Below, piece by piece: positions 1 through 64,000 of a stretch of 64,000 bases of DNA (the first letter of the stretch is position 1; each line of letters begins with the position of its first letter). The notes under the pieces are model-generated. The model ran no database searches, was not told where the DNA came from, and saw nothing but the letters and a program-made list of their open reading frames with translations. The translations under genes were made by a program, and so were the position numbers. The DNA lies in NCBI RefSeq assembly GCF_028623165.1, contig NZ_CP117768.1, positions 5,646,001-5,710,000 on the forward strand, given 5' to 3'. The stretch comes from Nostoc sp. UHCC 0926 (lineage in GTDB: Bacteria > Cyanobacteriota > Cyanobacteriia > Cyanobacteriales > Nostocaceae).

Positions 1-1
1 T

Positions 2-1447
2 ATAATTAGCTAAACGATATTTCCACGATAAATCATTTCTAAATCGTTCAATCTCTCGTGTGGAAATTAATTGGCGTCCATAAAATTTTTTTTTAATCGC
101 TTCTACATCTGCTAAAGAGTTTAGCAGTGGTTGCACTACCCCATTCGCTACCTGAATCAACAAGTTCTCTAAAATCATTAATGCTTGGGACTTGGCTTCA
201 GCGCTCACTACTGGATAAGAAGTATTATCAATGTTTAATTCTGTTTGAAATAGCAGATAAGAATAAAACTCACAATATAGGGGAATTCTATTGAGAATAT
301 CTCTTTGTACAACCTCTGTATTTTGGAGCAAAAAATTAACAATTTCTATATTTTGATTTCCTAGTTTTATCCGAGAAAATTTTCCAAAAAAATCTGTAAT
401 TGCTACTTGCCATAAATCACGTAATAGGATAAGTTTTACCTCATATAATTGATTTATCTCTATTTGAGAAGCACGCAGTTCATCCAACTGTTCAGCCAAT
501 TTTTGCAGGATAAGATAAAGTAATTCCCGTTTTTTATCTTCACGAAAGATGTCAATTTCTAAAGGGATATCTGTGACATTTCGTAAAGAAAATTGAAGTT
601 TGGTAACGCAAGATGCAAACAACTCAGATTGTAGTGTTCCCGGACTAAGTAAAGGTGACACAGTTTGCCTTTGTTGAATGGCACTACTCAATGAAGGAAC
701 CAGAGGCGGCTGATCAGCAACGGGGATATGTTCCTCTTGCCTTTCTTGTGATGAAACCAACAACCGATTTATTAACCAACGAGCCGCTAGCAGTTCTCGC
801 CGCTGTCCAGCCAGAATTGCTCGATCTAGTACTGGTAGTCCGGGAACTTGTAATTGTGCTGTTACTGCGGCTAGGGTAGCGTCAATGTAAGCAATTCCTG
901 ACAAACGTAAATTATTTCGCAGTCTAAAAAAGGGAAGTGGGGAGTGGGGAACTCGCGGCCCCCTCTGGGGATTAAGGGCAATAAGGAGTGAGGAATTAGG
1001 AGTGATTATTGCTTCTGTGTCCTGAAACCAATAGGAACCACCATCTGCAACTTGTTGCATGGCGGCGACTAACTCAGGAAGTGGTGTGCCTTTGGGGCAG
1101 TAGCCATTAATACCAACAGATTTCGCAGCCAAGAGTAGGCCTTGTTCTTGAACAGAACTGAGGAGTAAAATTGGCAGGTTGGGATATAAGGCTCTGAGTT
1201 GCCGACAGAATTGTAAACCTAGCTGCTGACTGGTGGTGGAGCGGCCATTACCGAATTCCAAAACCACCAAATTTACCTGGTTAGGGTCTTCTTGGGCAAT
1301 TTCTGCTAAAATTTGCAAGGCAGCAGTATCAGTTTCTACCACTCCTGTAACTTGCAGGTTAGTAATTGCTTCCAGAGCTACCCGTAATCCCAGACGAAAA
1401 ATTGGGTCTTGGTCGATTAACAATAATTTTAGAGGGCGATCGCTCAT
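2..1447 (-). CDS. DUF3685 family protein with degenerate receiver domain (partial)
   Basis: The reading frame opens at an ATG at 1447 and stays open to the left edge, so the C-terminus is missing. Residues 1-125 look like a response-regulator receiver: an acidic pair near residue 13 (IDQDPIF), the alternating fold, and a conserved-type Lys in YCPKG. The phospho-acceptor position reads VVLEFG, so Glu (about residue 64) replaces Asp. The rest is alpha-helical and matches my memory of the cyanobacterial DUF3685 C-terminal domain. A low-complexity stretch around 930-1000 resembles the local intergenic repeats but keeps the frame. It probably acts as a phosphorylation-independent regulator or scaffold; that role is inference. 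Confidence 0.8.
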   Translation of the reverse strand, partial: MSDRPLKLLLIDQDPIFRLGLRVALEAITNLQVTGVVETDTAALQILAEIAQEDPNQVNLVVLEFGNGRSTTSQQLGLQFCRQLRALYPNLPILLLSSVQEQGLLLAAKSVGINGYCPKGTPLPELVAAMQQVADGGSYWFQDTEAIITPNSSLLIALNPQRGPRVPHSPLPFFRLRNNLRLSGIAYIDATLAAVTAQLQVPGLPVLDRAILAGQRRELLAARWLINRLLVSSQERQEEHIPVADQPPLVPSLSSAIQQRQTVSPLLSPGTLQSELFASCVTKLQFSLRNVTDIPLEIDIFREDKKRELLYLILQKLAEQLDELRASQIEINQLYEVKLILLRDLWQVAITDFFGKFSRIKLGNQNIEIVNFLLQNTEVVQRDILNRIPLYCEFYSYLLFQTELNIDNTSYPVVSAEAKSQALMILENLLIQVANGVVQPLLNSLADVEAIKKKFYGRQLISTREIERFRNDLSWKYRLANY

Positions 1448-1855
1448 ACTCTACTCAATTACCCAAGCACTGTTTTTTACCAATCAGAAAACAGCTTTGA
1501 TACAAAACTTTGTCTTCCTGATTGTTACCTGTTTTCGCAAACTGATAAATCGATCATAGTTGGCATAGGCAGCCGTCACTGTGTAATTAAATGAACCTGA
1601 GTATTCGGCACTGGTTGACAGAACCCTATATCGCAATCAATCAAATCAGAGGATTTCCAGTGGGGCGATCGCTCAAAATTTGTTTACATTCTGAAAACAC
1701 ACAGGCTTATTTGCCAGCCAATCGAAGTTAAGAGAATTATCTGCCCTTGTCCATCAAACCCTAATGCTGCATTTGTTGGGCGTTTTGTACTGCGACGGAC
1801 TGCAAGATGATCAACTATTGCAGTTAGTTGCTAATACTTAAAAGTCTTATCTGTT
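1448..1855. other. Intergenic region with decayed coding traces
   Basis: A short open stretch starts at an ATG at 1591 and runs to about 1730. A second stretch in another frame begins at 1734 (ELSALVHQTLMLHLLGV) and continues past an in-frame stop near 1840 to about 2015 (LLWEISHRLSRWLLNYP). Both look protein-like in composition but are broken by stops and a frame change, so they may be remains of one lost gene. I do not recognise the family. HIP1 sites are present. No RNA gene was seen. Confidence 0.35.
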
Positions 1856-2320
1856 ATGGGAAATTTCTCATCGTCTGAGTCGATGGTTGTTGAACTATCC
1901 GCTAATTGGTGGGATCAAGACGATGCTACTGCGCTCCGGATCGGCTCATATCCACCGGACTCCAGAAGCGCGATCGCTAATTTACTCGCTGGTCGTCATC
2001 CCCAAGATTTAATTGAGAACCGCTATAATACTTTGCCAGGATTTTACTTTAAATTTCGGGATTTAAAAAACAATTTTCAGCAGACAAACTTATCGAATGC
2101 GAAGTTAATCGGGGCAAATTTAGCTAACGCAAACTTACAACAGGCAAACCTTATGGGGACAAATCTTAATTCAGCAAATCTCACCAACACCTGCTTATTT
2201 GATACCATCCTCACTGAGACTGACAAAAAATTGGCCATCGATAATGGTGCTTTGTTCTCCAAAGACTCCTTTCAAAGATTGAAATATTTGCGTAGTTTAC
2301 CGCCGCAGGCATCGCAATAG
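1856..2320 (+). CDS. Pentapeptide-repeat protein, 5' end probably damaged
   Basis: The 154-residue frame carries about eight pentapeptide repeats at residues 75-118 (NLSNA, NLANA, NLQQA, NLNSA, NLTNT type), which fold as a right-handed quadrilateral beta helix. The first 60 residues do not look like a normal leader and overlap a better-looking open stretch in another frame. The ATG at 1856 has no clear ribosome site; ATG 1883 is an alternative. The C-terminal tail (about 35 residues) is non-repetitive. This is probably a truncated or rearranged member of a very large Nostoc family whose function is unknown. Confidence 0.55.
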   Translation: MGNFSSSESMVVELSANWWDQDDATALRIGSYPPDSRSAIANLLAGRHPQDLIENRYNTLPGFYFKFRDLKNNFQQTNLSNAKLIGANLANANLQQANLMGTNLNSANLTNTCLFDTILTETDKKLAIDNGALFSKDSFQRLKYLRSLPPQASQ

Positions 2321-2595
2321 CCCTTCTTAAACACCGTAAAAATTACGACAAACACAGATAATAATTGGAACAAACTTCCTACGAGCAGACTAATTGAAAG
2401 CTGCAAAGGCACAATTATTACCAGTAGATTTAGATGATCATGCCGATGATGACGAGACAGTTTTTGGCAATAACCCCATTGATGAGACTAATGGTTATTA
2501 GGTTTTATTAGCTAGGAAAGCTAGAATCCAGACTTTTAACTCCAAACTTTTGTATAGACGCGATTAATCGCGTCTCTCCCACTTCTTAACTCTCA
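2321..2595. other. Intergenic with a short acidic ORF remnant
   Basis: A 35-codon open stretch at 2394-2501 (+, TTG, bounded upstream by a stop) encodes an Asp-rich tail (VDLDDHADDDETVFGNN). It could be the C-terminal scrap of a lost gene. It is followed by the palindrome at 2556-2575. Nothing else is recognised. Confidence 0.3.
2556..2575. repeat. 20-bp perfect palindrome, dispersed repeat
   Basis: The sequence AGACGCGATTAATCGCGTCT is its own reverse complement. It lies 20 bases beyond the 3' end of the Fur-family gene. The same 20-mer occurs twice in tandem at 48859-48906. It may serve as a terminator hairpin, but its dispersal marks it as a repeat. Confidence 0.85.
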
Positions 2596-3042
2596 TCAGC
2601 TTTCTTGCGGGTTACGGTAGCCAAAAAAGTTAATACTGTAGTCAGTAATCCGTACTCCTGTTTGTTCTTCAATTTTGCGGATAAGATCTTCTGGCAGTTC
2701 CACATGAACATCAAGAATTTGATTTGTATCTATACAGTTAACATGACTGTGAGAGTCACTGATATTACCGTATAAACGCCCATCACAGCGTTCAATACAC
2801 TCAATGATGCTCTGACTAGATAATGCTTCTAAATTTTGATAAACGGACGTATGACCGATTTCTTTGCCTTGTTGGTTCAAGCGATCATAAATCTCTCTAG
2901 CAGAAAGATGTTCATTTGCTTGCCAAAGTAATTCCAGAATAAAGCGACGCTGACGACTAACGCGCATACCCAGGATTTGACACTGCTCAAGGGCATCTTC
3001 TAGGGAACGAATTGGTTTTGTCGGAATTGTTTGTTTTTGCAT
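2596..3042 (-). CDS. furC: Fur-family transcriptional regulator, FurC/PerR type
   Basis: This 148-residue protein has the Fur layout. Residues 20-90 form a winged helix with recognition helix GHTSVYQNLEAL (63-74). Residues 95-148 are the dimerisation and metal-binding domain with SDSHSHVNC (95-103). The CXXC zinc pairs typical of Zur and many Fur proteins are absent; the only cysteines are C21, C82, C86 and C103. The N-terminal region SLEDALEQCQILGMRVSRQR resembles the Nostoc FurC (PerR) protein as I remember it, which senses peroxide and represses peroxide-response genes. FurA and Zur are the alternatives. Palindromes at 3065-3076 and 3106-3120 lie just upstream and may be operators. Confidence 0.8.
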   Translation of the reverse strand: MQKQTIPTKPIRSLEDALEQCQILGMRVSRQRRFILELLWQANEHLSAREIYDRLNQQGKEIGHTSVYQNLEALSSQSIIECIERCDGRLYGNISDSHSHVNCIDTNQILDVHVELPEDLIRKIEEQTGVRITDYSINFFGYRNPQES

Positions 3043-3064
3043 ATTACAGCTTGTAAACTGTTAA

Positions 3065-3120
3065 GGGAATTTTCCCATTTCAACGTTTATTGGTTATTTA
3101 ATATATGCAATCATATTGCA
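3065..3120 (-). promoter_or_regulatory. Candidate furC promoter region with two palindromes
   Basis: GGGAATTTTCCC (3065-3076) is a perfect 12-bp palindrome 22 bases upstream of the start codon. TGCAAT-CAT-ATTGCA (3106-3120) is a 6-bp inverted repeat with a 3-bp spacer, 63 bases upstream. Fur-family repressors often autoregulate through such AT-rich dyads. Assignment as operators is inference. Confidence 0.4.
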
Positions 3121-3412
3121 CAACGCTTTTTTACTTGTACTTGTGTTTTGGCTTTTGATGCTGCGGAAGTGACAGGTGGTGATAATGATTTTTTTGGTTG
3201 TTGAGGGCTACTTTGTCAGACCTTTATCTAAAACAAACTCATTACAACTTTAACTTAAAATTGCTGTAAATGTCCACCTTGGGACAGGCGTTGCCTTTTC
3301 CAAGTAGGCTAATTCTAATCACATACTATGTTAATGGTGTAGCAATTTTTATTTAAATATAAGTAATTATTGTAATTATAAAAGTAATATTTAAGTGTAG
3401 CCAAATTCGGTA

Positions 3413-3519
3413 TATAGCGGTTCTCGTTTACGTCAGGTACACCCGTAGGGGCACGGCACTGCCGTGCCCCTACACCTGGCGATATAATGTTGTACCGCAT
3501 CTGAATGGGAACCGCTATA
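3413..3519. repeat. MITE-like element with central hairpin
   Basis: The 107-bp element has 13-bp terminal inverted repeats: TATAGCGGTTCTC on the left and GGGAACCGCTATA on the right, with one mismatch. Inside, 3445-3473 is a near-perfect 29-bp palindrome (GTAGGGGCACGGCA arms). No coding capacity is evident. The structure fits the small non-autonomous elements common in Nostoc intergenic DNA. Short repeat debris (GTAGCCCGCCGCAGGCATCGCC) follows at 3535-3557. Confidence 0.75.
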
Positions 3520-3683
3520 CTTGAATTGCGTAGACGTAGCCCGCCGCAGGCATCGCCAGCGGCTCATATCAAGGCTTGCAACTAGATGTATATTTGTTGT
3601 AACGAGCGAAAACTAAACAAAAGTATCAAATAAGTTTGAGAAGGTTAAACTTGTGTATAAAAATCAAAAGCCCACATTTAAAC

Positions 3684-3702
3684 AATAATGATAATCATTG
3701 TA
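3684..3702. promoter_or_regulatory. Strong Fur-box-like site
   Basis: The 19-mer AATAATGATAATCATTGTA matches 16 of 19 positions of the classical Fur box GATAATGATAATCATTATC, with the core AATGATAATCATT perfectly palindromic. It sits between the terminator of the GCS2-family gene and a 640-bp gene-free stretch leading to furC, so its target is unclear. A weaker half-site (TGATAATGATTTT) lies at 3179-3191. Confidence 0.55.
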
Positions 3703-3703
3703 A

Positions 3704-3746
3704 GGGGGTAAGAGGTTGTTGCCAACGCCAACAACCTCTTACCCCC
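3704..3746 (-). terminator. Perfect 18-bp hairpin downstream of the GCS2-family gene
   Basis: GGGGGTAAGAGGTTGTTG pairs exactly with its complement across a 7-base loop. It lies 37 bases beyond the stop codon of the minus-strand gene ending at 3783. It lacks a long U tract, so it may act as an mRNA-stabilising or attenuating hairpin rather than a canonical terminator. Confidence 0.6.
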
Positions 3747-3782
3747 TCAAGTATTTATGAAAAACTTTGCACTCTGTTTCGA

Positions 3783-5129
3783 TTAATGCTGCTGTAGTAA
3801 CAATCCTTGATCAGCATCCAACGCTGCTAGGGGATTTTCTGTGTCTATCGATGAAACCTGTGCTTCTAGCTTGTCACAACATTCACGCACTAAACGCAAA
3901 CCGTCATCTAATGGAAGTTGAGCAGTTGTTGGGGTAAACTCTTGCAATATCCCAGCTTCTATCGTTTGATAGTGATCGAGGTGTTTGCTCAATTTCGCCA
4001 GAAAATTTGCTCCTTCGCCACCTGAAGCGCTCGCAAACTGCAAAATTGAATCGACATAAGCCTTAACTTTGGGGTTTTTAACTCCCTCTGTAGCTGAGGT
4101 ATAGAGCAATTCACCTGATAGATATTCAAAATCTGGTACATATAGGCGATCGCCAACTACTTCAAATATCTGCATCTCTTTCGCTGGTCTAACTGTTAAC
4201 TTCTCACGCCTGACTCGATCAGCCGCCTTCTCAAGCAGTGTAATTACAGCTAAAATTACAGAAGGATAGTTGCTATCTATACATCTTATTTCCACTGTGC
4301 CGAGATTGTTGAGTCTAACTGGATTCCAAGCTGACTTGAGTAAGCTGACTCCTGCTTCTTTGAACAGGTTCGGTTCAATTCCGGCTTTTTCCATCGCTTG
4401 CAACCAACTATAATAACGAGCAAATTGCTGTTCGACTAAACCCTCCACACTCACTGCATAAGGCATGAGTCCGCCGACTGGCTGTAAATCAGTGTAAACT
4501 CCTTCCCAGCCAAAGGTTTCACTACCTCGATAACGAGTTGTGTGCGCGGCTAGTCCGATCGCCTGTCCTTCATAAAAGGGACACGCCCGCGTCAGAGAAA
4601 TGAGTGCTGAGTCGCAAGCTGTAGCTAAATTATAGATATTTAGTAGTTCTTCTCGCTCTTTTGATGTCGAGTTGTAGGATACTGCAACATCAGGGTCAAT
4701 TACCCCAGGCGGGACTTCCAGATGCAAGTGTGTACCTGTACATTTGCCGGCGTGTAAAAATTTCTCATAGCCGACAGTCCGCGCTTGGATATGGTAATTA
4801 GGCTGATCGCGCATAACTGGTGTAATGTGCAAAGGGTAGCTAGACAGAGGGTAAAGGCGTAAACCCATCTGTTGCGCCACAGAAAGCGCCAATTTGACAT
4901 TTTTGAGATAAACTCTTGCTAGTTCTGTACCAGTGTCGGCAGGAGGTGTGTTAATTTCTACCATGCTTTTGACGAACTCTGGCACAAAGTACTTTGGGTT
5001 TAAACCTTGTGTTTGCGCCATTGAGTGACAAGCTTCCAAAAACTCATCGGCGCGCTCGCTCAGATAACCAGTCTCATCTACCAGAAAAAATTCTTGCTCA
5101 AGACCAATACGACGCTTTAATACATTCAT
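3783..5129 (-). CDS. GCS2-superfamily carboxylate-amine ligase (glutamate-cysteine ligase-like)
   Basis: This 448-residue protein starts with GLEQEFFLVDE (9-19), the Mg/ATP-binding opening of the GCS2 ligase superfamily. It also shows GTHLHLEVPP (about 130-139) and GTVEIRCIDSNYP (about 278-290), both typical of the fold. The family joins the gamma-carboxylate of glutamate, or a similar acid, to an amine using ATP. It does not resemble the standard cyanobacterial gshA product as I remember it, so the substrate is uncertain; glutathione, ergothioneine-type or other gamma-glutamyl synthesis are all possible. A second superfamily member lies at 60837-61937. The ATG at 5129 has a purine-rich GGAGGGAGG upstream. 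Confidence 0.75.
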   Translation of the reverse strand: MNVLKRRIGLEQEFFLVDETGYLSERADEFLEACHSMAQTQGLNPKYFVPEFVKSMVEINTPPADTGTELARVYLKNVKLALSVAQQMGLRLYPLSSYPLHITPVMRDQPNYHIQARTVGYEKFLHAGKCTGTHLHLEVPPGVIDPDVAVSYNSTSKEREELLNIYNLATACDSALISLTRACPFYEGQAIGLAAHTTRYRGSETFGWEGVYTDLQPVGGLMPYAVSVEGLVEQQFARYYSWLQAMEKAGIEPNLFKEAGVSLLKSAWNPVRLNNLGTVEIRCIDSNYPSVILAVITLLEKAADRVRREKLTVRPAKEMQIFEVVGDRLYVPDFEYLSGELLYTSATEGVKNPKVKAYVDSILQFASASGGEGANFLAKLSKHLDHYQTIEAGILQEFTPTTAQLPLDDGLRLVRECCDKLEAQVSSIDTENPLAALDADQGLLLQQH

Positions 5130-5609
5130 CTAGACCTCCCTCCACAAGAGCATAATATTTTACCTGCTACCAGCACGCATCATTAAGTGTTTCTACCTCT
5201 TCTAATTCCCCCTCTATACATCCCAATTCGGATTTTGAAAGCTAAATCTCCTAAACTACCCAAGGTGCTAACAGTTAGTTGGGCGCTTGGTTGCTGTCGC
5301 TCGTCTTGAAGGCTACCTAGAACATCGAAGCAAAACACCAACTGGCATCCAGGTCTTGTGGCGAAGCTGGTTGAAATTGCACGACCTCTGTGTTCGCCTT
5401 GGTCTGGTAGAGACGACTGGCAGCGATCTTAAGAGACTTAACGCCAAAAGTCAGAGTCATATTGAGTCATCACATCCTCGATTGTAAATTCAACTACTTA
5501 AAGAACAAAGTCAAAGTGAGTGAAGGTCAATCTAGCGTCAATCCCTGAAAGCTGCTACTGTAGATTGTCGATCCTACAGTTGAGCATTAAGAAAGTGACT
5601 GCTGAATCA
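5130..5609 (+). pseudogene. IS4-type transposase C-terminal fragment in intergenic DNA
   Basis: From 5272 to 5487 an open stretch encodes GRLVAVARLEGYLEH followed by a Trp-rich segment (VLWRSWLKLHDL). It resembles the C-terminal tail of IS4-family transposases (LGGFLGRK...TLWRG...LHDL pattern). There is no catalytic region, no normal start and no terminal repeats, so it is a dead relic. The remaining sequence up to the CRR6 start holds no recognisable gene. Confidence 0.6.
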
Positions 5610-6080
5610 ATGACAATCGCGATCGCACTCAATAATGACTTCATTAACAATCTGGATCTGTCGCCTGCGTCAACGGTGATTGAACAACTGCTGCAAGCTG
5701 GGGTAGCATCCCATGAACAGCAGCTACGTTTTGATATCAAATACGATCTCGAACCTGGCGATCCACGGGAACTCTCAGAAATTCCAGAGGTGCGGCTGTG
5801 GTTTGTGCGCCTAGATGCCAAATACCCCTGGTTAGCATTTTTACTAGATTGGAAAGCTGGAGAGTTTGTTCGTTATACTGCCATGCTTGTACCACACCAG
5901 TTCAGTTCTCAAGAAGGCATTCAGTACAATCCTGAAGCCTTAGAAATATTTTTGATGCATAAAATCTTTATTTTAGGTGATTGGCTCAAACAACAGGACA
6001 TCCCCAGCCTATCGCGGCTGAAGTCTATGGCCCAAATGCTGGGTTATGAATTAGATGATGCTTTTTTTGAGATATTTTAA
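5610..6080 (+). CDS. CRR6-family NDH-1 (NdhI) maturation factor
   Basis: The 156-residue product matches the cyanobacterial and chloroplast CRR6 family (DUF1817) along its length. Family marks are DPRELSEIPEVRLWF (about 55-69), WLAFLLDWKAGE, and the C-terminal run IQYNPEALEIFLMHKIF ... LGYELDDAFFEIF. CRR6 proteins assist assembly of the NAD(P)H dehydrogenase-like complex through the iron-sulfur subunit NdhI. I chose the ATG at 5610 (MTIAIALNN), because the 30 residues upstream in the longer frame are not family-like. The window also encodes the NDH-1 subunit NdhL, about 19 kb away. Confidence 0.85.
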   Translation: MTIAIALNNDFINNLDLSPASTVIEQLLQAGVASHEQQLRFDIKYDLEPGDPRELSEIPEVRLWFVRLDAKYPWLAFLLDWKAGEFVRYTAMLVPHQFSSQEGIQYNPEALEIFLMHKIFILGDWLKQQDIPSLSRLKSMAQMLGYELDDAFFEIF

Positions 6081-6164
6081 ATCGCTAAATCGCTAAGTGC
6101 AACGACTACTGTATTTAAATCGTGGATTGCTTGAGATAAAACGTTACCCTCCTATTCATTAATC

Positions 6165-7079
6165 ATGACCTCCATCCTCGTCCTCGGCGCAGGCGAACTT
6201 GGCCTCTCTATGCTGCACAATCTCGCACGACTCGCCCCAACAGACACAACCATCACCGTTCTCCTCCGCCAAAGCACAATAAACTCTCCCAGCACACCGA
6301 CAAAGCAGACCGAATTAGACAAACTGAAAGCTCTTGGCATCAGGTTTCTCCCTGGAGATATTGTTAACAGCTCTAGTTCCGACCTATCTGCCCTTTTCAA
6401 ACCCTATCATACTGTCATTAGTTGTGTGGGCTTTGTAGCCGGAAGTAGTATCCAACTGAAAATCGCCCATGCAGTCCTAGATGCGGGCGTGGCGAGGTAT
6501 TTACCGTGGCAATTTGGGGTGGATTATGATGTTATTGGCCGAGGTTCAGCCCAAGATTTATTCGACGTGCAATTAGACGTACGAGATTTATTGCGAGGCC
6601 AAAGCAAAACGGAATGGGTGATAGTGTCTACGGGGATGTTTACGAGTTTTCTCTTTGAGAGATTCTTTGGGGTTGTTGATTTAGATGAATCCGTTGTGCG
6701 AGCGCTAGGAAGCTGGGAGACGGCTGTAACGGTGACAACACCGGAGGATATTGGGGCACTGACAGCGGAAATTGTCTTTATGGAGAATCCCAGGTTTAGG
6801 AATGAGGTAGTGTTTACGGCTGGGGATACAGTGACGTATGGGCGGGTGGCGGATATTGTGGAGAGCGTTCTCGGTAGGGAGGTGAAGAGGGAAAAGTGGA
6901 GTGTGGAGTTTTTAAAGAGGGAGTTGGCGAAAGATCCAGAGAATTCGCTTCAGAAGTATAGGGTCGTGTTTGCAGAAGGGAGGGGTGTGAGTTGGGATTT
7001 GGAGAAAAGCTTTAATTGGAAAGATGGGAAGGAGGTTGTGGATGTTGAGAGGTGGTTAAGGGAGAATTTGAAGAGATGA
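6165..7079 (+). CDS. NmrA-like NAD(P)-binding reductase, fungal-looking
   Basis: This 304-residue protein has an N-terminal Rossmann motif (LVLGAGELG, residues 5-13), a VISCVGFVAG strand (about 84-93) and RYLPWQFGVDYD (about 109-120), which fit the NmrA/isoflavone-reductase-like atypical SDR family. Such proteins bind NADP and reduce aromatic substrates or act as redox sensors. The sequence reads more like ascomycete aromatic alcohol reductases than typical bacterial NmrA proteins. The first 130 bases are C-rich with CTC codons, and the 3' half is G-rich (GTGG, GAGG runs), unlike its neighbours. It stands alone with IS debris downstream. Horizontal transfer is an inference. Confidence 0.7.
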   Translation: MTSILVLGAGELGLSMLHNLARLAPTDTTITVLLRQSTINSPSTPTKQTELDKLKALGIRFLPGDIVNSSSSDLSALFKPYHTVISCVGFVAGSSIQLKIAHAVLDAGVARYLPWQFGVDYDVIGRGSAQDLFDVQLDVRDLLRGQSKTEWVIVSTGMFTSFLFERFFGVVDLDESVVRALGSWETAVTVTTPEDIGALTAEIVFMENPRFRNEVVFTAGDTVTYGRVADIVESVLGREVKREKWSVEFLKRELAKDPENSLQKYRVVFAEGRGVSWDLEKSFNWKDGKEVVDVERWLRENLKR

Positions 7080-7414
7080 GTGCATGGTTACGGTCAATTC
7101 CGCTGTCCGAAATACGGAGACCGTCAAAAACCTGGGAGCCTCTTGAAGAAATGATTATTATTTTTAGTCATAAACTTATTAACTTATTTACCTTATATTC
7201 GATTACTAATATAAGCCTGTTAGCAAGTTTTTAAAATATCGGATTGAAAAGTATTGGGCATGGCTGAAAAGTAGGGTTCGTAAGTTATTATCCAAATCCG
7301 ATAATTTACGTGATGCTATAGAAACCGTTCTCAAGCAAGCAGCGTCCTAACTAATATGGCTACAGCTATAAAATCTAAAATCTAAAATTGGCACAGTCAA
7401 CTTTGATTTGATAA

Positions 7415-7457
7415 GTTCGTAGTTTGCGCTGTCTTCGCTAAAACGCAAACTACGAAC
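7415..7457. repeat. Hairpin with 14-bp perfect stem
   Basis: GTTCGTAGTTTGCG pairs with CGCAAACTACGAAC across a 15-base loop. It is probably a small dispersed palindromic repeat. It lies between the IS630 relic and the glycosyltransferase gene and has no T tract. Confidence 0.6.
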
Positions 7458-7570
7458 AATCCTTAACCATCAATTATTTTTTTACAAACTACTAATGGGA
7501 CATGGATTTAGTCCTCTGGGGCATAAATGTAGAGAAAAATCTAGTTTTCTAGCGTATTTTTTAATACTGA

Positions 7571-7612
7571 ATGACCGCAAAATCTAGCCGTCATGTCCAG
7601 TTTTGCGGTCAT
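7571..7612 (-). terminator. Hairpin downstream of the GT9 gene
   Basis: ATGACCGCAAAA pairs with TTTTGCGGTCAT (12-bp stem, 18-base loop), about 70 bases beyond the stop codon of the minus-strand GT9 gene. It may terminate that transcript. It may equally be a repeat. Confidence 0.4.
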
Positions 7613-7679
7613 TTAATAAACGCATAACTACATTGGATATCCAATAGACTGATTGCAGAAATTGGGACAAACTGCTGGT

Positions 7680-8639
7680 TTAGCCACCCCAAATTTTCTC
7701 CAAAACTGCGTTTGGTGAAACATCCGCCGTTTTTCCCGTGGGGGATTCAATGGCCAGGAATTTATCGTTTTTCGGCAACAACTTAGCTGGATCGCTGGGG
7801 CCAAATAGGGCGATAGTATAGGTTTGGACTGCAACGCTCAGTTGTAGTGCCGCACTATCAGTAGATAACATCAAATTAGCCCCGGCAATTATAGCAGTTA
7901 ACTTGCCAATATCATCTGGGGCAGTCACCTTGATATCTGGAGAAGACTCCAGAAGCGATCGCATAAACTGCTGATCATCAAGTCCCTTAATCACCACCAC
8001 CGGCAGATCCGGTTGCTTTTGTTGGAAGGCTTGAATAATTTGATGCCACTTCGCGACAGGGTAGATTTTATCCGGTTCTTTAGCCTGGGATAACTGGCCA
8101 GAACCGCTATGAATCAAGATATAGCCTGTTTCATGCACCCCTAAGCGTTTTTGTTCGTTTTGTGCCCACTCAATATCTGGTTTTGGCACATTTACTGCTA
8201 ACTCTGGGACAGGGCTATTTATTTCCAATGGTTGGAGCAAATCATGATATAATGCCGCCGCATACTGGGATGGTTTGAATGGCACAGCGTGGCTCAGAAA
8301 AACCGAACCTTTGCCTTGGTAGCCAATGCGTATGGGAATTCCTGTCAACCAGAGCAAAAGACCCAGCAACCAACTTTGCTTCACAGCAATGACAACATCG
8401 TATTCGCGATCGCGAATTACGCCTACCAGGTTACCCCAATCTGCCAGACTGTTACGGTCTTGAAAATCAAAGTTCAGCACCTCGTGAACTGACTTGCTCA
8501 CTCGGTAGGCAGCCTTTGACCGGGGTTCAACAACGACATCTATCTGAGCGTTAGGGTAATGGCGCTTCAGGTCATCTAGAGTCGGAAAGAAGAGAATTTG
8601 GTCGCCAATTCCGCCAGGTACAAGGGCTACTACTCGCAT
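7680..8639 (-). CDS. Glycosyltransferase family 9 (heptosyltransferase-like)
   Basis: The 319-residue protein opens with VALVPGGIGDQILFFPTL (4-21), the GT9 signature GGIGD. Its C-terminal half carries the donor-binding region (ILIHSGSG near 174, TAIIAGANLMLSTDSAALQL near 260, ALFGPSDP near 287). GT9 enzymes move heptose or related sugars from nucleotide donors to lipopolysaccharide or other envelope glycans. Cyanobacteria lack classical heptose cores, so the true substrate is open. The gene is divergent from ispD, with 69 bases between the start codons. Confidence 0.85.
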   Translation of the reverse strand: MRVVALVPGGIGDQILFFPTLDDLKRHYPNAQIDVVVEPRSKAAYRVSKSVHEVLNFDFQDRNSLADWGNLVGVIRDREYDVVIAVKQSWLLGLLLWLTGIPIRIGYQGKGSVFLSHAVPFKPSQYAAALYHDLLQPLEINSPVPELAVNVPKPDIEWAQNEQKRLGVHETGYILIHSGSGQLSQAKEPDKIYPVAKWHQIIQAFQQKQPDLPVVVIKGLDDQQFMRSLLESSPDIKVTAPDDIGKLTAIIAGANLMLSTDSAALQLSVAVQTYTIALFGPSDPAKLLPKNDKFLAIESPTGKTADVSPNAVLEKIWGG

Positions 8640-8708
8640 AATATTTATTGACGCTTACTCGCTCCCTATTTTAGGGGAAAATATATAGCTTAAAGATTGA
8701 GGAATTCT

Positions 8709-9389
8709 GTGTATTTACTAATTCCAGCTGCGGGAATCGGAAAAAGAATGGGGAGTAACCGCAATAAACTCCTGCTACTCGTGCGATCGCAACCAATTAT
8801 TGCTTGGACTCTATTAGCCGCAGAAGCCGCAAGTACAATCAATTGGATCGGGATTATTTCCCAGCCTACTGACTGGTCTGACTTTAAAGCAATTATCGCC
8901 GATCTGAAGCTGACTAAACCAGTGGAATTGATTCAAGGTGGCTCCACCCGCCAAGAATCTGTTTACAATGGCTTGCAGTCCCTCCCAGTAGCCGCAGAAC
9001 AAGTGTTAATTCACGATGGGGCTAGATGCCTTGTCACTTCAGATTTATTTAACTCTTGTGCCGAGGCGATTCGCCACTGTCCCGGTTTAATTGCTGGTGT
9101 ACCCGTCAAAGACACCATCAAAATTGTCGAACAAGGCATAATTCAAGAAACACCCGACAGACGACAGTTGTGGGCGGCACAAACTCCCCAAGGATTTGAT
9201 GTCAAGTTGTTGAAACAGTGCCATGCTGAAGGTGTCCGTCAAGGTTGGGAAGTAACTGACGATGCCGCTTTGTTTGAAAGGTGCGGTATTGAAGTCCGAA
9301 TTGTCGAGGGAGAGGAGACAAATTTAAAAGTGACCACTCGACAAGATTTAGCGATCGCAGAATTTATTCTCACAAGTAGAGGCTTTTGA
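8709..9389 (+). CDS. ispD: 2-C-methyl-D-erythritol 4-phosphate cytidylyltransferase
   Basis: IspD transfers CMP from CTP to MEP in the plastid-type isoprenoid pathway. The motif PAAGIGKRMG sits at residues 6-15, followed by RNKLLL, with HDGARCLV (about 105), ETPDRRQLWAAQTPQGF (about 148) and VTDDAALFE (about 181), all expected of the family. The GTG at 8709 (MYLLIPAAG...) is preferred: GAGG lies 6 bases upstream and homologues start there, although the frame opens at a TTG at 8697. Length (226 residues) is normal. ispG of the same pathway lies 5.8 kb downstream. Confidence 0.92.
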   Translation: MYLLIPAAGIGKRMGSNRNKLLLLVRSQPIIAWTLLAAEAASTINWIGIISQPTDWSDFKAIIADLKLTKPVELIQGGSTRQESVYNGLQSLPVAAEQVLIHDGARCLVTSDLFNSCAEAIRHCPGLIAGVPVKDTIKIVEQGIIQETPDRRQLWAAQTPQGFDVKLLKQCHAEGVRQGWEVTDDAALFERCGIEVRIVEGEETNLKVTTRQDLAIAEFILTSRGF

Positions 9390-9514
9390 TCAAAATGAAC
9401 AGGTAGAGGCAAAACTTTCTCTAGGTTTTTTCCCATGCCCCATACCCAATTTGAGAGTTTCAACAATAATTTTGACAATTTAGGATATAATGCCACACAC
9501 TTGTTGATTGTTAG

Positions 9515-9571
9515 TTGTCATCTGCTAATGACTAGTAACTAATGACTAGTAACTAATGACCAATGACTGAT
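9515..9571. repeat. Short direct repeats (CTAATGACTAGTAA)
   Basis: The motif TAATGACTAGTAAC recurs about three times with drift (TAATGACCAATGACTGATGA at the end), directly before the scpB start. This is a simple-sequence stretch typical of Nostoc intergenic DNA. Confidence 0.6.
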
Positions 9572-9577
9572 GATTAA

Positions 9578-10120
9578 ATGATTATAGCCACAGCGACGAA
9601 GATAGAAGCAATTCTCTATTTAAAGGGTAAACCCTTGTCGCTCGGCGAAATCGCCGAGTATGCCGCGTGCGATCGCGCCACTGTCAAAGAAGGCATAATT
9701 GAACTAATGGACAACTATGCCCACCGAGATAGCGCTTTAGAGGTAATAGAAACCCCAGATGGTTACAGTTTGCAACTACGGTCTGACTTTCATGATTTAG
9801 TGCAAACGATGATACCAGTAGAATTGGGAGTAGGTGCATTGCGGACTTTGGCAGCGATCGCCCTCAATAGTCCCATACTCCAGAGCGACTTGATTAACCT
9901 GCGCGGTTCAGGAGTATATCAGCACGTTCCAGAACTCGTCGAACTTGGTTTCATCCGAAAGCGGCGAGACAGCGATTCTCGCTCCTACTCGCTCCAAGTA
10001 ACGCCGAAATTTCACCAGTATTTCCAAATCGAACAACTCCCGCAAATACTTTCCACCAGCCAGAAGGAAGAACAACTAGAACTAGAACTAGAACTGAAGG
10101 GAGTAGGGAGTGGGGAGTAA
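9578..10120 (+). CDS. scpB: SMC-Scp complex subunit ScpB
   Basis: The 180-residue product shows the ScpB tandem winged-helix pattern. It starts with ATKIEAILYLKGKPLSLGEIAEYAA (cut here into two motifs, KIEAILYLKGKPL and LGEIAEYAA). It continues with LEVIETPDGYSLQLRSD (about 53-69) and ALRTLAAIALNSPILQSDLINLRGSG across the second wing. ScpB works with ScpA and SMC in chromosome condensation and segregation. The C-terminal tail (LELELELK) is coded by a CTAGAA hexanucleotide repeat at 10076-10097, so tail length may vary between strains. scpA is not adjacent. Confidence 0.88.
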   Translation: MIIATATKIEAILYLKGKPLSLGEIAEYAACDRATVKEGIIELMDNYAHRDSALEVIETPDGYSLQLRSDFHDLVQTMIPVELGVGALRTLAAIALNSPILQSDLINLRGSGVYQHVPELVELGFIRKRRDSDSRSYSLQVTPKFHQYFQIEQLPQILSTSQKEEQLELELELKGVGSGE

Positions 10121-10456
10121 GAATTTTAGATTTTGGATTTTAGATTTTGGATTTTAGATTTTAGATTGAAATTTAATCCAAAATACGCTCTCTTACGAGA
10201 CGCGCAAGGGACGCGGACTCGCTCTAAGCGTACCCCTGCTCTTAAGCAAGCTACGCGTAGCGTCTCTAAGAGTTGCCATGCCGCAGGCTTTACGCTGCGC
10301 TATCAGTCAATTCCATTATCCAAAATTGGATTGCCCAATGCCCAATGCCCAATGCCCTCTGCCCTCTGCTTTTAAAGGCTTATACCCGTAGTGAATGCGC
10401 TACCCTTGTACAATGGTTTAAAGTAGAGTTAGCAATTAAGCTAAATAAAACTGCCA
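10121..10456. repeat. Heptanucleotide repeat plus nested palindromic repeats
   Basis: 10123-10168 is a degenerate heptamer array (GATTTTA/GGATTTT). 10195-10310 holds nested short repeats with inverted arms: TACGAGACGCG, GCTACGCGTAGCGTCTCTAAGAG, GCCATGCCGCAGGCTTTACGC. 10335-10360 repeats CCAATGCCC. These elements recur at 10975-11095, 12465-12545, 19265-19440 and 53250-53370. No gene was found. Confidence 0.75.
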
Positions 10457-10804
10457 ATGGTGTTTAATCCTGACTTCTTGAATGACAACTCTGAGGAACA
10501 CCCTAATCAACTTCTTTCCGACCACTCTGAGGAATACCCCAATCAGTTACTCAAATATCTACAGCATCAGTCTCCTGATGTTTTAGCGAGGATTGCTCAG
10601 TCCGCCAGCCCTGAAATTAAACAAATCATCTCCCAAAATGTCCAAGGGCTAGTGGGAATGCTCCCTGTAGAAAATTTCAACGTGCAAATCACAACAGATC
10701 GGGAGAACTTAGCTGGGCTTTTAGCGTCGGCCATGATGACAGGGTATTTTCTGCGCCAGATGGAACAAAGAATGCAGTTAGAGCATTTGTCTAATGGTCA
10801 ATAA
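10457..10804 (+). CDS. DUF760 family protein
   Basis: This 115-residue protein matches the cyanobacterial and plastid DUF760 family. Family marks are NQLLKYLQHQSPDVLARIA, ASPEIKQIISQNVQGLVG (about 49-66), MLPVENFNVQITT (67-79) and the tail LASAMMTGYFLRQMEQRMQL. The molecular function is unknown; plant relatives are chloroplast proteins. The N-terminus carries two similar copies of (N/D)NSEEHPNQLL. It is preceded by repeats rather than by an operon partner. Confidence 0.85.
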   Translation: MVFNPDFLNDNSEEHPNQLLSDHSEEYPNQLLKYLQHQSPDVLARIAQSASPEIKQIISQNVQGLVGMLPVENFNVQITTDRENLAGLLASAMMTGYFLRQMEQRMQLEHLSNGQ

Positions 10805-11130
10805 TCAATAGTCAGTAGTCAAACATTCTGAGACTATTGACCAAATAATTACTAATTCGTAATTCGTAATTAAGAGGGTACACAGCTACCACCAAAATCT
10901 CTAATTTGGTGGTCAACAAGACAGTGAGGGTACAGAGTAAGCACTGATTACAACTACGAATTACGAAAGCATTGCGGTAGCAATAGCGCAGCGTAAAGCC
11001 TTCTCTTCTCCTAAGGAGTGACTCTGTTCGCGTTCGCCAACGGCATGGCAACTCTTAGAGACGCCGTTCGCTTAGAGCGAGTAATTGAGCGTCGGAACGA
11101 GCGTTAGTTATCAATTACGAATTACCTTGA
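10805..11130. repeat. Intergenic repeats between DUF760 and HtrA genes
   Basis: Contains AATTCGTAATTCGTAATTA direct repeats (10855-10872), an inverted repeat ACCACCAAAAT...ATTTGGTGGT (10886-10913), and the dispersed elements GCGTAAAGCC, GCCAACGGCATGGCAACTCTTAGAGACG and TTCGCTTAGAGCGAG (10990-11080). No coding sequence is supported. Confidence 0.65.
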
Positions 11131-12345
11131 CTACTTCCTTTCAGGATAAGCACCTGATTGCACTTTAATGGTTTGAATTTTACCGCTGCGGTTGACTTCG
11201 ATCATTAAAATATCCCCAACTTTGCTGGCCTCTACCAACTTCTGAACTTGGGCTGAGGTTTTGACTGGTTTACCATTAACTTTTTGAATCACGTCTCCAG
11301 GAAACAGTCCTCCGCGTTTGGCTGGGGAATCGTCTGTGACTCCTCTAATCACAATTCCAGCGTCCTGCTGAATGTTCAATTGATTTTCTTGATTAATCTG
11401 CTGTTTTCTGATTGGAGAAAGGTCTGCCATTTCAATACCCAAGAAGGGATGTTCCACACGCCCTTTGGTAAAAAGTTCATTGGCGATGCGGGCGGCGGTT
11501 TCAATGGGAATGGCGAAACCGAGTCCTTGAGCATCAGCGCGGATGGCAGTGTTAACACCAATCACTTCGCCTTGGGCGTTTAACAAGGGTCCACCAGAAT
11601 TACCAGGGTTAATTGCGGCATCAGTTTGGATAAAGCTGACTCGCTTATCTGGGATACCTACCTGAGTGCTAGTGCGATCTGTAGCGCTGATGATGCCAAT
11701 AGTGACAGTATTATCTAAACCTAGAGGATTGCCAATAGCGATCGCCCATTCTCCTGGTATTAAGTTTTGCGAATTGCCCAGCTTCACTGTCGGTAAATGA
11801 TTCGCTTTTATTTTCACGACTGCGACATCTGTCACAGAATCAACTCCTACCACCTTCCCCTCTAGACTCCGACCATCTTTGAGGGTTACTAATACTGTAT
11901 CTGTATCTGCTACCACATGAGCGTTGGTGAGTAATTCTCCATCTTCGCTCAAAATAAATCCCGATCCTGTACCGCGCTCAATACGCTCTTGAGGAATTGG
12001 TTGTTCATCCTCTCCAAAGAATCGCCGCAAGAGGGGATTTTTCAAAGCATCAGAGATCGGATTGGCTACTTTGCGGGTGGCATTAATTCGCACCACAGCC
12101 GGTCCAACTTTTTGTACTGCCGTCGCAATAAAATTCACATTCTCGCCCCCAGTAGCCCCAATAGCTGCGTTAGGAGAATTTGGAACTATGGATTCTGGAG
12201 GCAAAGCCATTGTCACATTTCTTAACTGTTGGAACGAGGGATTTTGTAGCAAGAGATAGCGACTCCCAAACAAACCTGCACCACAGCCGAACACCAGTAA
12301 AAATACATAAACGCCCAGTTGCTTTAAAGATAACTTCATAATCAT
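11131..12345 (-). CDS. HtrA/Deg-family serine protease with PDZ domain
   Basis: A membrane anchor or uncleaved signal (LGVYVFLLVFGCGAGLFG, residues 10-27) leads to a trypsin-like domain with a complete triad: H143 (TNAHVVAD), D173 (DSVTDVAVVK) and S250 (NPGNSGGPLL). A single PDZ domain follows (GIVIRGVTDDSPAKRGGL onward). This is the HhoA/HhoB/HtrA type of cyanobacterial Deg protease, active in the periplasm or thylakoid lumen on misfolded proteins. The frame extends to a TTG at 12363, but the ATG at 12345 (MIMKLSLKQ) or 12339 (MKLSLKQ) is more likely. The exact paralogue cannot be told from sequence alone. Confidence 0.9.
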   Translation of the reverse strand: MIMKLSLKQLGVYVFLLVFGCGAGLFGSRYLLLQNPSFQQLRNVTMALPPESIVPNSPNAAIGATGGENVNFIATAVQKVGPAVVRINATRKVANPISDALKNPLLRRFFGEDEQPIPQERIERGTGSGFILSEDGELLTNAHVVADTDTVLVTLKDGRSLEGKVVGVDSVTDVAVVKIKANHLPTVKLGNSQNLIPGEWAIAIGNPLGLDNTVTIGIISATDRTSTQVGIPDKRVSFIQTDAAINPGNSGGPLLNAQGEVIGVNTAIRADAQGLGFAIPIETAARIANELFTKGRVEHPFLGIEMADLSPIRKQQINQENQLNIQQDAGIVIRGVTDDSPAKRGGLFPGDVIQKVNGKPVKTSAQVQKLVEASKVGDILMIEVNRSGKIQTIKVQSGAYPERK

Positions 12346-12363
12346 TTTGCTTAAGGACAGCAA

Positions 12364-12712
12364 TGCAGTTGCTAATTTCTAAGTGTAGTCAAGCTAACGG
12401 CAAGTGGACAGATCAATTTATCAGAAATTGGGGATTGGGGCATGGGGCACTTGTACTGAGCTTGTCCTAAGTTTGCCCTGAGCGGTGTCGTAAAGCCTGC
12501 GGCATAGCTACGCTTAGGGCGCAGCCTCTCCAAGAGTTGTATTGGGCATTGGGCACAAGAGGCAGAGGGACAAGGGGGAGAATTAAAATTACCTCTTTCC
12601 CCTCTTTCCCCCCCACTCCCTGCTCCCTGCTCCTCTGCCTCCCCTGACTCTTTCCCCACTGCCCACTCTTGCCATCTAAAATCTAAAGTTAATGCGCTCC
12701 TGACCTGTATAC
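12364..12712. repeat. Repeat-rich intergenic region
   Basis: Holds GGGGATTGGGGCATGGGGC, the dispersed inverted element GTAAAGCCTGCGGCATAGCTACGC (about 12491-12514), CTCTCCAAGAGTTG, and polypyrimidine runs (CCTCTTTCCCCTCTTTCCCCCCC). It separates the divergent htrA and M23 genes and probably contains both promoters. No gene is recognised. Confidence 0.6.
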
Positions 12713-13606
12713 ATGACTTTACCTTTTCGTCAACTGTTTCTCTGTAGCTTAGTTAGCGCCTTGGGCCTAGTATCCATAGTGCCAAACACTAACAGTGCTA
12801 ATGCTGCTGTAGGTGGTTGTCCAACTCCAGCCCTATCTCGCTTCCAACGCCATAAAGTTGTTCGTGGCGAAACTTTGGAGAGCATAGCGCAGCGCTACAA
12901 TCTCATTCCCACAACTATTATCGGCATGAATCCAGCTTTGCAGAACGGTGCGGTCGCAGTCGTTGGTAGTGTACTTCAAATTCCTCCCTACAATGGGGTT
13001 GTAGTCGAAGTGCCTCACGGTGAAACTTGGCGACAAGTGGCGGCAAAATACAAAGTTCGTGCTGATAGCCTTTTTGAAGTGAATGGTTGCCAACAAGACC
13101 CTAGAATTGTGTTTGTTCCAGGGGTAAATTGGTCGCCCAATGGTGTTGTAACGAAGTCCGTTTTACCTACTTATACAGGAACGCCAAACCGTGCATCCCT
13201 GTCTGGGTATCCTTTGAGGGAAGTGGCAACTGTAGCATTAGCTTATGGCTGGCAAATTAATCCTGCGACAGGTCAAGTTTTCTTTCATAGTGGTGTTGAC
13301 TTATTGGCAGCAATGGGGACTAATGTGCTAGCGATCGCTCCTGGAACCGTAGCCTTTGCTAATGATCAAGGTACTTATGGCAAGTTGGTCATTATTAACC
13401 ACAGTGGCGGACTCCAAAGCCGCTATGCCCAGCTTGACAGTATCAAAGTTACTGTCGGTCAGCAAGTGAAAAAAGGAGACTTACTGGGAACAGTAGGCAC
13501 TAGTGGACAACCAAGTTCCAGCCAACCGCATCTCCATTTTGAAGTGCGTTCTAGCTCATCTTTGGGTTGGGTAGCAGAAGATCCAAAGGGTTATTTGAAG
13601 AAATAA
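12713..13606 (+). CDS. LysM and M23 (LytM) domain cell-wall protein
   Basis: A signal peptide (residues 1-32) leads to two LysM-like modules (HKVVRGETLESIAQRYN at 47-63; VPHGETWRQVAAKYKV at 100-115), which bind peptidoglycan. An M23 domain follows at about 185-280. Zinc ligands H192 and D196 (HSGVD) and H275 (PHLHFEVR) are present. The usual YAHL histidine is Gln (RYAQLDS, Q240), so catalysis may be weakened, as in LytM regulators that activate amidases. The protein is exported to the periplasm. Confidence 0.88.
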   Translation: MTLPFRQLFLCSLVSALGLVSIVPNTNSANAAVGGCPTPALSRFQRHKVVRGETLESIAQRYNLIPTTIIGMNPALQNGAVAVVGSVLQIPPYNGVVVEVPHGETWRQVAAKYKVRADSLFEVNGCQQDPRIVFVPGVNWSPNGVVTKSVLPTYTGTPNRASLSGYPLREVATVALAYGWQINPATGQVFFHSGVDLLAAMGTNVLAIAPGTVAFANDQGTYGKLVIINHSGGLQSRYAQLDSIKVTVGQQVKKGDLLGTVGTSGQPSSSQPHLHFEVRSSSSLGWVAEDPKGYLKK

Positions 13607-13704
13607 GGTTCGTTTTGAAACGCATAGGCGCTTCGCCTTCTCACAGGGTAGGAACGCAGAAGAAATCTCTGTGTTCCTCTACCGAACCTTTACGATCCTT
13701 TGCG

Positions 13705-14742
13705 TTAAAAAAAGGATGCTATATTTTCGCTAGATTTTACGATGTGCATTCCTGCCTCTGCAAACCTTGCAAATGCTGCATCTGCCTGTTCTGTGTAGTC
13801 CACAATACCGGGAACAACAACGGGGGAAGTGCAATCTTCTAAGAGATAGATTTTTTGAGCCAAGGTAGCATCTACCTGTTTAATTTCTGTTAATAAATCG
13901 TCAATTGTCCAGGCGACGCAATGACTTTTGGCTTGACCACCAATAATTACTGCATCAAATTCTAAAAGTTGCTTAATCAGGTGCGTGTTCTTTTGAGCAA
14001 GTGGACGCTGCTCAAAATCTTCTAACACTTCTGGGCGTAAGATGGAATAGTTTTCTGTTAAGGGATTTTCACCTTTGATTTCAAATTGCGTCTGACTTTG
14101 ACGAGCAATGCCGTGGAAAAATATCGCTTCTTCTACCGATGAAACTAAAGCATGACCAATACCGCCCAACATAGAATGATAAGGCCAAACAGTGAGGGGA
14201 TATTTACCATCTTGACTTAGTTGCTTAAGGTAATGGTAAGCGTGTTTTTCTAATAGTTCATAATCCCCATTAGTAACACTGTTAGCAACTGCTGGGTTAA
14301 CTTTCCAGATACCTTGTTGAATATCTGCTGGGGTAATGCTAGTTGCTGCTGGGGTGGGATGTTCTCCGGCGGCGTTCACCCAAAAGATGGGATGAAAAAT
14401 TTGCGTTGCTGTGTGGGTGTCCAGGGTAGGTACAATTTTGGTAATTACTCCCAAATTGCGATAAATAAACTCACATAATCTGACATTATCATCCACTGCC
14501 CCATTGCCAAATTTTCCACCTACAAATAATTCAAAGCCGGGGATGCAGAAGGTGTTTTGGACATCAATTAATAGTAAGCAAATCCGGGTTTTATCTAAAG
14601 ATGCAGGTTTGATATCATGTTGTTTTGCCCAGATTTCAGCTTCGGCGGCACGTTCTTGGTAAGGTACACGCCAGACTTCGCCCACTTCTTCAGGGTTAAA
14701 ATGTAGGGGAATGCCTAGTTGGGTTGTTGTTTGGATATTCAT
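13705..14742 (-). CDS. Isochorismatase/nicotinamidase-type cysteine hydrolase
   Basis: The protein has the cysteine-hydrolase triad pattern: [15 protein letters not shown] near residue 55, a central Lys region, and [17 protein letters not shown] with the nucleophilic Cys in the last third. Relatives hydrolyse nicotinamide or similar amides. The length (about 345 residues) is well above the usual 180-230 of nicotinamidases, with extra N-terminal and middle segments, so it belongs to a distinct long subgroup of unknown substrate. I use the ATG at 14742 (MNIQTTTQL); a GTG at 14754 is possible. It converges with the M23 gene. Confidence 0.8.
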
Positions 14743-15190
14743 ATAATTCTGCACTTATGTTGTAATTATTAAGCTTGCCTGCATTTAGTGATAAGTCTAA
14801 TTTAGCTGGTAGTAAGGGCGATCGCTCCTCAACCTCTTATCTTGGTAGTATATTTGTATTATAAAACAACAGATTTAGCGATCGCTCTCATCTAAACTTT
14901 GCAACATCGCCAACCGTTGATCTAACCACTCATCTGTAAACCAACCATAAGGCAAAACATCGTCAACTACATTTGTGCTGATTCCTCGTTAAGCTTTCCT
15001 AAGGAACGCTGTGCGATCGCTAACGCTACTCAGTTAGAAGAGTTTTTAATTGCTGTTTATTTCTTTGCCTATCTGATTCTCCATTTTTTTCGATCTGATC
15101 GTCCAAAAGAGCCACTACCTGTGGCAATCTGAGAAACAGAGATTTATCAAATCTGATATTTTAGCTACAGGAAATTTACCTAATAGGGTT
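14743..15190 (-). other. Intergenic with a C-terminal gene scrap
   Basis: On the minus strand, about 14985 to 14877, an open fragment without a start reads NVVDDVLPYGWFTDEW then LDQRLAMLQSLDESDR and stop. It looks like the end of a lost protein-coding gene I do not recognise. The right part contains HIP1 sites and the ispG leader (ATG at 15191). No other feature was seen. Confidence 0.4.
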
Positions 15191-16417
15191 ATGCAAACTC
15201 TGCCAACTCTTACAACTTCTAACACCACAGTAGATCAACCCACTTTTGATACAACTATCAAGCGGCGTAAAACCCGTCCTGTAAAAGTGGGAAATGTCAC
15301 CATTGGGGGCGGCTACCCCGTTGTGGTGCAGTCAATGATTAACGAAGACACTCTTGATATTGATGGTTCCGTAGCTGGTATTCGTCGTCTGCACGAAATT
15401 GGCTGCGAAATTGTCCGTGTCACAGTTCCGAGTATGGCTCATGCTAAAGCTTTAGCAGAAATTAAACAAAAATTAATAAAAACTTACCAAGACATACCAG
15501 TTGTGGCAGATGTCCATCACAATGGGCTGAAAATCGCTCTGGAAGTCTCCAAGCACATAGAGAAAGTACGGATTAATCCGGGCTTGTATGTGTTTGAAAA
15601 GCCAAACCTTAACCGAACTGAGTATACTAAAACCGAATTTGACGAAATTGGCGATAAAATCCGCGAAACCTTAGAACCTCTGGTAGTTTCTTTGCGCGAT
15701 CAAGGTAAATCGATGCGAATTGGGGTAAATCACGGTTCCCTCGCTGAAAGGATGCTATTTACCTACGGTGACACTCCAGAAGGCATGGTGGAATCTGCCA
15801 TAGAATTTATCCGCATCTGTGAATCTTTGGATTTCCGCAACTTGGTAATTTCCATGAAAGCCTCACGAGTACCAGTGATGTTAGCCGCCTATCGTCTTAT
15901 GGCCAAGCGCATGGATCAACTGGGTATGGATTATCCGCTACATTTAGGCGTTACGGAAGCTGGTGATGGCGAATACGGACGAATTAAATCTACGGCTGGT
16001 ATTGCTACCTTACTTGCTGATGGCATTGGCGATACAATTCGCGTCTCACTTACAGAAGCACCAGAAAAAGAAATTCCTGTCTGCTACAGCATTCTCCAAG
16101 CTTTGGGATTGCGAAAAACGATGGTGGAATACGTCGCTTGTCCTTCCTGTGGACGCACTTTGTTTAACCTAGAAGAAGTGCTGCACAAAGTTCGGGAAGC
16201 CACTAAACACCTAACTGGATTAGATGTGGCAGTTATGGGTTGCATTGTCAATGGTCCCGGAGAAATGGCAGATGCTGACTATGGTTATGTTGGCAAAACA
16301 CCTGGTTACATTTCTTTGTATCGTGGCCGGGAAGAAATTAAAAAAGTCTCAGAAGATAAAGGTGTAGAGGAATTAATTAACCTTATTAAAGCAGATGATC
16401 GCTGGGTAGAACCGTAA
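15191..16417 (+). CDS. ispG: (E)-4-hydroxy-3-methylbut-2-enyl-diphosphate synthase
   Basis: IspG (GcpE) converts MEcPP to HMBPP in the MEP isoprenoid pathway with a [4Fe-4S] cluster and, in cyanobacteria, electrons from ferredoxin. The cluster ligands are visible as C317 and C320 ([11 protein letters not shown]) and C351 ([11 protein letters not shown]). The opening [17 protein letters not shown] and [13 protein letters not shown] are family-typical. Length (408 residues) matches the cyanobacterial single-domain form, which lacks the plant-type insert. It is monocistronic in appearance, with spacers on both sides. Confidence 0.95.
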
Positions 16418-16675
16418 GGTAACTGGGGACTGGGGAAGAAGCAGGGGAGCAGAGGGTAAAGAGGTAATTTTCATTCTCCCCCTTGCCCCTAGCAAGAACT
16501 GCACCTCTGCCTTTTGTAGCCCATGCCCAAAAATTTTGTATCTTTAAACTACTAAGGTCACCGGATTGTCAAGTATTTTGTTGAAATTAGGAATACATCC
16601 TCCATCTGTACAGTGGTAGCCTGTGTTAGATTGAGCATACTGACTATATATTTTCCCTCTGACGCAGCTGTCATT

Positions 16676-17959
16676 ATGGTGATTACAAAAAGTAGGCTTG
16701 TTTTGGGTGCTACGGTAGTGACACTCTCCACGATCGCTGTTACTAGCCTTGGCATTCACTCGCGAGGTGAGGCTTTATTTAAAGCAAGTCCCAAAGAATT
16801 GGTAGATGAAGTTTGGCAAATTGTTCAGCGCCAATATGTAGACGGTACTTTTAATCAGGTAGATTGGCAGGCTGTTCGTAAGGAGTACTTGAGCAAGTCC
16901 TACAGTAATCCGCAGGAAGCGTATAAGTCCATTCGGGAAATGCTGAAAAAGCTAGAAGACCCCTACACCCGATTTATGAACCCAGAGGAATTCAAAAGTA
17001 TGCAAGTGGAGACCTCTGGAAAACTCACAGGGATTGGGATCACGATCAGTCAGGATGAAAAAACGAAGCAACTGGTTGTAATTGCGCCAATTGAAGACAC
17101 ACCAGCTTTTAAAGCTGGTATTTTGGCAAAAGATGTCATCCTCAAAATCGACGGCAAAAATACCAAAGGGATGGATATTAATCAGGCAGTATCCCTGATT
17201 CGAGGTGCAGCAGGAACGCAAGTCAGCCTAACGATTCAGCGCGACACTCAGACAAAAGAATTTGACATCAAGCGTGCGGAGATTGAAATCCATTCAGTTA
17301 AGTATTCCCAAAAGAAAACTCCAGCAGGTAACCTTGGGTACATTCGCTTGAATCAGTTCAGCGCCAATGCTGGTCAAGAAATGCAAATCGCCATCAAAGA
17401 TTTAGAAACCAAGCAAGTAGCTGGATATATTCTGGATCTGCGTGGTAATCCAGGTGGCTTACTCTTCTCCAGTGTAGACATTGCCCGGATGTGGATAGAT
17501 AAAGGTAAGATCGTCTCCACCGTTGAACGCCAAGGAGAGGCATCAAAAGAAGAGGCAAATGGACGCGCCTTGACGAATAAACCGTTGGTGGTTCTGGTAG
17601 ATAAAGGTTCAGCTAGTGCAAGTGAAATCCTCTCAGGGGCTTTGCAGGACAACAAGCGTGCTACTTTGGTTGGTACTCAAACCTTTGGTAAGGGACTAGT
17701 GCAATCGGTGCGTCCCTTGGAAGATGGCTCAGGATTAGCGGTAACAATAGCTCATTACTATACCCCCAACGGTACAGATATTAATCATAAAGGTATTGCT
17801 CCAGATGTGAAGGTAGATTTGACCAAACAGCAGATGGAGGAGTTATGGCTCCATGAACGTGACAAACTCGCTACCTTAGCAGATCCCCAATTCGCTAAAG
17901 CAGTGGAAGTGATAGGTAAAAAAATTGCTGCTAAGAGCACAGCTTCAGCAGAAAAATGA
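16676..17959 (+). CDS. S41 C-terminal processing peptidase (Ctp family)
   Basis: After an N-terminal hydrophobic segment (LVLGATVVTLSTIAVTSLG) comes a PDZ domain (GIGITISQDEKTKQLVVI ... GILAKDVILKIDG) and the S41 catalytic core. The Ser/Lys dyad is S314 (KGSASASEIL) and K339 (TFGKGLVQ), spaced 25 residues as in D1-processing protease and Tsp. It cuts C-terminal tails of exported proteins. Cyanobacteria carry CtpA (D1 maturation), CtpB and CtpC; this one is probably not CtpA, but I cannot assign it firmly. ATG 16676 (MVITKSR) is preferred over the GTG at 16613, which lies before a poor extension. Confidence 0.9.
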   Translation: MVITKSRLVLGATVVTLSTIAVTSLGIHSRGEALFKASPKELVDEVWQIVQRQYVDGTFNQVDWQAVRKEYLSKSYSNPQEAYKSIREMLKKLEDPYTRFMNPEEFKSMQVETSGKLTGIGITISQDEKTKQLVVIAPIEDTPAFKAGILAKDVILKIDGKNTKGMDINQAVSLIRGAAGTQVSLTIQRDTQTKEFDIKRAEIEIHSVKYSQKKTPAGNLGYIRLNQFSANAGQEMQIAIKDLETKQVAGYILDLRGNPGGLLFSSVDIARMWIDKGKIVSTVERQGEASKEEANGRALTNKPLVVLVDKGSASASEILSGALQDNKRATLVGTQTFGKGLVQSVRPLEDGSGLAVTIAHYYTPNGTDINHKGIAPDVKVDLTKQQMEELWLHERDKLATLADPQFAKAVEVIGKKIAAKSTASAEK

Positions 17960-18058
17960 AGAGTTAGGAATAAAGTTAGGAGTCAATTGTGAGGAGTTAG
18001 GAATAAAAACCATGATTGTCAACTCATAACTTCTAACTCCAAACTCCTAACTTTTAAC
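17960..18058. terminator. Inverted repeats between convergent genes
   Basis: AGTTAGGAATAAAGTTAGGAGTC on the left is mirrored by TTCTAACTCCAAACTCCTAACTTTT on the right, able to fold into imperfect hairpins. It separates the S41 gene (+) from the small minus-strand gene and may terminate both. The GTTAGGA motif is also a common local repeat. Confidence 0.45.
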
Positions 18059-18244
18059 TTAAACTGGTTGGCACTTCCCAGCCCTAATAAGTCCGACACG
18101 CCGAGCGATCGCTTCTTCTTGCGAACTAAAAGGCCCCCACTGTTCTATAATCTCTAGATTATCGTCGCCAAGTTTATCGCTGGGGAGAATTTCGCAATTA
18201 CCAACAGAACGCTTGACAATATACCAAGTTTGTGAGTTATTCAT
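18059..18244 (-). CDS. Small conserved cyanobacterial protein (WYIVKR family)
   Basis: This 61-residue protein (TWYIVKRSVGNCEILPSD ... WGPFSSQEEAIARRVGLIRAGKCQP) looks like a small family widespread in cyanobacteria. I recall relatives sometimes labelled as DDE transposase family. No transposase catalytic residues or terminal repeats are visible, so that label seems misleading. The compact WYIVK...GPF...EEAIARR pattern suggests a small alpha/beta domain. The function is unknown. Confidence 0.7.
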   Translation of the reverse strand: MNNSQTWYIVKRSVGNCEILPSDKLGDDNLEIIEQWGPFSSQEEAIARRVGLIRAGKCQPV

Positions 18245-18501
18245 ACTTGAAATAAAAACTTTGTTTTTTACAGTAAGGATTCTAAGGCATACAGAAAATA
18301 TTCTCCCGTGTATGCGATTGTGTCGGATCTGATTTAGCTATAGACTACACTTACAACCAGTTCCTTACAGCCAGAAATTTGCTATTTGCCCTTGGCTACC
18401 CACTGAAGAATTTTAATAAAAATATAAAGTGTACTTAAATAATAAGTAGATGAATTAATATATAATACATATATAATACTTCTGAAATTCAATAGATTGA
18501 T

Positions 18502-19014
18502 ATGCGTTTACCTATCATTATCAGTGCGGGATTATTGCTATCTTTGGGTCTGAACCTACCAGTAATGTCCAAATCTCCCATAGAGATAGCACAAGCACAA
18601 TCGCCAGCGAGTAATAACTGGAATTTAAGGCGATTACAAAAGCGATTAGAATTTAATCGCCGTTTCTGGAGTGGGCAAAATATTTCCAATTATGACTATA
18701 CATTGAGCAATAGTTGCTTTTGTATAGCCGATGCTAGGGGACCAGTAGTCATTAAAGTACGTAATGGTCAAACAACTTCCATCACTTCTGTAGCTACAGG
18801 TAAACCAGTTAATCCAGAATTTTTTCAAAACTACAACACAATTCCTAAGCTGTTTGATGTGATTCAAGATGCTATCAGGCGTAAAGCCTTCAGCCTGAAT
18901 GTGGAATACAGTGCTAGATTCGGCTATCCAACCAAAATTAATATTGATTACAACAGTCAGATAGCTGATGAAGAAAAATATCTCACAATTGAGAATTTTA
19001 AGGTAATTAAATAG
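18502..19014 (+). CDS. Secreted DUF6174-like protein
   Basis: An N-terminal signal (MRLPIIISAGLLLSLGLNLP) precedes a domain with NYDYTLSNSCFCIADARGPV, VIKVRNGQTTSI, a TIPKLFDVIQDAI helix and FGYPTKINIDYN. This matches the DUF6174 pattern (Y-x-Y, CxC, NG, GYP-x-x-I-x-x-D). The CFC pair could bind metal or form a disulfide. Function unknown; probably periplasmic. The gene stands alone with AT-rich flanks. Confidence 0.72.
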   Translation: MRLPIIISAGLLLSLGLNLPVMSKSPIEIAQAQSPASNNWNLRRLQKRLEFNRRFWSGQNISNYDYTLSNSCFCIADARGPVVIKVRNGQTTSITSVATGKPVNPEFFQNYNTIPKLFDVIQDAIRRKAFSLNVEYSARFGYPTKINIDYNSQIADEEKYLTIENFKVIK

Positions 19015-19557
19015 CCGCTGCTGCAAACAGAAAATTAGATATTAAGGCTATAGGTATGCTTACCTTGATCATTAGACCTCTTGCATAAATGCTTAAATTG
19101 TCATATTGAGCGGAGTTAAACAGAGTAGTGAGATTTTTCTCTCCACTGCGTTCCGCTCAAAATGACATTCCTGATTTTTTAACTTTTGCAAGAGGTCTAT
19201 TAACTGCTGGCGTTCAAGTTTCTATGTGCTGCTGTGCGAATGTCTCAGAGTTAAAGGCCATCCAGTGCGTAGCTTGCTGCACTTCTCTACGAGACGCTCT
19301 TGCTAGCTTGCTTCCCCGTAAGGTTACGACAGGCTACTTCTCTGCGAGAGGCTACGCCCTAAGCGTAGCTATGCCGCAGGCTTTACGACTGCGCCCAACT
19401 CTTGGAGAGGCTGCGCCAACGACTGACTACGCTCAGGACAAGCTCAGTACAAGTCAGTGGCCACCGTAGGCATCGCCTTCATTTATCTCATTAATTAAAT
19501 TTCCTCTAATAAAAAAGATTGGCGTTACTGATTAGATGTATAAATCTTGGTGTAGAA
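19015..19557. repeat. Gene-free stretch dominated by repeats
   Basis: It contains the MITE-like element at 19073-19199. A nested block of short inverted repeats follows at 19265-19460 (CTCTACGAGACGCTC, GGCTACGCCCTAAGCGTAGC, ATGCCGCAGGCTTTACGAC, CTCTTGGAGAGG). The open frames crossing this block are translations of repeats, not genes. It is separated from the next gene by the broken frame at 19558. Confidence 0.75.
19073..19199. repeat. MITE-like element with TA flanks
   Basis: Terminal inverted repeats TAGACCTCTTGCA and TGCAAGAGGTCTA are perfect over 13 bp and end in TA, consistent with TA target duplication by an IS630/Tc1-type transposase. The interior (TTGAGCGGAGTT...CGTTCCGCTCAA) forms a second inverted repeat. 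The 127-bp length and lack of coding fit a non-autonomous element. The IS630 relic at 7240-7350 shows that class of transposase once resided nearby. Confidence 0.78.
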
Positions 19558-19780
19558 ATGCGAAAATTCGAGCGATCGCTCGTCACCAAAGTAAGTAAGC
19601 GGGCAGAAAAATTCCCCCTTTTTGGCTAGATACACAAGATCAGTTTGTCAGGGACGGTACTGCTATTCGCGAACAACTAATAATAAAAATACAAGCCGAC
19701 ATCCAACATATATCAAATGAGCTATCTAATTTTTTGAGAGAGGTATTGAAAGTAGAACTGAATATTAACTATTTTATTTG
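19558..19780 (+). pseudogene. Frameshifted gene remnant, unknown family
   Basis: An ATG at 19558 opens MRKFERSLVTKVSKRAEKF, which hits a stop near 19627. A shift in the A/C-rich run around 19610 continues as PPFWLDTQDQFVRDGTAIRE then LSNFLREVLKVELN up to about 19770. Both parts are protein-like, and together they look like the start of a gene whose remainder was replaced by the 3' end of the opposing gene. I do not recognise the family. Confidence 0.35.
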
Positions 19781-20269
19781 TTACCCTTCTGGCAATTTAG
19801 CAAACGCCTGCTCAACTAACTCTTTTGCCTTAGCATCCAAACGTAGCCAATCCACTTCACCCAGTTCATCAATTAAACTAGTATCAACATCAGCAGCTTC
19901 CCTATCTGGGCTGTATTCCAGAAAACATACTTGATAACATAGTTCCCACAAATCGATACTCGCTTCTTGCTGTTGACGCTGCAAACGTAGATGATATCCT
20001 GGATGGGGCATCGGCAGACGAGTAAGAGTCTCTCTGATTTCATCTGCTTCTTGGGGCGTTGCAGTTTCCATTGCTTGCAACAACTCAGTCACCAATGCTT
20101 TGATTTCATCAGTGGTGCTAGGCGGCCAAATCAGGACATCGTGGTAAGTTCCCGTCCAGGAAGATTCATCAAGCAACTTGCGGATATTGTCGATAACGCG
20201 AATGAAAGCAGGTTGCATGAGGATTTCAGCCTGCTGCCATGCAACTGAGTTTGTTATTTTAGGTGGCAT
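19781..20269 (-). CDS. Conserved hypothetical protein
   Basis: This 162-residue soluble protein has no recognised domain. It is helical, with NSVAWQQAEILMQPAFIRVIDNIRK at the N-terminus (shown as the motif WQQAEILMQPAFIRVIDNI) and HPGYHLRLQRQQQEASIDLW in the middle. I believe similar proteins occur widely in cyanobacteria. Codon use and a clean ATG support coding. It is divergent from the kinase gene (163-bp gap), so the two may share a regulatory region. Confidence 0.7.
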   Translation of the reverse strand: MPPKITNSVAWQQAEILMQPAFIRVIDNIRKLLDESSWTGTYHDVLIWPPSTTDEIKALVTELLQAMETATPQEADEIRETLTRLPMPHPGYHLRLQRQQQEASIDLWELCYQVCFLEYSPDREAADVDTSLIDELGEVDWLRLDAKAKELVEQAFAKLPEG

Positions 20270-20432
20270 TGGTAATAAACAGGGGCACTAAAAGAAAAAT
20301 AAACAGTCTGCGTTTATTAAAAAGCTGCGTTTTTAATCTAAATCTTTTCTCAAGATAGCGGATTTCATTGAAGAAAATTTGGAGATATTTATTACCAGCT
20401 GGAAAATTAGGTAATAACTCTGGGGAGGGAAT

Positions 20433-22352
20433 ATGATCGGCAAGCTACTAGACCATCGTTACCAAGTAATTCGAGTCCTCGCGATGGGAGGATTTGGTCA
20501 AACCTATATTGCCCAAGATACTAGGCGGCCCGGCAACCCCATCTGCGTCGTCAAGCACCTCAAACCCGGAACTGACCCCAGAGTTTTTGATACTGCTAAA
20601 CGCCTGTTCCACAGCGAAGCCGAAACCTTAGAAAAACTAGGCAACCATGACCAAATACCCAGGCTGCTAGCATATTTTGACGAAAACCAAGAATTTTATT
20701 TAGTACAAGAATATATTGAAGGACATACCCTAGCTGAGGAACTTATACCTGGTAAGCGTTGGAATGAAAGCCAAGTAGTTCAACTGTTACAAGAAGTTCT
20801 GGAAATTCTCGAATTTGTCCACCGCCAAGGCGTGATTCACCGCGACATCAAACCAGATAATATCATCCGTCGTGCCTCAGATAATAAGTTAGTTTTAGTG
20901 GACTTTGGGGCAGTGAAGCAACTGCGTACACAACTGGTGACAGTGGGCGGACAACCCTCTCCCACAGTAGTTATTGGCACTCCTGGCTATATGCCCACAG
21001 AACAAGGGCAAGGTAAACCGCGCCCCAACAGTGATATTTATTCCCTTGGCATCATCGCTATTCAAGCACTAACAGGATTATCAGCAACAGAACTGCAAGA
21101 AGACCCAGAAACGGGCGAAATCATTTGGCAGCAATCTGTAATTGTGAACTACCGACTGGCGGCAGTGTTGTCCAAGATGGTACATTATCACTTCAAAGAC
21201 CGCTACCAAAACGCCACAGAAGCACTGCAAGTATGTAAAGACGCGATTAATCCTGTACCTGCACTTTCCACACCTCAAGAATCTGCCAAAAATTCCAGTT
21301 ACCAAGCAGCCAAATCCCGGCCTCAAGTATCTCGGCTGCAAACTGTTGCAGTTGCACCAGCAAATCCTGTCAAACCTGCCCGTCAAGACTCTAGCAAATC
21401 TGATCCATGGCCGATATTAATTGGCATATTATTGGCAGGTGGTGCGGCTGTGGTAACAAATGTATATCCAAATGTGAAAAATTTAGCTTCTAATCTTACA
21501 GGTAACGATACCGCCTTAGCAAACAAATGCTCGGCTGTTATCGTCGGAAATTCCAATATCCGTTCTGAACCTAGTTCGATAAATTCTGATAATGTTTTGC
21601 AAACAGTTGCTGATAACACCAATTTTGAGGTGACTGGCAAGCGCACAAAACGAGGTTGGGTAGAAGTTAAACTGAAATCTGGTCGTTTGGCTTGGGCCCA
21701 CTCGGATGTGATAACCAATAATGAAGAATGGGGTTCTTGCCTGCGCGAAAAGGGCATTGCAACTAAGATTGTAGATGATAGTCTCCTGATTGCGACTCGA
21801 CCGACTCCCAAGCCAAAAGCAAAATCGAGGGATGTAGTAACTCCATTACCAGAAAAATCGAAGGGGTCAACTTCCGACACTGGGAAATCAGAACGATCGC
21901 AGCCTAGTGATAACAGTGCCAATATTGTAGAACAAGCAAGACAGAAGTATGAATCAGGAGATATAGTTGGAGCGATCGCACTTTTGAGATCAATTCCGGC
22001 AAATGCTGCTTCTAGTATCCAAGAGACACGCAAAATGATTGCCCAGTGGCAGGAAGATTGGGCGAAAGCAGAGGCGTTATCTAATGAGATCAACAAAGCG
22101 CTGGATGATGGGAAATGGGATAAAGTTTTAGATTATAGAAACCATCAAGATAAGTTGCCTAATACTCAATATTGGCGAAATAGAATAGAACCATTATTTA
22201 AACAAGCAGCCGAAAATCTAGCAAAACAGGCACTAAGTAAACTAGAAAATCAAGGTAATCAGAAGAGTACTCAACAGAAACTTCCCAATACTAACCAACC
22301 TGCCACTAAAGAGAGTCCCAATACCACAGAAACTCTTAAAAGCGGCTTTTAA
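20433..22352 (+). CDS. Ser/Thr protein kinase with TM segment and SH3-like domain
   Basis: Residues 8-270 form a Hanks-type kinase: glycine loop MGGFGQTY, catalytic K41 (VVKHLK), HRDIKPDN (H136-N143) with catalytic D138, and DFG at D157. An activation-segment GTPGYMPTEQ and a regulatory tail follow. A transmembrane helix (ILIGILLAGGAAVVTNV, about 330-346) precedes a bacterial SH3-like domain (SNIRSEPSS ... RGWVEVKLKSGRLAWAHSD, about 370-430). A low-complexity Ser/Pro linker and a coiled region end the protein. The membrane-bound kinase probably senses envelope state via the SH3 part. The start has GGGAGGGA upstream. Confidence 0.92.
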   Translation: MIGKLLDHRYQVIRVLAMGGFGQTYIAQDTRRPGNPICVVKHLKPGTDPRVFDTAKRLFHSEAETLEKLGNHDQIPRLLAYFDENQEFYLVQEYIEGHTLAEELIPGKRWNESQVVQLLQEVLEILEFVHRQGVIHRDIKPDNIIRRASDNKLVLVDFGAVKQLRTQLVTVGGQPSPTVVIGTPGYMPTEQGQGKPRPNSDIYSLGIIAIQALTGLSATELQEDPETGEIIWQQSVIVNYRLAAVLSKMVHYHFKDRYQNATEALQVCKDAINPVPALSTPQESAKNSSYQAAKSRPQVSRLQTVAVAPANPVKPARQDSSKSDPWPILIGILLAGGAAVVTNVYPNVKNLASNLTGNDTALANKCSAVIVGNSNIRSEPSSINSDNVLQTVADNTNFEVTGKRTKRGWVEVKLKSGRLAWAHSDVITNNEEWGSCLREKGIATKIVDDSLLIATRPTPKPKAKSRDVVTPLPEKSKGSTSDTGKSERSQPSDNSANIVEQARQKYESGDIVGAIALLRSIPANAASSIQETRKMIAQWQEDWAKAEALSNEINKALDDGKWDKVLDYRNHQDKLPNTQYWRNRIEPLFKQAAENLAKQALSKLENQGNQKSTQQKLPNTNQPATKESPNTTETLKSGF

Positions 22353-22374
22353 TAGTTATCAGTAAATACTGTTT

Positions 22375-22466
22375 ACCTCGTTGGGAATGCCTAAGCAGGC
22401 TCCGCCTCCTAAATTCGCGGCAGCAGCCCAATGAAGAACGTTTCCAGGTAGAACCTGGAAACGAGA
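22375..22466. repeat. Dispersed repeat with hairpin
   Basis: TTGGGAATGCCTAAGCAGGCTCCGCCTCC precedes a hairpin CGTTTCCAGGT-AGA-ACCTGGAAACG (22439-22463) ending in AG. I recall this arrangement (GGGAATGCC...CTGGGAACGAG) as a familiar Nostoc intergenic repeat. It lies between convergent genes. Confidence 0.6.
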
Positions 22467-22500
22467 TTTTAAATCGGTCTTTATCTGTGGTTTATTTTCC

Positions 22501-23157
22501 CTAGTGCATTTCGTCGTATTCTGGGGCTTCAACTCGTCTTGCTTCCATCCGCGAAGCAGGTAGAAACTCAGCGCGACGGACTGGAACCAAGGGCGGCGTA
22601 TTTCCTTGGTAGGGGTGAATCACTTGTACAGTACGGGCTGGACGCTGCCGTGGTGAGAACAAAGCCAATACCCCAGCGACGACAACACCACCACCAATAG
22701 TGAGAGCCGCACCTCCCACAGCCCAGAGCATGGATGAAGACCACCAAGGATTTTGCGGCTGGAATGCTGCTGCTTTTTGTTGGTTATTCTGCTGGGCTAA
22801 TTGCCACTGTTGCTGAGTATTGAAATTTTGAACTTGGCCTTGGAGTTGTTGATTTTGCAACTTCAGCTGTTCATTGTCGTTTTTTAAACGCTCCAACTGC
22901 ATCTGCGTGTTCAACTTCTCCATCTCTTGGCGCTGGTCAGAAGTAGGAGCAGTCGGTGGCTGACTGGGATACATTGGTTGCCCATAAGGCCCGTAAGGAT
23001 ACATTTGTGGCTGTACTCCCGGCGCTACTACAGTCCCTGGCATTTGCGAAGCAACGGCAAAATTAGGTTGTAGGGGGGTATTTGTCCCTTTGAGCAATAC
23101 CAGAGCCGCCAGCCCAGCTACGGCGACCCCGCCGATAAACGCCATACTCTCACTCAT
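22501..23157 (-). CDS. Two-TM protein with Gln-rich coiled coil, unknown
   Basis: An N-terminal hydrophobic helix (AFIGGVAVAGLAALVLL) is followed by a Pro/Tyr-rich segment (YPYGPYGQPMYP). A long Glu/Gln coiled coil follows (residues about 75-125, LERLKNDNEQLKLQNQQLQG). A second TM helix comes next (ALTIGGGVVVAGVLALF) before a basic cytoplasmic-type tail. The layout suggests a membrane organiser or adaptor. No family was recognised. The clean start and low-repeat coding support a real gene. Confidence 0.7.
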   Translation of the reverse strand: MSESMAFIGGVAVAGLAALVLLKGTNTPLQPNFAVASQMPGTVVAPGVQPQMYPYGPYGQPMYPSQPPTAPTSDQRQEMEKLNTQMQLERLKNDNEQLKLQNQQLQGQVQNFNTQQQWQLAQQNNQQKAAAFQPQNPWWSSSMLWAVGGAALTIGGGVVVAGVLALFSPRQRPARTVQVIHPYQGNTPPLVPVRRAEFLPASRMEARRVEAPEYDEMH

Positions 23158-23392
23158 CGCCTTTGCCCCTCAATTGCGACGTAACTATAACCATTTGTGA
23201 CTGACTCCCTCTCACACACATAATTTATACCTACTCGACTTCACATAATACTCAAACTATAAGCGACCGGATCAGCTAGTTTTTTTAGATCATGATATCT
23301 GATGTTAATATTCAAAACCATAACGGTCAAATTGTCTACCAAATAAGAAGAGAAAAACTGCGTTGTTATACTTTTTAATCTACTTTCCCCGT

Positions 23393-24220
23393 CTAATCAA
23401 GAGGAGTATTTGTACTGTTGTTAGTGGTCTTGATGGCTGCCTTGAGACTTTGGCAAAATTCGGCGATCGCATTTAGTCCCTGCTCTGGTGTGCCTTGGGC
23501 CAACTTTTTCACAAAAGCACTGCCCACGATCACTGCATCTGCGCCCCATTCCATTACCTGACGGGCTTGGGCAGCTTCGGAGATGCCAAAGCCTACACCT
23601 ATGGGTTTATCAGTAACACTACGAATTTGTTTGAGTAAATCAGACACGCGGTTTTCCAGTTGCGAGCGCACCCCTGTTACCCCTGTGACGCTCACCAAAT
23701 AAATAAATCCAAGGGATGAATGAGCGATCGCTTCTATCCGTTCAGCAGAACTGGTGGGAGCTACCAACAAAATGACATCAATTCCCATCTCACTAGCTGG
23801 TTGGAGCAAGCCTGCTGCTTCCTCTAAGGGCAAATCTGGTACTACCAATCCCGCTACCCCAGCCGCAGCGACTGAAGAGAGAAATTTTTCAATTCCCCGG
23901 TGCAGAATTGGGTTGTAATAGGTAAATAAAATAATCGGCGATCGCAGTTTAGGAGTAATCCCTTGCAACATTTCCAGCACCTGCTCTAATTTCGTTCCCC
24001 TTTGCAGGGCGCGGGTAGCAGCAGCTTGAATTACTGGCCCATCCGCCAGAGGATCGGAGTAGGGTATGCCCAGTTCTATAATGTCGGCTCCACTGCGATC
24101 TAGAACCTGCAACGCTTTTGCTGTTGTTTCTAAATCTGGATCGCCAGCAGTAATAAACGGAATCAGAGCGCACTCACGATTCCGTCTAAGGGTTTCAAAG
24201 CAATGAGAAATCGCAGTCAT
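23393..24220 (-). CDS. trpA: Tryptophan synthase alpha chain
   Basis: TrpA cleaves indole-3-glycerol phosphate to indole, which passes to TrpB. The product (275 residues) has the TIM-barrel marks: [16 protein letters not shown] with the catalytic Glu in [18 protein letters not shown], the Asp in [12 protein letters not shown], and [14 protein letters not shown] and [11 protein letters not shown] at the phosphate site. It lies downstream of ndhL and a DUF3007 gene on the same strand, an arrangement I recall from other cyanobacteria. The ATG at 24220 is clear. Confidence 0.95.
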
Positions 24221-24297
24221 TTAAGTGTCAAGAGTCAAAGGTCAAGAGTCAAGAGTCAAAATTGGGACTTTGGACTCTGGACTCATCAATGATAACT

Positions 24298-24609
24298 TTA
24301 CACCTGAGATTGCTCTTCTTGTTCTATTTCAGCTTGAATTCGTGCTAGTTCTTCGGGAGTAAGCTCATCTAGTCGCTTTTGCAGAAAGTCTTGCTCATAC
24401 TGTTCCCGCTGTTGGTGGTAGGTCATTTTTTGTCCCACCGCACGGAAAAAATAGCTGGCTAACCAGCCAACTAACCCACTGACTAGTAAGACTTGGCTCC
24501 ATATACCAGCTTTCTGATTATCCAAACCGACTAGCTGCAATCCTACATATGCCAAGCCGCCGGCAATAAAAACACCCAAGCCAATTCCAATAGCGTCAAT
24601 CCGTCGCAT
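24298..24609 (-). CDS. DUF3007 family membrane protein
   Basis: The 103-residue protein has two transmembrane helices (IGIGLGVFIAGGLAYVGLQL and SQVLLVSGLVGWLASYFF) and an acidic helical tail (LDELTPEELARIQAEIEQEE). This fits the cyanobacterial DUF3007 family. The position between ndhL and trpA suggests co-transcription and perhaps a link to the NDH-1 complex or thylakoid membrane. Function unknown. Confidence 0.85.
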   Translation of the reverse strand: MRRIDAIGIGLGVFIAGGLAYVGLQLVGLDNQKAGIWSQVLLVSGLVGWLASYFFRAVGQKMTYHQQREQYEQDFLQKRLDELTPEELARIQAEIEQEEQSQV

Positions 24610-24633
24610 GAGAGTTATGACCTACCAATCTCG

Positions 24634-24846
24634 TTAAACTTCAATTTGTCGCCGTTGGGGTCGAAAATTTAGAAACGGCGATAGAACCAACAAACCCGGA
24701 AAGAAGAAAAACACCAAAAAGTACATAAAGGTACGCTCGATGGAGGTAGCTACATACCAACGCTGCTTCAGGTACAACAAGATAGCAATCGGGATTACCA
24801 GAAGGTAAGCTCCAGCCAAAATCAGATACAGCAGGGCAACAATCAT
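24634..24846 (-). CDS. ndhL: NAD(P)H-quinone oxidoreductase subunit L
   Basis: NdhL is a small membrane subunit specific to cyanobacterial and plastid NDH-1 complexes, needed for respiration and cyclic electron flow. The 70 residues contain two TM helices ([20 protein letters not shown] and [19 protein letters not shown]) and the family ending [12 protein letters not shown] chose ATG 24846; the frame extends to a TTG at 24855. It leads the ndhL-DUF3007-trpA block with a 24-bp gap to the next gene. Confidence 0.92.
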
Positions 24847-25220
24847 AACTTTCAAGTCTTAAGCTTCTGTTTTCCATCATAGGCTGAAGAGCCAGACTGA
24901 GGAAAGTATAGTCATGAAGCTTTCAACATAACTACGCCAGAATTCCTCGTCTATGTCCAGATTAGACTGATAAAAGGTAGTATTATGCTGTAATCGAAAA
25001 TCCACTAGCAAACAAATGCTCTAGTCAGACAAGAAAGAAAACTCATCCAGATTGATTAGGAGGAAACAAGGAAGATTTCCAACTCTGGAACACAATCGCC
25101 CTATCTGGAAAAAATATTTTCAATCTAGTTGGACAAAAGACACAATTGATGGTGGAATAGATGAGGAGGTATTTACTGCCTCTAGGAAATAACTAGTTAT
25201 ACTAGTTGCCAAGCACCTGC
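24847..25220. other. Intergenic between divergent ndhL and trnL
   Basis: An AT-rich region that should hold the ndhL-block promoter (minus) and the trnL promoter (plus). CTAGTTATACTAGTTGCC at 25190-25210 contains a TATACT -10-like hexamer 20 bases before the tRNA start. No ORF of note and no repeats were seen. Confidence 0.5.
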
Positions 25221-25603
25221 GGGGGTGTGGCGGAATGGTAGACGCTACGGACTTAGATAACTGAGCCTTGAAGGAGAAATCCCTCAAGTGGAAGCTCTCA
25301 AACTCAGGGAAACCTAAATCTGGTTACAGACATGGCAATCCTGAGCCAAGCCCAAAAATTTTAGATTTGCGATTTGAGATTTGTGATTAATCTTCAATCC
25401 AAAATTCAAAATCTAAAATCCAAAATTGAGGGAAGGTGCAGAGACCCGACGGGAGCTACCCTAACGTTAAGTCGAGGGTAAAGGGAGAGTCCAATTCTCA
25501 AAATCTGATCTGGCTATTGTCATCAGGTAGCAGTGAAAACTGCGGGAGAATGAAAATCCGTTGACCGTAAAAGGTCGTGTGGGTTCAAGTCCCTCCACCC
25601 CCA
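25221..25603 (+). tRNA. trnL: tRNA-Leu(UAA) interrupted by a group I intron
   Basis: The 5' exon (25221-25254) carries acceptor arm GGGGGTG, the D arm and the anticodon stem through U34. The 3' exon (25553-25603) supplies AA of the UAA anticodon, the variable arm, the GGTTCAAGTCC T arm and CACCCCC plus discriminator A. The seven acceptor pairs are perfect. The split after U34 is the conserved position of the ancient cyanobacterial and plastid trnL intron. CCA is not encoded. Confidence 0.97.
25255..25552 (+). ncRNA. Group I intron of tRNA-Leu(UAA)
   Basis: The 298-nt intron has the conserved core elements: P/Q strand GGCAATCCTGAGCCAAG (25336-25352), the R strand near GGTGCAGAGACCCGACGGGAGCTACCC (two motifs, GTGCAGAGACC and GACGGGAGCTACCC) and a terminal G before the 3' exon. 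The P6b region (about 25353-25432) is expanded by degenerate heptamers (GATTTGA/AAAATCC type) forming a long imperfect stem, as described for Nostoc trnL introns. No endonuclease ORF is present. Confidence 0.95.
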
Positions 25604-25640
25604 TTAAAAATTTAAAATGCCAAAAGACTCCTATATGAGG

Positions 25641-25681
25641 TATGGGCGGGTTGTATTTAATGGTAGATCAACTCGCCCATA
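25641..25681 (+). terminator. Hairpin terminator after trnL
   Basis: TATGGGCGGGTTG pairs with CAACTCGCCCATA (one G-T-type mismatch, 15-base loop), followed by ATAGTTTTGT. It lies 38 bases after the tRNA and fits a factor-independent terminator with a short T-rich tail. Confidence 0.6.
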
Positions 25682-25901
25682 TAGTTTTGTATTGGCTCTG
25701 ATTGTTAAGACTAAGTAATTTCACTTAAGTTTTTGATGAATTATTAAACAATTTGTGTTTAATACTTTATTTATAGTCCGAGTTTATCAAATTTGTGTAA
25801 AAAGATTACTGAATCTCTAAAGAATAGATTGATGCTACTGTTCACCAAGGTTAAGCTGGTAATAATATGAACAGGAAGCTTTTTTTGTCCTGATAACTGG
25901 A

Positions 25902-27224
25902 ATGAGCGCTAATAGTTTATCAATTAGTCAGCAAGATCCCGATTATGTTACGTCTAACTCTAGACAGCTAAATGTGCAAATTGCACAAGAGGAGGTTTAT
26001 AGCTTCTTCGTCGAAATTGTCAAAAAATTACCGCCAGATGATGTTTTACGGGAATTCAAAGGTTTATTTATAGACGGTCTTGATTCACAGTATTCCCATT
26101 CTATACCTGGGATATATAGCATTTTTTTAGATGATAATGAAAAAGAGTACTGTAATACACTTAAGCGGTGTATATACATAATAATTAATAATTGGAAAAC
26201 CAATAGAAAAGACAAATATATCCAAAAATTAGTTAATTTATTTGTTCATGAAAGTCGGAGATTAGATACCAATGATTTTCCAGCGATAAATATCCGTAAA
26301 AGCTGGCTAGAAAATTTTATATCCAGCAAAGATTACCAAGAAATAAAATTATTTGCTAATAAACATGACGAATTATCTAAAAATCATTGGGCTAATCGCT
26401 ACACTTCTTATTTATTAATTGATCAATCTGTTAATCAGAATAATTGCCGAGAGCAACAAGAGGCTGCTAGAAGGCTTTATAGACAGATAAAAGACAAATA
26501 TAAGTTTGAACTAGCAATGTATATTGCTCGTTCTCAATCTGCTGTCTCAAGCACAGCCCACTACAAAAATCCCAGTATTTTGGGAGATAATGTTCTGCAT
26601 TTGATAAAAACAATTGTTTTAAAAAAGGGTATATTTAGCCATGGAAATATTGCCAATATATTTATCAAACAAACTCAAGATCAAACTCTTAAAGTATTTA
26701 AAAAAAGTATAGAGAAATATCTCTTTTTTTCTGTAGATAATCAAGAATTAGTCGGAAATTTGCGGCAGCAGTTTGCAGAGAAGTTGTCTTTATGGAAGGA
26801 AAATTATAATCAAGAAATTATCACTAAAGAATTATTCCTGAGAACCTGTAATCGAGTGATTGATTGTTTGACAACAGAAAATGGCAAAGAACCTTCGTCA
26901 TTATTTATATTATTGGTTAATCCAGGTCACTCTTTAACATTGGTGATTATACTGCTAAAAACTATTTTGATTTCTAGAAATTCCCGCAGGCATTTAGAAC
27001 TTAGGATTGCTCATCTGATTCGTTATTACGAAAAATATCCTGAAGATGAATGCAAGTGGATAATCAATTTTATCGAGATTTTTAATATTACGTTTGCAAT
27101 TTATGCAGAAAACGTAGAATACAACTTGATTAAGATGAAAGAAGAAGATCAAAGCAATAATCTCCAGTTGAATCTGGATGATTATCGTGTATTTTCACAG
27201 ATGAAGGTAGATAGACAAAAATGA
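25902..27224 (+). CDS. Conserved Nostocales protein of unknown function
   Basis: This 440-residue soluble, mostly helical protein resembles a family I associate with Nostoc relatives. Marks include KRCIYIIINNWKTNRKDKYI, INIRKSWLENFISSKDYQEI, KHWANRYTSYLLIDQSV, REQQEAARRLYRQIKDKYKF and the strongly conserved-looking HLIRYYEKYPEDECKWIINF near the C-terminus. No catalytic motif, signal or membrane helix is evident. The gene is AT-rich (Lys, Asn and Ile codons) compared with its neighbours. It may act as a scaffold; that is a guess. Confidence 0.75.
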   Translation: MSANSLSISQQDPDYVTSNSRQLNVQIAQEEVYSFFVEIVKKLPPDDVLREFKGLFIDGLDSQYSHSIPGIYSIFLDDNEKEYCNTLKRCIYIIINNWKTNRKDKYIQKLVNLFVHESRRLDTNDFPAINIRKSWLENFISSKDYQEIKLFANKHDELSKNHWANRYTSYLLIDQSVNQNNCREQQEAARRLYRQIKDKYKFELAMYIARSQSAVSSTAHYKNPSILGDNVLHLIKTIVLKKGIFSHGNIANIFIKQTQDQTLKVFKKSIEKYLFFSVDNQELVGNLRQQFAEKLSLWKENYNQEIITKELFLRTCNRVIDCLTTENGKEPSSLFILLVNPGHSLTLVIILLKTILISRNSRRHLELRIAHLIRYYEKYPEDECKWIINFIEIFNITFAIYAENVEYNLIKMKEEDQSNNLQLNLDDYRVFSQMKVDRQK

Positions 27225-27236
27225 GTGTCGCCTGAT

Positions 27237-28157
27237 TCATGATTTAGCAAGGCGTTCGTCTAACCAAGCCAAAGCTGCACCCGCAGTTTCAGCTAAAATA
27301 CTAATGAGGCGATATAGAGCGATCGCACTAAATACTAAGGCGGCTGGAAAGTGGTGTCGTAAAAGTTCATATGCAGTCGCTTCAAACACACCTAACCCAC
27401 CAGGCGCCCCCGGAATGATAAACCCTAACAACCAAGCGCAACTAAAAGCCCCTAACAACAAAGGAATTTGATTCACATTCAATGAATCCAGGGCGAACAT
27501 AGTTAATATAAACCCAGTTCCACGTAGTCCCATAAAGCCCAATTCTCCTAACAAAGGTCGTAAAGGATAGCTTTTAAGACTGAAGGGAACAGTTGCCTCA
27601 GTGGTGACAGCAGACTTTTTTGCTTTCAATCTGTATAAAAAGCGAATAACTGGGTTTAAAAACCAAGGATGAATCGCACAAAGGACTACAGCTAAACTCA
27701 GCAATTGTAATATTTGTAGAACAAGGGTAGTATTAGCTGCCGCAAATTGGCTACTGCATAGGACAATGATGATTAAAGCAGCCGCTAGCATCAGTAGTGG
27801 TTCCAGCAAAACACTTAAGGTAGCTGCACCAGCAGAAATATTGGCATTTTTTGCTGCCATAATTCGCCCGTAGTGATGCCAGATATTACCTGGCAAATAT
27901 TTAGCTATGTTTGTTTTTAGGTAAACTTGGATGAATTGGGGAGATGATATGGGTTGATTTAACTCTTGCAGAATCCAAGTCCAGATCCAGCCTGCCCAAG
28001 TATGTGCCAGTAAAGTGACGCCTGTAGCGATCGCCATAATTGCCCATCCTACCCCATCAATACGGATAGCAGTCACTTCAATCCAATTATCCTTCAAAGC
28101 TTTGCTTAAAAAAAACAGCGTTCCGCCCAAAATTATCCAGCGTAAGAATTGCTTCAT
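27237..28157 (-). CDS. Lysylphosphatidylglycerol synthase TM-region (UPF0104/AglD-like) protein
   Basis: The 306-residue protein has about eight hydrophobic segments and the family motif YLKTNIAKYLPGNIWHHYGR (about 85-104) plus FIIPGAPGGLGVFEATAYEL (about 250-269). This is the flippase-like integral domain of the LPG synthase/UPF0104 family. Members with only this domain have been linked to polar lipid or glycan transport rather than aminoacylation. It converges with the preceding gene (12-bp gap). Confidence 0.85.
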   Translation of the reverse strand: MKQFLRWIILGGTLFFLSKALKDNWIEVTAIRIDGVGWAIMAIATGVTLLAHTWAGWIWTWILQELNQPISSPQFIQVYLKTNIAKYLPGNIWHHYGRIMAAKNANISAGAATLSVLLEPLLMLAAALIIIVLCSSQFAAANTTLVLQILQLLSLAVVLCAIHPWFLNPVIRFLYRLKAKKSAVTTEATVPFSLKSYPLRPLLGELGFMGLRGTGFILTMFALDSLNVNQIPLLLGAFSCAWLLGFIIPGAPGGLGVFEATAYELLRHHFPAALVFSAIALYRLISILAETAGAALAWLDERLAKS

Positions 28158-28496
28158 TAATTTAGTAATTTAACAGTTAGAGCAACAAGGGCTGAATACC
28201 TCAACTATTACAGTACATCAGCTACCTATTCAAAGCTTTTGAAGTATCAAACAGGTTGATGTAGTTCTTTTTCCGAAAAGTATATTAATATATTTTATAT
28301 CTCTCTAGAGTTAGATAAAAATCTTCTATTATTACTAATTAAAATGTGGCCTGCGCTAGAGGTAAAGTTAATTTTATTATTCATATCCTTAATAGAGGTT
28401 ATCAAAAGTGAGCAAATTAAGACAAGCACAATTTGCTGACCAATCCAATGGTTGAGTAAACTATTAGCTGATTAATATTTTGGTAAGGAGGACTAC
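28158..28496. other. AT-rich intergenic region, promoter of the lipoprotein pair
   Basis: About 340 bases with no ORF. It lies between divergent genes, so both promoters should be here. A strong ribosome site (AAGGAGG, 28484-28490) precedes the ATG at 28497. No repeat family was seen, in contrast to most other gaps of this window. Confidence 0.5.
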
Positions 28497-29063
28497 ATGA
28501 ACACGGTGAGAGTATTCTTGAAAAAAATAAGATTGCGCCAGATATTAACTATCTTTATAGCTGGACTATTGTTAATAGTTAGCACTGCTTGTAGTGGGGC
28601 AAATGCTCAAGGTGCAAATCCACAAAATCCCGCTGTGCAAGCTGGCGGAGCAAACAATCCTTATAAGAATGGTGGAGACAAGTATACCAACAACCGAATG
28701 TCCACCGATCCAAAAATAACAAACCCAAAAGCCAATCAGGGACGTGACGAAGCTAGCTTACAACCAAGTTCGCAATTGTTGATTGCTACAAATAGAGAAT
28801 CCGAAATACTTTATCCTAGTGGTGAGACACCAGCGGATCGAGTCAACAAAGAAGCAAAACTGCCAATCATCACAGATCAGGACTCCCAACAACCTGAACC
28901 AGGTGGTTTGATTCAGAATGAATCAAATGTGGGCGAACGGGTTAAAGATCGTCTTGAGACTGTAAAAGAGGCTGTTGAAGAAGCTTCCGGCTTTTTGAAA
29001 AACAAGGCAGATGAAGCGGGTGCAAGACCTGAATTACAAAAAAATCCAGCAGTAGGCAGATAA
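28497..29063 (+). CDS. DUF6658-like lipoprotein
   Basis: A basic N-terminus (KKIRLRQ) and hydrophobic stretch end in the lipobox STAC (about residue 33), so the mature protein should be a lipid-anchored periplasmic protein. The remainder is hydrophilic and Asn/Gln/Pro-rich, ending in a helical segment (VGERVKDRLETVKEAVEEAS) similar to LEA-like repeats. The next gene is a paralogue with the same layout. Function unknown; LEA-like composition suggests a role in stress. The start is fixed by AAGGAGG. Confidence 0.75.
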   Translation: MNTVRVFLKKIRLRQILTIFIAGLLLIVSTACSGANAQGANPQNPAVQAGGANNPYKNGGDKYTNNRMSTDPKITNPKANQGRDEASLQPSSQLLIATNRESEILYPSGETPADRVNKEAKLPIITDQDSQQPEPGGLIQNESNVGERVKDRLETVKEAVEEASGFLKNKADEAGARPELQKNPAVGR

Positions 29064-29162
29064 AACCCTTATTTTGTCTTAATACTTGGGATGCAAAATT
29101 AATTCCAAATGCTATCTTGGTTGAAGTTTAACTTAGTCACAAAAATGCAAGGAGTTAGAAGT

Positions 29163-29762
29163 ATGAAAAAAGCAATGAATTGGCTGAAAAATATTCGTCC
29201 CTTAAAAGTTTTAACTGTGTTTTTAGCAGGAATATTCTTATTTCTGACACAAGCTTGTGGTGCTCCAGGAATAGCAACACAGCCACCACAGCCTGACGCT
29301 CAATCACCTTATTCCAAGCGATATGATCCCACAAAAGATTATCCTCTCTCTTCTCCTGCTGGTGGAATAAATAACTTTAGTGATGTAGATCCTAGAGCGA
29401 AAGATGAAAAGGCAGCGAATGACAGAGGGGATGCGATGGCAAAAAATGCTCAAAGGAATGTTGACCAGAAAGGGGTTAACAGTCCAGGGGAATATGGCCA
29501 AAATTTCAAGCAAGGTACACCCCTTGGTGAAAGAGTGAAGAACCTGGGTGAAGATATCGGCAGTTCAGCTGAAGAAGTTCGCAAAGGTGTTGTTAAGGGA
29601 ACTCAGCGAGGAATTGAAAATATTAAGGGTAATACCCAGAATGCTGCTGATGACGTGACAAAAAATGTTCAGCGTGGGGCTGAGGATGCTGGTAAAAATG
29701 TTCAGCGTGGGGCTGAGGATGCAGGCAACGCAGTGAAGAGAACAGTTAAAGACGTTGATTGA
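29163..29762 (+). CDS. DUF6658-like lipoprotein with LEA-like repeats (paralogue)
   Basis: The signal and lipobox (FLFLTQACGAPG) match the preceding gene. The C-terminal third is an Asp/Asn/Val amphipathic helix with a duplicated 11-residue unit (NVQRGAEDAGK, then NVQRGAEDAGN), coded by a 33-bp direct repeat at 29665-29730. The 11-mer periodicity is typical of group 3 LEA proteins. AAGGAG upstream of ATG 29163 favours this start over the TTG/ATG at 29109. The tandem arrangement suggests gene duplication and shared expression. Confidence 0.75.
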   Translation: MKKAMNWLKNIRPLKVLTVFLAGIFLFLTQACGAPGIATQPPQPDAQSPYSKRYDPTKDYPLSSPAGGINNFSDVDPRAKDEKAANDRGDAMAKNAQRNVDQKGVNSPGEYGQNFKQGTPLGERVKNLGEDIGSSAEEVRKGVVKGTQRGIENIKGNTQNAADDVTKNVQRGAEDAGKNVQRGAEDAGNAVKRTVKDVD

Positions 29763-30274
29763 AATTAGTTATTCAATCTCCTGCAAAAATCTGAAAGCGA
29801 CCACAGACTAAAGTCTGGAGCTACCCAAGCAAAGTCTGCGTAGGCAGGCTTTGCTTGGTTTTTAGAGCAAAGACGTTTCCTGTCTTCTGCAAAGAAGTTA
29901 AAGCAAAGCAAAGCTTTATCCCATCTGGATTTTGAAGATGAGGCTTCCGACCTAGTAGACTGTGGCGTCAGTTTGCCTACCTTTAAAAAGGGATTATTGC
30001 CCCAAGTCTTGTTCATTGAGATGGTAGCTGGATTTATGCCGTGCTGTACTAAACTCTGCGCGAAGGTTGGGATTGGCTCGTTATTTCCTGAAAATCCAGC
30101 ATTTAAGAGAGTTTTGAGCATAAATCAACTTGACATTACCAAGATAAAATTGATAGCATTAATAATTTTGATTTTTGTGGTATACTAAATAAACATTGCA
30201 ATTGTTGAGCAAGAAAAATATAGTAATATATTTTTCCTTTAGCTAAACAAATTCTTGGGCGAGGTTGGTATTAA
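29763..30274. repeat. Gene-free region with dispersed repeats
   Basis: Contains AGACTAAAGTCT (29806-29817), the inverted pair AAGCAAAGTCTGCGTAGGCAGG/CTTTGCTTGG (29828-29860), and at about 29958-29984 the element CTGTGGCGTCAGTTTGCCTACC, which recurs at 31911-31932. A 118-codon minus-strand frame crosses these repeats but is not convincing as a gene. The region 30120-30270 is AT-rich with no feature. Confidence 0.55.
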
Positions 30275-30484
30275 TTGAAAATTCAAGCGTTGGATGTCAA
30301 GGCTGGCGATCGCATTATTGCTTACTGCAACAACAAAATGCAAACCTGCAAGGTAAAACGCATATTAGATCCCGGTGAAGCTAATATCACACTATCAGTA
30401 TTCACTTCTGAGAATTATCGCGGCTGCTCAGTTTCATCTATAGTCCGCTTTCGGAGCAACGCCTTAGTTGATTTGGTAAGTTAA
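30275..30484 (+). CDS. Small conserved hypothetical protein
   Basis: This 69-residue protein starts at a TTG (30275) with GCGAGG about 13 bases upstream. It reads as a compact beta-rich domain (KAGDRIIAYCNNKMQTCKVK ... ILDPGEANITLSVF ... VSSIVRFRSNALVDLV). It resembles a small family in Nostoc-type cyanobacteria. The VKAGDRI pattern is reminiscent of Hint/SH3-like barrels, but no intein catalytic residues are present. Function unknown. Confidence 0.6.
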   Translation: MKIQALDVKAGDRIIAYCNNKMQTCKVKRILDPGEANITLSVFTSENYRGCSVSSIVRFRSNALVDLVS

Positions 30485-30812
30485 AAAATCAAGGAAACAT
30501 TCAATCTCAAAAATATCTCTAGCTCTTGTCCAGCCTCAAATTGGATATTATTCTTATTAAAGGTGCTATCGCACATAGAAATCCGTTAATTGTGGCTGGA
30601 TGATTTTCCAAAAAAGTGTCCTCACACTATAGCAGTGTAGGCAGAAGTTTTTGAACAAACTGATAATATGCTCATGCGCCATCAAGAAATGCGAGAGCTA
30701 GGCACAAAGTAAGTATAATTGTGCTTAGTTTCTAGTAGTATCTCAAGTTTAAATTGATGGATAAGCAAGTTCGTAGTAAGGACTTTAGTCCTTATTCACT
30801 ACAAACATTCGT
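30485..30812. other. Intergenic with a repeated gene scrap
   Basis: At 30669-30710 the string ATGCGCCATCAAGAAATGCGAGAG precedes GGCACAAAGTAAGTATAA; a related copy lies at 35808-35850. It may be the end of a lost small gene (MRHQEM type). An inverted repeat TAAGGACTTTAGTCCTTA (30777-30794) is a dispersed palindrome. Nothing else was seen. Confidence 0.4.
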
Positions 30813-31127
30813 TTAACGCCACTCACCCAGCAGGGTAAAAGCCGACCAAGAATAGGGGTTACGCCACTTTTCTTGTTCCCACATTTTTAGTTGTGCGGTT
30901 CTGAGGGCGGCAGCGGGGTTTTCCCTTGCTGCAACACTTGGCTAGAAAATTGGCTGATCAAAAACGATGTCGCTTCATCATTAACGTTCCATAAAGACAC
31001 TACCACCCGCGCTGCACTTGCATACATTAGTCCTCTTGTCAATCCCACTAGTCCTTCTCCTTTAACTTCCTTACCCAGCCCGGTTTCGCAGGCACTCAGT
31101 ACCACCAACTCCGCCGGGAAGTTGAGT
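30813..31127 (-). pseudogene. CHAT-domain protein, C-terminal fragment, frameshifted
   Basis: The fragment begins [18 protein letters not shown] with the CHAT catalytic-type Cys region, then [23 protein letters not shown]. Near 30905-30920 a one-base shift is needed to continue as [19 protein letters not shown] ... WSAFTLLGEWR and stop at 30813, the canonical CHAT ending. The upstream TPR and caspase-like His region is absent. CHAT proteins are caspase-like proteases abundant in Nostoc; this copy is dead. Confidence 0.85.
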
Positions 31128-31489
31128 TAAAAGGGCGGTTAGAAACCGCGTCTACACGAGACTTTACCCACCTCCGTGGGTTTCAAACACTCAATTTTTC
31201 CTTAGTCCGCAGAGGCGGACTTTGTTTGTGTAGCCAAGCCAGTGCGGTCTTCTCCCAAAGGGAGAGGCTAGCGCCTGCCGTAGGATGCCCGAACGCAAGA
31301 GCGTCTCCTGTCTTGAGAAGGGCTGTAGGGGGTGACGCTCCTTCGTCGCTACCGCTTGCGCTAACGACGGGAACCGCCAACTCTTGGAGAGGCTTCGCCA
31401 ACGCGCAGCGTCTCGTAGAGAAGACTGCGACCCCCTCACCGCTTTGCGTCTACGCATTACTAAGATCACCCTCTAATTGATGGCTTTTG
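31128..31489. repeat. Dense nested repeat block
   Basis: Includes AGACTTTACCCACCTCCGTGGGTTT (hairpin CCCAC/GTGGG), TTAGTCCGCAGAGGCGGACTTTG (hairpin GTCCGC/GCGGAC, 31203-31222), and chains of short inverted repeats (CCAACTCTTGGAGAGGCTTCGCCAACGCGCAGCG) to about 31450. These are the same short elements found at 10195, 12465 and 19265. Open frames here are artefacts. Confidence 0.75.
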
Positions 31490-31801
31490 TTAGTTCTTTT
31501 TCACATCACGAGCCATGTTGAGGAAGTAGTCGTCAAGTTTGGCATTAGGACGACGGCGGGTATTGGTAGGAATTTTAGCAGTGTTATCCTGATTCGTTTC
31601 AATTGGCTCTTTTGCAGAAGCTTGTTTTATGCTTTGCCCCTGATCAGATTCCAAAAAATAATCAGACTTAGTAAATCCGAACAGCTTGGTAAAAAAACCA
31701 AATAAATTCCCGACAAAATTGGAAACACTTTGGAATAAAACACCAAACAAGCCTTGAAGACGAAGGAACAAGTTCCGAACAATTTGAGTTAAACGAAACA
31801 T
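31490..31801 (-). CDS. Conserved cyanobacterial protein (MFRLTQIVRNLF family)
   Basis: This 103-residue protein has an amphipathic or hydrophobic N-terminal half (LFGVLFQSVSNFVGNLFGFF), a conserved-looking KLFGFTKSDYFLESDQ, a variable linker and the basic tail RRRPNAKLDDYFLNMARDVK. It resembles a cyanobacterial family often mislabelled as threonine dehydratase; no such enzyme domain exists here. It is probably a peripheral membrane protein of unknown role. Confidence 0.75.
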   Translation of the reverse strand: MFRLTQIVRNLFLRLQGLFGVLFQSVSNFVGNLFGFFTKLFGFTKSDYFLESDQGQSIKQASAKEPIETNQDNTAKIPTNTRRRPNAKLDDYFLNMARDVKKN

Positions 31802-32302
31802 AACAGCACCCTCTATGATTGCATATTATCATTGTGACTTAATTTGAATAGCAGGAATGGGTGCTATGCCAAAAATCTACCAGGTGTAGGCGTAGCCAAA
31901 ATTAGTACACTGTGGCGTCAGTTTGCCTACCTACCTTGAACAAGGGGCTTAAACCAGGGGGAACGCATCTAAATTATCTTGACAAAATGCTAACCATGTA
32001 GTGTTGTTAGAGCAACAGATAATAAACGTGTTGATTTCTGGAAACCACTATTTGGAAGTTGCCTACTGGTTGAGCCTGATTTTTATCATTATTTTTATAA
32101 GCGTTAACTTTGCTCAAGTTTTAGAGAGCAACGAGAATTTATTACAGATTACATTTGAAACATTTATATTTGGCACCACTAACACTATAACTGCGTCAAC
32201 TATCTTGCAGCTAAATTACTGTATCAGTTTTCCTGGTGCAGCAATTTAACGTTGATATGGAATGAAATATCACCAATTAACCTCATTTAGTAAGCAGCAG
32301 TA
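31802..32302. other. Intergenic region, one doubtful ORF
   Basis: Holds the element ACTGTGGCGTCAGTTTGCCTACC (31910-31932), a second copy of the one at 29958. A GTG-start frame of 82 codons at 32001-32249 encodes a hydrophobic stretch (SLIFIIIFISVNFAQVL), but it has no ribosome site and no recognised homologue, so I do not call it a gene. The right edge carries the leader of the next gene. Confidence 0.4.
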
Positions 32303-34603
32303 ATGACAACTCAGTTTTGGGAAAAAAGCATAGAAATTAATGCTACTCTAACTAACTTACTATTTAACCCCGTGCGTAGACGCTTACTTCAACATAGGAG
32401 GAAGCTACGCAAAGCGTCTGGTAGAGTTGCAACTTGTCGCCAAACATCGCCTTTCATTCGTCAAGGTTGGTGGCTTTTAAGAAAGCGTCTGCTGCCATTA
32501 TTATGTCTGGTATCGTTTGTTGCGGTATTGCTACTCAACAGCTTTGCCCCTGCTGTTGCCCAACTACCCCCTCAAACTCGTCAGGAAATTCGGGGGGTGT
32601 GGCTGAGTGGTAACGATTTTAACATTTTCCGAAATCGCTCACAGGTGCAAGCAGCTATGAGCCAACTGCGGCAGCTAAACTTTAACACTGTTTATCCAGT
32701 AGTGTGGAACGATGGTTATACACAATACCCCAGTGCCATCATGCAAAAAATGGGTATCCCCTTCTTCTTCAAGGGAACAGATGGACAAGATGTGATTGCA
32801 GACATTATCAGCCAAGCCCGCAGAGAAGGGCTACTAGCAATACCCTGGTTTGAATTTGGTTTCATGGTTCCCCTAAGTTCGGAACTCGCATCCCAGCATC
32901 CAGATTGGCTGACACAAAAGCCGGATGGGACTCAAACTTCAATTAGTGCTGCGGGTGAAGTAGCGTGGTTGAATCCGTTTCACCCGGAAGTGCAAAAGTT
33001 TTTCACCGAACTCGTGATGGAAGTCATTACTCAATACGATGCTGATGGCGTTCAATTTGACGATAATACGAGTTTACCTGTGGATTTTGGTTACGATAAG
33101 TACACAATTAGTCTATATACTCAAGAAACTGGCAAGCCTCCTCCACCTAATCCCCAAGCCCAAGCATGGATAAAATGGCGGGCAGATAAAATCACGGCAT
33201 TCATGGTAGACCTCCAGCAAACCGTGAAAGCGCGAAAACCGAATGCTATCTTCTCAGTTGCTCCTAATTATTATGATTTCGCCTACAAGCTGCAACTGCA
33301 AGACTGGCTCAACTGGGTACGGTTGGGTATTGTCGATGAGTTAGTCATGCAGGTGTACCGGAATGATTTGGAAAGTTTTATTGCTCAAATTACCCGCCCA
33401 GAAATTTTAGAAGCAAAACAAGTCATCCCAACTGGTATCGGTATTATGGCGGGGTTACGAAATCGTCCAGTTTCCATATCACAAATTCAATCCCAGGTAG
33501 AAGCAGTGCAACAACACGGTTTAGGTATCGGCTTTTTCTACTACGAAAGCCTTTGGGATATCGCATCTGAACCAGTAGCGCAACGCCAGTCAGCATTTGC
33601 GGCTCTTTTCCCAAACCCAGCGTTGCGCGACATCTCTCAAAATACACCCCGCAAGCCAACTTTTGATACCATATCCCTACCTTTATATCCAAAACCTTCC
33701 CTCGGTCAACGTGTTCGCGGCTATTTTCTGGAAATGGCGATCGCAGGTGGTCAGCCAAAGCGTATCTTATTAGATACAGGTTCAGCAGGGCTGCGAGTTC
33801 CCAAAGAGTTTTTAGGTAATGCTCCAATCCGCAGAACGGGACAAAATATCAAGGAGGTATTAAGTGATGGTACTATCCTGGAGGGTGAATTAGTTTATAC
33901 TAATGTCCGGTTTGGTTTGCTTCCCACCGCAGAACCTGTTCCGGTACAGATTGTTACTGGTCGCCAATGTACTGCCCAAAAGCCTAATTGTTCAGCAAAG
34001 AGTAATGTGCCATTTTCTGGTATTATCGGTGTCAACTATTTTGAAAAGTCACTTCCCTATAATCCGTTGAGAAAATTACCAGGCAATCTGAGTAACGGAT
34101 TTATTGTGATTGGAAATGGTGGTAGTAACAACAATGGCAGTTTAATTCTCGGTTTGACTGCCAATAATCAAGCAGGTTTCAAAATGGCTGCTTGGAGTAA
34201 ACAAAGCGAAATTAATGGTGTACTCGGTAACAGATGGGACTCTCAACTGAGCAAAGTTTGTTTAACTATTGCTGGGAGTTCTGCTAAAAATCTTTGTAAT
34301 GGCAAAATGATCACTGATACCGGAACTATTAATGGTTGGACTGAATTCAAGTCAGCTTCCACAGCAGGTAAACTCAAACCAGGAGTATTAGGTTCAGGAA
34401 ATTCTCTGAAGCTAACAATTAATAGCATTTTTGATTACAGCCTGACACCAGGAACCCGCGACGGATTTAATCGCTGGAATTTGAGTATCTCGCCACAGGC
34501 AGAACTTGCTACATTTGTAAATACTGGTATCGCATTTTTTGATAAATACGATGTCCTCTTTGACCAAGTTAATGGAAGACAGGGTTTTCGCAGTCGGCAG
34601 TAA
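32303..34603 (+). CDS. Glycoside hydrolase-like (GHL10) protein fused to a pepsin-like domain
   Basis: Three parts are visible in 766 residues. Residues 1-90 are a leader with a signal segment (LLPLLCLVSFVAVLLLNSF, then AVAQ). Residues 95-430 match the GHL10/DUF187 glycoside-hydrolase-like TIM barrel: EIRGVWLSGNDFNIF, AIPWFEFGFM, DADGVQFDDNTSLP and ELVMQVYRND. Residues 465-766 resemble a two-lobed aspartic peptidase or DUF3443-type domain with LLDTGSAGLRV (D491) and ITDTGTINGW (D672). Their 181-residue spacing is close to pepsin's two aspartates. The protein is probably exported and acts on the envelope or sheath. Residues 25-45 are coded by a repeat-derived segment. Confidence 0.8.
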   Translation: MTTQFWEKSIEINATLTNLLFNPVRRRLLQHRRKLRKASGRVATCRQTSPFIRQGWWLLRKRLLPLLCLVSFVAVLLLNSFAPAVAQLPPQTRQEIRGVWLSGNDFNIFRNRSQVQAAMSQLRQLNFNTVYPVVWNDGYTQYPSAIMQKMGIPFFFKGTDGQDVIADIISQARREGLLAIPWFEFGFMVPLSSELASQHPDWLTQKPDGTQTSISAAGEVAWLNPFHPEVQKFFTELVMEVITQYDADGVQFDDNTSLPVDFGYDKYTISLYTQETGKPPPPNPQAQAWIKWRADKITAFMVDLQQTVKARKPNAIFSVAPNYYDFAYKLQLQDWLNWVRLGIVDELVMQVYRNDLESFIAQITRPEILEAKQVIPTGIGIMAGLRNRPVSISQIQSQVEAVQQHGLGIGFFYYESLWDIASEPVAQRQSAFAALFPNPALRDISQNTPRKPTFDTISLPLYPKPSLGQRVRGYFLEMAIAGGQPKRILLDTGSAGLRVPKEFLGNAPIRRTGQNIKEVLSDGTILEGELVYTNVRFGLLPTAEPVPVQIVTGRQCTAQKPNCSAKSNVPFSGIIGVNYFEKSLPYNPLRKLPGNLSNGFIVIGNGGSNNNGSLILGLTANNQAGFKMAAWSKQSEINGVLGNRWDSQLSKVCLTIAGSSAKNLCNGKMITDTGTINGWTEFKSASTAGKLKPGVLGSGNSLKLTINSIFDYSLTPGTRDGFNRWNLSISPQAELATFVNTGIAFFDKYDVLFDQVNGRQGFRSRQ

Positions 34604-34698
34604 GAGGAATTAGCAAAATACAGATAGAGCGATCGCACCTTAGCACTTATTTACTTAAACTGAGTAACCCAGCTACTTGAAAACTTTCTCTATATATG

Positions 34699-35424
34699 CT
34701 AAGGCAAATTATTTGGATCGATACCTTGAGATTGTAAATAGGCAATTAGCCGTTCTTTTTGCTGACGTTCCTGTTCAATTTGTTCTACTGCCCAAGGTAA
34801 CAAATTACCTGCCTCATCCCACCAGCGCAACCAGTAACCCGTTCTGGCTTCTTTTGTTCCTTGCCAAGTTCCTAAGAATAAGCCCATTGAATTAATCCAA
34901 TGACGACCATTTTCGTCAGGTTGCTGCAACTCGTAGCGCCTGTTTTCGAGTTGATAAAATTCTAACAAACCGCCATTGGGGTCAAAAATCACGTAAATTG
35001 GGACTTGAAGAATCTGCTCGTAAAAAAACCATTTTCCTGGTGGATAGATTCGCTTAAAAGAATACTCTCCACCCTCAGTGTCAGATAGAAATTCCATCAC
35101 CACCCCCGGAATATCACCCTCTAAATTAGGTGTGTAGCTTTTGCGTTCTCCTAAAACTTCATTCACCACTGGAATATAAACCCAGTCAGGTGCTTTCGCC
35201 ACAAACTGACCGTTTATCGTCGCACAAAGTCCAAAATTTGAGGCGATTAACATCTGGGGTTGGATGAAACCACTTATCTCAAGGCTTTCGCGCAAAGCAC
35301 CAGCTAATAGTGGCTGACCTGTATTTTCCACGGGTTCATCCTCTAACTGAAAATCTGCCGGCAACGCTTCCCAAGATATTATCAGTTCTGTTGAAGATTT
35401 AGCTTCACCGAGTTGGGTTGCCAT
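34699..35424 (-). CDS. Uma2-family (DUF820) putative endonuclease
   Basis: The protein (241 residues from the ATG at 35424, MATQLGEAKSS) has the Uma2 core with a PD-(D/E)XK-like arrangement: PDWVYIP, VVMEFLSDTEGGEYSFKR, YYEQILQVPIYVIFDP-type segments (here FFYEQILQVPIYVIFDP), and a charged C-terminal helix (QIEQERQQKERLIAYLQSQG). These proteins are hugely expanded in cyanobacteria and their role is not established. The frame extends upstream to 35529 through repeat-derived codons, which I reject. AAAGGGG precedes the chosen start. Confidence 0.85.
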   Translation of the reverse strand: MATQLGEAKSSTELIISWEALPADFQLEDEPVENTGQPLLAGALRESLEISGFIQPQMLIASNFGLCATINGQFVAKAPDWVYIPVVNEVLGERKSYTPNLEGDIPGVVMEFLSDTEGGEYSFKRIYPPGKWFFYEQILQVPIYVIFDPNGGLLEFYQLENRRYELQQPDENGRHWINSMGLFLGTWQGTKEARTGYWLRWWDEAGNLLPWAVEQIEQERQQKERLIAYLQSQGIDPNNLP

Positions 35425-35983
35425 AAACAGCCCCTTTGATTGATTTGTCTTTATTTTATAGCTTACCAGTGGCTTTTTGTCAGGCGATGCCTGCGGTGGG
35501 CTACGCCTACGCAATATGTTTTGCATCAAAGCGTACTACATTGGTGTAAGGTAGCCAAGTTTCTGCTGTTGTTTGAGCGATGACAAAATCATCAATAATT
35601 GAAGCGGATATTGATGATGCAGAAAGATTTGTATAGTTAATTATGGTTGTGAATTCTTTTAGAGATTTGTGCTGAGATATTGGTCATCAATGTTGGGTTT
35701 CGTTCCTCAACCCAACCTACAAGCGATGGCACTGATGTTGTTTGAGCGATCGCACACTACACCAGTCCAAGCAACAGCAATTTTTGAGTAAATTGACGCT
35801 ATGCCTATGCGCCAGCAAGAAATGCAACAAGGCAGAAAGTAATTATAAAATTCTTAGAGTCAAAGTTACACCAGGAAGCTATCACCCCTGATGCAAAAAT
35901 CAAAGAGGAAATCGATAAGGGTAAAAGGTGCGTGAGTGGGGCTGGATGATACTGTCTAGGCCAATTTCTTTAAAAATGCCTTC
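35425..35983. other. Gene-free stretch with two gene scraps
   Basis: 35522-35590 is a diverged copy of the 3' end of the DUF1611 gene. 35806-35940 (+) contains DAMPMRQQEMQQ and, after stops, IKFLESKLHQEAITPDAKI then a KEEIDKGK run ending in a stop, the tail of an unrecognised small gene related to the scrap at 30669. GGTTTCGTTCCTCAACCCAACC (35696-35717) is a common dispersed repeat. Confidence 0.5.
35522..35590 (-). pseudogene. Duplicated 3' fragment of the DUF1611 gene
   Basis: The minus strand reads AQTTAETWLPYTNVVRFDA, matching AQTIAETGLPCTDVVRFDA at the end of the intact DUF1611 protein (36610-37656). About 65 bp align with roughly 15 percent difference. It is too short to work and probably remains from a tandem duplication or recombination that bracketed DUF4112. 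Confidence 0.75.
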
Positions 35984-36388
35984 TCAAACTTGGCTGAACT
36001 TACCAGAGTAAAGTTCATCAGACACTTCTTTAAGTTCTGGTTCAACCACTGTCAAATGCTGCTCTAAAATTGCCAAATTACGAATATTGGACTTATAAAA
36101 AGCATCAAACAAATCACCTACAAAAGGCACAGTACCCACGACTGTTTCCAAACCAACATTAAAAATCATTTTGGCTAAGTCTTGGCGTGGGATGCCAAAA
36201 CGGGTAGCTAAAAATATGATGTAAGCTGAAAACGCTGTACTGATTAAATCACCAGCACCCGGAACTAAACCAATGATTGGGTCTATTCCAATGTGAAAAC
36301 CTGTTAAAGGGATGCGTATTGATGTATCCATCAGGCGGCTGAGTTTGCGGATGCGGTTGAGAGTAGCAAGGCGTTTAGCAGCGTCCAT
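35984..36388 (-). CDS. DUF4112 family protein
   Basis: The 134-residue protein shows the DUF4112 pattern: RIRKLSRLMDTSIRIPLTGF, GIDPIIGLVPGAGDLIS (about 54-70), a hydrophobic helix AYIIFLATRFG, and NVGLETVVGTVPFVGDLFDAFYKSN. The two G-(L/T)VP-GDL segments are internal half-repeats typical of the family, which is predicted to be membrane-associated. Function unknown. The intact DUF1611 gene lies upstream on the same strand. Confidence 0.88.
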   Translation of the reverse strand: MDAAKRLATLNRIRKLSRLMDTSIRIPLTGFHIGIDPIIGLVPGAGDLISTAFSAYIIFLATRFGIPRQDLAKMIFNVGLETVVGTVPFVGDLFDAFYKSNIRNLAILEQHLTVVEPELKEVSDELYSGKFSQV

Positions 36389-36411
36389 AGTTCACGATAT
36401 TTACACTACTC

Positions 36412-36516
36412 TTAACTTGCACTATTTTTAGTTACTCGTCTTGTACCGTTAGAAATAACAGTTTCGTTAGCTAGCCAGATGAAGTAATCAGCGATCGCTG
36501 CTACTGTATAAGCCAT
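36412..36516 (-). pseudogene. Truncated Panacea/DUF4065-like N-terminal ORF
   Basis: A 34-codon ORF is preceded by an excellent ribosome site (GGAGGT, 6 bases before the ATG at 36516). It reads MAYTVAAIADYFIWLANET, resembling the opening of Panacea (DUF4065/SocA-like antitoxin) proteins (Y-x-x-x-x-I-A-x-Y-F-I-x-L-A). The family then expects an ISNLKLQKLLY-type helix, but here the frame shifts into ISNGTRRVTK and stops. It is probably the head of a deleted antitoxin gene that still keeps its translation signals. Confidence 0.5.
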
Positions 36517-36609
36517 AATTTACCTCCTCTACTTCCTAAAAACCCTTATGAATTAATACTAAGGAATTCAATATAGTATCTTTGTACTATATCTCCTCTT
36601 ACCCAGAAC

Positions 36610-37656
36610 CTAATTGTTCATCACTGCATCTAAAAGTACATTGGCATCAAAGCGGACGACATCGGTGCAAGGTAGCCCGGTTTCTGCTATTGTTTGAGCG
36701 ATGCTTTCCTCAGCCGCAGACTCATCTAGATGGGCTGTATTAAGCGCTATACCCACTACAGGAATACTTCCAAAAGCACCACCGGCACTAGCAACGGTTT
36801 CATAAAGTTGAATTACCTCTGGTAAAGGTGGAATTAGTACATGGGGATGATTACGTACATGAACTTGTCCCGCCCGATGTACTAAAACCAGTTGAGTTGG
36901 TTGCGAACCACGAATCAGGGGTAGAGTTGCTGTTGAACCAGGGTGTAGCAGTGAACCTTGTCCTTCAATGTGCAGGATGTCATAGTTTTTGCCATAGCGC
37001 ATGACTATCTGTTCCACAGCACCGGCGGCAAAGTCTACCCGCACGGCATCTAAAGCTACGCCGTCCCCTTCTAACATCACCCCAGTTTGACCGGTGGCGA
37101 GGAATTTAGAACTCCAGCCCCGTTGTTTTGATGCCCAATGTAACTCTAGGCTAGTTGACATTTTACCGATCGCCATGTCGGTTCCCACTGTCAACACCCG
37201 GCGACACGGGAGGGTGCGGGCTATTCCACTAGCAACACTTATATTAGGCGGCTCTTTTCGTACATCCCAAATTAGTTGCCCAGGTTTGAGTAGTGCATTT
37301 AACTCTGGTATATTTGCCATTGGTGTATGTAAACCATTCACCAGCGACATTCCAGCTTCTAAAGCGTCTTTGATTTCCAGCCAGTAATCATCTGGTACAG
37401 CACCACCTCCTGGAGCAATGCCTATTACCAAGACTTCTGGCTTGTACTCTAGGGCTGCGGCTACTGATGCCACAATTGGTACATCACGCTTGATACCTGT
37501 TAATTCTGGTAAAGATTTGCCAGCAGACTCGCGATCGATTACGGCTACAATTGGGGCTTCACTGTAACGTAAAATTGCTAGCCCTGTTTTGCCGTGATAC
37601 CCGCTAATTCCCTCATGCAGCAAGATAGCTACTCGTTGATTAAGTGGCAGACGCAC
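36610..37656 (-). CDS. DUF1611 P-loop protein
   Basis: The 348-residue protein matches DUF1611: a Rossmann-like N-terminal domain (VLVIGIAPGGGAVPDDYW, about 76-93) and a C-terminal domain with a P-loop (VGTDMAIGKMSTSLEL, 157-172) and HIEGQGSLLHPG. The start is a GTG at 37656 inside the 3' end of the epimerase gene (17-bp overlap), so the two are translationally coupled. DUF1611 genes commonly sit beside dipeptide epimerases, which suggests a joint peptide or N-acyl-amino-acid pathway; the reaction is not established. Confidence 0.88.
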   Translation of the reverse strand: MRLPLNQRVAILLHEGISGYHGKTGLAILRYSEAPIVAVIDRESAGKSLPELTGIKRDVPIVASVAAALEYKPEVLVIGIAPGGGAVPDDYWLEIKDALEAGMSLVNGLHTPMANIPELNALLKPGQLIWDVRKEPPNISVASGIARTLPCRRVLTVGTDMAIGKMSTSLELHWASKQRGWSSKFLATGQTGVMLEGDGVALDAVRVDFAAGAVEQIVMRYGKNYDILHIEGQGSLLHPGSTATLPLIRGSQPTQLVLVHRAGQVHVRNHPHVLIPPLPEVIQLYETVASAGGAFGSIPVVGIALNTAHLDESAAEESIAQTIAETGLPCTDVVRFDANVLLDAVMNN

Positions 37657-38692
37657 TGTGTTGTACCCCCAAACCTGGTAAATCGTTTGGCAAAACTTTC
37701 CCTTCTTTTAGCAATGCACCCGTAAAGGGGTCATCAATTAAGTTAAGGTGACTGTCTAAATCTAAATAATCAGCTAGTGGCGCTAGCTGTAATGCTGCTG
37801 TATTAGCTAGCGAACTGTCAGAGTAGCAACCAAACATTACTTGCAATCCATAGGCTCGCGCTGTATGTACCATTCGCATTGCCTCGGTTAGTCCCCCTGA
37901 TTTCATCAGTTTGATATTAATGCCATCCACGTAGTTTGCCAAATCAGGAATATCGGAGCTTGTGAAGCAACTTTCATCGACAAAGATGGGCATGGGAGAG
38001 TGTTCTTTGAGTTTTGCTAAACTTTTTTCCTGTCCGCGTAGCAATGGCTGTTCTACATACTTTATACCTAAATTAGCCAGCCAATTGCACATTGCGATCG
38101 CATCTTCTAAACTCCAACCTCCGTTGGCATCAACAAATAATTCTGGTAATGGTGCTTCTTCTCGCACTGCTAGTAGCATTTTTTTATCTGCATCTATGCC
38201 ATCTGGACTACCTAGCTTCACCTTGAAAAGGTGGACATCAGTAAATTGTAACCAGTCTCGCGCTCTAGCCCTGGCACCTTCAGGCGAATTAATCCCAATT
38301 GTGACTGAAGTTGGTACTATGGTGTTGCGATCGAGTCCCCAAATTTGCCACAAGGGTAATCCTACGCGCTTACCCAACCAGTCGTGCATTGCTATATCCA
38401 ACGCCGCTTTCACAGAAGAAGGAACCTGGTTTTGTGTTAAAACTTGCTCAATTTGCTGCCGCTGTAAGGGACTGAATGCTTGCAACAGAGGCACAACTTG
38501 CTGTAGGGCGTCTTTGATTGTATCAGTTGATTGCCGATGATTACCCACACCGAATGGCGATGCTTCCCCCCAGCCTTCGATCCCATCATGCGAGAGCCTC
38601 ACCCATACATTCGTTGTCTGTGCCGTTGTGCCTCGACTAATGGTCAACGGAAATCTCTTGTTTACTGTAAATAATTTTACATTTATTTGCAT
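37640..38692 (-). CDS. Dipeptide epimerase (enolase superfamily)
   Basis: The 350-residue protein has the muconate-lactonising subgroup residues: KVK (K157, K159), metal ligands D188 (LFVDANGG), E214 (YVEQPL) and D239 (PIFVDES), and K261 in GINIKLMKSGG, the opposing base. This fits L-Ala-D/L-Glu epimerase-type enzymes that invert the second residue of dipeptides, often from peptidoglycan turnover. Specificity cannot be read by eye. It is the first gene of a two-gene unit with DUF1611. Confidence 0.88.
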   Translation of the reverse strand: MQINVKLFTVNKRFPLTISRGTTAQTTNVWVRLSHDGIEGWGEASPFGVGNHRQSTDTIKDALQQVVPLLQAFSPLQRQQIEQVLTQNQVPSSVKAALDIAMHDWLGKRVGLPLWQIWGLDRNTIVPTSVTIGINSPEGARARARDWLQFTDVHLFKVKLGSPDGIDADKKMLLAVREEAPLPELFVDANGGWSLEDAIAMCNWLANLGIKYVEQPLLRGQEKSLAKLKEHSPMPIFVDESCFTSSDIPDLANYVDGINIKLMKSGGLTEAMRMVHTARAYGLQVMFGCYSDSSLANTAALQLAPLADYLDLDSHLNLIDDPFTGALLKEGKVLPNDLPGLGVQHSASAT

Positions 38693-38831
38693 ATTTATTT
38701 TGCATATTATGTTATGCCAAAAGCCAGTGTAAGTTCAAAGTTTAGATTATCGGATGCATCTGTTATACTTTTTTACATTCATTGCTTGATTCCTCAACTT
38801 TTTATACATAATTTGATTTGTTAGTTAATTT

Positions 38832-39383
38832 ATGACCGACTTAAAAAAATGGAAGACTTTAAAATCAAAAATGGTTTTAGATCATTACTGGTGTAAGGTA
38901 AGGCAAGATGAAATAGAATTGCCCAATGGAAAAATTATTGATGATTATTTTGTCAGTATTAAACCAGACGTTGCAATGGTTTTACCTATAACTAGTAGTA
39001 GAGAAATTATTTTTGTCCGGCAATACAGACACGCCATAGGTGAATTTTTCTTAGAACTGCCAGCAGGGAATTTCGACCCCACAAAAGAGAGTGCAGAAGT
39101 AGCAGCAATTAGAGAATTTACAGAAGAAACTGGTTATATTCCCCAAGAATTTAGAAAAATTGGAACTTTATACGATAAGCCGAGTAAGGATACCAATCAA
39201 ATACATTTATTTTTAGCAGAGAATATGAGTAAAGTTGGAGAGCAACAACTAGATATTACAGAAGAGATTGAAGTTGTATTAATTCCTGTAGAATCAGTTT
39301 TAGATAAAATTATTCAGGGAGAAATTTCTGTAGCGGGAACTGTAGCGGCTCTCTTATTAGGTTTACAATATCTCACTTATTAA
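38832..39383 (+). CDS. NUDIX hydrolase (ADP-ribose pyrophosphatase-like)
   Basis: The Nudix box reads GNFDPTKESAEVAAIREFTE then ETGYI (about residues 78-101), with one extra residue between G and E as is usual for the ADP-sugar pyrophosphatase subgroup, preceded by LELPA. Upstream VSIKPDVAMVLPI and FVRQYRHAIGEF are also typical of that subgroup. The likely reaction is hydrolysis of ADP-ribose or a related nucleoside diphosphate sugar. 183 residues is normal. It converges with the interrupted jetD gene. Confidence 0.87.
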   Translation: MTDLKKWKTLKSKMVLDHYWCKVRQDEIELPNGKIIDDYFVSIKPDVAMVLPITSSREIIFVRQYRHAIGEFFLELPAGNFDPTKESAEVAAIREFTEETGYIPQEFRKIGTLYDKPSKDTNQIHLFLAENMSKVGEQQLDITEEIEVVLIPVESVLDKIIQGEISVAGTVAALLLGLQYLTY

Positions 39384-39385
39384 TA

Positions 39386-39546
39386 TCAATGTAGCTTTTT
39401 GGTATTTTGCTCCCTGTCAGGTATACTAACGCACGAACTCTGTATGTATTGATAGGCATAATCTTGACTAATGCGTTCTTGCTCCAAGCGTTTATTGTGA
39501 AGAGAGAGATACAAATATAAAGCTTGTTCTTCAGGAGTCAGATAAA
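39386..39546 (-). pseudogene. jetD: jetD 3' part, severed by the TnpB element
   Basis: The minus strand encodes LYLTPEEQALYLYLSLHNKR then LEQERISQDYAYQYIQS, ending at a TGA (39386-39388). This is the expected C-terminal end of DUF2220/JetD proteins (LTPEEQ...LEQERI pattern). It has no start of its own. If 39547-40949 is removed, the codons join without a frame change (…AEN-L-L-YLTPEEQ…), giving a JetD of about 398 residues. It therefore belongs to the gene whose 5' part lies at 40950-41985. Confidence 0.9.
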
Positions 39547-39690
39547 TTGACACTCCCCGCGCTGAAGCGACGGGGATTCTTGAATCTAAGACATAACTTG
39601 CTCTTGCAGGTTTGCACCAACAAGAGTAGAGGTTTCATCTCCGCAAGTGTTGCCTACGTCTAGCGCAGAGGTTCCGATATGCCCTACCGT
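39547..39690 (-). ncRNA. Predicted omega RNA (reRNA) of the first TnpB element
   Basis: In IS200/IS605 elements the right end, overlapping the 3' end of tnpB, is transcribed into the guide scaffold. The expected hairpin (39555-39575) lies next to the element edge, and the following 16-20 nt (39546 downward) would act as guide. The 5' limit cannot be seen and is set arbitrarily. The guide would match jetD sequence. Confidence 0.45.
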
Positions 39691-40776
39691 ACCCAATCCT
39701 CGACTAAGGATATTTCTAGCTGCGTTTTCGTCTCTATCCATTACGCATCCACACTGACAAACGTGGGTTCGAGTAGATAGAGTTTTCTTAACAGTTTCAC
39801 CACAGCTAGAGCATTCTTGGCTACTATATTGCGGATTAACCGCAACCGTGACACGCTTGAATACTTTACCAAAGTACTCAATCCAGACACGAAACTGATA
39901 CCAAGATGCATCATTTATAGACTTGGCTAAACAGTGATTTTTCACCATATTCTTAATCCTCAAATCTTCATAGGCTATCAAGTCGTTAGACTGAACTACG
40001 CACCGTGCTAATTTCACAGCATGGTCTTTACGTTGCCTACTTATTTTGAGGTGGCGTTTACCTAAAATTTGTCTAGCCTTACTTCTATTCTTTGAACCTT
40101 TTATCTTTCTTGAAACTCGACGTTGTGAACGCTTGAGAACTTTTTCACCAATACGCAGGAACTTTGGGTTTTCAACCATCGTTCCATCTGAATCGGTGTA
40201 GTATTCCTTAAGTCCAACGTCTAAACCAACCGTATTACCAGTCGGTTCTATATTCTCGGAACGTTCTACATCAATACAAAATTGAACATACACACCATCC
40301 GCACGTTTCACCAACCTCACCCGTTTAATCTGGTTAATTTGGTAGAAGTGCAAATCACGAGTACCTTTGAGTTTTAACTTTCCAATACCTTTTTTGTCAG
40401 TGAAAGTTATTGATTTACGATTATCTGCAAGCTTCCATCCAGTCGATTTGTACTCAACAGATCGACAATCTTTCTGAAATCGAGGATACCCCTTTAAACC
40501 CGGAATACCCTTCTTGCAGTTGTCATAAAACCGAGAGATAGAAGACCATGCTCTTTCAGCAGAAGCCTGTCTAGCCATTGAATTAAGTTCATTAGCAAAG
40601 GGAAAATTAGCCGCAAGTACAGCACAATATTTTTGCAAATCATTTTTACCTGTGCCTTTAACGTCCATCCATAGCCGAATACAGCTATTACGAATAAACT
40701 TTGCAGTCCGAATTGCATCATTTATTTTGCATAATTGCGCTGACTTCCCATAAGCTTTAAACTTAAAAACAAGCAT
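39586..40776 (-). CDS. tnpB: TnpB RNA-guided endonuclease (element 1)
   Basis: The 396-residue protein has the complete RuvC triad D186 (GLDVGLKEY), E270 (AYEDLRIKNM) and D349 (DRDENAARN). A zinc ribbon lies between the last two (C322, C325, C340, C342 or C344; SSCGE...CQCGC). The ATG at 40776 (MLVFKFKAYG) follows GGGAGG; the longer frame from 40791 is not needed. TnpB cleaves DNA next to a short element-specific motif using the omega RNA and helps the element persist. No frameshift is present, so the nuclease may be active. It is co-oriented with the jet operon. Confidence 0.93.
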   Translation of the reverse strand: MLVFKFKAYGKSAQLCKINDAIRTAKFIRNSCIRLWMDVKGTGKNDLQKYCAVLAANFPFANELNSMARQASAERAWSSISRFYDNCKKGIPGLKGYPRFQKDCRSVEYKSTGWKLADNRKSITFTDKKGIGKLKLKGTRDLHFYQINQIKRVRLVKRADGVYVQFCIDVERSENIEPTGNTVGLDVGLKEYYTDSDGTMVENPKFLRIGEKVLKRSQRRVSRKIKGSKNRSKARQILGKRHLKISRQRKDHAVKLARCVVQSNDLIAYEDLRIKNMVKNHCLAKSINDASWYQFRVWIEYFGKVFKRVTVAVNPQYSSQECSSCGETVKKTLSTRTHVCQCGCVMDRDENAARNILSRGLGTVGHIGTSALDVGNTCGDETSTLVGANLQEQVMS

Positions 40777-40949
40777 CTTTTTACCTCCCACTTTATACTA
40801 CCACACTTGGTATAAGATATTAGGAAGGTTGAAAAACTTTATACAATCTTGACGGCTGAATAAATTCAGCTATTCGCTTATATCCCCTATCTATTGCACA
40901 GAAGGCGGTACTACGTACCTGTTCTTCGGGGGCTTTACGCTTCACTATC

Positions 40950-41985
40950 GTAAATTTTCGGCAGTTGATTCTGAAACAGTAACAGCAAATTCTTTAAAAT
41001 TTTCAAGTGTTTTTGCATCCATCATTATGGAAATAGTTTTAGGGAAATAAGAGCGGAGTTGAGAGAGGATCTTAAATCCATCAGTATCCAAATCACCCCA
41101 GTAGAAGATAGGACAATCTGCCAGCCAGTTTACAGATTTCAATATTTGAATAGCGTATCCGCTACCAAATAGGGCAAAGCTGTTTTCTAGAGCAGGTAGG
41201 GTTAGAAAATTCATCAAGTTTTCAGCAATAAAAAAGCGATGCGCCTTGAAATTAAGTTGTCTAAACTCGGAAATAGGGGTACTTATGTCAGAAAGCGGAA
41301 AGTCATACTTAGCTTTTAATGCTGAATCTAAAATTCTTAATCGGATGAGAGGCTCACGATACCTGAGAGAAAATCGCTTTTCAAAAGTATATTCTTTCTC
41401 CCTTTCTACTGACGAAAGTAGTTCAGTAGGTAGGATGGCTTCTAAAAGATTGCCGAGGATACCCTTATTCTGTTCGATAAATTTAGTGTGAATCCGAATA
41501 GGTAATTCTCGAATATAAAGATGAGGTTTTGGATTACATTGAAAGTATCGACAAACCTTTAGTAAATCATTCCAGTGATCGCTATATTCAATCACTTTTA
41601 TAGGGTTTTGGTTAAGCCAGCAATTAAGTTCAGGAACTTCTGAGCGAATTAATTCTATATCTGTCTTGAATTTTGAGAATTCTTTCTCCTTTTTTAGCAG
41701 TTTTAAGTAGTCCTGTTCTGTGTCTATACTAATGCGTTGAGGCAAAGACTGCTGTCCAAGCTTATGAAGCTTACGAGTCTCCAGTTCAAGTGTGTAGCCA
41801 TAGCCTAAATCCTGTTTAGACTTGCTGATTAACTGAGTAACACCTTCTCGTAAAGCAAGATAATCTTTAGGAAGAGAACCGATTGAAAACTCGATTGGAA
41901 AAAATTTATCTCCTGTAATTACTGAACTAAGAAACGATGGATAAAGACGTTCAGCTTTTTGTAGAATTTGAACAGGACTAATCAT
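40950..41985 (-). pseudogene. jetD: jetD 5' part (DUF3322/DUF2220), interrupted
   Basis: JetD is the DNA-cutting subunit of Wadjet. The fragment covers residues 1-345: an N-terminal DUF3322-like domain and the Toprim-like core of DUF2220 (FYWGDLDTDGFKILSQLR with the DxDxxG acidic cluster, about residues 303-320). Reading then enters the TnpB element and stops at 40945 (…SESTAENLR). The lost tail is at 39386-39546. The Toprim centre survives, so partial activity is conceivable, but loss of the C-terminal helices probably destabilises the protein. Its ATG overlaps the jetC stop by 8 bases. Confidence 0.9.
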
Positions 41986-44900
41986 GACTTTGACTTAAGG
42001 TAAGCTGGCGCTTTTGTCGATATTTATCAATTGAGATGGAAGTAATACTGGAGAAGTTACCTTCAAGTGTATTAGAGACGAAATGAAGACTAGAAATGTA
42101 TGACTCAATTACATTAATTTTATCCTTGGGAGTGACGACCAATAGTTGAAGGTTCAGGTTTCTAAATAGTTCCATTGCATAACGAGCATTATTATCATCT
42201 GATTTACTAAATGCTTCGTCAATGACGACAAACCGGAAGGATTTCTTTTTTGCAGTGTCTTGATTTAAACCAAACTGATAAGCGATCGCTGATGCCAATA
42301 TAGTGTATGCTAATTTAACTTTCTGCCCACCAGATTTTCCTGATGAGTCAGTGTGATGTTCTTTTTCAATATTGTCTGAACGATAGCGTTCAATCACTGA
42401 AAAATCTAGCCAATTTCGGACATCTGTTACTAATAATGTCCAACGCTGCTCCTGTGATTTGAACCTTTCAATGAGGCGAGTTTTAATATTGTGAAAACGT
42501 TGCTCGTTGTCTTCAGCACTTTGGTAAGCAACATCACCCAAGCAAATTTTTAAATCTTCCTTAAAATTTTTAATTTCCTGATTATGGCTTGGTTCATAGC
42601 ACAACTCAATGTAAGTTGAATCCGTGTAATCCACTTGTCGTAAAGATTTATTTAACTCATCAATATTTTCCTGTATTTCTTCTTCTTGTTTCTCTAATTG
42701 CCCCTTAAATCCTACAATTGCTTCGATAACTTTGCCAGTCATCAAACGCTTAAACCGTTCTTCGTGACGAGGTAAATCATCATGCTCAATTTGAGTCTTT
42801 AGCTGAAGATATTCGTCTAAAAAATCAAGCGTTGTTGCCAGTTCTACTGTTATTTCAGGAAAAGCATTCTTAAAGTTGTGCATTCGTATAGTCAAGGCGC
42901 TACGGGAGTCATCTTGTTGTCGCTCTCTTTGGCGAAGTTCTTGCTCAAGGTATTTTTGCAAGTCTGACTCATCTTGAGCGATCGCTTCTAGTGTCATCTT
43001 GTATTGCCTGAGTTTTACTGCCATGCGCGTCACAAATTTCTCAATGGCTGAAGCAGCAACAGATTGAAGTTTAATTTCACAATCTTTTTGCTCAATTTGG
43101 GCTTGGCGTTGCCGATTTTCAAGAGTCCGAATTTCTCCAATCAAAGCTGTGCGTCGTTGATCGGCTTGGGCTATTTCTTCCTTGGTTGACTCAAGTTGCG
43201 CTTCTAACTGCTTGAGATGGTCAGAACTGGCTTCTAGCTGCTGCTTTTGTTTCTGAAGGTTCTGGCAATCAAGTTCTGCCGATCGCCAATCAATTTCGCT
43301 GGAGTCAGTAAATTTCATCAAATCTTGCAGCCAGGATGTTTGCTCAAGCCGCTGATTATGCTGACGCTTCAATGATTGAACTTGTTTGTCAATCTCAGCA
43401 AGTTGTTGATTAACCTGACTCAATTCAGCCTCTAACGCATTGATTTTACTGGCATTATTCCAACCCAGAATATACTGGCCGCGATCGCTAATCCGAAATC
43501 GATCGTCTTTCTCGTGGCGTTCTTTGCTATGTTTAATCAGCCCAGTGCGAGTAATGGCGCGGATTTCATGCTGGAACTGTTCTTCATCGCAACAAACATA
43601 ATTGAACTGGCGCACTAACTGATCACGTAACCAATGGGAGAATCTGCCATTATCTTGCTTGATTTCTAACTTGTGGGGAACCTGATGGGGTTCGAGGGCG
43701 CGTTGTGTTGGATTGGGAGTTGAAGCAGTAACGCGATAGTAAACTAAATATCCCTTTAAATTGGTCTGATCTACATAGGCATTAACTGTTTGAAAGTATG
43801 CTTCAGGAACAAGAATAGATAAACCAAACTTTCGCACTAGTCGCTCGATCGCACCTTCCCATTCCTGTGCTTCTTTGCGGATTTGCAAGAGTTCTCCGAC
43901 AAATGGCAGATCGGTATCATTTAAGTTTAAATCACGGACAAGGCGATCGCGGATATCTAGACTCCTTTTAGGAATCTGGCTCTTGCGCCTGCGAAGCGAT
44001 TCTAGCTCGTCGTTCAGTTTAGCCTGCTGTTTTTGCAAATCACTACGAAGCGTAATTTGTTGATCTCGTTGTGCTTCTAATGTTTGTAACGCTGTCTCAA
44101 TTTCGCGCTTAAGTTCCTCTCCTTGGGTTCTATTAGCGTAGAAGGTGGTGCTATCAGTGTACTGAGTCAGGTGCAAAATATGAGCCAGGCGATCGTAATT
44201 CTGTGCCTGAGTGCGTTTGCTGCTCACCTCCTTCTGGCGTTGCTCGATTTCCCGCGTGAGTTCCTGTAAGCGTTGCCCAGCGCTATCCTCCTTAATGGCG
44301 AAATCTAACTGTTTGTCTTGTTCGCGCAGTTCTGACAGACGGCGATCGCTTTCGGCTCGTTGATGTCGCAACTGAGTTAAATCTTGTTCAATTTTTTGCA
44401 GTTCTTGAGTTAACAAATCAAGTTTCTTACTAGCAAAAAAGGCAGGGGCAACGTCTTTAGATTCCTGATACTTTGCAACTTCATTTTTAAGTTTTGTATA
44501 TTTTTCTGCTTCTGCTGTCAGTGGCAAAAGTGCCTCTAACTGTTTTCGTGCATTCTGAATTGCGGTATGGGAAATAGTTAAGTTTTCATAATTTTCTTGT
44601 AACTCACGGATTTTGGTTTGCACATCTGCTTTGTCCAACATGTGATTACGAACAAAATCATTCAATCCACCAATCTCTTTGATACTGACTGTTTGATTGA
44701 ACAAATCTAATGCTTTTTCGGATTCTAGACCAAAGCGTTTGCGAAACTGCTGACTATAGTCCACAAATTTATCAAACGTTTCTGCGCCGAGCGCTTTGAG
44801 TTGTTTCTTTAAGTCTGGAATGTGAGTAGATTTAGTAAAATGGGAGGCGATTGTTAACTCGGCATCCGCAACAACAAAGAACTTTTGCACCGAGCCATCT

Positions 44901-45337
44901 TTCATCCATAGCACTTGTGCCAGCGTCACATCTTGTTTGCTCACGCGATCGCTAAAATAGGCAAGCAACACCGAAAGCTTTCCTTTGTCTCGTAGTAATT
45001 TGGGTTTTGAGCCATAGGATTCTTCAGCACGAGTACGACCATAAGCTCCCCGAACATAGCTTTTTTCATCCCGCTCTTTTTTGCCAGTCATGCTGGAAGC
45101 TTGGTTATAATTCCGGCGTTGATTTGCAACAAGTAATGTCAGCAATCCATCCACCAGCGTGGATTTTCCTGAGCCGTTTGCTCCAGTCAGCAAGGCAATA
45201 TTTCCCTGCAAATCCAGCACCCAAGGGTGTTGGTCAAAGGTTCCCCAATTCAGCACTTCAAACCGTTGGAGGCAAAAGCCTGCCAGCGCTTTGTCATTGA
45301 AATCACCCATTTGTTCAATCGGCAGGAGGATTTGCAT
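41978..45337 (-). CDS. jetC: Wadjet SMC-like ATPase JetC
   Basis: JetC is the MukB/SbcC-like motor that extrudes DNA loops in Wadjet. The 1119 residues contain Walker A (TGANGSGKST, 51-60), two long coiled-coil arms (about 280-480 and 640-860) around a hinge with ISDRGQYILGW, the ABC signature KSGGQKVKLAY (about 996) and Walker B FVVIDEAFSKSD (about 1034). All ATPase elements look intact. It overlaps jetB by 23 bp and jetD by 8 bp, so the operon is translationally coupled. A later start (MGDFNDKAL, 45310) is possible. Confidence 0.93.
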   Translation of the reverse strand: MQILLPIEQMGDFNDKALAGFCLQRFEVLNWGTFDQHPWVLDLQGNIALLTGANGSGKSTLVDGLLTLLVANQRRNYNQASSMTGKKERDEKSYVRGAYGRTRAEESYGSKPKLLRDKGKLSVLLAYFSDRVSKQDVTLAQVLWMKDGSVQKFFVVADAELTIASHFTKSTHIPDLKKQLKALGAETFDKFVDYSQQFRKRFGLESEKALDLFNQTVSIKEIGGLNDFVRNHMLDKADVQTKIRELQENYENLTISHTAIQNARKQLEALLPLTAEAEKYTKLKNEVAKYQESKDVAPAFFASKKLDLLTQELQKIEQDLTQLRHQRAESDRRLSELREQDKQLDFAIKEDSAGQRLQELTREIEQRQKEVSSKRTQAQNYDRLAHILHLTQYTDSTTFYANRTQGEELKREIETALQTLEAQRDQQITLRSDLQKQQAKLNDELESLRRRKSQIPKRSLDIRDRLVRDLNLNDTDLPFVGELLQIRKEAQEWEGAIERLVRKFGLSILVPEAYFQTVNAYVDQTNLKGYLVYYRVTASTPNPTQRALEPHQVPHKLEIKQDNGRFSHWLRDQLVRQFNYVCCDEEQFQHEIRAITRTGLIKHSKERHEKDDRFRISDRGQYILGWNNASKINALEAELSQVNQQLAEIDKQVQSLKRQHNQRLEQTSWLQDLMKFTDSSEIDWRSAELDCQNLQKQKQQLEASSDHLKQLEAQLESTKEEIAQADQRRTALIGEIRTLENRQRQAQIEQKDCEIKLQSVAASAIEKFVTRMAVKLRQYKMTLEAIAQDESDLQKYLEQELRQRERQQDDSRSALTIRMHNFKNAFPEITVELATTLDFLDEYLQLKTQIEHDDLPRHEERFKRLMTGKVIEAIVGFKGQLEKQEEEIQENIDELNKSLRQVDYTDSTYIELCYEPSHNQEIKNFKEDLKICLGDVAYQSAEDNEQRFHNIKTRLIERFKSQEQRWTLLVTDVRNWLDFSVIERYRSDNIEKEHHTDSSGKSGGQKVKLAYTILASAIAYQFGLNQDTAKKKSFRFVVIDEAFSKSDDNNARYAMELFRNLNLQLLVVTPKDKINVIESYISSLHFVSNTLEGNFSSITSISIDKYRQKRQLTLSQSHD

Positions 45338-45893
45338 AAGCCGCTAACTTTTGTTTCAGGAGTTCGAGGGTATCAGCATCAACTTTGGCTTTGAGGATGG
45401 GACGCACTTCGTAATTTTCATCTTGTCCAGACAGGCGTTTTAGGAATCCTAATTCCATCGCCTGCTTCACCAGTCCATCCACCTCGCGCCGAAATCTTTC
45501 CTCATTATTCCCTTCAGGTAGGTAGGGTTTTAACAAATCTCGGATTTTTTCTATACTAAGAACCAATCGCCCTGTAGCGTCGCTGGCATCGAACTGTCGC
45601 AGTTGCTCACGCAGTAATACGCATAAAACGGTGACATTAAAGCTCAACTTATGGCGGGCGGTTAGCCGGGGAAGGGCTTCAGTCTGGTCTTCCGGGTCGG
45701 GGTCGGGTTGTTCCAGGTAGGCAAATCCTTCAGTTTCGTAATTTCGGACTTGCAGACCAATTTTGCCAAAATATTCTTTAATTGGAGTTAAATGATTTTG
45801 CAATCCATCCCAATGTGAATCATCACTGTAAATAGCTCCCCGCAAAAGTTTGAGAATGACGTGTGCATAGGGTAGAGGCGGTTGAGGTTGCAT
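45315..45893 (-). CDS. jetB: Wadjet subunit JetB (DUF4194, MukE-like)
   Basis: The 192-residue protein matches DUF4194: an N-terminal helix (YAHVILKLLRGAIYSDD), DGLQNHLTPIKEYFGKIGL, a winged-helix body (LSFNVTVLCVLLREQLRQFD) and the C-terminal FLKRLSGQDENYEVRPILKA. JetB acts as the kite-type regulator linking the kleisin JetA to the ATPase JetC. It sits 11 bp after jetA and overlaps jetC. No damage is visible. Confidence 0.9.
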   Translation of the reverse strand: MQPQPPLPYAHVILKLLRGAIYSDDSHWDGLQNHLTPIKEYFGKIGLQVRNYETEGFAYLEQPDPDPEDQTEALPRLTARHKLSFNVTVLCVLLREQLRQFDASDATGRLVLSIEKIRDLLKPYLPEGNNEERFRREVDGLVKQAMELGFLKRLSGQDENYEVRPILKAKVDADTLELLKQKLAAYANPPAD

Positions 45894-45904
45894 TGTTTGG
45901 GCAG

Positions 45905-47374
45905 TTAGCGGTGAAAGATAACTTGTGGTAAGGTCAGCTGGAACTGCTTTTCTGGCTCCAGGCTTGTAATTACGATCGCTTCAATTGTACTGGTATTAAT
46001 TGAATGGCGATCGGATTGAGTGGCGATCGCCAGATACGCAACAATCTCTGGTAATCCCTGCGTGACTGGATAGAGTTGGAGCAGTTCTGTCAGCAATACT
46101 TCTGTTCGCTGTTCGAGTGTTCGTTCAATGCGTTGTACCAACGTCTCCTCATCCACATAAAACTGCTGATAAAGTGCAGTAATTTCCTCATCCAGCATGA
46201 CTTCTGGTAAGTCACTGAAATCCATTGAGAATGTCGGCATTTCTGACTCCTCCAGTGGATGCAAAGGACGTGCAATCACCAGATTTACGGTTGGTTCGCC
46301 TTCTAATACCCAAAAGTCTGGCTCTGGTGGCGCAAGAGTTGCAACTTGTAAGGCAAGGCGTTGCACTTCGGTAATCAGTTCAGCCACACGTCGATTTTCC
46401 ATGAGATTGCGTTCATCCAACATCTGACGTAGTTTTTCTGCCAGTCGGTGATTGGATTGCACAATATAATCTCCGGCATCAATCAAAATGCGCTCAATCC
46501 GACGCAGTAGCCCATACTCCTGAGTTAATGGCTGCAATTCTTCTAGGGTATAAATCGTTTGAATCAGAGATTTTAGCTCCTGTCGGTTACTGGTTGACAT
46601 AAGGAAATTCCAGAATGCATAGAAACTGCGCCCTTGGTCAGAATCTTTCAATTCCTGATCTGCATCCAGCACTCGACTGATTACTGTACCTTTGCGAATA
46701 TCTTTCTGAAGTTGAGCTTCTTGTACGGTACGAGTTAAACTGCGAAAGTTTTGCTCAACTGCTCTAAAATCTGCGCTTAACTGGGTGGTGATTTGGTTTG
46801 CCAGAAGAAAACGTTCTTGCAGTTGTGTCGGGTTGTAGGGATCAACCACTCCTGTCTGACGAATCTGGTCAATCTCTTGCTGAATGCGATCGCGATCCTT
46901 TTCCAGTTGAGTAATTCGCGTCTCAATGTCCGTTGTACTGCGATCGCGAATTTCCTTTAATAGTGAGAAAATCTGCAAGAAGCGAGATTCAGTTCCTACA
47001 AACTCTTCTCGCCGCTTCAGGTCTTCTAACCACGCGATCGCTTTCTCAGCAGCCGGAGTTAGTGTAAATACTGGATCGTCACTGCTGTTAAACGTTTTTC
47101 TCAAAAGCTGTTCATCACACCATTCCTTGAGATATTGTTTTGGCGATTTCCCTTCGGGAACGTTGCACGAACGAGGATAATCTGGATAAAGGTCTTGCAG
47201 AAACTCCAGATATTGACCCAGTTCGTCTTCTAACTCTAATTGAGTGATAGAAATGCGCTGAGTTACCTTAAACTGTTTATAAAAAAAACTCAGAATTAGA
47301 GCGGCGTTATGGCTTCGTAAAACCTTCAGGGTGGCAGAGTTTTCTAATTCATGCTTAATTTGTTCATATTCCAT
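45905..47374 (-). CDS. jetA: Wadjet kleisin subunit JetA (DUF3375)
   Basis: The 489-residue protein matches DUF3375, the MukF-like kleisin of Wadjet. It opens with an N-terminal winged helix (LKVLRSHNAALILSFFYKQF) and WCDEQLLRKTFNSSDDPVFTLT, followed by a long coiled-coil middle (TQLEKDRDRIQQEIDQIRQT). A C-terminal domain ends in an EAIVITSLEPEKQFQLTLPQV strand set. It is the first gene of jetABCD, and the 113-bp gap upstream should contain the promoter. It appears intact. Confidence 0.9.
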   Translation of the reverse strand: MEYEQIKHELENSATLKVLRSHNAALILSFFYKQFKVTQRISITQLELEDELGQYLEFLQDLYPDYPRSCNVPEGKSPKQYLKEWCDEQLLRKTFNSSDDPVFTLTPAAEKAIAWLEDLKRREEFVGTESRFLQIFSLLKEIRDRSTTDIETRITQLEKDRDRIQQEIDQIRQTGVVDPYNPTQLQERFLLANQITTQLSADFRAVEQNFRSLTRTVQEAQLQKDIRKGTVISRVLDADQELKDSDQGRSFYAFWNFLMSTSNRQELKSLIQTIYTLEELQPLTQEYGLLRRIERILIDAGDYIVQSNHRLAEKLRQMLDERNLMENRRVAELITEVQRLALQVATLAPPEPDFWVLEGEPTVNLVIARPLHPLEESEMPTFSMDFSDLPEVMLDEEITALYQQFYVDEETLVQRIERTLEQRTEVLLTELLQLYPVTQGLPEIVAYLAIATQSDRHSINTSTIEAIVITSLEPEKQFQLTLPQVIFHR

Positions 47375-47487
47375 AGCAGTTCTTCATCATGAAGTGAAGC
47401 AGACTTAATAAAAGATAATGCAAACAGCTATAGTTGTCATTTATGAACACAGCTAGCTTTGAAGTTTTATTTTTAGTTTTTAGTTTT

Positions 47488-48411
47488 TTATCTTGCCCAT
47501 TGCTGCAAAATATAACCATAAAAAGCCTCTTTATCGACTTTATCCATCGCATAAATTTTCCGACCACCAGTAACTACTTTAGTACGCCCCTGACTAAGAC
47601 CAGTGGTGATAATTTCTGTTTCCCATTCGCGCAATTGATAGAATTCTGGGTGTCCCAGATAAGCTGTTGCCAGCACATCCCAGAAATAATAATCTTGGGG
47701 GATAACTAGTGCATAACATTGTCCAGCTAAATCAGAGATGGGATAATGGCGTTGTCGCCCCATTTTTTGCACTAATTCTGATGTGAATGGGACATTATTA
47801 GTTAAATCTAAAGGACACATAATAATTTCAATTTGCGTTTGCCATACCCGCGCTGCTGAAATTGCATCCCAATAAACATTCCATTCGGCAGAACCATCTT
47901 GTCCTGCTTCTAAACTTTTTTCCACATTACCACCGACATTCAACGCACCCCCCATCCATACAATTTTGTAAATCTTTGCTTCAATGTCTGGTGCTTTGTC
48001 CAAGGCTACTGCAACTGTGGTCAACGGCCCAGTTATCATCAACGTTACGCGGCTTGATGCGTTACGTAACACCTTGATCATAAAATCTTGACCTGTTTCG
48101 GCAACCAGAGACGTAGTGATGGTTTCGCTTTGATTGAGAATGGGGAGATGGTCAACAATAAACGAATCACGGCGATAAAGAGTAGGAAATGGATTGATAC
48201 CGCGCACAGTACTTTCTGCAACCGAGATATGAGAAAATCCCATCAAATCGAGAATTTTACGTGTGGCGCTAACAGCTGGTTGGACATAACAATCTGCTGG
48301 AGTGACGACAACACCAAGGAGTTCAATATGATCCATTGTCAACAGCAGCATAGTTGCTAGATAATCATCTACACCGCCATCGTGATCCATTAATACTAGT
48401 TGTTTTGACAT
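47488..48411 (-). CDS. Inosine-uridine-type nucleoside hydrolase
   Basis: The 307-residue product opens with MDHDGGVDDYLATMLLL (about 8-24), the calcium-binding DxDxxxDD of nucleoside N-ribohydrolases. It has MITGPLTTVAVAL, KIVWMGGALNVGGN and the His/Asp-containing YYFWDVLATAYL near the C-terminus, where the second calcium Asp is expected. It splits ribonucleosides to base and ribose. Start ATG 48411 (MSKQLVLM) is chosen; the longer frame is antisense to the neighbour. It is head-to-head with a cytosine deaminase, 15 bases apart. Confidence 0.88.
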   Translation of the reverse strand: MSKQLVLMDHDGGVDDYLATMLLLTMDHIELLGVVVTPADCYVQPAVSATRKILDLMGFSHISVAESTVRGINPFPTLYRRDSFIVDHLPILNQSETITTSLVAETGQDFMIKVLRNASSRVTLMITGPLTTVAVALDKAPDIEAKIYKIVWMGGALNVGGNVEKSLEAGQDGSAEWNVYWDAISAARVWQTQIEIIMCPLDLTNNVPFTSELVQKMGRQRHYPISDLAGQCYALVIPQDYYFWDVLATAYLGHPEFYQLREWETEIITTGLSQGRTKVVTGGRKIYAMDKVDKEAFYGYILQQWAR

Positions 48412-48426
48412 AAAAGGAGAATTAAT

Positions 48427-48858
48427 ATGGATAAGTTTATGGAAGCTGCAATTCAAGAAGCAAAACAAGGCAGACAAGAAGGTGGAATTCCCATTGGTTC
48501 GGTTCTCGTCAAGGATGGCAAAATTCTCGGCAGAGGACACAATAAACGCGTGCAAGACGCCGATCCTGTCACTCACGCCGAAATCGATTGTCTCCGTAAT
48601 GCTGGGAGAGTTGGCAGCTACAGAGGTACTACACTCTATTCAACTTTAATGCCGTGTTATCTGTGCGCTGGGGCAGTGGTACAATTTGGCATTAAAAAAG
48701 TCATCGCTGGAGAATCCAGCACTTTTCCTGGTGCCAAAGAATTTATGGTATCTCACGGTGTGGAAGTAATTGATCTTAATCTTGACGAATGCGAACAAAT
48801 GATGAGTGAGTTTATTCAAACTAACCCGGAACTTTGGAATGAAGATATCGGTAATTAG
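48427..48858 (+). CDS. Cytosine deaminase, yeast-type (Fcy1-like)
   Basis: The zinc site is H50-A-E52 (THAEID) and C77/C80 (MPCYLCAGAV). The full pattern (EGGIPIGSVLVKDGKILGRG, GRVGSYRGTTLYSTLMPC and the tail LWNEDIG) closely resembles Saccharomyces cytosine deaminase as I remember it, rather than the large bacterial amidohydrolase CodA. The expected reaction is cytosine to uracil. Length 143 is normal. AAGGAG lies 7 bases before the ATG. Paired with a nucleoside hydrolase it completes a cytidine to uracil salvage route. Confidence 0.88.
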   Translation: MDKFMEAAIQEAKQGRQEGGIPIGSVLVKDGKILGRGHNKRVQDADPVTHAEIDCLRNAGRVGSYRGTTLYSTLMPCYLCAGAVVQFGIKKVIAGESSTFPGAKEFMVSHGVEVIDLNLDECEQMMSEFIQTNPELWNEDIGN

Positions 48859-48906
48859 AGACGCGATTAATCGCGTCTGTTAGGAGAGACGCGATTAATC
48901 GCGTCT
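48859..48906. repeat. Tandem copies of the AGACGCGATTAATCGCGTCT palindrome
   Basis: Two perfect 20-bp palindromes (48859-48878 and 48887-48906) are separated by GTTAGGAG. The first starts one base after the cytosine deaminase stop. The same 20-mer occurs at 2556-2575. They may double as terminator hairpins. Confidence 0.88.
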
Positions 48907-49095
48907 GTACAGGAGTTAGGAGTAGCCCTGCCAAGATGACTTTTGATCGGAGAATTATGGCAGGAGCGATCGCTATCTCAAAAGGAACACACAAGAATAG
49001 GATAAATACTGGGTGCAATCTTTGAACGATTTGTCAAACAAAGTCCAGTCAGCGTGATGGTACGGGGGCTGATAGAAAGAGGCTACTCATCACTT

Positions 49096-50214
49096 CTAAC
49101 CCAGCAAAAGTGTGCTGTTATTATCAATCAGGGGAATTCCACTAGTAGCCATACCTGGGTTGGGCTGTGATGCATTATAGGTCTGAATATAACGCCGCAC
49201 TTCTAGCGGAAAATCAGGGTAATCTAATACTGCATCCCCATCAGCAATAGTTGACCAGAAGTCTCGCAAACTAGGAGCTAATTCTTTTGCCTGTGATAAT
49301 GGTAAGTTTAATGGAGAGTGAGTTAGTAGCTTGACTAGGAAGGGGAAAGAGCGATCGCCCATCCACTGCCGCGATGACTGTTGCAAGTCGGGGAACTCAG
49401 GCACTGACTCTACCCGATGGGATGAAATTTGCAACGATTCTTTACCTTGGTGATCCCGATGAAACTCTAGCACCCGGTAAGGGTGAGGATAGCTAACTAA
49501 AGAGCCAGTGGTAATATCATATACTCCATCTGAGTAAGCAATATCCTGAACGTGCAAATGCCCGGTAAATACTAGCTTGACTCCGTAGCGTCTGAGTAAC
49601 TGCAACAGTTCTGCTGAATTCGCTAACATATAGCGATTTGCCAGTGGGTGGCTCGATTGATTGGGCAAATGCTCGACCACATTATGATGCACCATCACCA
49701 GAACTAATTCATCACCAGACGCCGCTAGCACCTCTTCTAACCACCGTAGCTGTTTGGTATCCAAACACCCCACCTGCTCTCCCTGGTCATTAAAGGAGTT
49801 AGAATTCAGTCCAATCAGCTTAACTCCAGGCAGCAACTGACGAATGTAGTAAATCTGCTGTGGATCGTCATAGCCAAACTTCGTATAATAGTAGGGAAAA
49901 TCTGCAAAAGCGATTGATTGCTGATCAGCCAACAGCACAGGAACGTCATGATTACCAGGAACAACATAGACGGGAAAAGGTAGTTGGGCTAACCGTTGTT
50001 GCAACCAAGCGTGGTTTTCTGGTTCGCCGTGCTGGGTTAAATCTCCTGGCAACAAGAGAAAATCTAAATCGAGTTGTGTTAAATGTTCTAGTACACTTTC
50101 AAACGCCGAGATACTGACTTCTACCAGATGAAATCTGCTGGGATGATCCCAGATTGTGTGGGGAAGTGCCAGGTGTAAGTCGCTGACTACTGCAAAGCGA
50201 AAATTGAGAGCCAT
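49096..50214 (-). CDS. Calcineurin-like metallophosphoesterase
   Basis: The 372-residue protein has the five metallophosphoesterase blocks: VVSDLHL (about 9-15), LLPGDLTQHGEP (about 55-66), VPGNHDVP (about 87-94), VMVHHNV (about 175) and FTGHLHVQD (about 217). The order and DLHL...GHLH form match the class III cyclic-nucleotide phosphodiesterase (CpdA-like) group. It could hydrolyse cAMP or another phosphodiester. A 140-residue C-terminal extension has no clear domain. No operon partner. Confidence 0.87.
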   Translation of the reverse strand: MALNFRFAVVSDLHLALPHTIWDHPSRFHLVEVSISAFESVLEHLTQLDLDFLLLPGDLTQHGEPENHAWLQQRLAQLPFPVYVVPGNHDVPVLLADQQSIAFADFPYYYTKFGYDDPQQIYYIRQLLPGVKLIGLNSNSFNDQGEQVGCLDTKQLRWLEEVLAASGDELVLVMVHHNVVEHLPNQSSHPLANRYMLANSAELLQLLRRYGVKLVFTGHLHVQDIAYSDGVYDITTGSLVSYPHPYRVLEFHRDHQGKESLQISSHRVESVPEFPDLQQSSRQWMGDRSFPFLVKLLTHSPLNLPLSQAKELAPSLRDFWSTIADGDAVLDYPDFPLEVRRYIQTYNASQPNPGMATSGIPLIDNNSTLLLG

Positions 50215-50410
50215 TGATTTATGAAAATGTTAAAAACAGGGGTTAAAATAAGCCTTTTCCCAAAAGTATAACCCTTACTTTCTCTCCCTGCTCAGGAGTG
50301 CGTCTACTTAATATTTGTATACATTAAGCATCGATTACACCCTATGGTGATAATTAACTTAAGGACTAATCATAACCATTAATCTTCAAAAATTATCATA
50401 AATTTGATTG
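50215..50410. other. Short AT-rich intergenic flank of TnpB element 2
   Basis: About 200 bases with the metallophosphoesterase promoter side at left and the element edge at right (AATTTGATTG then GTGAACTACC). No ORF or repeat of note was seen. Confidence 0.4.
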
Positions 50411-50560
50411 GTGAACTACCCAACACCCATCTGAATAGAGATTGGGTGTGGGCTTCCGGTTTCATTGACAATAGCCTTTCTACCTTACGGTTTATTGGTG
50501 TTACGTCGCCTCGACTCGGCAATAACGGGGTTCCCTCCGTCCATAGATAATATCCGAAGT
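50411..50560 (-). ncRNA. Predicted omega RNA of the second TnpB element
   Basis: By analogy with characterised TnpB systems, the right end with hairpin 50423-50449 plus the 3' end of tnpB should form the guide scaffold. The guide would be the flanking host sequence just below 50411 read on the minus strand. The 5' limit is arbitrary. Confidence 0.4.
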
Positions 50561-51633
50561 CCTTCTGTTCTTATGTTCTGGCTGGCGTTCGCATCACGAT
50601 CATGATGAATATTGCAAGACGGGCAATCCCACTCTCTGATATCTAGGGGCAATTCATCAAGAACATGACCACAGGAGGAACAGGTTTTAGAACTGGGGAA
50701 AAATCTTCCTATTTCTACAAGTTGACCCTCTTTGTCCTTCAACTTGTAATCAAGGAAATTAATAAACATCCCCCAACCCACATCGGATATACTTTTTGAT
50801 AGCTTCCGGTTCCGCACCATTCCCTTGAAGTTGAGATTTTCAACCACAATAACTTGGCTTTCATTAACCAATTTTCTGCTGAGTTTATGCAAAAAATCTT
50901 GGCGGGAATTTGATACTCGTTCGTGAACCTTCGCTACTATTTTTTTGTGTTTGTGTCTCGACTTACTCCCTTTTACTTTTCGGGCAAACTTTTTTTGCTT
51001 ACGAGCTAGATTTCTCTGGTGACGTTTCAAGTGTCTAGGGTTGAAATACTTGGTAACTTCCTCTCCATCATGGACAATCGCAAAGTCTTTTAACCCTAAG
51101 TCAATGCCGAGTATTTTGTCTCCACCCAACTTATTTTCAGCGTATTCTACTTCGACCAGAATTGAGGCAAAGTATTTGTCAGTAGCGGTTTTGCTAATGG
51201 TAACAGTTTTGATTATTCCCTTAACTAGTCTGTGAAATACTGCCTTCACTTCACCGATTTTAGGAATCTTTAACTTTTTATCTACAACAGTGACGCTTTG
51301 TGGATACTGAATAGACTGCTTATCAAATTTTGATTTAAACTTGGGAAACTTAGCCCGTCCATCAAAAAAGTTTTTGTAAGCTTTGTCTAGGTTAATAGCT
51401 ACGCACTGCAAAACTGACGAATAGCAATCTTGCTTTAACCAAGAATACTCTACTTTTAATTGAGGTAGTAAACCCTTGTATACACTCATTTTTAATGACT
51501 TTCCAGTTTCTTCATAGTGTTGAATGCAAGCATTGAGTGCATAGTTCCAATACCACCTTGCACAACCAAACGATTTGGCTAAACTTTCTCTTTGTTCGGT
51601 TGTTGGGTATAGCCTCACCTTAATTGCTTTCAA
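50485..51633 (-). CDS. tnpB: TnpB RNA-guided endonuclease (element 2)
   Basis: The 382-residue protein has the RuvC triad D178 (GIDLGLKDFA), E265 (VVENLNFKGM) and D347 (HHDRDANAS), and zinc ribbon cysteines C318, C321, C337, C340. The N-terminus (MKAIKVRLYPTTEQRESLAK, with CARWYWNYALN) is the classical OrfB helix-turn-helix. It is only distantly similar to element 1's TnpB, so the two represent separate lineages. GGAGGTGATG lies upstream of the ATG. No damage is seen. Confidence 0.93.
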   Translation of the reverse strand: MKAIKVRLYPTTEQRESLAKSFGCARWYWNYALNACIQHYEETGKSLKMSVYKGLLPQLKVEYSWLKQDCYSSVLQCVAINLDKAYKNFFDGRAKFPKFKSKFDKQSIQYPQSVTVVDKKLKIPKIGEVKAVFHRLVKGIIKTVTISKTATDKYFASILVEVEYAENKLGGDKILGIDLGLKDFAIVHDGEEVTKYFNPRHLKRHQRNLARKQKKFARKVKGSKSRHKHKKIVAKVHERVSNSRQDFLHKLSRKLVNESQVIVVENLNFKGMVRNRKLSKSISDVGWGMFINFLDYKLKDKEGQLVEIGRFFPSSKTCSSCGHVLDELPLDIREWDCPSCNIHHDRDANASQNIRTEGLRILSMDGGNPVIAESRRRNTNKP

Positions 51634-51697
51634 AACTTTTCATCACCTCCTTGTTGCACCTATGATACCATCAACGAGGATATTATGAGGAGATTTT

Positions 51698-51901
51698 ATG
51701 AAAGACGATTATTTAAGAATTCGGATGAGCAAACGTAGGATGGATAAGCTTCGGTTATATGCAATTATGAAAGATACAACAATGACTCACGTTATTGAAG
51801 ACCTTATTGACTCGTTAAAAATCCCAGAGACAGGTAATCAGGGCGCTGTCCCCACTCCTGCGTTAACCGATGGTCAACAATTGTTTCTTGACGCACCCTG
51901 A
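51698..51901 (+). CDS. Ribbon-helix-helix protein carried by the TnpB element
   Basis: The 67-residue product has an RHH/Arc-type pattern: strand YLRIRMSKRRMDKLRLYA, then helix-turn MKDTTMTHVIEDLIDSLKI, then a flexible Pro-rich tail. It has its own ribosome site (ATGAGGAG, 8 bases before the ATG) and is divergent from tnpB with 64 bp between starts. Small RHH genes next to tnpB seem to be a feature of some cyanobacterial elements. A role as repressor of the divergent promoter is likely but inferred. Confidence 0.75.
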   Translation: MKDDYLRIRMSKRRMDKLRLYAIMKDTTMTHVIEDLIDSLKIPETGNQGAVPTPALTDGQQLFLDAP

Positions 51902-51978
51902 TTACCCCAAAATTCATCCCACACTGCCCTGTCGGGTCAGATGTGGGGCTTGTTTTGGTTCAAGCTAAAACCTGGAAG

Positions 51979-52161
51979 TCAAGCGCTCAGTGATTCCGGT
52001 TCTCTACCCGATATTTCTAGAACGCGCTTCAACCAATTTTCTGTTTGTTGAGCAGCAGATAGCTTTTCTGTAGCATCCGACCAGATTGTATCCCACTTAA
52101 ACAGCCAGCGCGTCAAAACCCGAACTAAGTCAACTAACTCTGCGGCTCGGTCAACCAACAA
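51979..52161 (-). CDS. Doubtful small ORF (helical, 60 residues)
   Basis: A TTG-started frame encodes AELVDLVRVLTRWLFKWDTI and SAAQQTENWLKRVLEISGRE then stop, bounded upstream by an in-frame stop. The composition is protein-like (amphipathic helices), but there is no ribosome site and no recognised family. It may be a relic interrupted near the TnpB element edge rather than a working gene. Confidence 0.3.
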   Translation of the reverse strand: MLVDRAAELVDLVRVLTRWLFKWDTIWSDATEKLSAAQQTENWLKRVLEISGREPESLSA

Positions 52162-52285
52162 TTAATGGGTAATAATTCAATAATGTTAGCGGCACAAAAT
52201 GTAATCGTTTAGTTTCTTGGTTTCTCTACTACTCCCATTTTCGATAAAATAACTTAGCAGATCACCAAGGAACAGGTTCAGAATC

Positions 52286-53158
52286 ATGCCTCACGCTAGT
52301 ATTGGGATTATTGGTGGTAGCGGTCTGTATAAAATGGATGCGCTCAAAGATTTAGAAGAGGTGCGAGTCGAGACTCCCTTTGGTTCACCATCGGATGCTT
52401 TGATTCTGGGGACTTTGGATGGTACAGAGGTAGCTTTTTTGGCGCGTCATGGTCGCAATCACACGCTTTTACCATCTGAGTTACCGTTTCGCGCTAATAT
52501 CTATGCGATGAAGCAATTGGGTGTGAAGTATTTAATTTCAGCTAGCGCTGTGGGTTCCTTGAAGGAAGAGGCGAAACCATTGGATATGGTGGTGCCAGAT
52601 CAGTTTATTGACAGAACTAAAAATCGGATTTCAACGTTTTTCGGTGAGGGAATTGTTGCTCACATTGCCTTTGGCGATCCGATATGTAAGAACTTGGCTG
52701 TTGTGTTGGCAGATGCGATCGCATCTCTAAATTTACCACAAGTTACTCTGCATCGCGGCGGTACTTATGTGTGCATGGAAGGGCCAGCTTTTTCCACTAA
52801 GGCAGAATCGAATCTTTACCGCAGTTGGGGTGCAACAATCATTGGGATGACGAATTTACCAGAGGCGAAGTTGGCAAGGGAAGCCGAAATTGCCTATGCA
52901 ACCTTAGCGCTAGTAACAGATTACGATTGTTGGCATCCAGATCACGATAGTGTGACAGTGGAGATAGTGCTTGGCAATTTGCTGCGGAATGCTGTGAATG
53001 CTCAAAAGGTGATTCAAGAAACTGTGCGGCGCTTGAGTGAAAATCCACCACCGAGTGAGGCGCATTCGGCGTTGCAGTATGCGATTTTGACTCAGTTGGA
53101 TAAAGTACCAGCGGCGACGAAGGAAAAGTTAGGGTTATTGTTGCAGAAGTATTTGTAA
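52286..53158 (+). CDS. mtnP: S-methyl-5'-thioadenosine phosphorylase
   Basis: MTAP splits methylthioadenosine with phosphate to adenine and methylthioribose-1-phosphate in methionine salvage. The 290 residues carry the PNP-II family marks: [13 protein letters not shown] (7-19), [19 protein letters not shown] (about 53-71), [15 protein letters not shown] (about 164-178), [16 protein letters not shown] (about 190-205) and TDYDCW. This fits methylthioadenosine rather than guanosine specificity. It ends beside repeats and has no operon partner. Confidence 0.93.
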
Positions 53159-53588
53159 TATTGGTGATGATGGCGCACCATCCAATATTACAGGCGATGT
53201 CTACGACGGGCTGTGACGCTCGTGACGCTCGTTGCGCGGTCTCATCGTCTCCTTTTGGGAGATGACTCGCTCTAAGCGAACGCAAGAGCGTCTCTAAGAG
53301 TTGCCATGCCGTTGGCGAACAGCGAACAGCGTGTCGCAAGACTTGCCCAAGGGACGCGAACAGCGTCTCCCCTTCTCCCAAAGCTATCCATTACCCGGAT
53401 CTTTCTTACAGCAGTTTTCATATATTTGAACCACATCTGTCGTAGGGGCGCAAGGCCTTGCGCCTCTACCGCGTGGTCTATTTACTGTAAGGTAGATTCT
53501 GAGGGGATGGCAGAAGTAAATCAAGACGACATGATTGAGAAAACAGACAAGAAATGTAGGTAAGGGCGTTCGAGTGGGATACGATCGC
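53159..53588. repeat. Repeat block including a MITE-like copy
   Basis: 53195-53370 is a chain of short repeats (GTGACGCTCGTGACGCTCGTTGCGC, CTCTAAGCGAACGCAAGAGCG, GAACAGCGAACAGCG). It is followed by the palindromic element at 53406-53500. No coding sequence is supported; the long antisense frame over mtnP is a shadow. Confidence 0.65.
53406..53500. repeat. Palindromic MITE-like element, copy 1
   Basis: It contains TATTTGAACCACATCTGTCGT, a GTAGGGGCGCAAGG/CCTTGCGCCTCTAC hairpin and TGGTCTATTTAC. It shares about 80 bp with the copy at 55342-55437. The right terminus is degenerate (CTGTAAGGTAGATTCTG), so the end is approximate. Confidence 0.75.
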
Positions 53589-53765
53589 TCAAAGAGCAAT
53601 CATTAGCGATAAAAATTGAGATCGGGAATATGAGTGGAGAAGTTTCCAGGTAGCGGCAATATCGTGTAATCGGCGCAATCCGCGCCAAATAGTTTTCACA
53701 CCAGGTTCACCATCAGCTTTTCGGCCCAAAAAGCTACCAAGCTCTTGTGAGGTGGGCAACATGAG
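53589..53765 (-). pseudogene. IS4-family transposase C-terminal relic
   Basis: The minus strand reads SQELGSFLGRKADGEPG, then VKTIWRGLRRLHDIAATWK and stops at 53589. This is the typical IS4-type C-terminus. The catalytic DDE domain is missing and no inverted repeats bound it. A second, more diverged IS4 relic lies at 5272-5487. Confidence 0.8.
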
Positions 53766-53932
53766 CACCTTAATTATGCAAGTTAAATGTCGAATAGCTT
53801 ACTACCTAAAACCGCCCCTTTCCGACTTGGAGAGGCACAGACTTGAACAAAAGTTAAAGGCAGGGAGAGGTTTCTCAAACTCACGTGAAATTACAATTTT
53901 TTCTTATATTTTGATTTTTGATTTTAATTAGT

Positions 53933-54484
53933 TTAACTATTAATAATCTGTTCCACTGTAACAGAAATATCTGGAAATGCTAGCGGTTGAATTGTTTCCG
54001 CAGTTAATGTTAGTTTTGTTGTATACTCTCCGTCTAAGATTTCTCGAAACACCACTAGGTGTAGCTTTTTGAGATTAACAACCCAATACTCCAAAATACC
54101 TGCTTCGGCGTAGATTTTGCTTTTTCTCTCTAAATCTTTTTCTAAACTGGAGTTAGCATACTCAATCAACCAGAAAATATTTTCTGGATAGGGATGATGC
54201 TCTCGATACTCGCGTCCTAAACGTTGGACAATGGCAATATCTGGTTCTGGTTCCGAGTCGTTGGGTAAGGTGATAGGCTTGGCATGACGAATTTTGGCGC
54301 GTTCAGCCAATAACTTTGCTAGATATTCACCAGATTCATCACTACAATAAGCATGGGGTTCCCCTTCCGGCGACATTTCGACAATTTCTCCCTTAAGTAG
54401 TTCAACTTTGCGATCGCTCAAAATGCCAGCATCAATCATCCGGTGATATTCGTCAATCGTCCACTTAGCAACAATAACAGTCAT
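53933..54484 (-). CDS. Uma2-family (DUF820) putative endonuclease
   Basis: The 183-residue protein matches the classical Uma2 pattern: WTIDEYHRMIDAGILSDRKV, ELLKGEIVEMSPEGEPHA, SEPEPDIAIV and LIEYANSSLEKDLERKSKIY with the acidic and Lys residues of a PD-(D/E)XK fold, then AGILEYWVVNL. The function in cyanobacteria is unknown. It is shorter than the Uma2 protein at 34699-35424 and clearly not its recent duplicate. It starts at ATG 54484. Confidence 0.9.
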   Translation of the reverse strand: MTVIVAKWTIDEYHRMIDAGILSDRKVELLKGEIVEMSPEGEPHAYCSDESGEYLAKLLAERAKIRHAKPITLPNDSEPEPDIAIVQRLGREYREHHPYPENIFWLIEYANSSLEKDLERKSKIYAEAGILEYWVVNLKKLHLVVFREILDGEYTTKLTLTAETIQPLAFPDISVTVEQIINS

Positions 54485-54759
54485 GACGATTGATTCCTCC
54501 CAATAATTCTTGATATTTTCCTATCTTAAACGTACTTCAAAGGAAGCCACGCCGCTAGCGCCTCTATGCCCGTGTAGCCCAGACTTACCCAACAAAGATT
54601 TGCGGTGAAGCAGCGCTGCGGGAGGGTTTCCCTCCGCAGGCGACTGCTGTTAGCGCAGCGTTAGCGACGCAGGAGCGTCACCCGAAGGGTGCGTTACGCT
54701 GGCGTGACAAAGCTAAATTGTTGCAATCATGGCGATGCCTGCGGCGGGCTACGCCTACG
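54485..54759. repeat. Short dispersed repeats leading into the minisatellite
   Basis: Includes GGGAGGGTTTCCCTCC (hairpin, 54630-54645), GTTAGCGCAGCGTTAGCGACGC, and GGCGATGCCTGCGGCGGGCTACGCCTACGC (54731-54760), which abuts the 21-bp array. No gene was seen. Confidence 0.65.
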
Positions 54760-55112
54760 CATTTGTTATTTCGACGAACTCATTTGTTATTTCGGCGAAC
54801 TCATTTGTTATTTTGGCGAACTCATTTGTTATTTCAGCGAACTCATTTGTTATTTCGGCGAACTCATTTGTTATTTCGGCGAACTCATTTGTTATTTCGG
54901 CGAACTCATTTGTTATTTTGGTGAACTCATTTGTTATTTCGGCGAACTTATTTGTTATTTCGGCGAACTCATTTGTTATTTCGGTGAACTCATTTGTTAT
55001 TTCGGCGAACTCATTTGTTATTTCGGCGAACTCATTTGTTATTTCGGCGAACTCATTTGTTATTTCGGCGAACTCATTTGTTATTTCGGCGAACTCATTT
55101 GTTATTTCGGCG
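54760..55112. repeat. Minisatellite: 21-bp unit, about 16 copies plus a partial
   Basis: The unit CATTTGTTATTTCGGCGAACT is repeated head-to-tail from 54760 to a partial 17th copy at 55096-55112. Variation is mostly C/T or G/A changes in TTTCGGCGAAC. Because 21 is a multiple of 3, several frames stay open across the array, giving false heptad-repeat ORFs. A further solitary copy lies at 55138-55153, separated by a second copy of the flanking GCGATGCC...GGCTACGCCTACG element. There are no unique spacers, so it is not CRISPR. Confidence 0.95.
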
Positions 55113-55601
55113 ATGCCTACGACTGGCTACGCCTACGCATTTGTTATTTCGACGTGTCCATAACGCACCCTACGAAAGAAACTACTAGAAGACTTGAAAC
55201 CTATGCTAGGTCATACTTGTGTGTACACCGTTGCCTAAAAGGAGAGAGGTCAAAGTGTATTGCATACATAGACGCGTAGCGGCTACTCTGCGAGAACGCT
55301 AAGAGCGAACCCGCAGGGTACGAGCGATCGCCATAGTTGAATTACAGCAGAATTCAAGTATTTGAACCACATCTGTCGTAGGGGCGCAAGGCCTTGCGCC
55401 CCTACCACATGGTCTATTTACCTGAAAATAGCTGTAACTAGCAAAATCATGGTTAGAGGCAATTTGTCAATCATTCACCTTTTCAGATTTTACGCAAACA
55501 AAAAAACTCCACTTCCTAAAAGTTAGTGGAGTAACTAATCTTAGACTATGAGTAATGAATCATCGCTAATATTGATTGCTATTTGCAGTGTTCAAACTAA
55601 A
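55113..55601. repeat. Intergenic repeats between minisatellite and csbD
   Basis: It carries the duplicate of the array flank (55109-55153), a chain of short repeats (GACGCGTAGCGGCTACTCTGCGAGAACGC, 55270-55300) and the palindromic element copy at 55342-55437. AAAACTCCACTTCC...GTTAGTGGAGT (55501-55531) forms a hairpin near the 3' end of the csbD gene. No gene is present. Confidence 0.65.
55342..55437. repeat. Palindromic MITE-like element, copy 2
   Basis: The 96-bp element is an almost complete inverted repeat: TTACAGCAGAATTCAAGTAT on the left mirrors GCTATTTTCAGGTAAATAG-type sequence on the right. The centre hairpin GTAGGGGCGCAAGG/CCTTGCGCCCCTAC is perfect. It is better preserved than the copy at 53406-53500. 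Confidence 0.8.
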
Positions 55602-55784
55602 TTAGTCTATAGCTTTCTTAAGTTCGTCTTTAATATTTTCTACAGTGTGAGTGGCTTGGGCTTCAGCTTGCTTTGCTTGTCCTTCAGCTTTATCTTGTGG
55701 ATTACCGGTTACTTCACCCACAATCTCTTGGATTTTTCCTTCAATATTTTTTGCAGTAGCTTCTACTCTTTTTTCGGTACTCAT
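55602..55784 (-). CDS. CsbD-family stress protein
   Basis: The 60-residue protein is an Ala/Lys/Glu-rich helix with the CsbD pattern: RVEATAKNIEGKIQEIVGEV, TGNPQDKAEGQAKQAEAQA. CsbD-like proteins are induced by general stress in many bacteria; the molecular role is unknown and they are probably largely unfolded. Its position beside the TIGR02587/02588, ChaB and Dps genes points to a stress locus. Confidence 0.88.
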   Translation of the reverse strand: MSTEKRVEATAKNIEGKIQEIVGEVTGNPQDKAEGQAKQAEAQATHTVENIKDELKKAID

Positions 55785-56112
55785 GGTTTTTATTTCCAGC
55801 TTGTAGTTGATTAAGCTATTACATAAACTAACAATAGCGAATTATTTTTTACTTCCATCAACCGATAGAATAGTTGGAGAGATTATATTATCTTAAGACA
55901 GATACGGAGTATCACAGGAGCACGCAACGTAAAAAATATGAATATATTATAAATAAGATATATATCATGAAAACTTGCGGTGTCCAGATCCCTGACTTCG
56001 TAAAGGTTGTCGGGGATTTAAATTTTCACGAATGATTTAGGACTGCTATATGCATCTTCATAGAGAATTAGTATAAGTCAAAACAAATTTTCAATAAAAG
56101 GAAAGTAAAGGA
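55785..56112. other. Intergenic, divergent promoters of csbD and TIGR02587 genes
   Basis: About 330 AT-rich bases between divergent stress-type genes. GACTTCGTAAAGGTTGTCGGGG and AATATATTATAAATAAGATATATATC are visible but match no motif I know. AAAGGAG lies next to the GTG at 56113. No repeat family was seen. Confidence 0.4.
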
Positions 56113-57000
56113 GTGGCAACAAAACGTCAGAAAAATGTCTGGATGAGTGCAATTAATGACATCATTCGGGGTGCTTGTGGAGGTTTTTTATTTGGCATAC
56201 CTTTACTGTACACAATGGAGGTTTGGTGGATTGGATCACTGGCAAAACCACAACTGATGATGATGGCGATCGCATTGATGTTTATTGTGGTTTACTTGCT
56301 CAATCAGACAGAAGGCTTTCGGAAACGCAGATATAGCTGGCTAGATCATCAAGCCGCAATGGATACTGTAGAAGCGATCGCGATCGGACTAGCTTGCTCT
56401 GCCTTTGTGCTGCTACTATTGCGAGAATTAACACTAGAAACTTCCCTAAAGGAATCTTTAGGGAAAATTATCTTTGAAAGTGTGCCCTTCGCTCTCGGTG
56501 TCGCATTAGCCAACCAGCTTTTGGGAGATACCAGAAATGGCGATCCAGAAGGACAAGCAACCGATCAGGTAAACAGCACAACCAATAACAAAGAAGATGA
56601 GATACAGGCCACCTTCGCCGATGTGGGTGGAACTCTGATTGGTGCAACTATAATTGCATTTAACATTGCTCCAACAGATGAAATTCCGATGCTAGCAGCC
56701 GCAGCCTCGCCACCTTGGCAGTTGGCAATGATCGCCACATCTTTGCTGATTTCTTATGGCATTGTATTTCAGGCAGGCTTTTCTAACCAGCAAAAGCGTA
56801 AACAGCAAAAGGGAATTTTCCAACGACCATCGAGCGAAACCATCATGTCTTACCTAGTGTCACTGCTAGCAGGCGCTTTCATGCTGTGGTTCTTTCAAAA
56901 GTTAACTTTTAACGACCCTTGGACAATGTGGTTAGATCACACATTGATGCTGGGATTACCTGCAACTATTGGCGGTGCAGCCGGGAGGTTAGCAATATGA
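56113..57000 (+). CDS. TIGR02587-family integral membrane protein (DUF2391)
   Basis: The 295-residue protein has seven to eight hydrophobic helices and family-like segments RGACGGFLFGIPLLYTMEVW, DTVEAIAIGLACSAFVLLLL, FADVGGTLIGATIIAFNIAP and LTFNDPWTMWLDHTLMLGLP. The start is taken as GTG 56113, because the N-terminal helix begins before the internal ATG at 56143. It is coupled by an ATGA overlap to the next gene. The function is unknown, but the pair recurs together in bacteria as two adjacent families. Confidence 0.87.
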   Translation: MATKRQKNVWMSAINDIIRGACGGFLFGIPLLYTMEVWWIGSLAKPQLMMMAIALMFIVVYLLNQTEGFRKRRYSWLDHQAAMDTVEAIAIGLACSAFVLLLLRELTLETSLKESLGKIIFESVPFALGVALANQLLGDTRNGDPEGQATDQVNSTTNNKEDEIQATFADVGGTLIGATIIAFNIAPTDEIPMLAAAASPPWQLAMIATSLLISYGIVFQAGFSNQQKRKQQKGIFQRPSSETIMSYLVSLLAGAFMLWFFQKLTFNDPWTMWLDHTLMLGLPATIGGAAGRLAI

Positions 57001-57389
57001 CTAAAACAGAACAGGAACCACGCTCTATTGCAGAGTGGGTAACATTCAGCGTTGCTTCACTTATCCTAGCAATCATTGTGAGCCTGGTTGGCTACACTTG
57101 GCTGAACGAAAAGAATCAACCTCCCATCCTTTCTGTTACCAAAGAAACAATTCGGGAAATTGGTGGCCAATTTTATGTTCCCTTTGAAGTTGTGAACACC
57201 GGAGGAGATACAGCTGAGTCAGTTCAGATTATGGCTGAGTTACTGATTGACGGCAAAGTTACAGAAACAGGAGAGCAACAGATCGACTTTTTATCTAATG
57301 GTGAAAGGGAAGAAGGTGCATTTGTGTTCAGCCAGAACCCGCGCCAAGGTCAGTTAAACCTGCGTATTGGTAGCTATAAATTGCCCTAG
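56997..57389 (+). CDS. TIGR02588-family membrane-anchored protein
   Basis: The 130-residue protein has one N-terminal TM helix (VTFSVASLILAIIVSLVGYT) and a beta-rich extracytoplasmic domain (GGQFYVPFEVVNTGGDTAES, VQIMAELLIDGKV, then FVFSQNPRQGQLNLRI) resembling an Ig-like fold. The start codon overlaps the TIGR02587 stop (ATGA), so the two are co-translated. The longer frame from 56919 lies within the upstream gene and is rejected. Function unknown. Confidence 0.87.
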   Translation: MTKTEQEPRSIAEWVTFSVASLILAIIVSLVGYTWLNEKNQPPILSVTKETIREIGGQFYVPFEVVNTGGDTAESVQIMAELLIDGKVTETGEQQIDFLSNGEREEGAFVFSQNPRQGQLNLRIGSYKLP

Positions 57390-57522
57390 TGAAGATTTAA
57401 AACCGCAGATAAACGCGGACTAACACAACTGATTCTAGGGTGGGCATCTCCCCCGCCCTTAATTAAAGACTGGCAAAATAGCCACCCGATCTAGATTGGA
57501 TAATTTATTTCTTGGATAATCC

Positions 57523-58290
57523 TTAAGCTTTAACCTTAGCTTTTGACCAAACACCATTTTCATCTTCATCATATTGCTGATGAACAGACTCCCAAGCAGC
57601 TTGTTCAGCTGTGAACTCGTCATTTTTCTCATTGAAGACAGTGTTATAACGCTCAATGAATGTACTCTGAGCTTGATCAGAAAGATGAGCGCGAACCTCA
57701 GGAGACAAGTCTTCTGGGCTGTTGCATTGTCCAGGACAAGGGCGAGCAAAGGTTTTTTCAATTGTGTGAACTTCTTCAGCACCAGCACTTTCGAGCAGCA
57801 ATTGAAATTCGCCGGCGCGATCGCTCCCAACTTCTGCCATCACTAAGAAGTCGCCAGCTTGTAAGCGAGTTTGGTAGATAGCCGCTTTATCTTCTGGCAT
57901 CCCTAAAGTAGTTAGAACCGATACTAGACCAGCCCCGGCACTACCTGCGATCGCTCCACTAGCAGCCCCCAACAGCACTGCACCAATAGGCCCTGCTGCC
58001 ACGATTGGGCCGACAAAGGGAATAAATAGTACGCCCACACCCGTGAGCAAGCTGAGAAAGGAACCAAACAAGGAACCAAAAACTGCCCCTGTTCTCAAAC
58101 CTCCCAGAATCACATCCTTTTTTGTAATAAAGCCAGCAATTCTAGTTTCTGACTGGAAGTTTCTGCCCATGACCGAAATATGATCTCTAGGCACACCCCT
58201 GTCTAGTAAACGTCGAATCACATCATCAATTTGCTTCTGTTCTTTAAATACAGCAGAGATAGTACGTTCTGCTTTATATACTTCTGGCAC
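57523..58290 (-). CDS. General stress-type membrane protein with ChaB domain
   Basis: Residues 8-45 form the ferredoxin-like GSP17M-type domain ([30 protein letters not shown]). Residues 60-130 are glycine-rich hydrophobic helices ([39 protein letters not shown]). A second small alpha/beta part ([20 protein letters not shown]) leads to a C-terminal ChaB domain (about 190-250: [20 protein letters not shown] ... [16 protein letters not shown]). ChaB was described as a cation-transport regulator. The fusion suggests a membrane stress protein; its ligand is unknown. Confidence 0.83.
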
Positions 58291-58441
58291 TTAAATAGTC
58301 CTTATATTATGTTGTTTTTGCAATAAATATGGTGAAGAGGTAGATGCAGCCAGATTAATCATTTCACAGCAGTTAGGGGAGGAATCATTCCTCCCTTAAC
58401 TGGTTTCACAGACAGCCATCCTCAAGTGATGACGTTATGAG

Positions 58442-58981
58442 CTACACACCAACAGGAGTCTTAGCCCCTGCTGCTGGCTGTCTACCATCTGCGTCTAGTG
58501 CTTCCCCTTCAATAAATGAACGCAGCATCCAAGCTATTTCCTCATGCTGTTCTAACAGTCCAGTTAAAAAGTCAGCAGTTCCCTGATCGTGGAACTTTTC
58601 ACCCGATTGATCCAAATGATCCCTTAAATTCCGAATAACCTGCTCGTGATCATCCACTAGATTAGCTACCATCCCTGTTGCTGTGGGAACACTACCAGCA
58701 TGTTCCTTGAGGGTAGCAATCTTGAGAAATCCCTCCAATGAGCCAACTGGGAAACCGCCCAAAGCACGAACCCGCTCTGCCAAGGCATCAATATTTAGAG
58801 TTAGCTTTTGGTAGTGTTCTTCCCAAAGCTGGTGCAAAGAGCGGAACTGAGGACCGACGACATCCCAGTGGTACTTTTTGGTTTTCACCAATAGTAGATA
58901 GGCATCTGCCAAATCTTGATTCAACAGATTAATTACACCTTGACGCTGTTCTTCTGTCAAACCAATGTTTATCGCACGCAT
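58442..58981 (-). CDS. dps: Dps-family ferritin-like DNA/iron protection protein
   Basis: The 179-residue protein has the Dps ferroxidase signature KKYHWDVVGPQFRSLHQLWE (about 37-56) with the His, Asp and Glu ligands at the dimer interface, plus LNIDALAERVRALGGFP. Dps dodecamers oxidise and store iron and shield DNA under peroxide or starvation stress. The C-terminal extension (DADGRQPAAGAKTPVGV) may matter for metal or DNA binding. Cyanobacteria hold several Dps paralogues; I cannot say which this is. FurC/PerR encoded at 2596 could be a regulator, but no site was found. Confidence 0.92.
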   Translation of the reverse strand: MRAINIGLTEEQRQGVINLLNQDLADAYLLLVKTKKYHWDVVGPQFRSLHQLWEEHYQKLTLNIDALAERVRALGGFPVGSLEGFLKIATLKEHAGSVPTATGMVANLVDDHEQVIRNLRDHLDQSGEKFHDQGTADFLTGLLEQHEEIAWMLRSFIEGEALDADGRQPAAGAKTPVGV

Positions 58982-59380
58982 TGTTTTCCATCCCTAAGCA
59001 AACTTATTTATTAATTTACCAAATTTCCGAGATAATCCACATCAACCAAAGGAAATATTAGGAATTGAAATTAATTATCACATCCATAATTATACTTATG
59101 TCTAAATGGGTAGTCTGAAGCCAATATTTAGTAGTTAGTGAACTTTATTGATTTTTGCAGCTACAACCAGAAAAATATTAATTAAATATAATTATAAATC
59201 AAGACATCTGTAATCCAAACTATCTAAACGCACTTTCCCCAAAAATACTCAGGCTGAACAGAAGTTTTATACTTAATTGAAGTTGCCAGCTTTATATTAC
59301 TAGTTAGTAATGGGTCACTGTTTTTATGCAATCACCCATTACTACCAAAAAATTACCAAAAAAAGAAAGTATTAAATCTG
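58982..59380. other. AT-rich intergenic region
   Basis: Roughly 400 bases without an ORF or repeat family. An imperfect inverted repeat GTAATGGGTCACTG...CAATCACCCATTAC (59308-59342) lies near the 3' end of the next minus-strand gene and may terminate it. Confidence 0.45.
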
Positions 59381-59737
59381 TTACTTACCTGTAATCTTAT
59401 CCAAGAAATTCTTTACATTTGTTTCCGCTGTGGTTGAACTCTGGGAATTTTCCGGACGCTTTTGTTTGTCAATATCAGCATCTCCCTGAACCTCATTTAG
59501 TCCTTTGTTGGACTCCTTTTGAACCTTTTCTAATCCAGCTGGTGGTGCTTGAGCGGCTTCGTCAGTTTTGCGCTGAATGTCAAGCAGTTGTGTAGTAGCT
59601 TCGGTCGGGTCACTTTGGTAGCTATCGATCGCAAAAGCAGGAAAAGCACTAGATAACAATAGTAAGGCGCAAGTAAAAGCCACAACGAGAAAACGTACTG
59701 GACTTAAGAGAGATAAAACAGAAGCAATAATCTTCAT
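59381..59737 (-). CDS. Secreted low-temperature-induced-type protein
   Basis: The 118-residue protein has a clear signal peptide (VRFLVVAFTCALLLLSSAF, then AFAID, cleavage near residue 36). A hydrophilic mature part follows: SYQSDPTEATTQLLDIQRKT, GLEKVQKESNKGLNEVQGDA, DKQKRPENSQSSTTAETNVK. It resembles a family annotated in Nostoc as low-temperature-induced proteins. The mature part is LEA-like. Its location at the end of the CsbD-Dps cluster fits a stress role. Confidence 0.75.
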   Translation of the reverse strand: MKIIASVLSLLSPVRFLVVAFTCALLLLSSAFPAFAIDSYQSDPTEATTQLLDIQRKTDEAAQAPPAGLEKVQKESNKGLNEVQGDADIDKQKRPENSQSSTTAETNVKNFLDKITGK

Positions 59738-60174
59738 TTGAAATCCTCGATAACAGCTTTAAAAACGCAGAACTTTTACTGAAAGAGCGGCAGCTCATTA
59801 CCTTATTTAGCAAATTTGAGCAATAATAAAACTAGCAAGCTACGCTTCAATCTTGAAGTTCTTCAAAAACGAACCTGACGAAGAAACTGTCTTTGTACTT
59901 ATGCATCGAATTAGTAAGGGATAATAAGCAAATACCACCTTAATTCTTTAGCAAAATCATTACATTTTATATTGACATTCTTCTCTGAAGGCTCCCTGTT
60001 TTTACTTTTACTTTGAAAACGCAGACGCCTGCATCAATCTCTAGAATGAAATTTCCTATATCTTTAGTTGCAATAGAATCAGTCTCTAGGTATATCGACT
60101 TAATCTAGTTTTGGCAGGTCAATGGCTCTACTATTTCTGTTCAGTCAGCTTGACTTTATGCAATCAGTAGAAAA

Positions 60175-60293
60175 GGGAGTATCCCAAATGTGCAAAAACC
60201 TTGATAGCCCTCATCTCCTAACCCCGAATCCCAAATATGGGAGAGGGGCTGGGGGTGAGGGAAAAGAGTTAAGCATAATTGGGATGCTCCCTT
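60175..60293. repeat. Repeat with 13-bp imperfect inverted ends
   Basis: GGGAGTATCCCAA at the left is mirrored by TTGGGATGCTCCC at the right (one mismatch), with a G-rich core. A partial third copy (GAACATCCCAATTTTCCC) follows at 60300-60317. It may be a small MITE-like element. Confidence 0.5.
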
Positions 60294-60522
60294 ATAAAAG
60301 AACATCCCAATTTTCCCACAACATGTTTGTGATTGCAAACGACAGCGTAGTCTTCGCGTAGCGTTTCGTAGTATCTGGCGATTGCTTCACTGCATTAGGT
60401 TGCGATCGCAATCACAATTCCTTGGGTTTGATATAAATTACACATTTGCGATGCTCCCCAGTAGAAAGACTTTTGCAGGATCTTGCGTTTACTGCTTACT
60501 TATGTGAATATTTTAACAGATT

Positions 60523-60556
60523 AAATCCGGTAAATCGCTAAATTTACCGGATTTTT
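60523..60556. terminator. Terminator-like hairpin with T run
   Basis: AAATCCGGTAAAT pairs with ATTTACCGGATTT across a short loop and is followed by TTT on the plus strand. It could end a plus-strand transcript, but no plus-strand gene precedes it within 3 kb. It may therefore belong to an unannotated RNA or be a repeat. Confidence 0.5.
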
Positions 60557-60836
60557 TGCAAAAAACCGATAAAAAGTACTTATATTACACAAATTTACAC
60601 AGCGAATTTAGGCATTTATGGCAACCTCCAGTTAAAAAAACATCCCATCCCTGCGGGACGCTCCGCGAACGTAGGGGCGCAAGGCCAAGATCCCCTACAA
60701 ATGTGCAAATAATTTTGGATAATTTATTTTTTGTCAGTCCCCAAATTGCCACTGCGCTTGACGCAACTTTTACCAATTGCAGATAACCTGAATAACTTTT
60801 CAAACATTCTCTAAGAGTCCCCATTCGCAATTTCTT

Positions 60837-61937
60837 CTAAACTTGATAAGTCTGCTTTATTACCTCTTCTATTGAACTTACGTGATGGAACATTTCTATT
60901 AATTCATGGGATCTTGTTTTTCGCTTCGCTAGCAGCACTTTTAACGGCCTCAAATAATGAACATCTGGATCATCTCCCAAGGCGACTTCGGCTGCTTGTA
61001 AGACTTTTGTCGCATTTTGAAAAATATCCTCGTTGTCAAACGCTTCTTTTGCAGAAAGTTGATGTAACGCTGCATCGGGTACAGTTGCTCTACCCAGCAA
61101 AGTTTTATCTAACACCAAACCTTTCAATAATGTCAGCAAAGCTGCATAGATTAAAAAATCATCACAACTATCACAAGCCTTAAATTCGATGCGTCCCACT
61201 TCAGCTGGAATGCGGGCGATTTTTGTCAATGAAGGTATACTATTAATCAGTTGTTCCTGTTTTTCAATAAAAACCAGAGTTGCTGGTCTTTTTCCGGTTC
61301 TGATAAACGTTCGTACCGATAACCCATCCCATAAACCTCCGTTATAAAAAGGGGAACTATAACTAAAAGGGACGATATAAGGACTGTAATAAGTTAACTT
61401 TTTGCCAATATCAATCACACCTTCAGTAGACAAATCTGCCACTGAAATATTTAAATCTGGACCGTATGTCACCATGTGAATATTAGCAGTTTGTTCGTCA
61501 GGATAAGCCTCTAGCTGTTTTATTTCATAATCGGTTAATGGGGGTTGAGGCTCAAAAACCAGATTGTAGGGATTAAAACTGACCAAAACAGGTGAGAAAC
61601 CAAAGTTAGCAGCAACTTCACGTAGCAAGTCAAAACTTTCTGATAATTCAGTAATAGCGCCTTGAATATCAGAATGTATAGTTGTTCTAATTTCGATACC
61701 TTTAGCATGACAGTCTATCACCTTGTCGGAATCTGCAAATCTTTCAAATCCCTCAATGTACCATCTCTTTATCTTAATACCAGCATCGCCGATGCGTAGT
61801 TGAGGATAGTCGCTGGGGTATGTAGGTAGCCTTTCAATAATTTGATTGAAATCAGCAAATTTTGTGTGGTAAAAATCAGCAAACTTTCCTTCTTTGTTTA
61901 GGAAAGCGACTTCATGCTCAATGCCAAATAAAAACAT
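60837..61937 (-). CDS. GCS2-superfamily glutamate-cysteine ligase-like protein
   Basis: The 366-residue protein begins FGIEHEVAFLNKEGKF (4-19), the superfamily ATP/Mg entry motif. It has GIEIRTTIHSDIQGAI (about 83-98), YYSPYIVPFSYSSPFYNGGL (about 187-206) and VGRIEFKACDSCDD (about 247-260), which recalls the VEIR-type substrate strand. It shares only the fold with the ligase at 3783-5129. Both differ from the standard cyanobacterial gshA product as I recall it. The amine and acid substrates are unknown. It is monocistronic. Confidence 0.75.
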   Translation of the reverse strand: MFLFGIEHEVAFLNKEGKFADFYHTKFADFNQIIERLPTYPSDYPQLRIGDAGIKIKRWYIEGFERFADSDKVIDCHAKGIEIRTTIHSDIQGAITELSESFDLLREVAANFGFSPVLVSFNPYNLVFEPQPPLTDYEIKQLEAYPDEQTANIHMVTYGPDLNISVADLSTEGVIDIGKKLTYYSPYIVPFSYSSPFYNGGLWDGLSVRTFIRTGKRPATLVFIEKQEQLINSIPSLTKIARIPAEVGRIEFKACDSCDDFLIYAALLTLLKGLVLDKTLLGRATVPDAALHQLSAKEAFDNEDIFQNATKVLQAAEVALGDDPDVHYLRPLKVLLAKRKTRSHELIEMFHHVSSIEEVIKQTYQV

Positions 61938-62499
61938 TATAAATCTACCTTAATTACAATGATTTCGACTCACTCAAATTGGGATTTTTCCATATTTAAA
62001 ACTGCGAGGGCTGCTAAAACGTTTTTACCCAACAGGATTTTAAATCCAAAATCTAAAATTTGCTCAACCTAATCTAACTAGTGCCAATTGATATAAAGAA
62101 GAGAATATATGCGACTATTTGGCAATAGTGACTTTACTCCTATCAGCATCAAATGCTGCTTCAAATTTGGGATTATATATGGGGCGATGGGGTCTGCTTC
62201 ATTGTTATTCAGAGGAGAATTAGTCACAATTCTTGTATAATACCGATAATCACTTTAATTTAATTCATAATTTTAATTATAAAAATTCTCAAGATTACTC
62301 TCAGACGGATTTTACCTTAAGATCGATTGTTGCGATTTGGAAATTTCTCTAGTTTACGCCTTTATACACAAGGCGTTTGCCCTTGGCATGGGTGGTGCGA
62401 TCGCGCTTTCTTGATTTTTCTCTGCTGTCCCTACCATCCTCATAGTCACTGGGTAGGCTAGCTTAGTAGTGACTGAGGAAAGCTACCAGACATGAGTTT
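61938..62499. other. Intergenic, one weak small ORF
   Basis: A 43-codon frame at 62109-62240 (+; MRLFGNSDFTPISIKC start, hydrophobic tail) has a purine-rich leader but no recognised homologue, so it is not called. TCTAAAATTTGC and AAATCCAAAATCTAAAATT (62041-62060) are heptamer-type repeats. The segment 62330-62500 holds HIP1 and the leader of the next gene. Confidence 0.4.
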
Positions 62500-63177
62500 A
62501 TGACAAGTACCGTTCAATCCCCCTACAGCAGCGAACAGATTGCCGCTTGGTTGCGTGGACTGCTCACCATTGCTTGGGCAGATGGTAATTTTGATCCTCA
62601 AGAACAGGAATTAATTGCCAGCATCACCAAAGATGAATTAGCTCTTGGGATTAAATGGGACTCACTAGAGATAATTACGCCAGAGGAATTAGCCCCAGTG
62701 TTGGGTAAAGGTACACCAGCAGCGGAAAATTTCTTAAGGACAGCGATAATGGTAGCGATCGCAGATGGTACTTATTCTCCCAGCGAAGATCAGGTTTTGC
62801 AACAGTTCTGCCAATCCTTAGAACAGCCAGAGAATTTACTCGAAGCCCTTCGCCACACCCTAGAACAGCCACTGCAAATTACCCCCAATATCCCCAGCCC
62901 TAGACTTACAAAGCGTCAAATTAATGCACTACACCCCCTGCGCGACTGGCTCGATCGGCTAGATATCCAAGACCCAAGAGTAGCCCGCTTTTTGTGTAAA
63001 ATGATTCCCTCTCAGTGTCCCTTTGAGCGGGACGTCACCCTATTTGGACGTAAGATTGTCCACATCCCACCGATGTGTAAAATTAACCCGTTATATGAGC
63101 AACTGGTGGGCTTACGTTTCCGTGCCCTCTCCTATCTGGCAGATAAATGTGGTGAAGATGTTTCACCATATATTTAG
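62500..63177 (+). CDS. TerB-like protein with Mo-nitrogenase C-terminal domain
   Basis: Residues 10-125 form a TerB-like helical domain with two acidic IADG-type helix turns (TIAWADGNFDPQEQELI, VAIADGTYSPSEDQVL) that could bind metal. Residues 140-225 match the Mo-dependent nitrogenase C-terminal domain as I know it from cyanobacteria: LRDWLDRLDIQDPRVARFLC, SQCPFERDVTLFGRKIVHIP, NPLYEQLVGLRFRALSYLAD, CGED. Despite its name this domain stands alone in many cyanobacterial proteins and does not prove a nitrogenase function. It lies upstream of obgE on the same strand (73-bp gap). Confidence 0.87.
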   Translation: MTSTVQSPYSSEQIAAWLRGLLTIAWADGNFDPQEQELIASITKDELALGIKWDSLEIITPEELAPVLGKGTPAAENFLRTAIMVAIADGTYSPSEDQVLQQFCQSLEQPENLLEALRHTLEQPLQITPNIPSPRLTKRQINALHPLRDWLDRLDIQDPRVARFLCKMIPSQCPFERDVTLFGRKIVHIPPMCKINPLYEQLVGLRFRALSYLADKCGEDVSPYI

Positions 63178-63250
63178 TTAGAGTGAGAAGTGAGAAGTTA
63201 TAATTTTAACTCCTAATTCCTAACTCCTCACTTCTCACTATTATTTAAGT

Positions 63251-64000
63251 ATGCAATTTATCGACCAAGCAGAAATTGAAGTTGAAGCTGGTAAGGGCGG
63301 CGATGGTATAGTCGCCTTCCGGCGTGAGAAGTACGTGCCGACTGGTGGCCCCTCTGGTGGTAATGGAGGACGAGGCGGCTCAGTATTTTTCGTTGCCGAT
63401 GAAAACCTGCAAACCTTGCTAGACTTCAGATACAACCATCGCTTTCAGGCAGAAAAAGGGACTCGTGGTGGCCCAAATAACTGCACTGGAGCAGCAGGAA
63501 AGGATTTGATCATCGAAGTTCCCTGTGGTACAACCATTTATGATGCTGAAACTAGCGAATTGCTGGGGGATTTAACTGAGCCTAAGCAGACTTTGCGGAT
63601 TGCCCAAGGTGGTAAAGGCGGCTTGGGAAATCAGCATTTCTTGAGTAACCGTAACCGCGCCCCAGAATACGCCCTCCCAGGATTACCAGGGGAAATAAAG
63701 CAGCTGCGTCTGGAGTTAAAACTTTTGGCCGAAGTGGGGATTATTGGCTTACCAAATGCTGGTAAATCCACTTTAATTTCATCTTTATCAGCTGCACGTC
63801 CAAAAATCGCAGACTACCCCTTCACTACCCTCATCCCAAATTTGGGTGTAGTGCGAAAACCTACTGGCGATGGTACTGTTTTCGCCGACATTCCCGGACT
63901 AATTGAGGGAGCAGCCCAAGGAGCAGGGCTGGGACATGATTTCTTGCGCCATATTGAGCGCACGCGGGTGTTACTTCACTTAATTGATGCTACTAGTGAT
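63251..64000 (+). CDS. obgE: GTPase Obg (partial)
   Basis: The start is clear ([19 protein letters not shown]), opening the glycine-rich Obg fold ([44 protein letters not shown]). The GTPase domain begins with Walker [13 protein letters not shown] (about 173-184), switch I with YPFTTL, and G3 [10 protein letters not shown]. The gene is cut by the right edge after about 250 residues. Obg is an essential ribosome-assembly and stress-signalling GTPase. Confidence 0.95.

What the first reader, a model, noticed from the sequence alone, without database searches (positions are those of the whole stretch)
39386..47374. Wadjet operon whose jetD is split by a TnpB-only transposon
Seen: jetA, jetB and jetC are intact and overlapping. 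jetD stops 12 bases into foreign sequence, and its missing C-terminal part (LTPEEQ...LEQERI) lies on the far side of a tnpB element. Deleting 39547-40949 restores a single frame with no lost residue. Known: JetD is the nuclease subunit of Wadjet, which cuts circular plasmid DNA. Inference: anti-plasmid defence is off or altered in this strain but could be restored by precise excision, a phase-switch-like state. This would be the most notable system in the window.
Basis: partly seen in the sequence, partly recalled or inferred. Interest (0 to 1): 0.85.

Follow-up and report, generated by a model that had tools for sequence, protein, structure and literature searches.

The report
Anti-plasmid gene split by TnpB transposon
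In this cyanobacterium a small mobile element has landed inside the DNA-cutting gene of an anti-plasmid defence system and has very probably switched it off; related Nostoc strains have lost the same system in other ways, so this looks like ongoing loss rather than a reversible switch.

Summary
A type I Wadjet operon (jetABCD, minus strand) has jetD split by a 1,403-bp tnpB-only IS200/IS605-type element at 39547-40949. The element lies directly 3' of TTAC and ends in TCAA; no target duplication is visible. Ten base-identical copies sit in this genome, all after TTAC. The two JetD pieces meet at model position 347 with nothing lost. Four same-genus genomes show the uninterrupted junction at the orthologous locus. 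The detached 52-aa tail carries RLEQE, with two glutamates proposed as JetD nucleophiles, so the system is very probably dead.

The phase-switch inference is not supported. The element has no tnpA. Its TnpB keeps three catalytic residues, and its predicted guide next to TTAC is the healed jetD site, so TnpB should cut excised alleles. All five same-genus genomes with a detected jetD trace are broken, with three other kinds of lesion. Of eight JetD-bearing loci in the family, one looks intact.

This is ordinary transposon inactivation, with two points of interest: Wadjet decay across a plasmid-rich genus, and an RNA-guided nuclease predicted to be programmed against its host's own defence gene. 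Nothing was tested in the laboratory.

The parts
45905..47374 (-). jetA (489 aa, DUF3375), intact
45315..45893 (-). jetB (192 aa, DUF4194/MksE), intact
41978..45337 (-). jetC (1119 aa, SMC-like ATPase), intact; the only full-length jetC found in a search of 53 genomes of the genus
40945..41985 (-). jetD, N-terminal piece (346 aa; native sequence to 40950, end of the last codon and the stop made by element bases 40949-40945); keeps E255 and D298, aligned with the metal-binding residues of MksG
40950..40953 (-). TTAC target tetranucleotide at the left flank (predicted TAM); present at 10 of 10 identical copies
39547..40949 (-). 1,403-bp tnpB-only IS200/IS605-type element, one of ten identical copies in the genome
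39586..40791 (-). tnpB (401 aa, OrfB_IS605 + Cas12f1-like_TNB); D191, E275, D354 and zinc-ribbon cysteines present; same direction as jetABCD
40880..40949 (-). left end of the element; hairpin only weakly better than shuffles (z -1.36); part of it resembles the left ends of three tnpA-bearing elements in this genome
39547..39585 (-). right end with strong hairpin (z -3.49) and terminal TCAA; predicted 3' scaffold of the guide RNA
39527..39546 (-). predicted 20-nt TnpB guide, which is jetD sequence; 0-2 mismatches to the empty site in four same-genus genomes, each preceded by TTAC
39386..39546 (-). jetD, detached C-terminal piece (52 aa) with LT..E and RLEQE.I invariant in ten rows
38832..39383 (+). 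NUDIX-hydrolase-like gene, neighbour used as a synteny marker (name by recall)
47488..48576 (-). nucleoside-hydrolase-like gene, neighbour used as a synteny marker (name by recall)

Best explanation
A type I Wadjet anti-plasmid operon has been inactivated by recent insertion of a non-autonomous, tnpB-only IS200/IS605-type element into jetD. SHOWN: the break, its zero-base loss against relatives, the ten identical copies after TTAC, the empty site in four relatives, and the separation of the RLEQE tail from the rest of JetD. INFERRED: the element came in 3' of TTAC by a Y1 transposase acting in trans. INFERRED: the truncated JetD cannot cut DNA, so JetABC has no working nuclease and small circular plasmids are tolerated. 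INFERRED: TnpB, which points the same way as the jet operon, makes a guide RNA from the downstream jetD sequence and cuts any jetD allele that lacks the element, so the insertion is locked in rather than switchable. Across the genus the same locus is being lost by several different lesions.
For: Families and split. Element anatomy, ten identical copies after TTAC, no flank repeat longer than 2 bases. Empty sites: base-exact in L058, and TTAC plus the 20-nt guide stretch with 0-2 mismatches in 4 of 4 same-genus loci. No full-length copy of the element in 8 of 8 same-genus genomes tested, best 85% over 606 of 1,403 bases, which fits a recent arrival or burst. The N-piece keeps the residues aligned with MksG E236 and D279 and loses those aligned with E349/E351 (alignment, counted by hand; PMC10123090 passages). 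TnpB aligns to TnpB of entry 8h1j over residues 9-370 with D191, E275, D354. Right-end hairpin z -3.49. Locus decay in the genus. The genome holds 35.9- and 37.0-kb contigs whose first 20 kb partly match plasmids of Nostoc and relatives (at most 52% and 35% of the query in one place), a size that Wadjet restricts (PMC10586767 passages; PMC12287153 section 17).
Against: No activity was measured for JetD, the truncated JetD or TnpB. For MksG the authors favour Y258 as the main nucleophile; the two glutamates are an alternative proposed for JetD (PMC10123090 passages). The guide RNA was predicted, not seen; the 190-nt 3' region folds only slightly better than shuffles (z -1.42, 20 of 200 as good) and Rfam gave no hit. 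Plasmid content is weak support: Gloeothece verrucosa PCC 7822 (G776), whose jetABCD looks intact, holds circular plasmids of 43.6 and 47.6 kb. A tnpA able to move this TTAC element was not identified.
Confidence: 0.85

Rival explanations
1. Reversible switch: a Y1 transposase in trans excises the element precisely often enough that some cells carry a whole jetD, so the population hedges between plasmid defence and plasmid tolerance.
For: The junction is base-exact and frame-preserving. The genome has 17 Y1_Tnp matches, three of them beside tnpB in elements whose left and right ends resemble this one. jetA to jetC remain open.
Against: TnpB should cut the empty allele (PMC8612924 passages), and its residues are present. 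The three tnpA-bearing elements appear to use TTAT rather than TTAC. 5 of 5 same-genus loci are broken, four of them with large deletions. The detached C-piece diverges from S13 with dN/dS about 0.83 over 46 codons against 0.35 for the N-piece (about 22 changes, and S13's operon is broken too).
Confidence: 0.07
2. The truncated 346-aa JetD still works, so Wadjet is active or altered rather than off.
For: Residues aligned with the metal-binding E236 and D279 of MksG and the whole N-terminal domain are kept; for MksG the favoured nucleophile is a tyrosine, not the lost glutamates. jetC 623-1119 and the jetD N-part show moderate constraint against S13 (dN/dS 0.28 and 0.35).
Against: All nine relatives keep the tail, in which R19 L20 E21 Q22 E23 I25 are invariant. 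The two glutamates are proposed nucleophiles for JetD (PMC10123090 passages). About 40 of 382 JetD profile positions are missing.
Confidence: 0.06
3. The insertion is an assembly artefact caused by a ten-copy repeat.
For: Ten identical copies are a known trap for assemblers. No reads were available.
Against: Both flanks at this place are jetD and meet with no base missing; a chimera would need two unrelated flanks. The ten copies have different flanks and all keep TTAC. The genome is in 7 contigs, 100% complete.
Confidence: 0.02

Closest known systems
Wadjet type I (JetABCD / MksBEFG)
   Same: All four families in order, JetD with DUF3322 and JetD_C domains; the JetD model matches solved MksG 8b7f, JetD 8q72 and 7til.
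   Different: jetD is split, so as it stands this is a broken member.
IS200/IS605 family, tnpB-only (IS1341-like) elements; TnpB of ISDra2 as the solved relative
   Same: TnpB family, right-end hairpin, TTAC on the left, TCAA at the right end, no visible target duplication, predicted guide in the right flank.
   Different: No tnpA inside; target TTAC rather than the TTGAT of ISDra2 (PMC8612924 passages). The label IS1341-like, and that 8h1j is the ISDra2 protein, are recalled.
TnpB as a gene drive for insertion sequences in multicopy plasmids (Mears et al., PMC11870625, abstract and outline seen)
   Same: TnpB guided to the element-free copy of its own insertion site.
   Different: Here the site is a chromosomal defence gene, not a plasmid; activity is inferred only.
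jetABCD loss in Clostridium cellulovorans (PMC12287153, abstract and section 17 seen)
   Same: Natural loss of Wadjet; deletion raised plasmid uptake about five orders of magnitude.
   Different: Spontaneous and engineered deletions there; transposon insertion and decay in related genomes here.

Membership tests
Wadjet type I | Adjacent jetA (DUF3375), jetB (DUF4194), jetC (SMC-like), jetD (DUF3322 and JetD_C) | tested here: met
Wadjet type I | Complete JetD C-terminal domain including the EQE motif | tested here: not met
   The motif lies on the far side of the element, outside the JetD reading frame
Wadjet type I | Restriction of small circular plasmids | not testable with these tools
   needs an assay; resident 36- and 37-kb plasmid-like contigs are only consistent with loss
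IS200/IS605 tnpB-only element | tnpB with RuvC D, E, D and zinc ribbon, no tnpA inside | tested here: met
IS200/IS605 tnpB-only element | Fixed short target on the left, fixed right end, no duplication | tested here: met
   10 of 10 copies after TTAC, ending TCAA; longest end-to-start flank repeat 0-2 bases
IS200/IS605 tnpB-only element | Subterminal hairpins at both ends | tested here: inconclusive
   right hairpin z -3.49; left z -1.36, 20 of 200 shuffles as good
IS200/IS605 tnpB-only element | Right end and flank transcribed as a guide RNA that directs TnpB to the empty site | not testable with these tools
   sequence match to the empty site shown; RNA and cutting not shown; the 190-nt RNA fold is not significant
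Phase-variable on/off switch | Both states observed, and a reversing enzyme for this element | tested here: inconclusive
   Element-free junctions occur in four relatives, but in operons broken otherwise; no dedicated transposase identified

The most novel reading that the evidence does not exclude
The TnpB in jetD acts as a gene drive that keeps plasmid immunity off: the jet operon's own transcript supplies TnpB and a jetD-derived guide, TnpB cuts every element-free jetD copy in a multi-copy cyanobacterial chromosome and any intact allele arriving from a neighbour, and repair copies the element in. The immune gene becomes its own kill target, to the benefit of plasmids and of elements that ride on them. 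TnpB-type ORFs at the breakpoints of two other decayed cyanobacterial Wadjet loci (G216, G268) would then be traces of the same process.
Probability: 0.2. Interest if true: 0.7.

Novelty: new member of a known kind. Interest (0 to 1): 0.42.

Why it matters
It gives a clean natural example, with sequenced empty-site relatives, of an anti-plasmid system disarmed by an element whose nuclease is predicted to be programmed against the healed gene. In the genus, every genome in which a jetD trace was detected has a broken locus, which makes two questions testable: what Wadjet costs its host, and whether TnpB drive speeds its loss.

Tried and rejected
Intron or IStron reading (element spliced from RNA): Rfam found nothing at E up to 1 in 37000-50000; rejected. 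A second jetD elsewhere in the genome: one JetD_C match only; rejected. Cyanobacterial Wadjet loci broken more often than others: 6 of 18 scorable named cyanobacterial loci against 7 of 54 others, Fisher p 0.076; with L106 also counted as broken p is 0.094, and with the three frameshift-only cyanobacterial loci (L060, L063, L065, possibly sequencing errors) dropped p is 0.68; not claimed. These loci are the best 80 of 195 found. Left out before the count: L069 among 19 cyanobacterial loci, and L079, L092, L096, L106, L110, L111, L123 among 61 others, because I judged the operon cut off at a locus or contig end; L106 does hold 1.4 kb upstream without a jetC hit. TnpB elements specially targeting Wadjet: TnpB-type ORFs adjoin breakpoints in G216 and G268, but such genes are very common (43 matches in this genome), so no enrichment is claimed. 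Element aimed at defence genes: Pfam was run on flanking ORFs of six of the nine other copies (aspartoacylase-like, two histidine kinases, two AAA proteins, one with an MrfA zinc-binding domain); the remaining three were judged between genes by eye. Only the jetD copy is in a defence gene that I recognise. Plasmid content as proof of Wadjet loss: undone by Gloeothece verrucosa PCC 7822. Wadjet recently brought by a plasmid: the best of 11 PLSDB records with a match is 34.6% identical over 90% of the query. Structure prediction was not run because the tool returns no coordinates with which to measure active-site distances.
Full report
WHAT IS THERE. The window lies on contig C3 of an 8.31-Mb, 7-contig genome. 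The tool places it in one genus with G712, whose 80,664-base contig equals in length the contig named Nostoc sp. S13; I therefore speak of Nostoc. On the minus strand, jetA 47374-45905, jetB 45893-45315, jetC 45337-41978 and jetD 41985-40945 follow one another. Pfam and PADLOC name them as type I Wadjet. JetA to JetC match their best PADLOC profiles nearly end to end; JetD stops at profile position 340 of 382.

THE SPLIT. A JetD model from ten rows (the window's N-piece plus nine relatives) finds two pieces in this genome: positions 1-347 at C3:5686945-5687985, counting one TAG, and 347-382 at C3:5685437-5685544. The second lies in window 39386-39546, 52 aa, and aligns to nine relatives at 34-63% identity with L2, T3, E6, R19, L20, E21, Q22, E23 and I25 invariant. 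Between them is a 1,403-bp element, 39547-40949. The JetD ORF ends on a TAG made by the element's first five bases.

THE ELEMENT. A protein search gives 43 tnpB-type matches in this genome, ten at 100% over the full 401 aa. The ten full elements are identical base for base; each follows TTAC and ends TCAA, and no flank repeat longer than 2 bases is seen. Copies lie on C3 (seven), C5 (one) and C7 (two). The right end folds as a hairpin better than 199 of 200 shuffles; the left end is weak (z -1.36). There is no tnpA inside. Seventeen Y1_Tnp matches lie elsewhere; three sit beside tnpB in elements whose ends resemble this one (left 83-85% over 41 bases, right 73-79% over 92-96 bases), but those appear to follow TTAT. 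In eight same-genus genomes tested, none holds a full-length copy; the best match is 85% over 606 of 1,403 bases. In the order, 224 of 291 genomes hold some related sequence, at most 88% in the rows listed apart from the window's own genome (two candidates scored per genome, list cut). So relatives of the element are common and this copy set looks like a recent burst.

EMPTY SITES. Nostoc sp. S13 (L058) aligns to window 40950 and to 39546 at neighbouring bases 7036 and 7037. Four same-genus loci (S13, G710, G679, G680) all read TTTAC followed by the 20 bases that flank the element here, with 1, 0, 2 and 1 mismatches. TTAC at this place is kept in 6 of 7 loci compared (L058-L063 yes, L064 TTGC).

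WHY JETD IS PROBABLY DEAD. In MksG, the JetD of Corynebacterium glutamicum, E236 and D279 bind metal, and alanine mutation of either drastically impaired cutting; E349 and E351 match two conserved glutamates proposed as alternative nucleophiles for JetD. For MksG itself the authors favour Y258, with the glutamates as a possible source of residual activity (PMC10123090, passages). By counting along the alignment (construct offset 106), E236 and D279 correspond to E255 and D298 of the N-piece, and E349/E351 to the two glutamates of RLEQE in the detached piece. The break therefore separates the metal site from the proposed nucleophiles and removes about 40 profile positions. Activity itself was not tested.

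WHY IT IS PROBABLY NOT A SWITCH. TnpB of ISDra2 cuts DNA next to its TAM at sites matching the 3' end of an RNA from the element's right end, and is proposed to restore the element after excision (PMC8612924, passages). The TnpB here aligns to a solved TnpB (8h1j, E 5.6e-33; that this is the ISDra2 protein is recalled) and has D191, E275, D354. Its predicted guide is jetD itself, and TTAC plus guide is exactly the healed site. A preprint reports TnpB spreading its element through multicopy plasmids this way (PMC11870625, abstract and outline). That the same happens in a multi-copy cyanobacterial chromosome is inference; multi-copy chromosomes in such cyanobacteria are recalled knowledge. The guide RNA was not seen, and its 190-nt fold is not significant (z -1.42).

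THE LOCUS ACROSS NOSTOC. The JetD model hits 8 of 217 genomes of the family (up to 8 candidates scored per genome, so weak remnants may be missed). Five are of the same genus (53 genomes). In all five the jet remains lie between the same neighbours (deaminase, nucleoside hydrolase, NUDIX; for the window genome). All five are broken: the window genome by TnpB in jetD; S13 by a 921-bp insert with HTH_Tnp_4 and terminal repeats, in place of everything from jetA residue 141 to jetC residue 622; G710 by an in-frame fusion of jetA 1-133 to jetD 320-377; G679 and G680 with only jetD 309-377 detected, and in G680 an SDR-like and a MarR-like gene (names recalled) in front of it. These are four kinds of lesion; some could be nested, so at least one loss independent of the TnpB event is certain and three are likely. 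jetC is found in 2 of 53 genus genomes, complete only here. Downstream of the nucleoside hydrolase, 30 genus loci (29 besides the window's) were scanned within at most 1.5 kb; clear jet sequence appeared only in those of S13 and G710 (L251, L263), with one 26-base low-score match in L249. The G679 and G680 remnants lie beyond that reach. So 1 of 8 looks intact. In the order, 13 of 19 JetD-bearing genomes have full-length JetD, this one is split and five are partial. Elsewhere, Leptolyngbya PCC 6406 has an IS66 element in jetC and a further insertion in jetD; G216 and G268 have TnpB-type ORFs at the breakpoints.

LIMITS. The broader contrast of cyanobacteria with other phyla is not significant (6 of 18 against 7 of 54, p 0.076, and weaker under other scorings). 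dN/dS against S13 is 0.11 for the nucleoside hydrolase, 0.31 for the deaminase, 0.28 for jetC 623-1119, 0.35 for the jetD N-piece, 0.69 for jetA 1-140 and 0.83 for the C-piece; the last rests on about 22 changes. Plasmid content fits loss (36- and 37-kb plasmid-like contigs), but a genome with intact jetABCD also keeps circular plasmids of 44 and 48 kb.

LITERATURE. No paper in the held library contains both Nostoc and Wadjet. Three contain Wadjet and TnpB; I saw only their listing, and nothing in it points to a TnpB-split jetD. Four contain Wadjet, insertion sequence and disrupted; the one I opened (PMC6579920, one passage) reports Wadjet genes and no insertion in them. Most papers of subscription journals are missing from the library, so a report elsewhere is possible.

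VERDICT. The cause is ordinary transposon inactivation. The switch reading is unlikely; the reading of a self-targeting lock is open and testable.

Noticed in passing
G776 = Gloeothece verrucosa PCC 7822 (L245 jetABCD; L290 = NC_014535.1): A genome with apparently intact type I Wadjet has as its smallest replicon a 13.8-kb plasmid recorded as linear with a telomere resolvase; its 474-kb plasmid is also linear, with a protelomerase. Linear form would let a small plasmid escape Wadjet. Its 43.6- and 47.6-kb plasmids are recorded as circular and are not explained this way.
   Followed up: partly
L208 (G268) 2718-4372 and L207 (G216) 7267-10536: Decayed Wadjet loci in two other cyanobacteria with TnpB-type ORFs at the breakpoints: jetD up to about residue 223 runs in frame into a tnpB ORF, and jetA residue 334 adjoins a tnpB-type element that is followed by jetD from 172.
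   Followed up: partly
L107 (Leptolyngbya sp. PCC 6406) 1029-9610: jetC carries an IS66 element with an 8-bp direct repeat and jetD carries a 2.4-kb insertion with transposase-like ORFs, so one operon was hit twice.
   Followed up: partly
L069 (Spirulina sp. SIO3F2) 2776-6001: A 3.2-kb block with three ORFs of 195 aa or more, one looking like a DUF1016-type nuclease (name recalled), sits between jetC and an intact jetD.
   Followed up: no
L003 2862-3569 (C3, near 2,796 kb): Another copy of the same element abuts an ORF with an MrfA zinc-binding domain; it resembles a DISARM-type protein by recall only.
   Followed up: no
L009 2748-4202 and L010 865-4202: Other copies interrupt a protein with an AAA_35 domain on the 292-kb contig C5 and what looks like an AAA ATPase with a winged-helix domain on C7.
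   Followed up: no
window 50545-51303: A second tnpB-type ORF, 36% identical to the first, lies about 10 kb away in the same window (C3:5696545-5697303).
   Followed up: no
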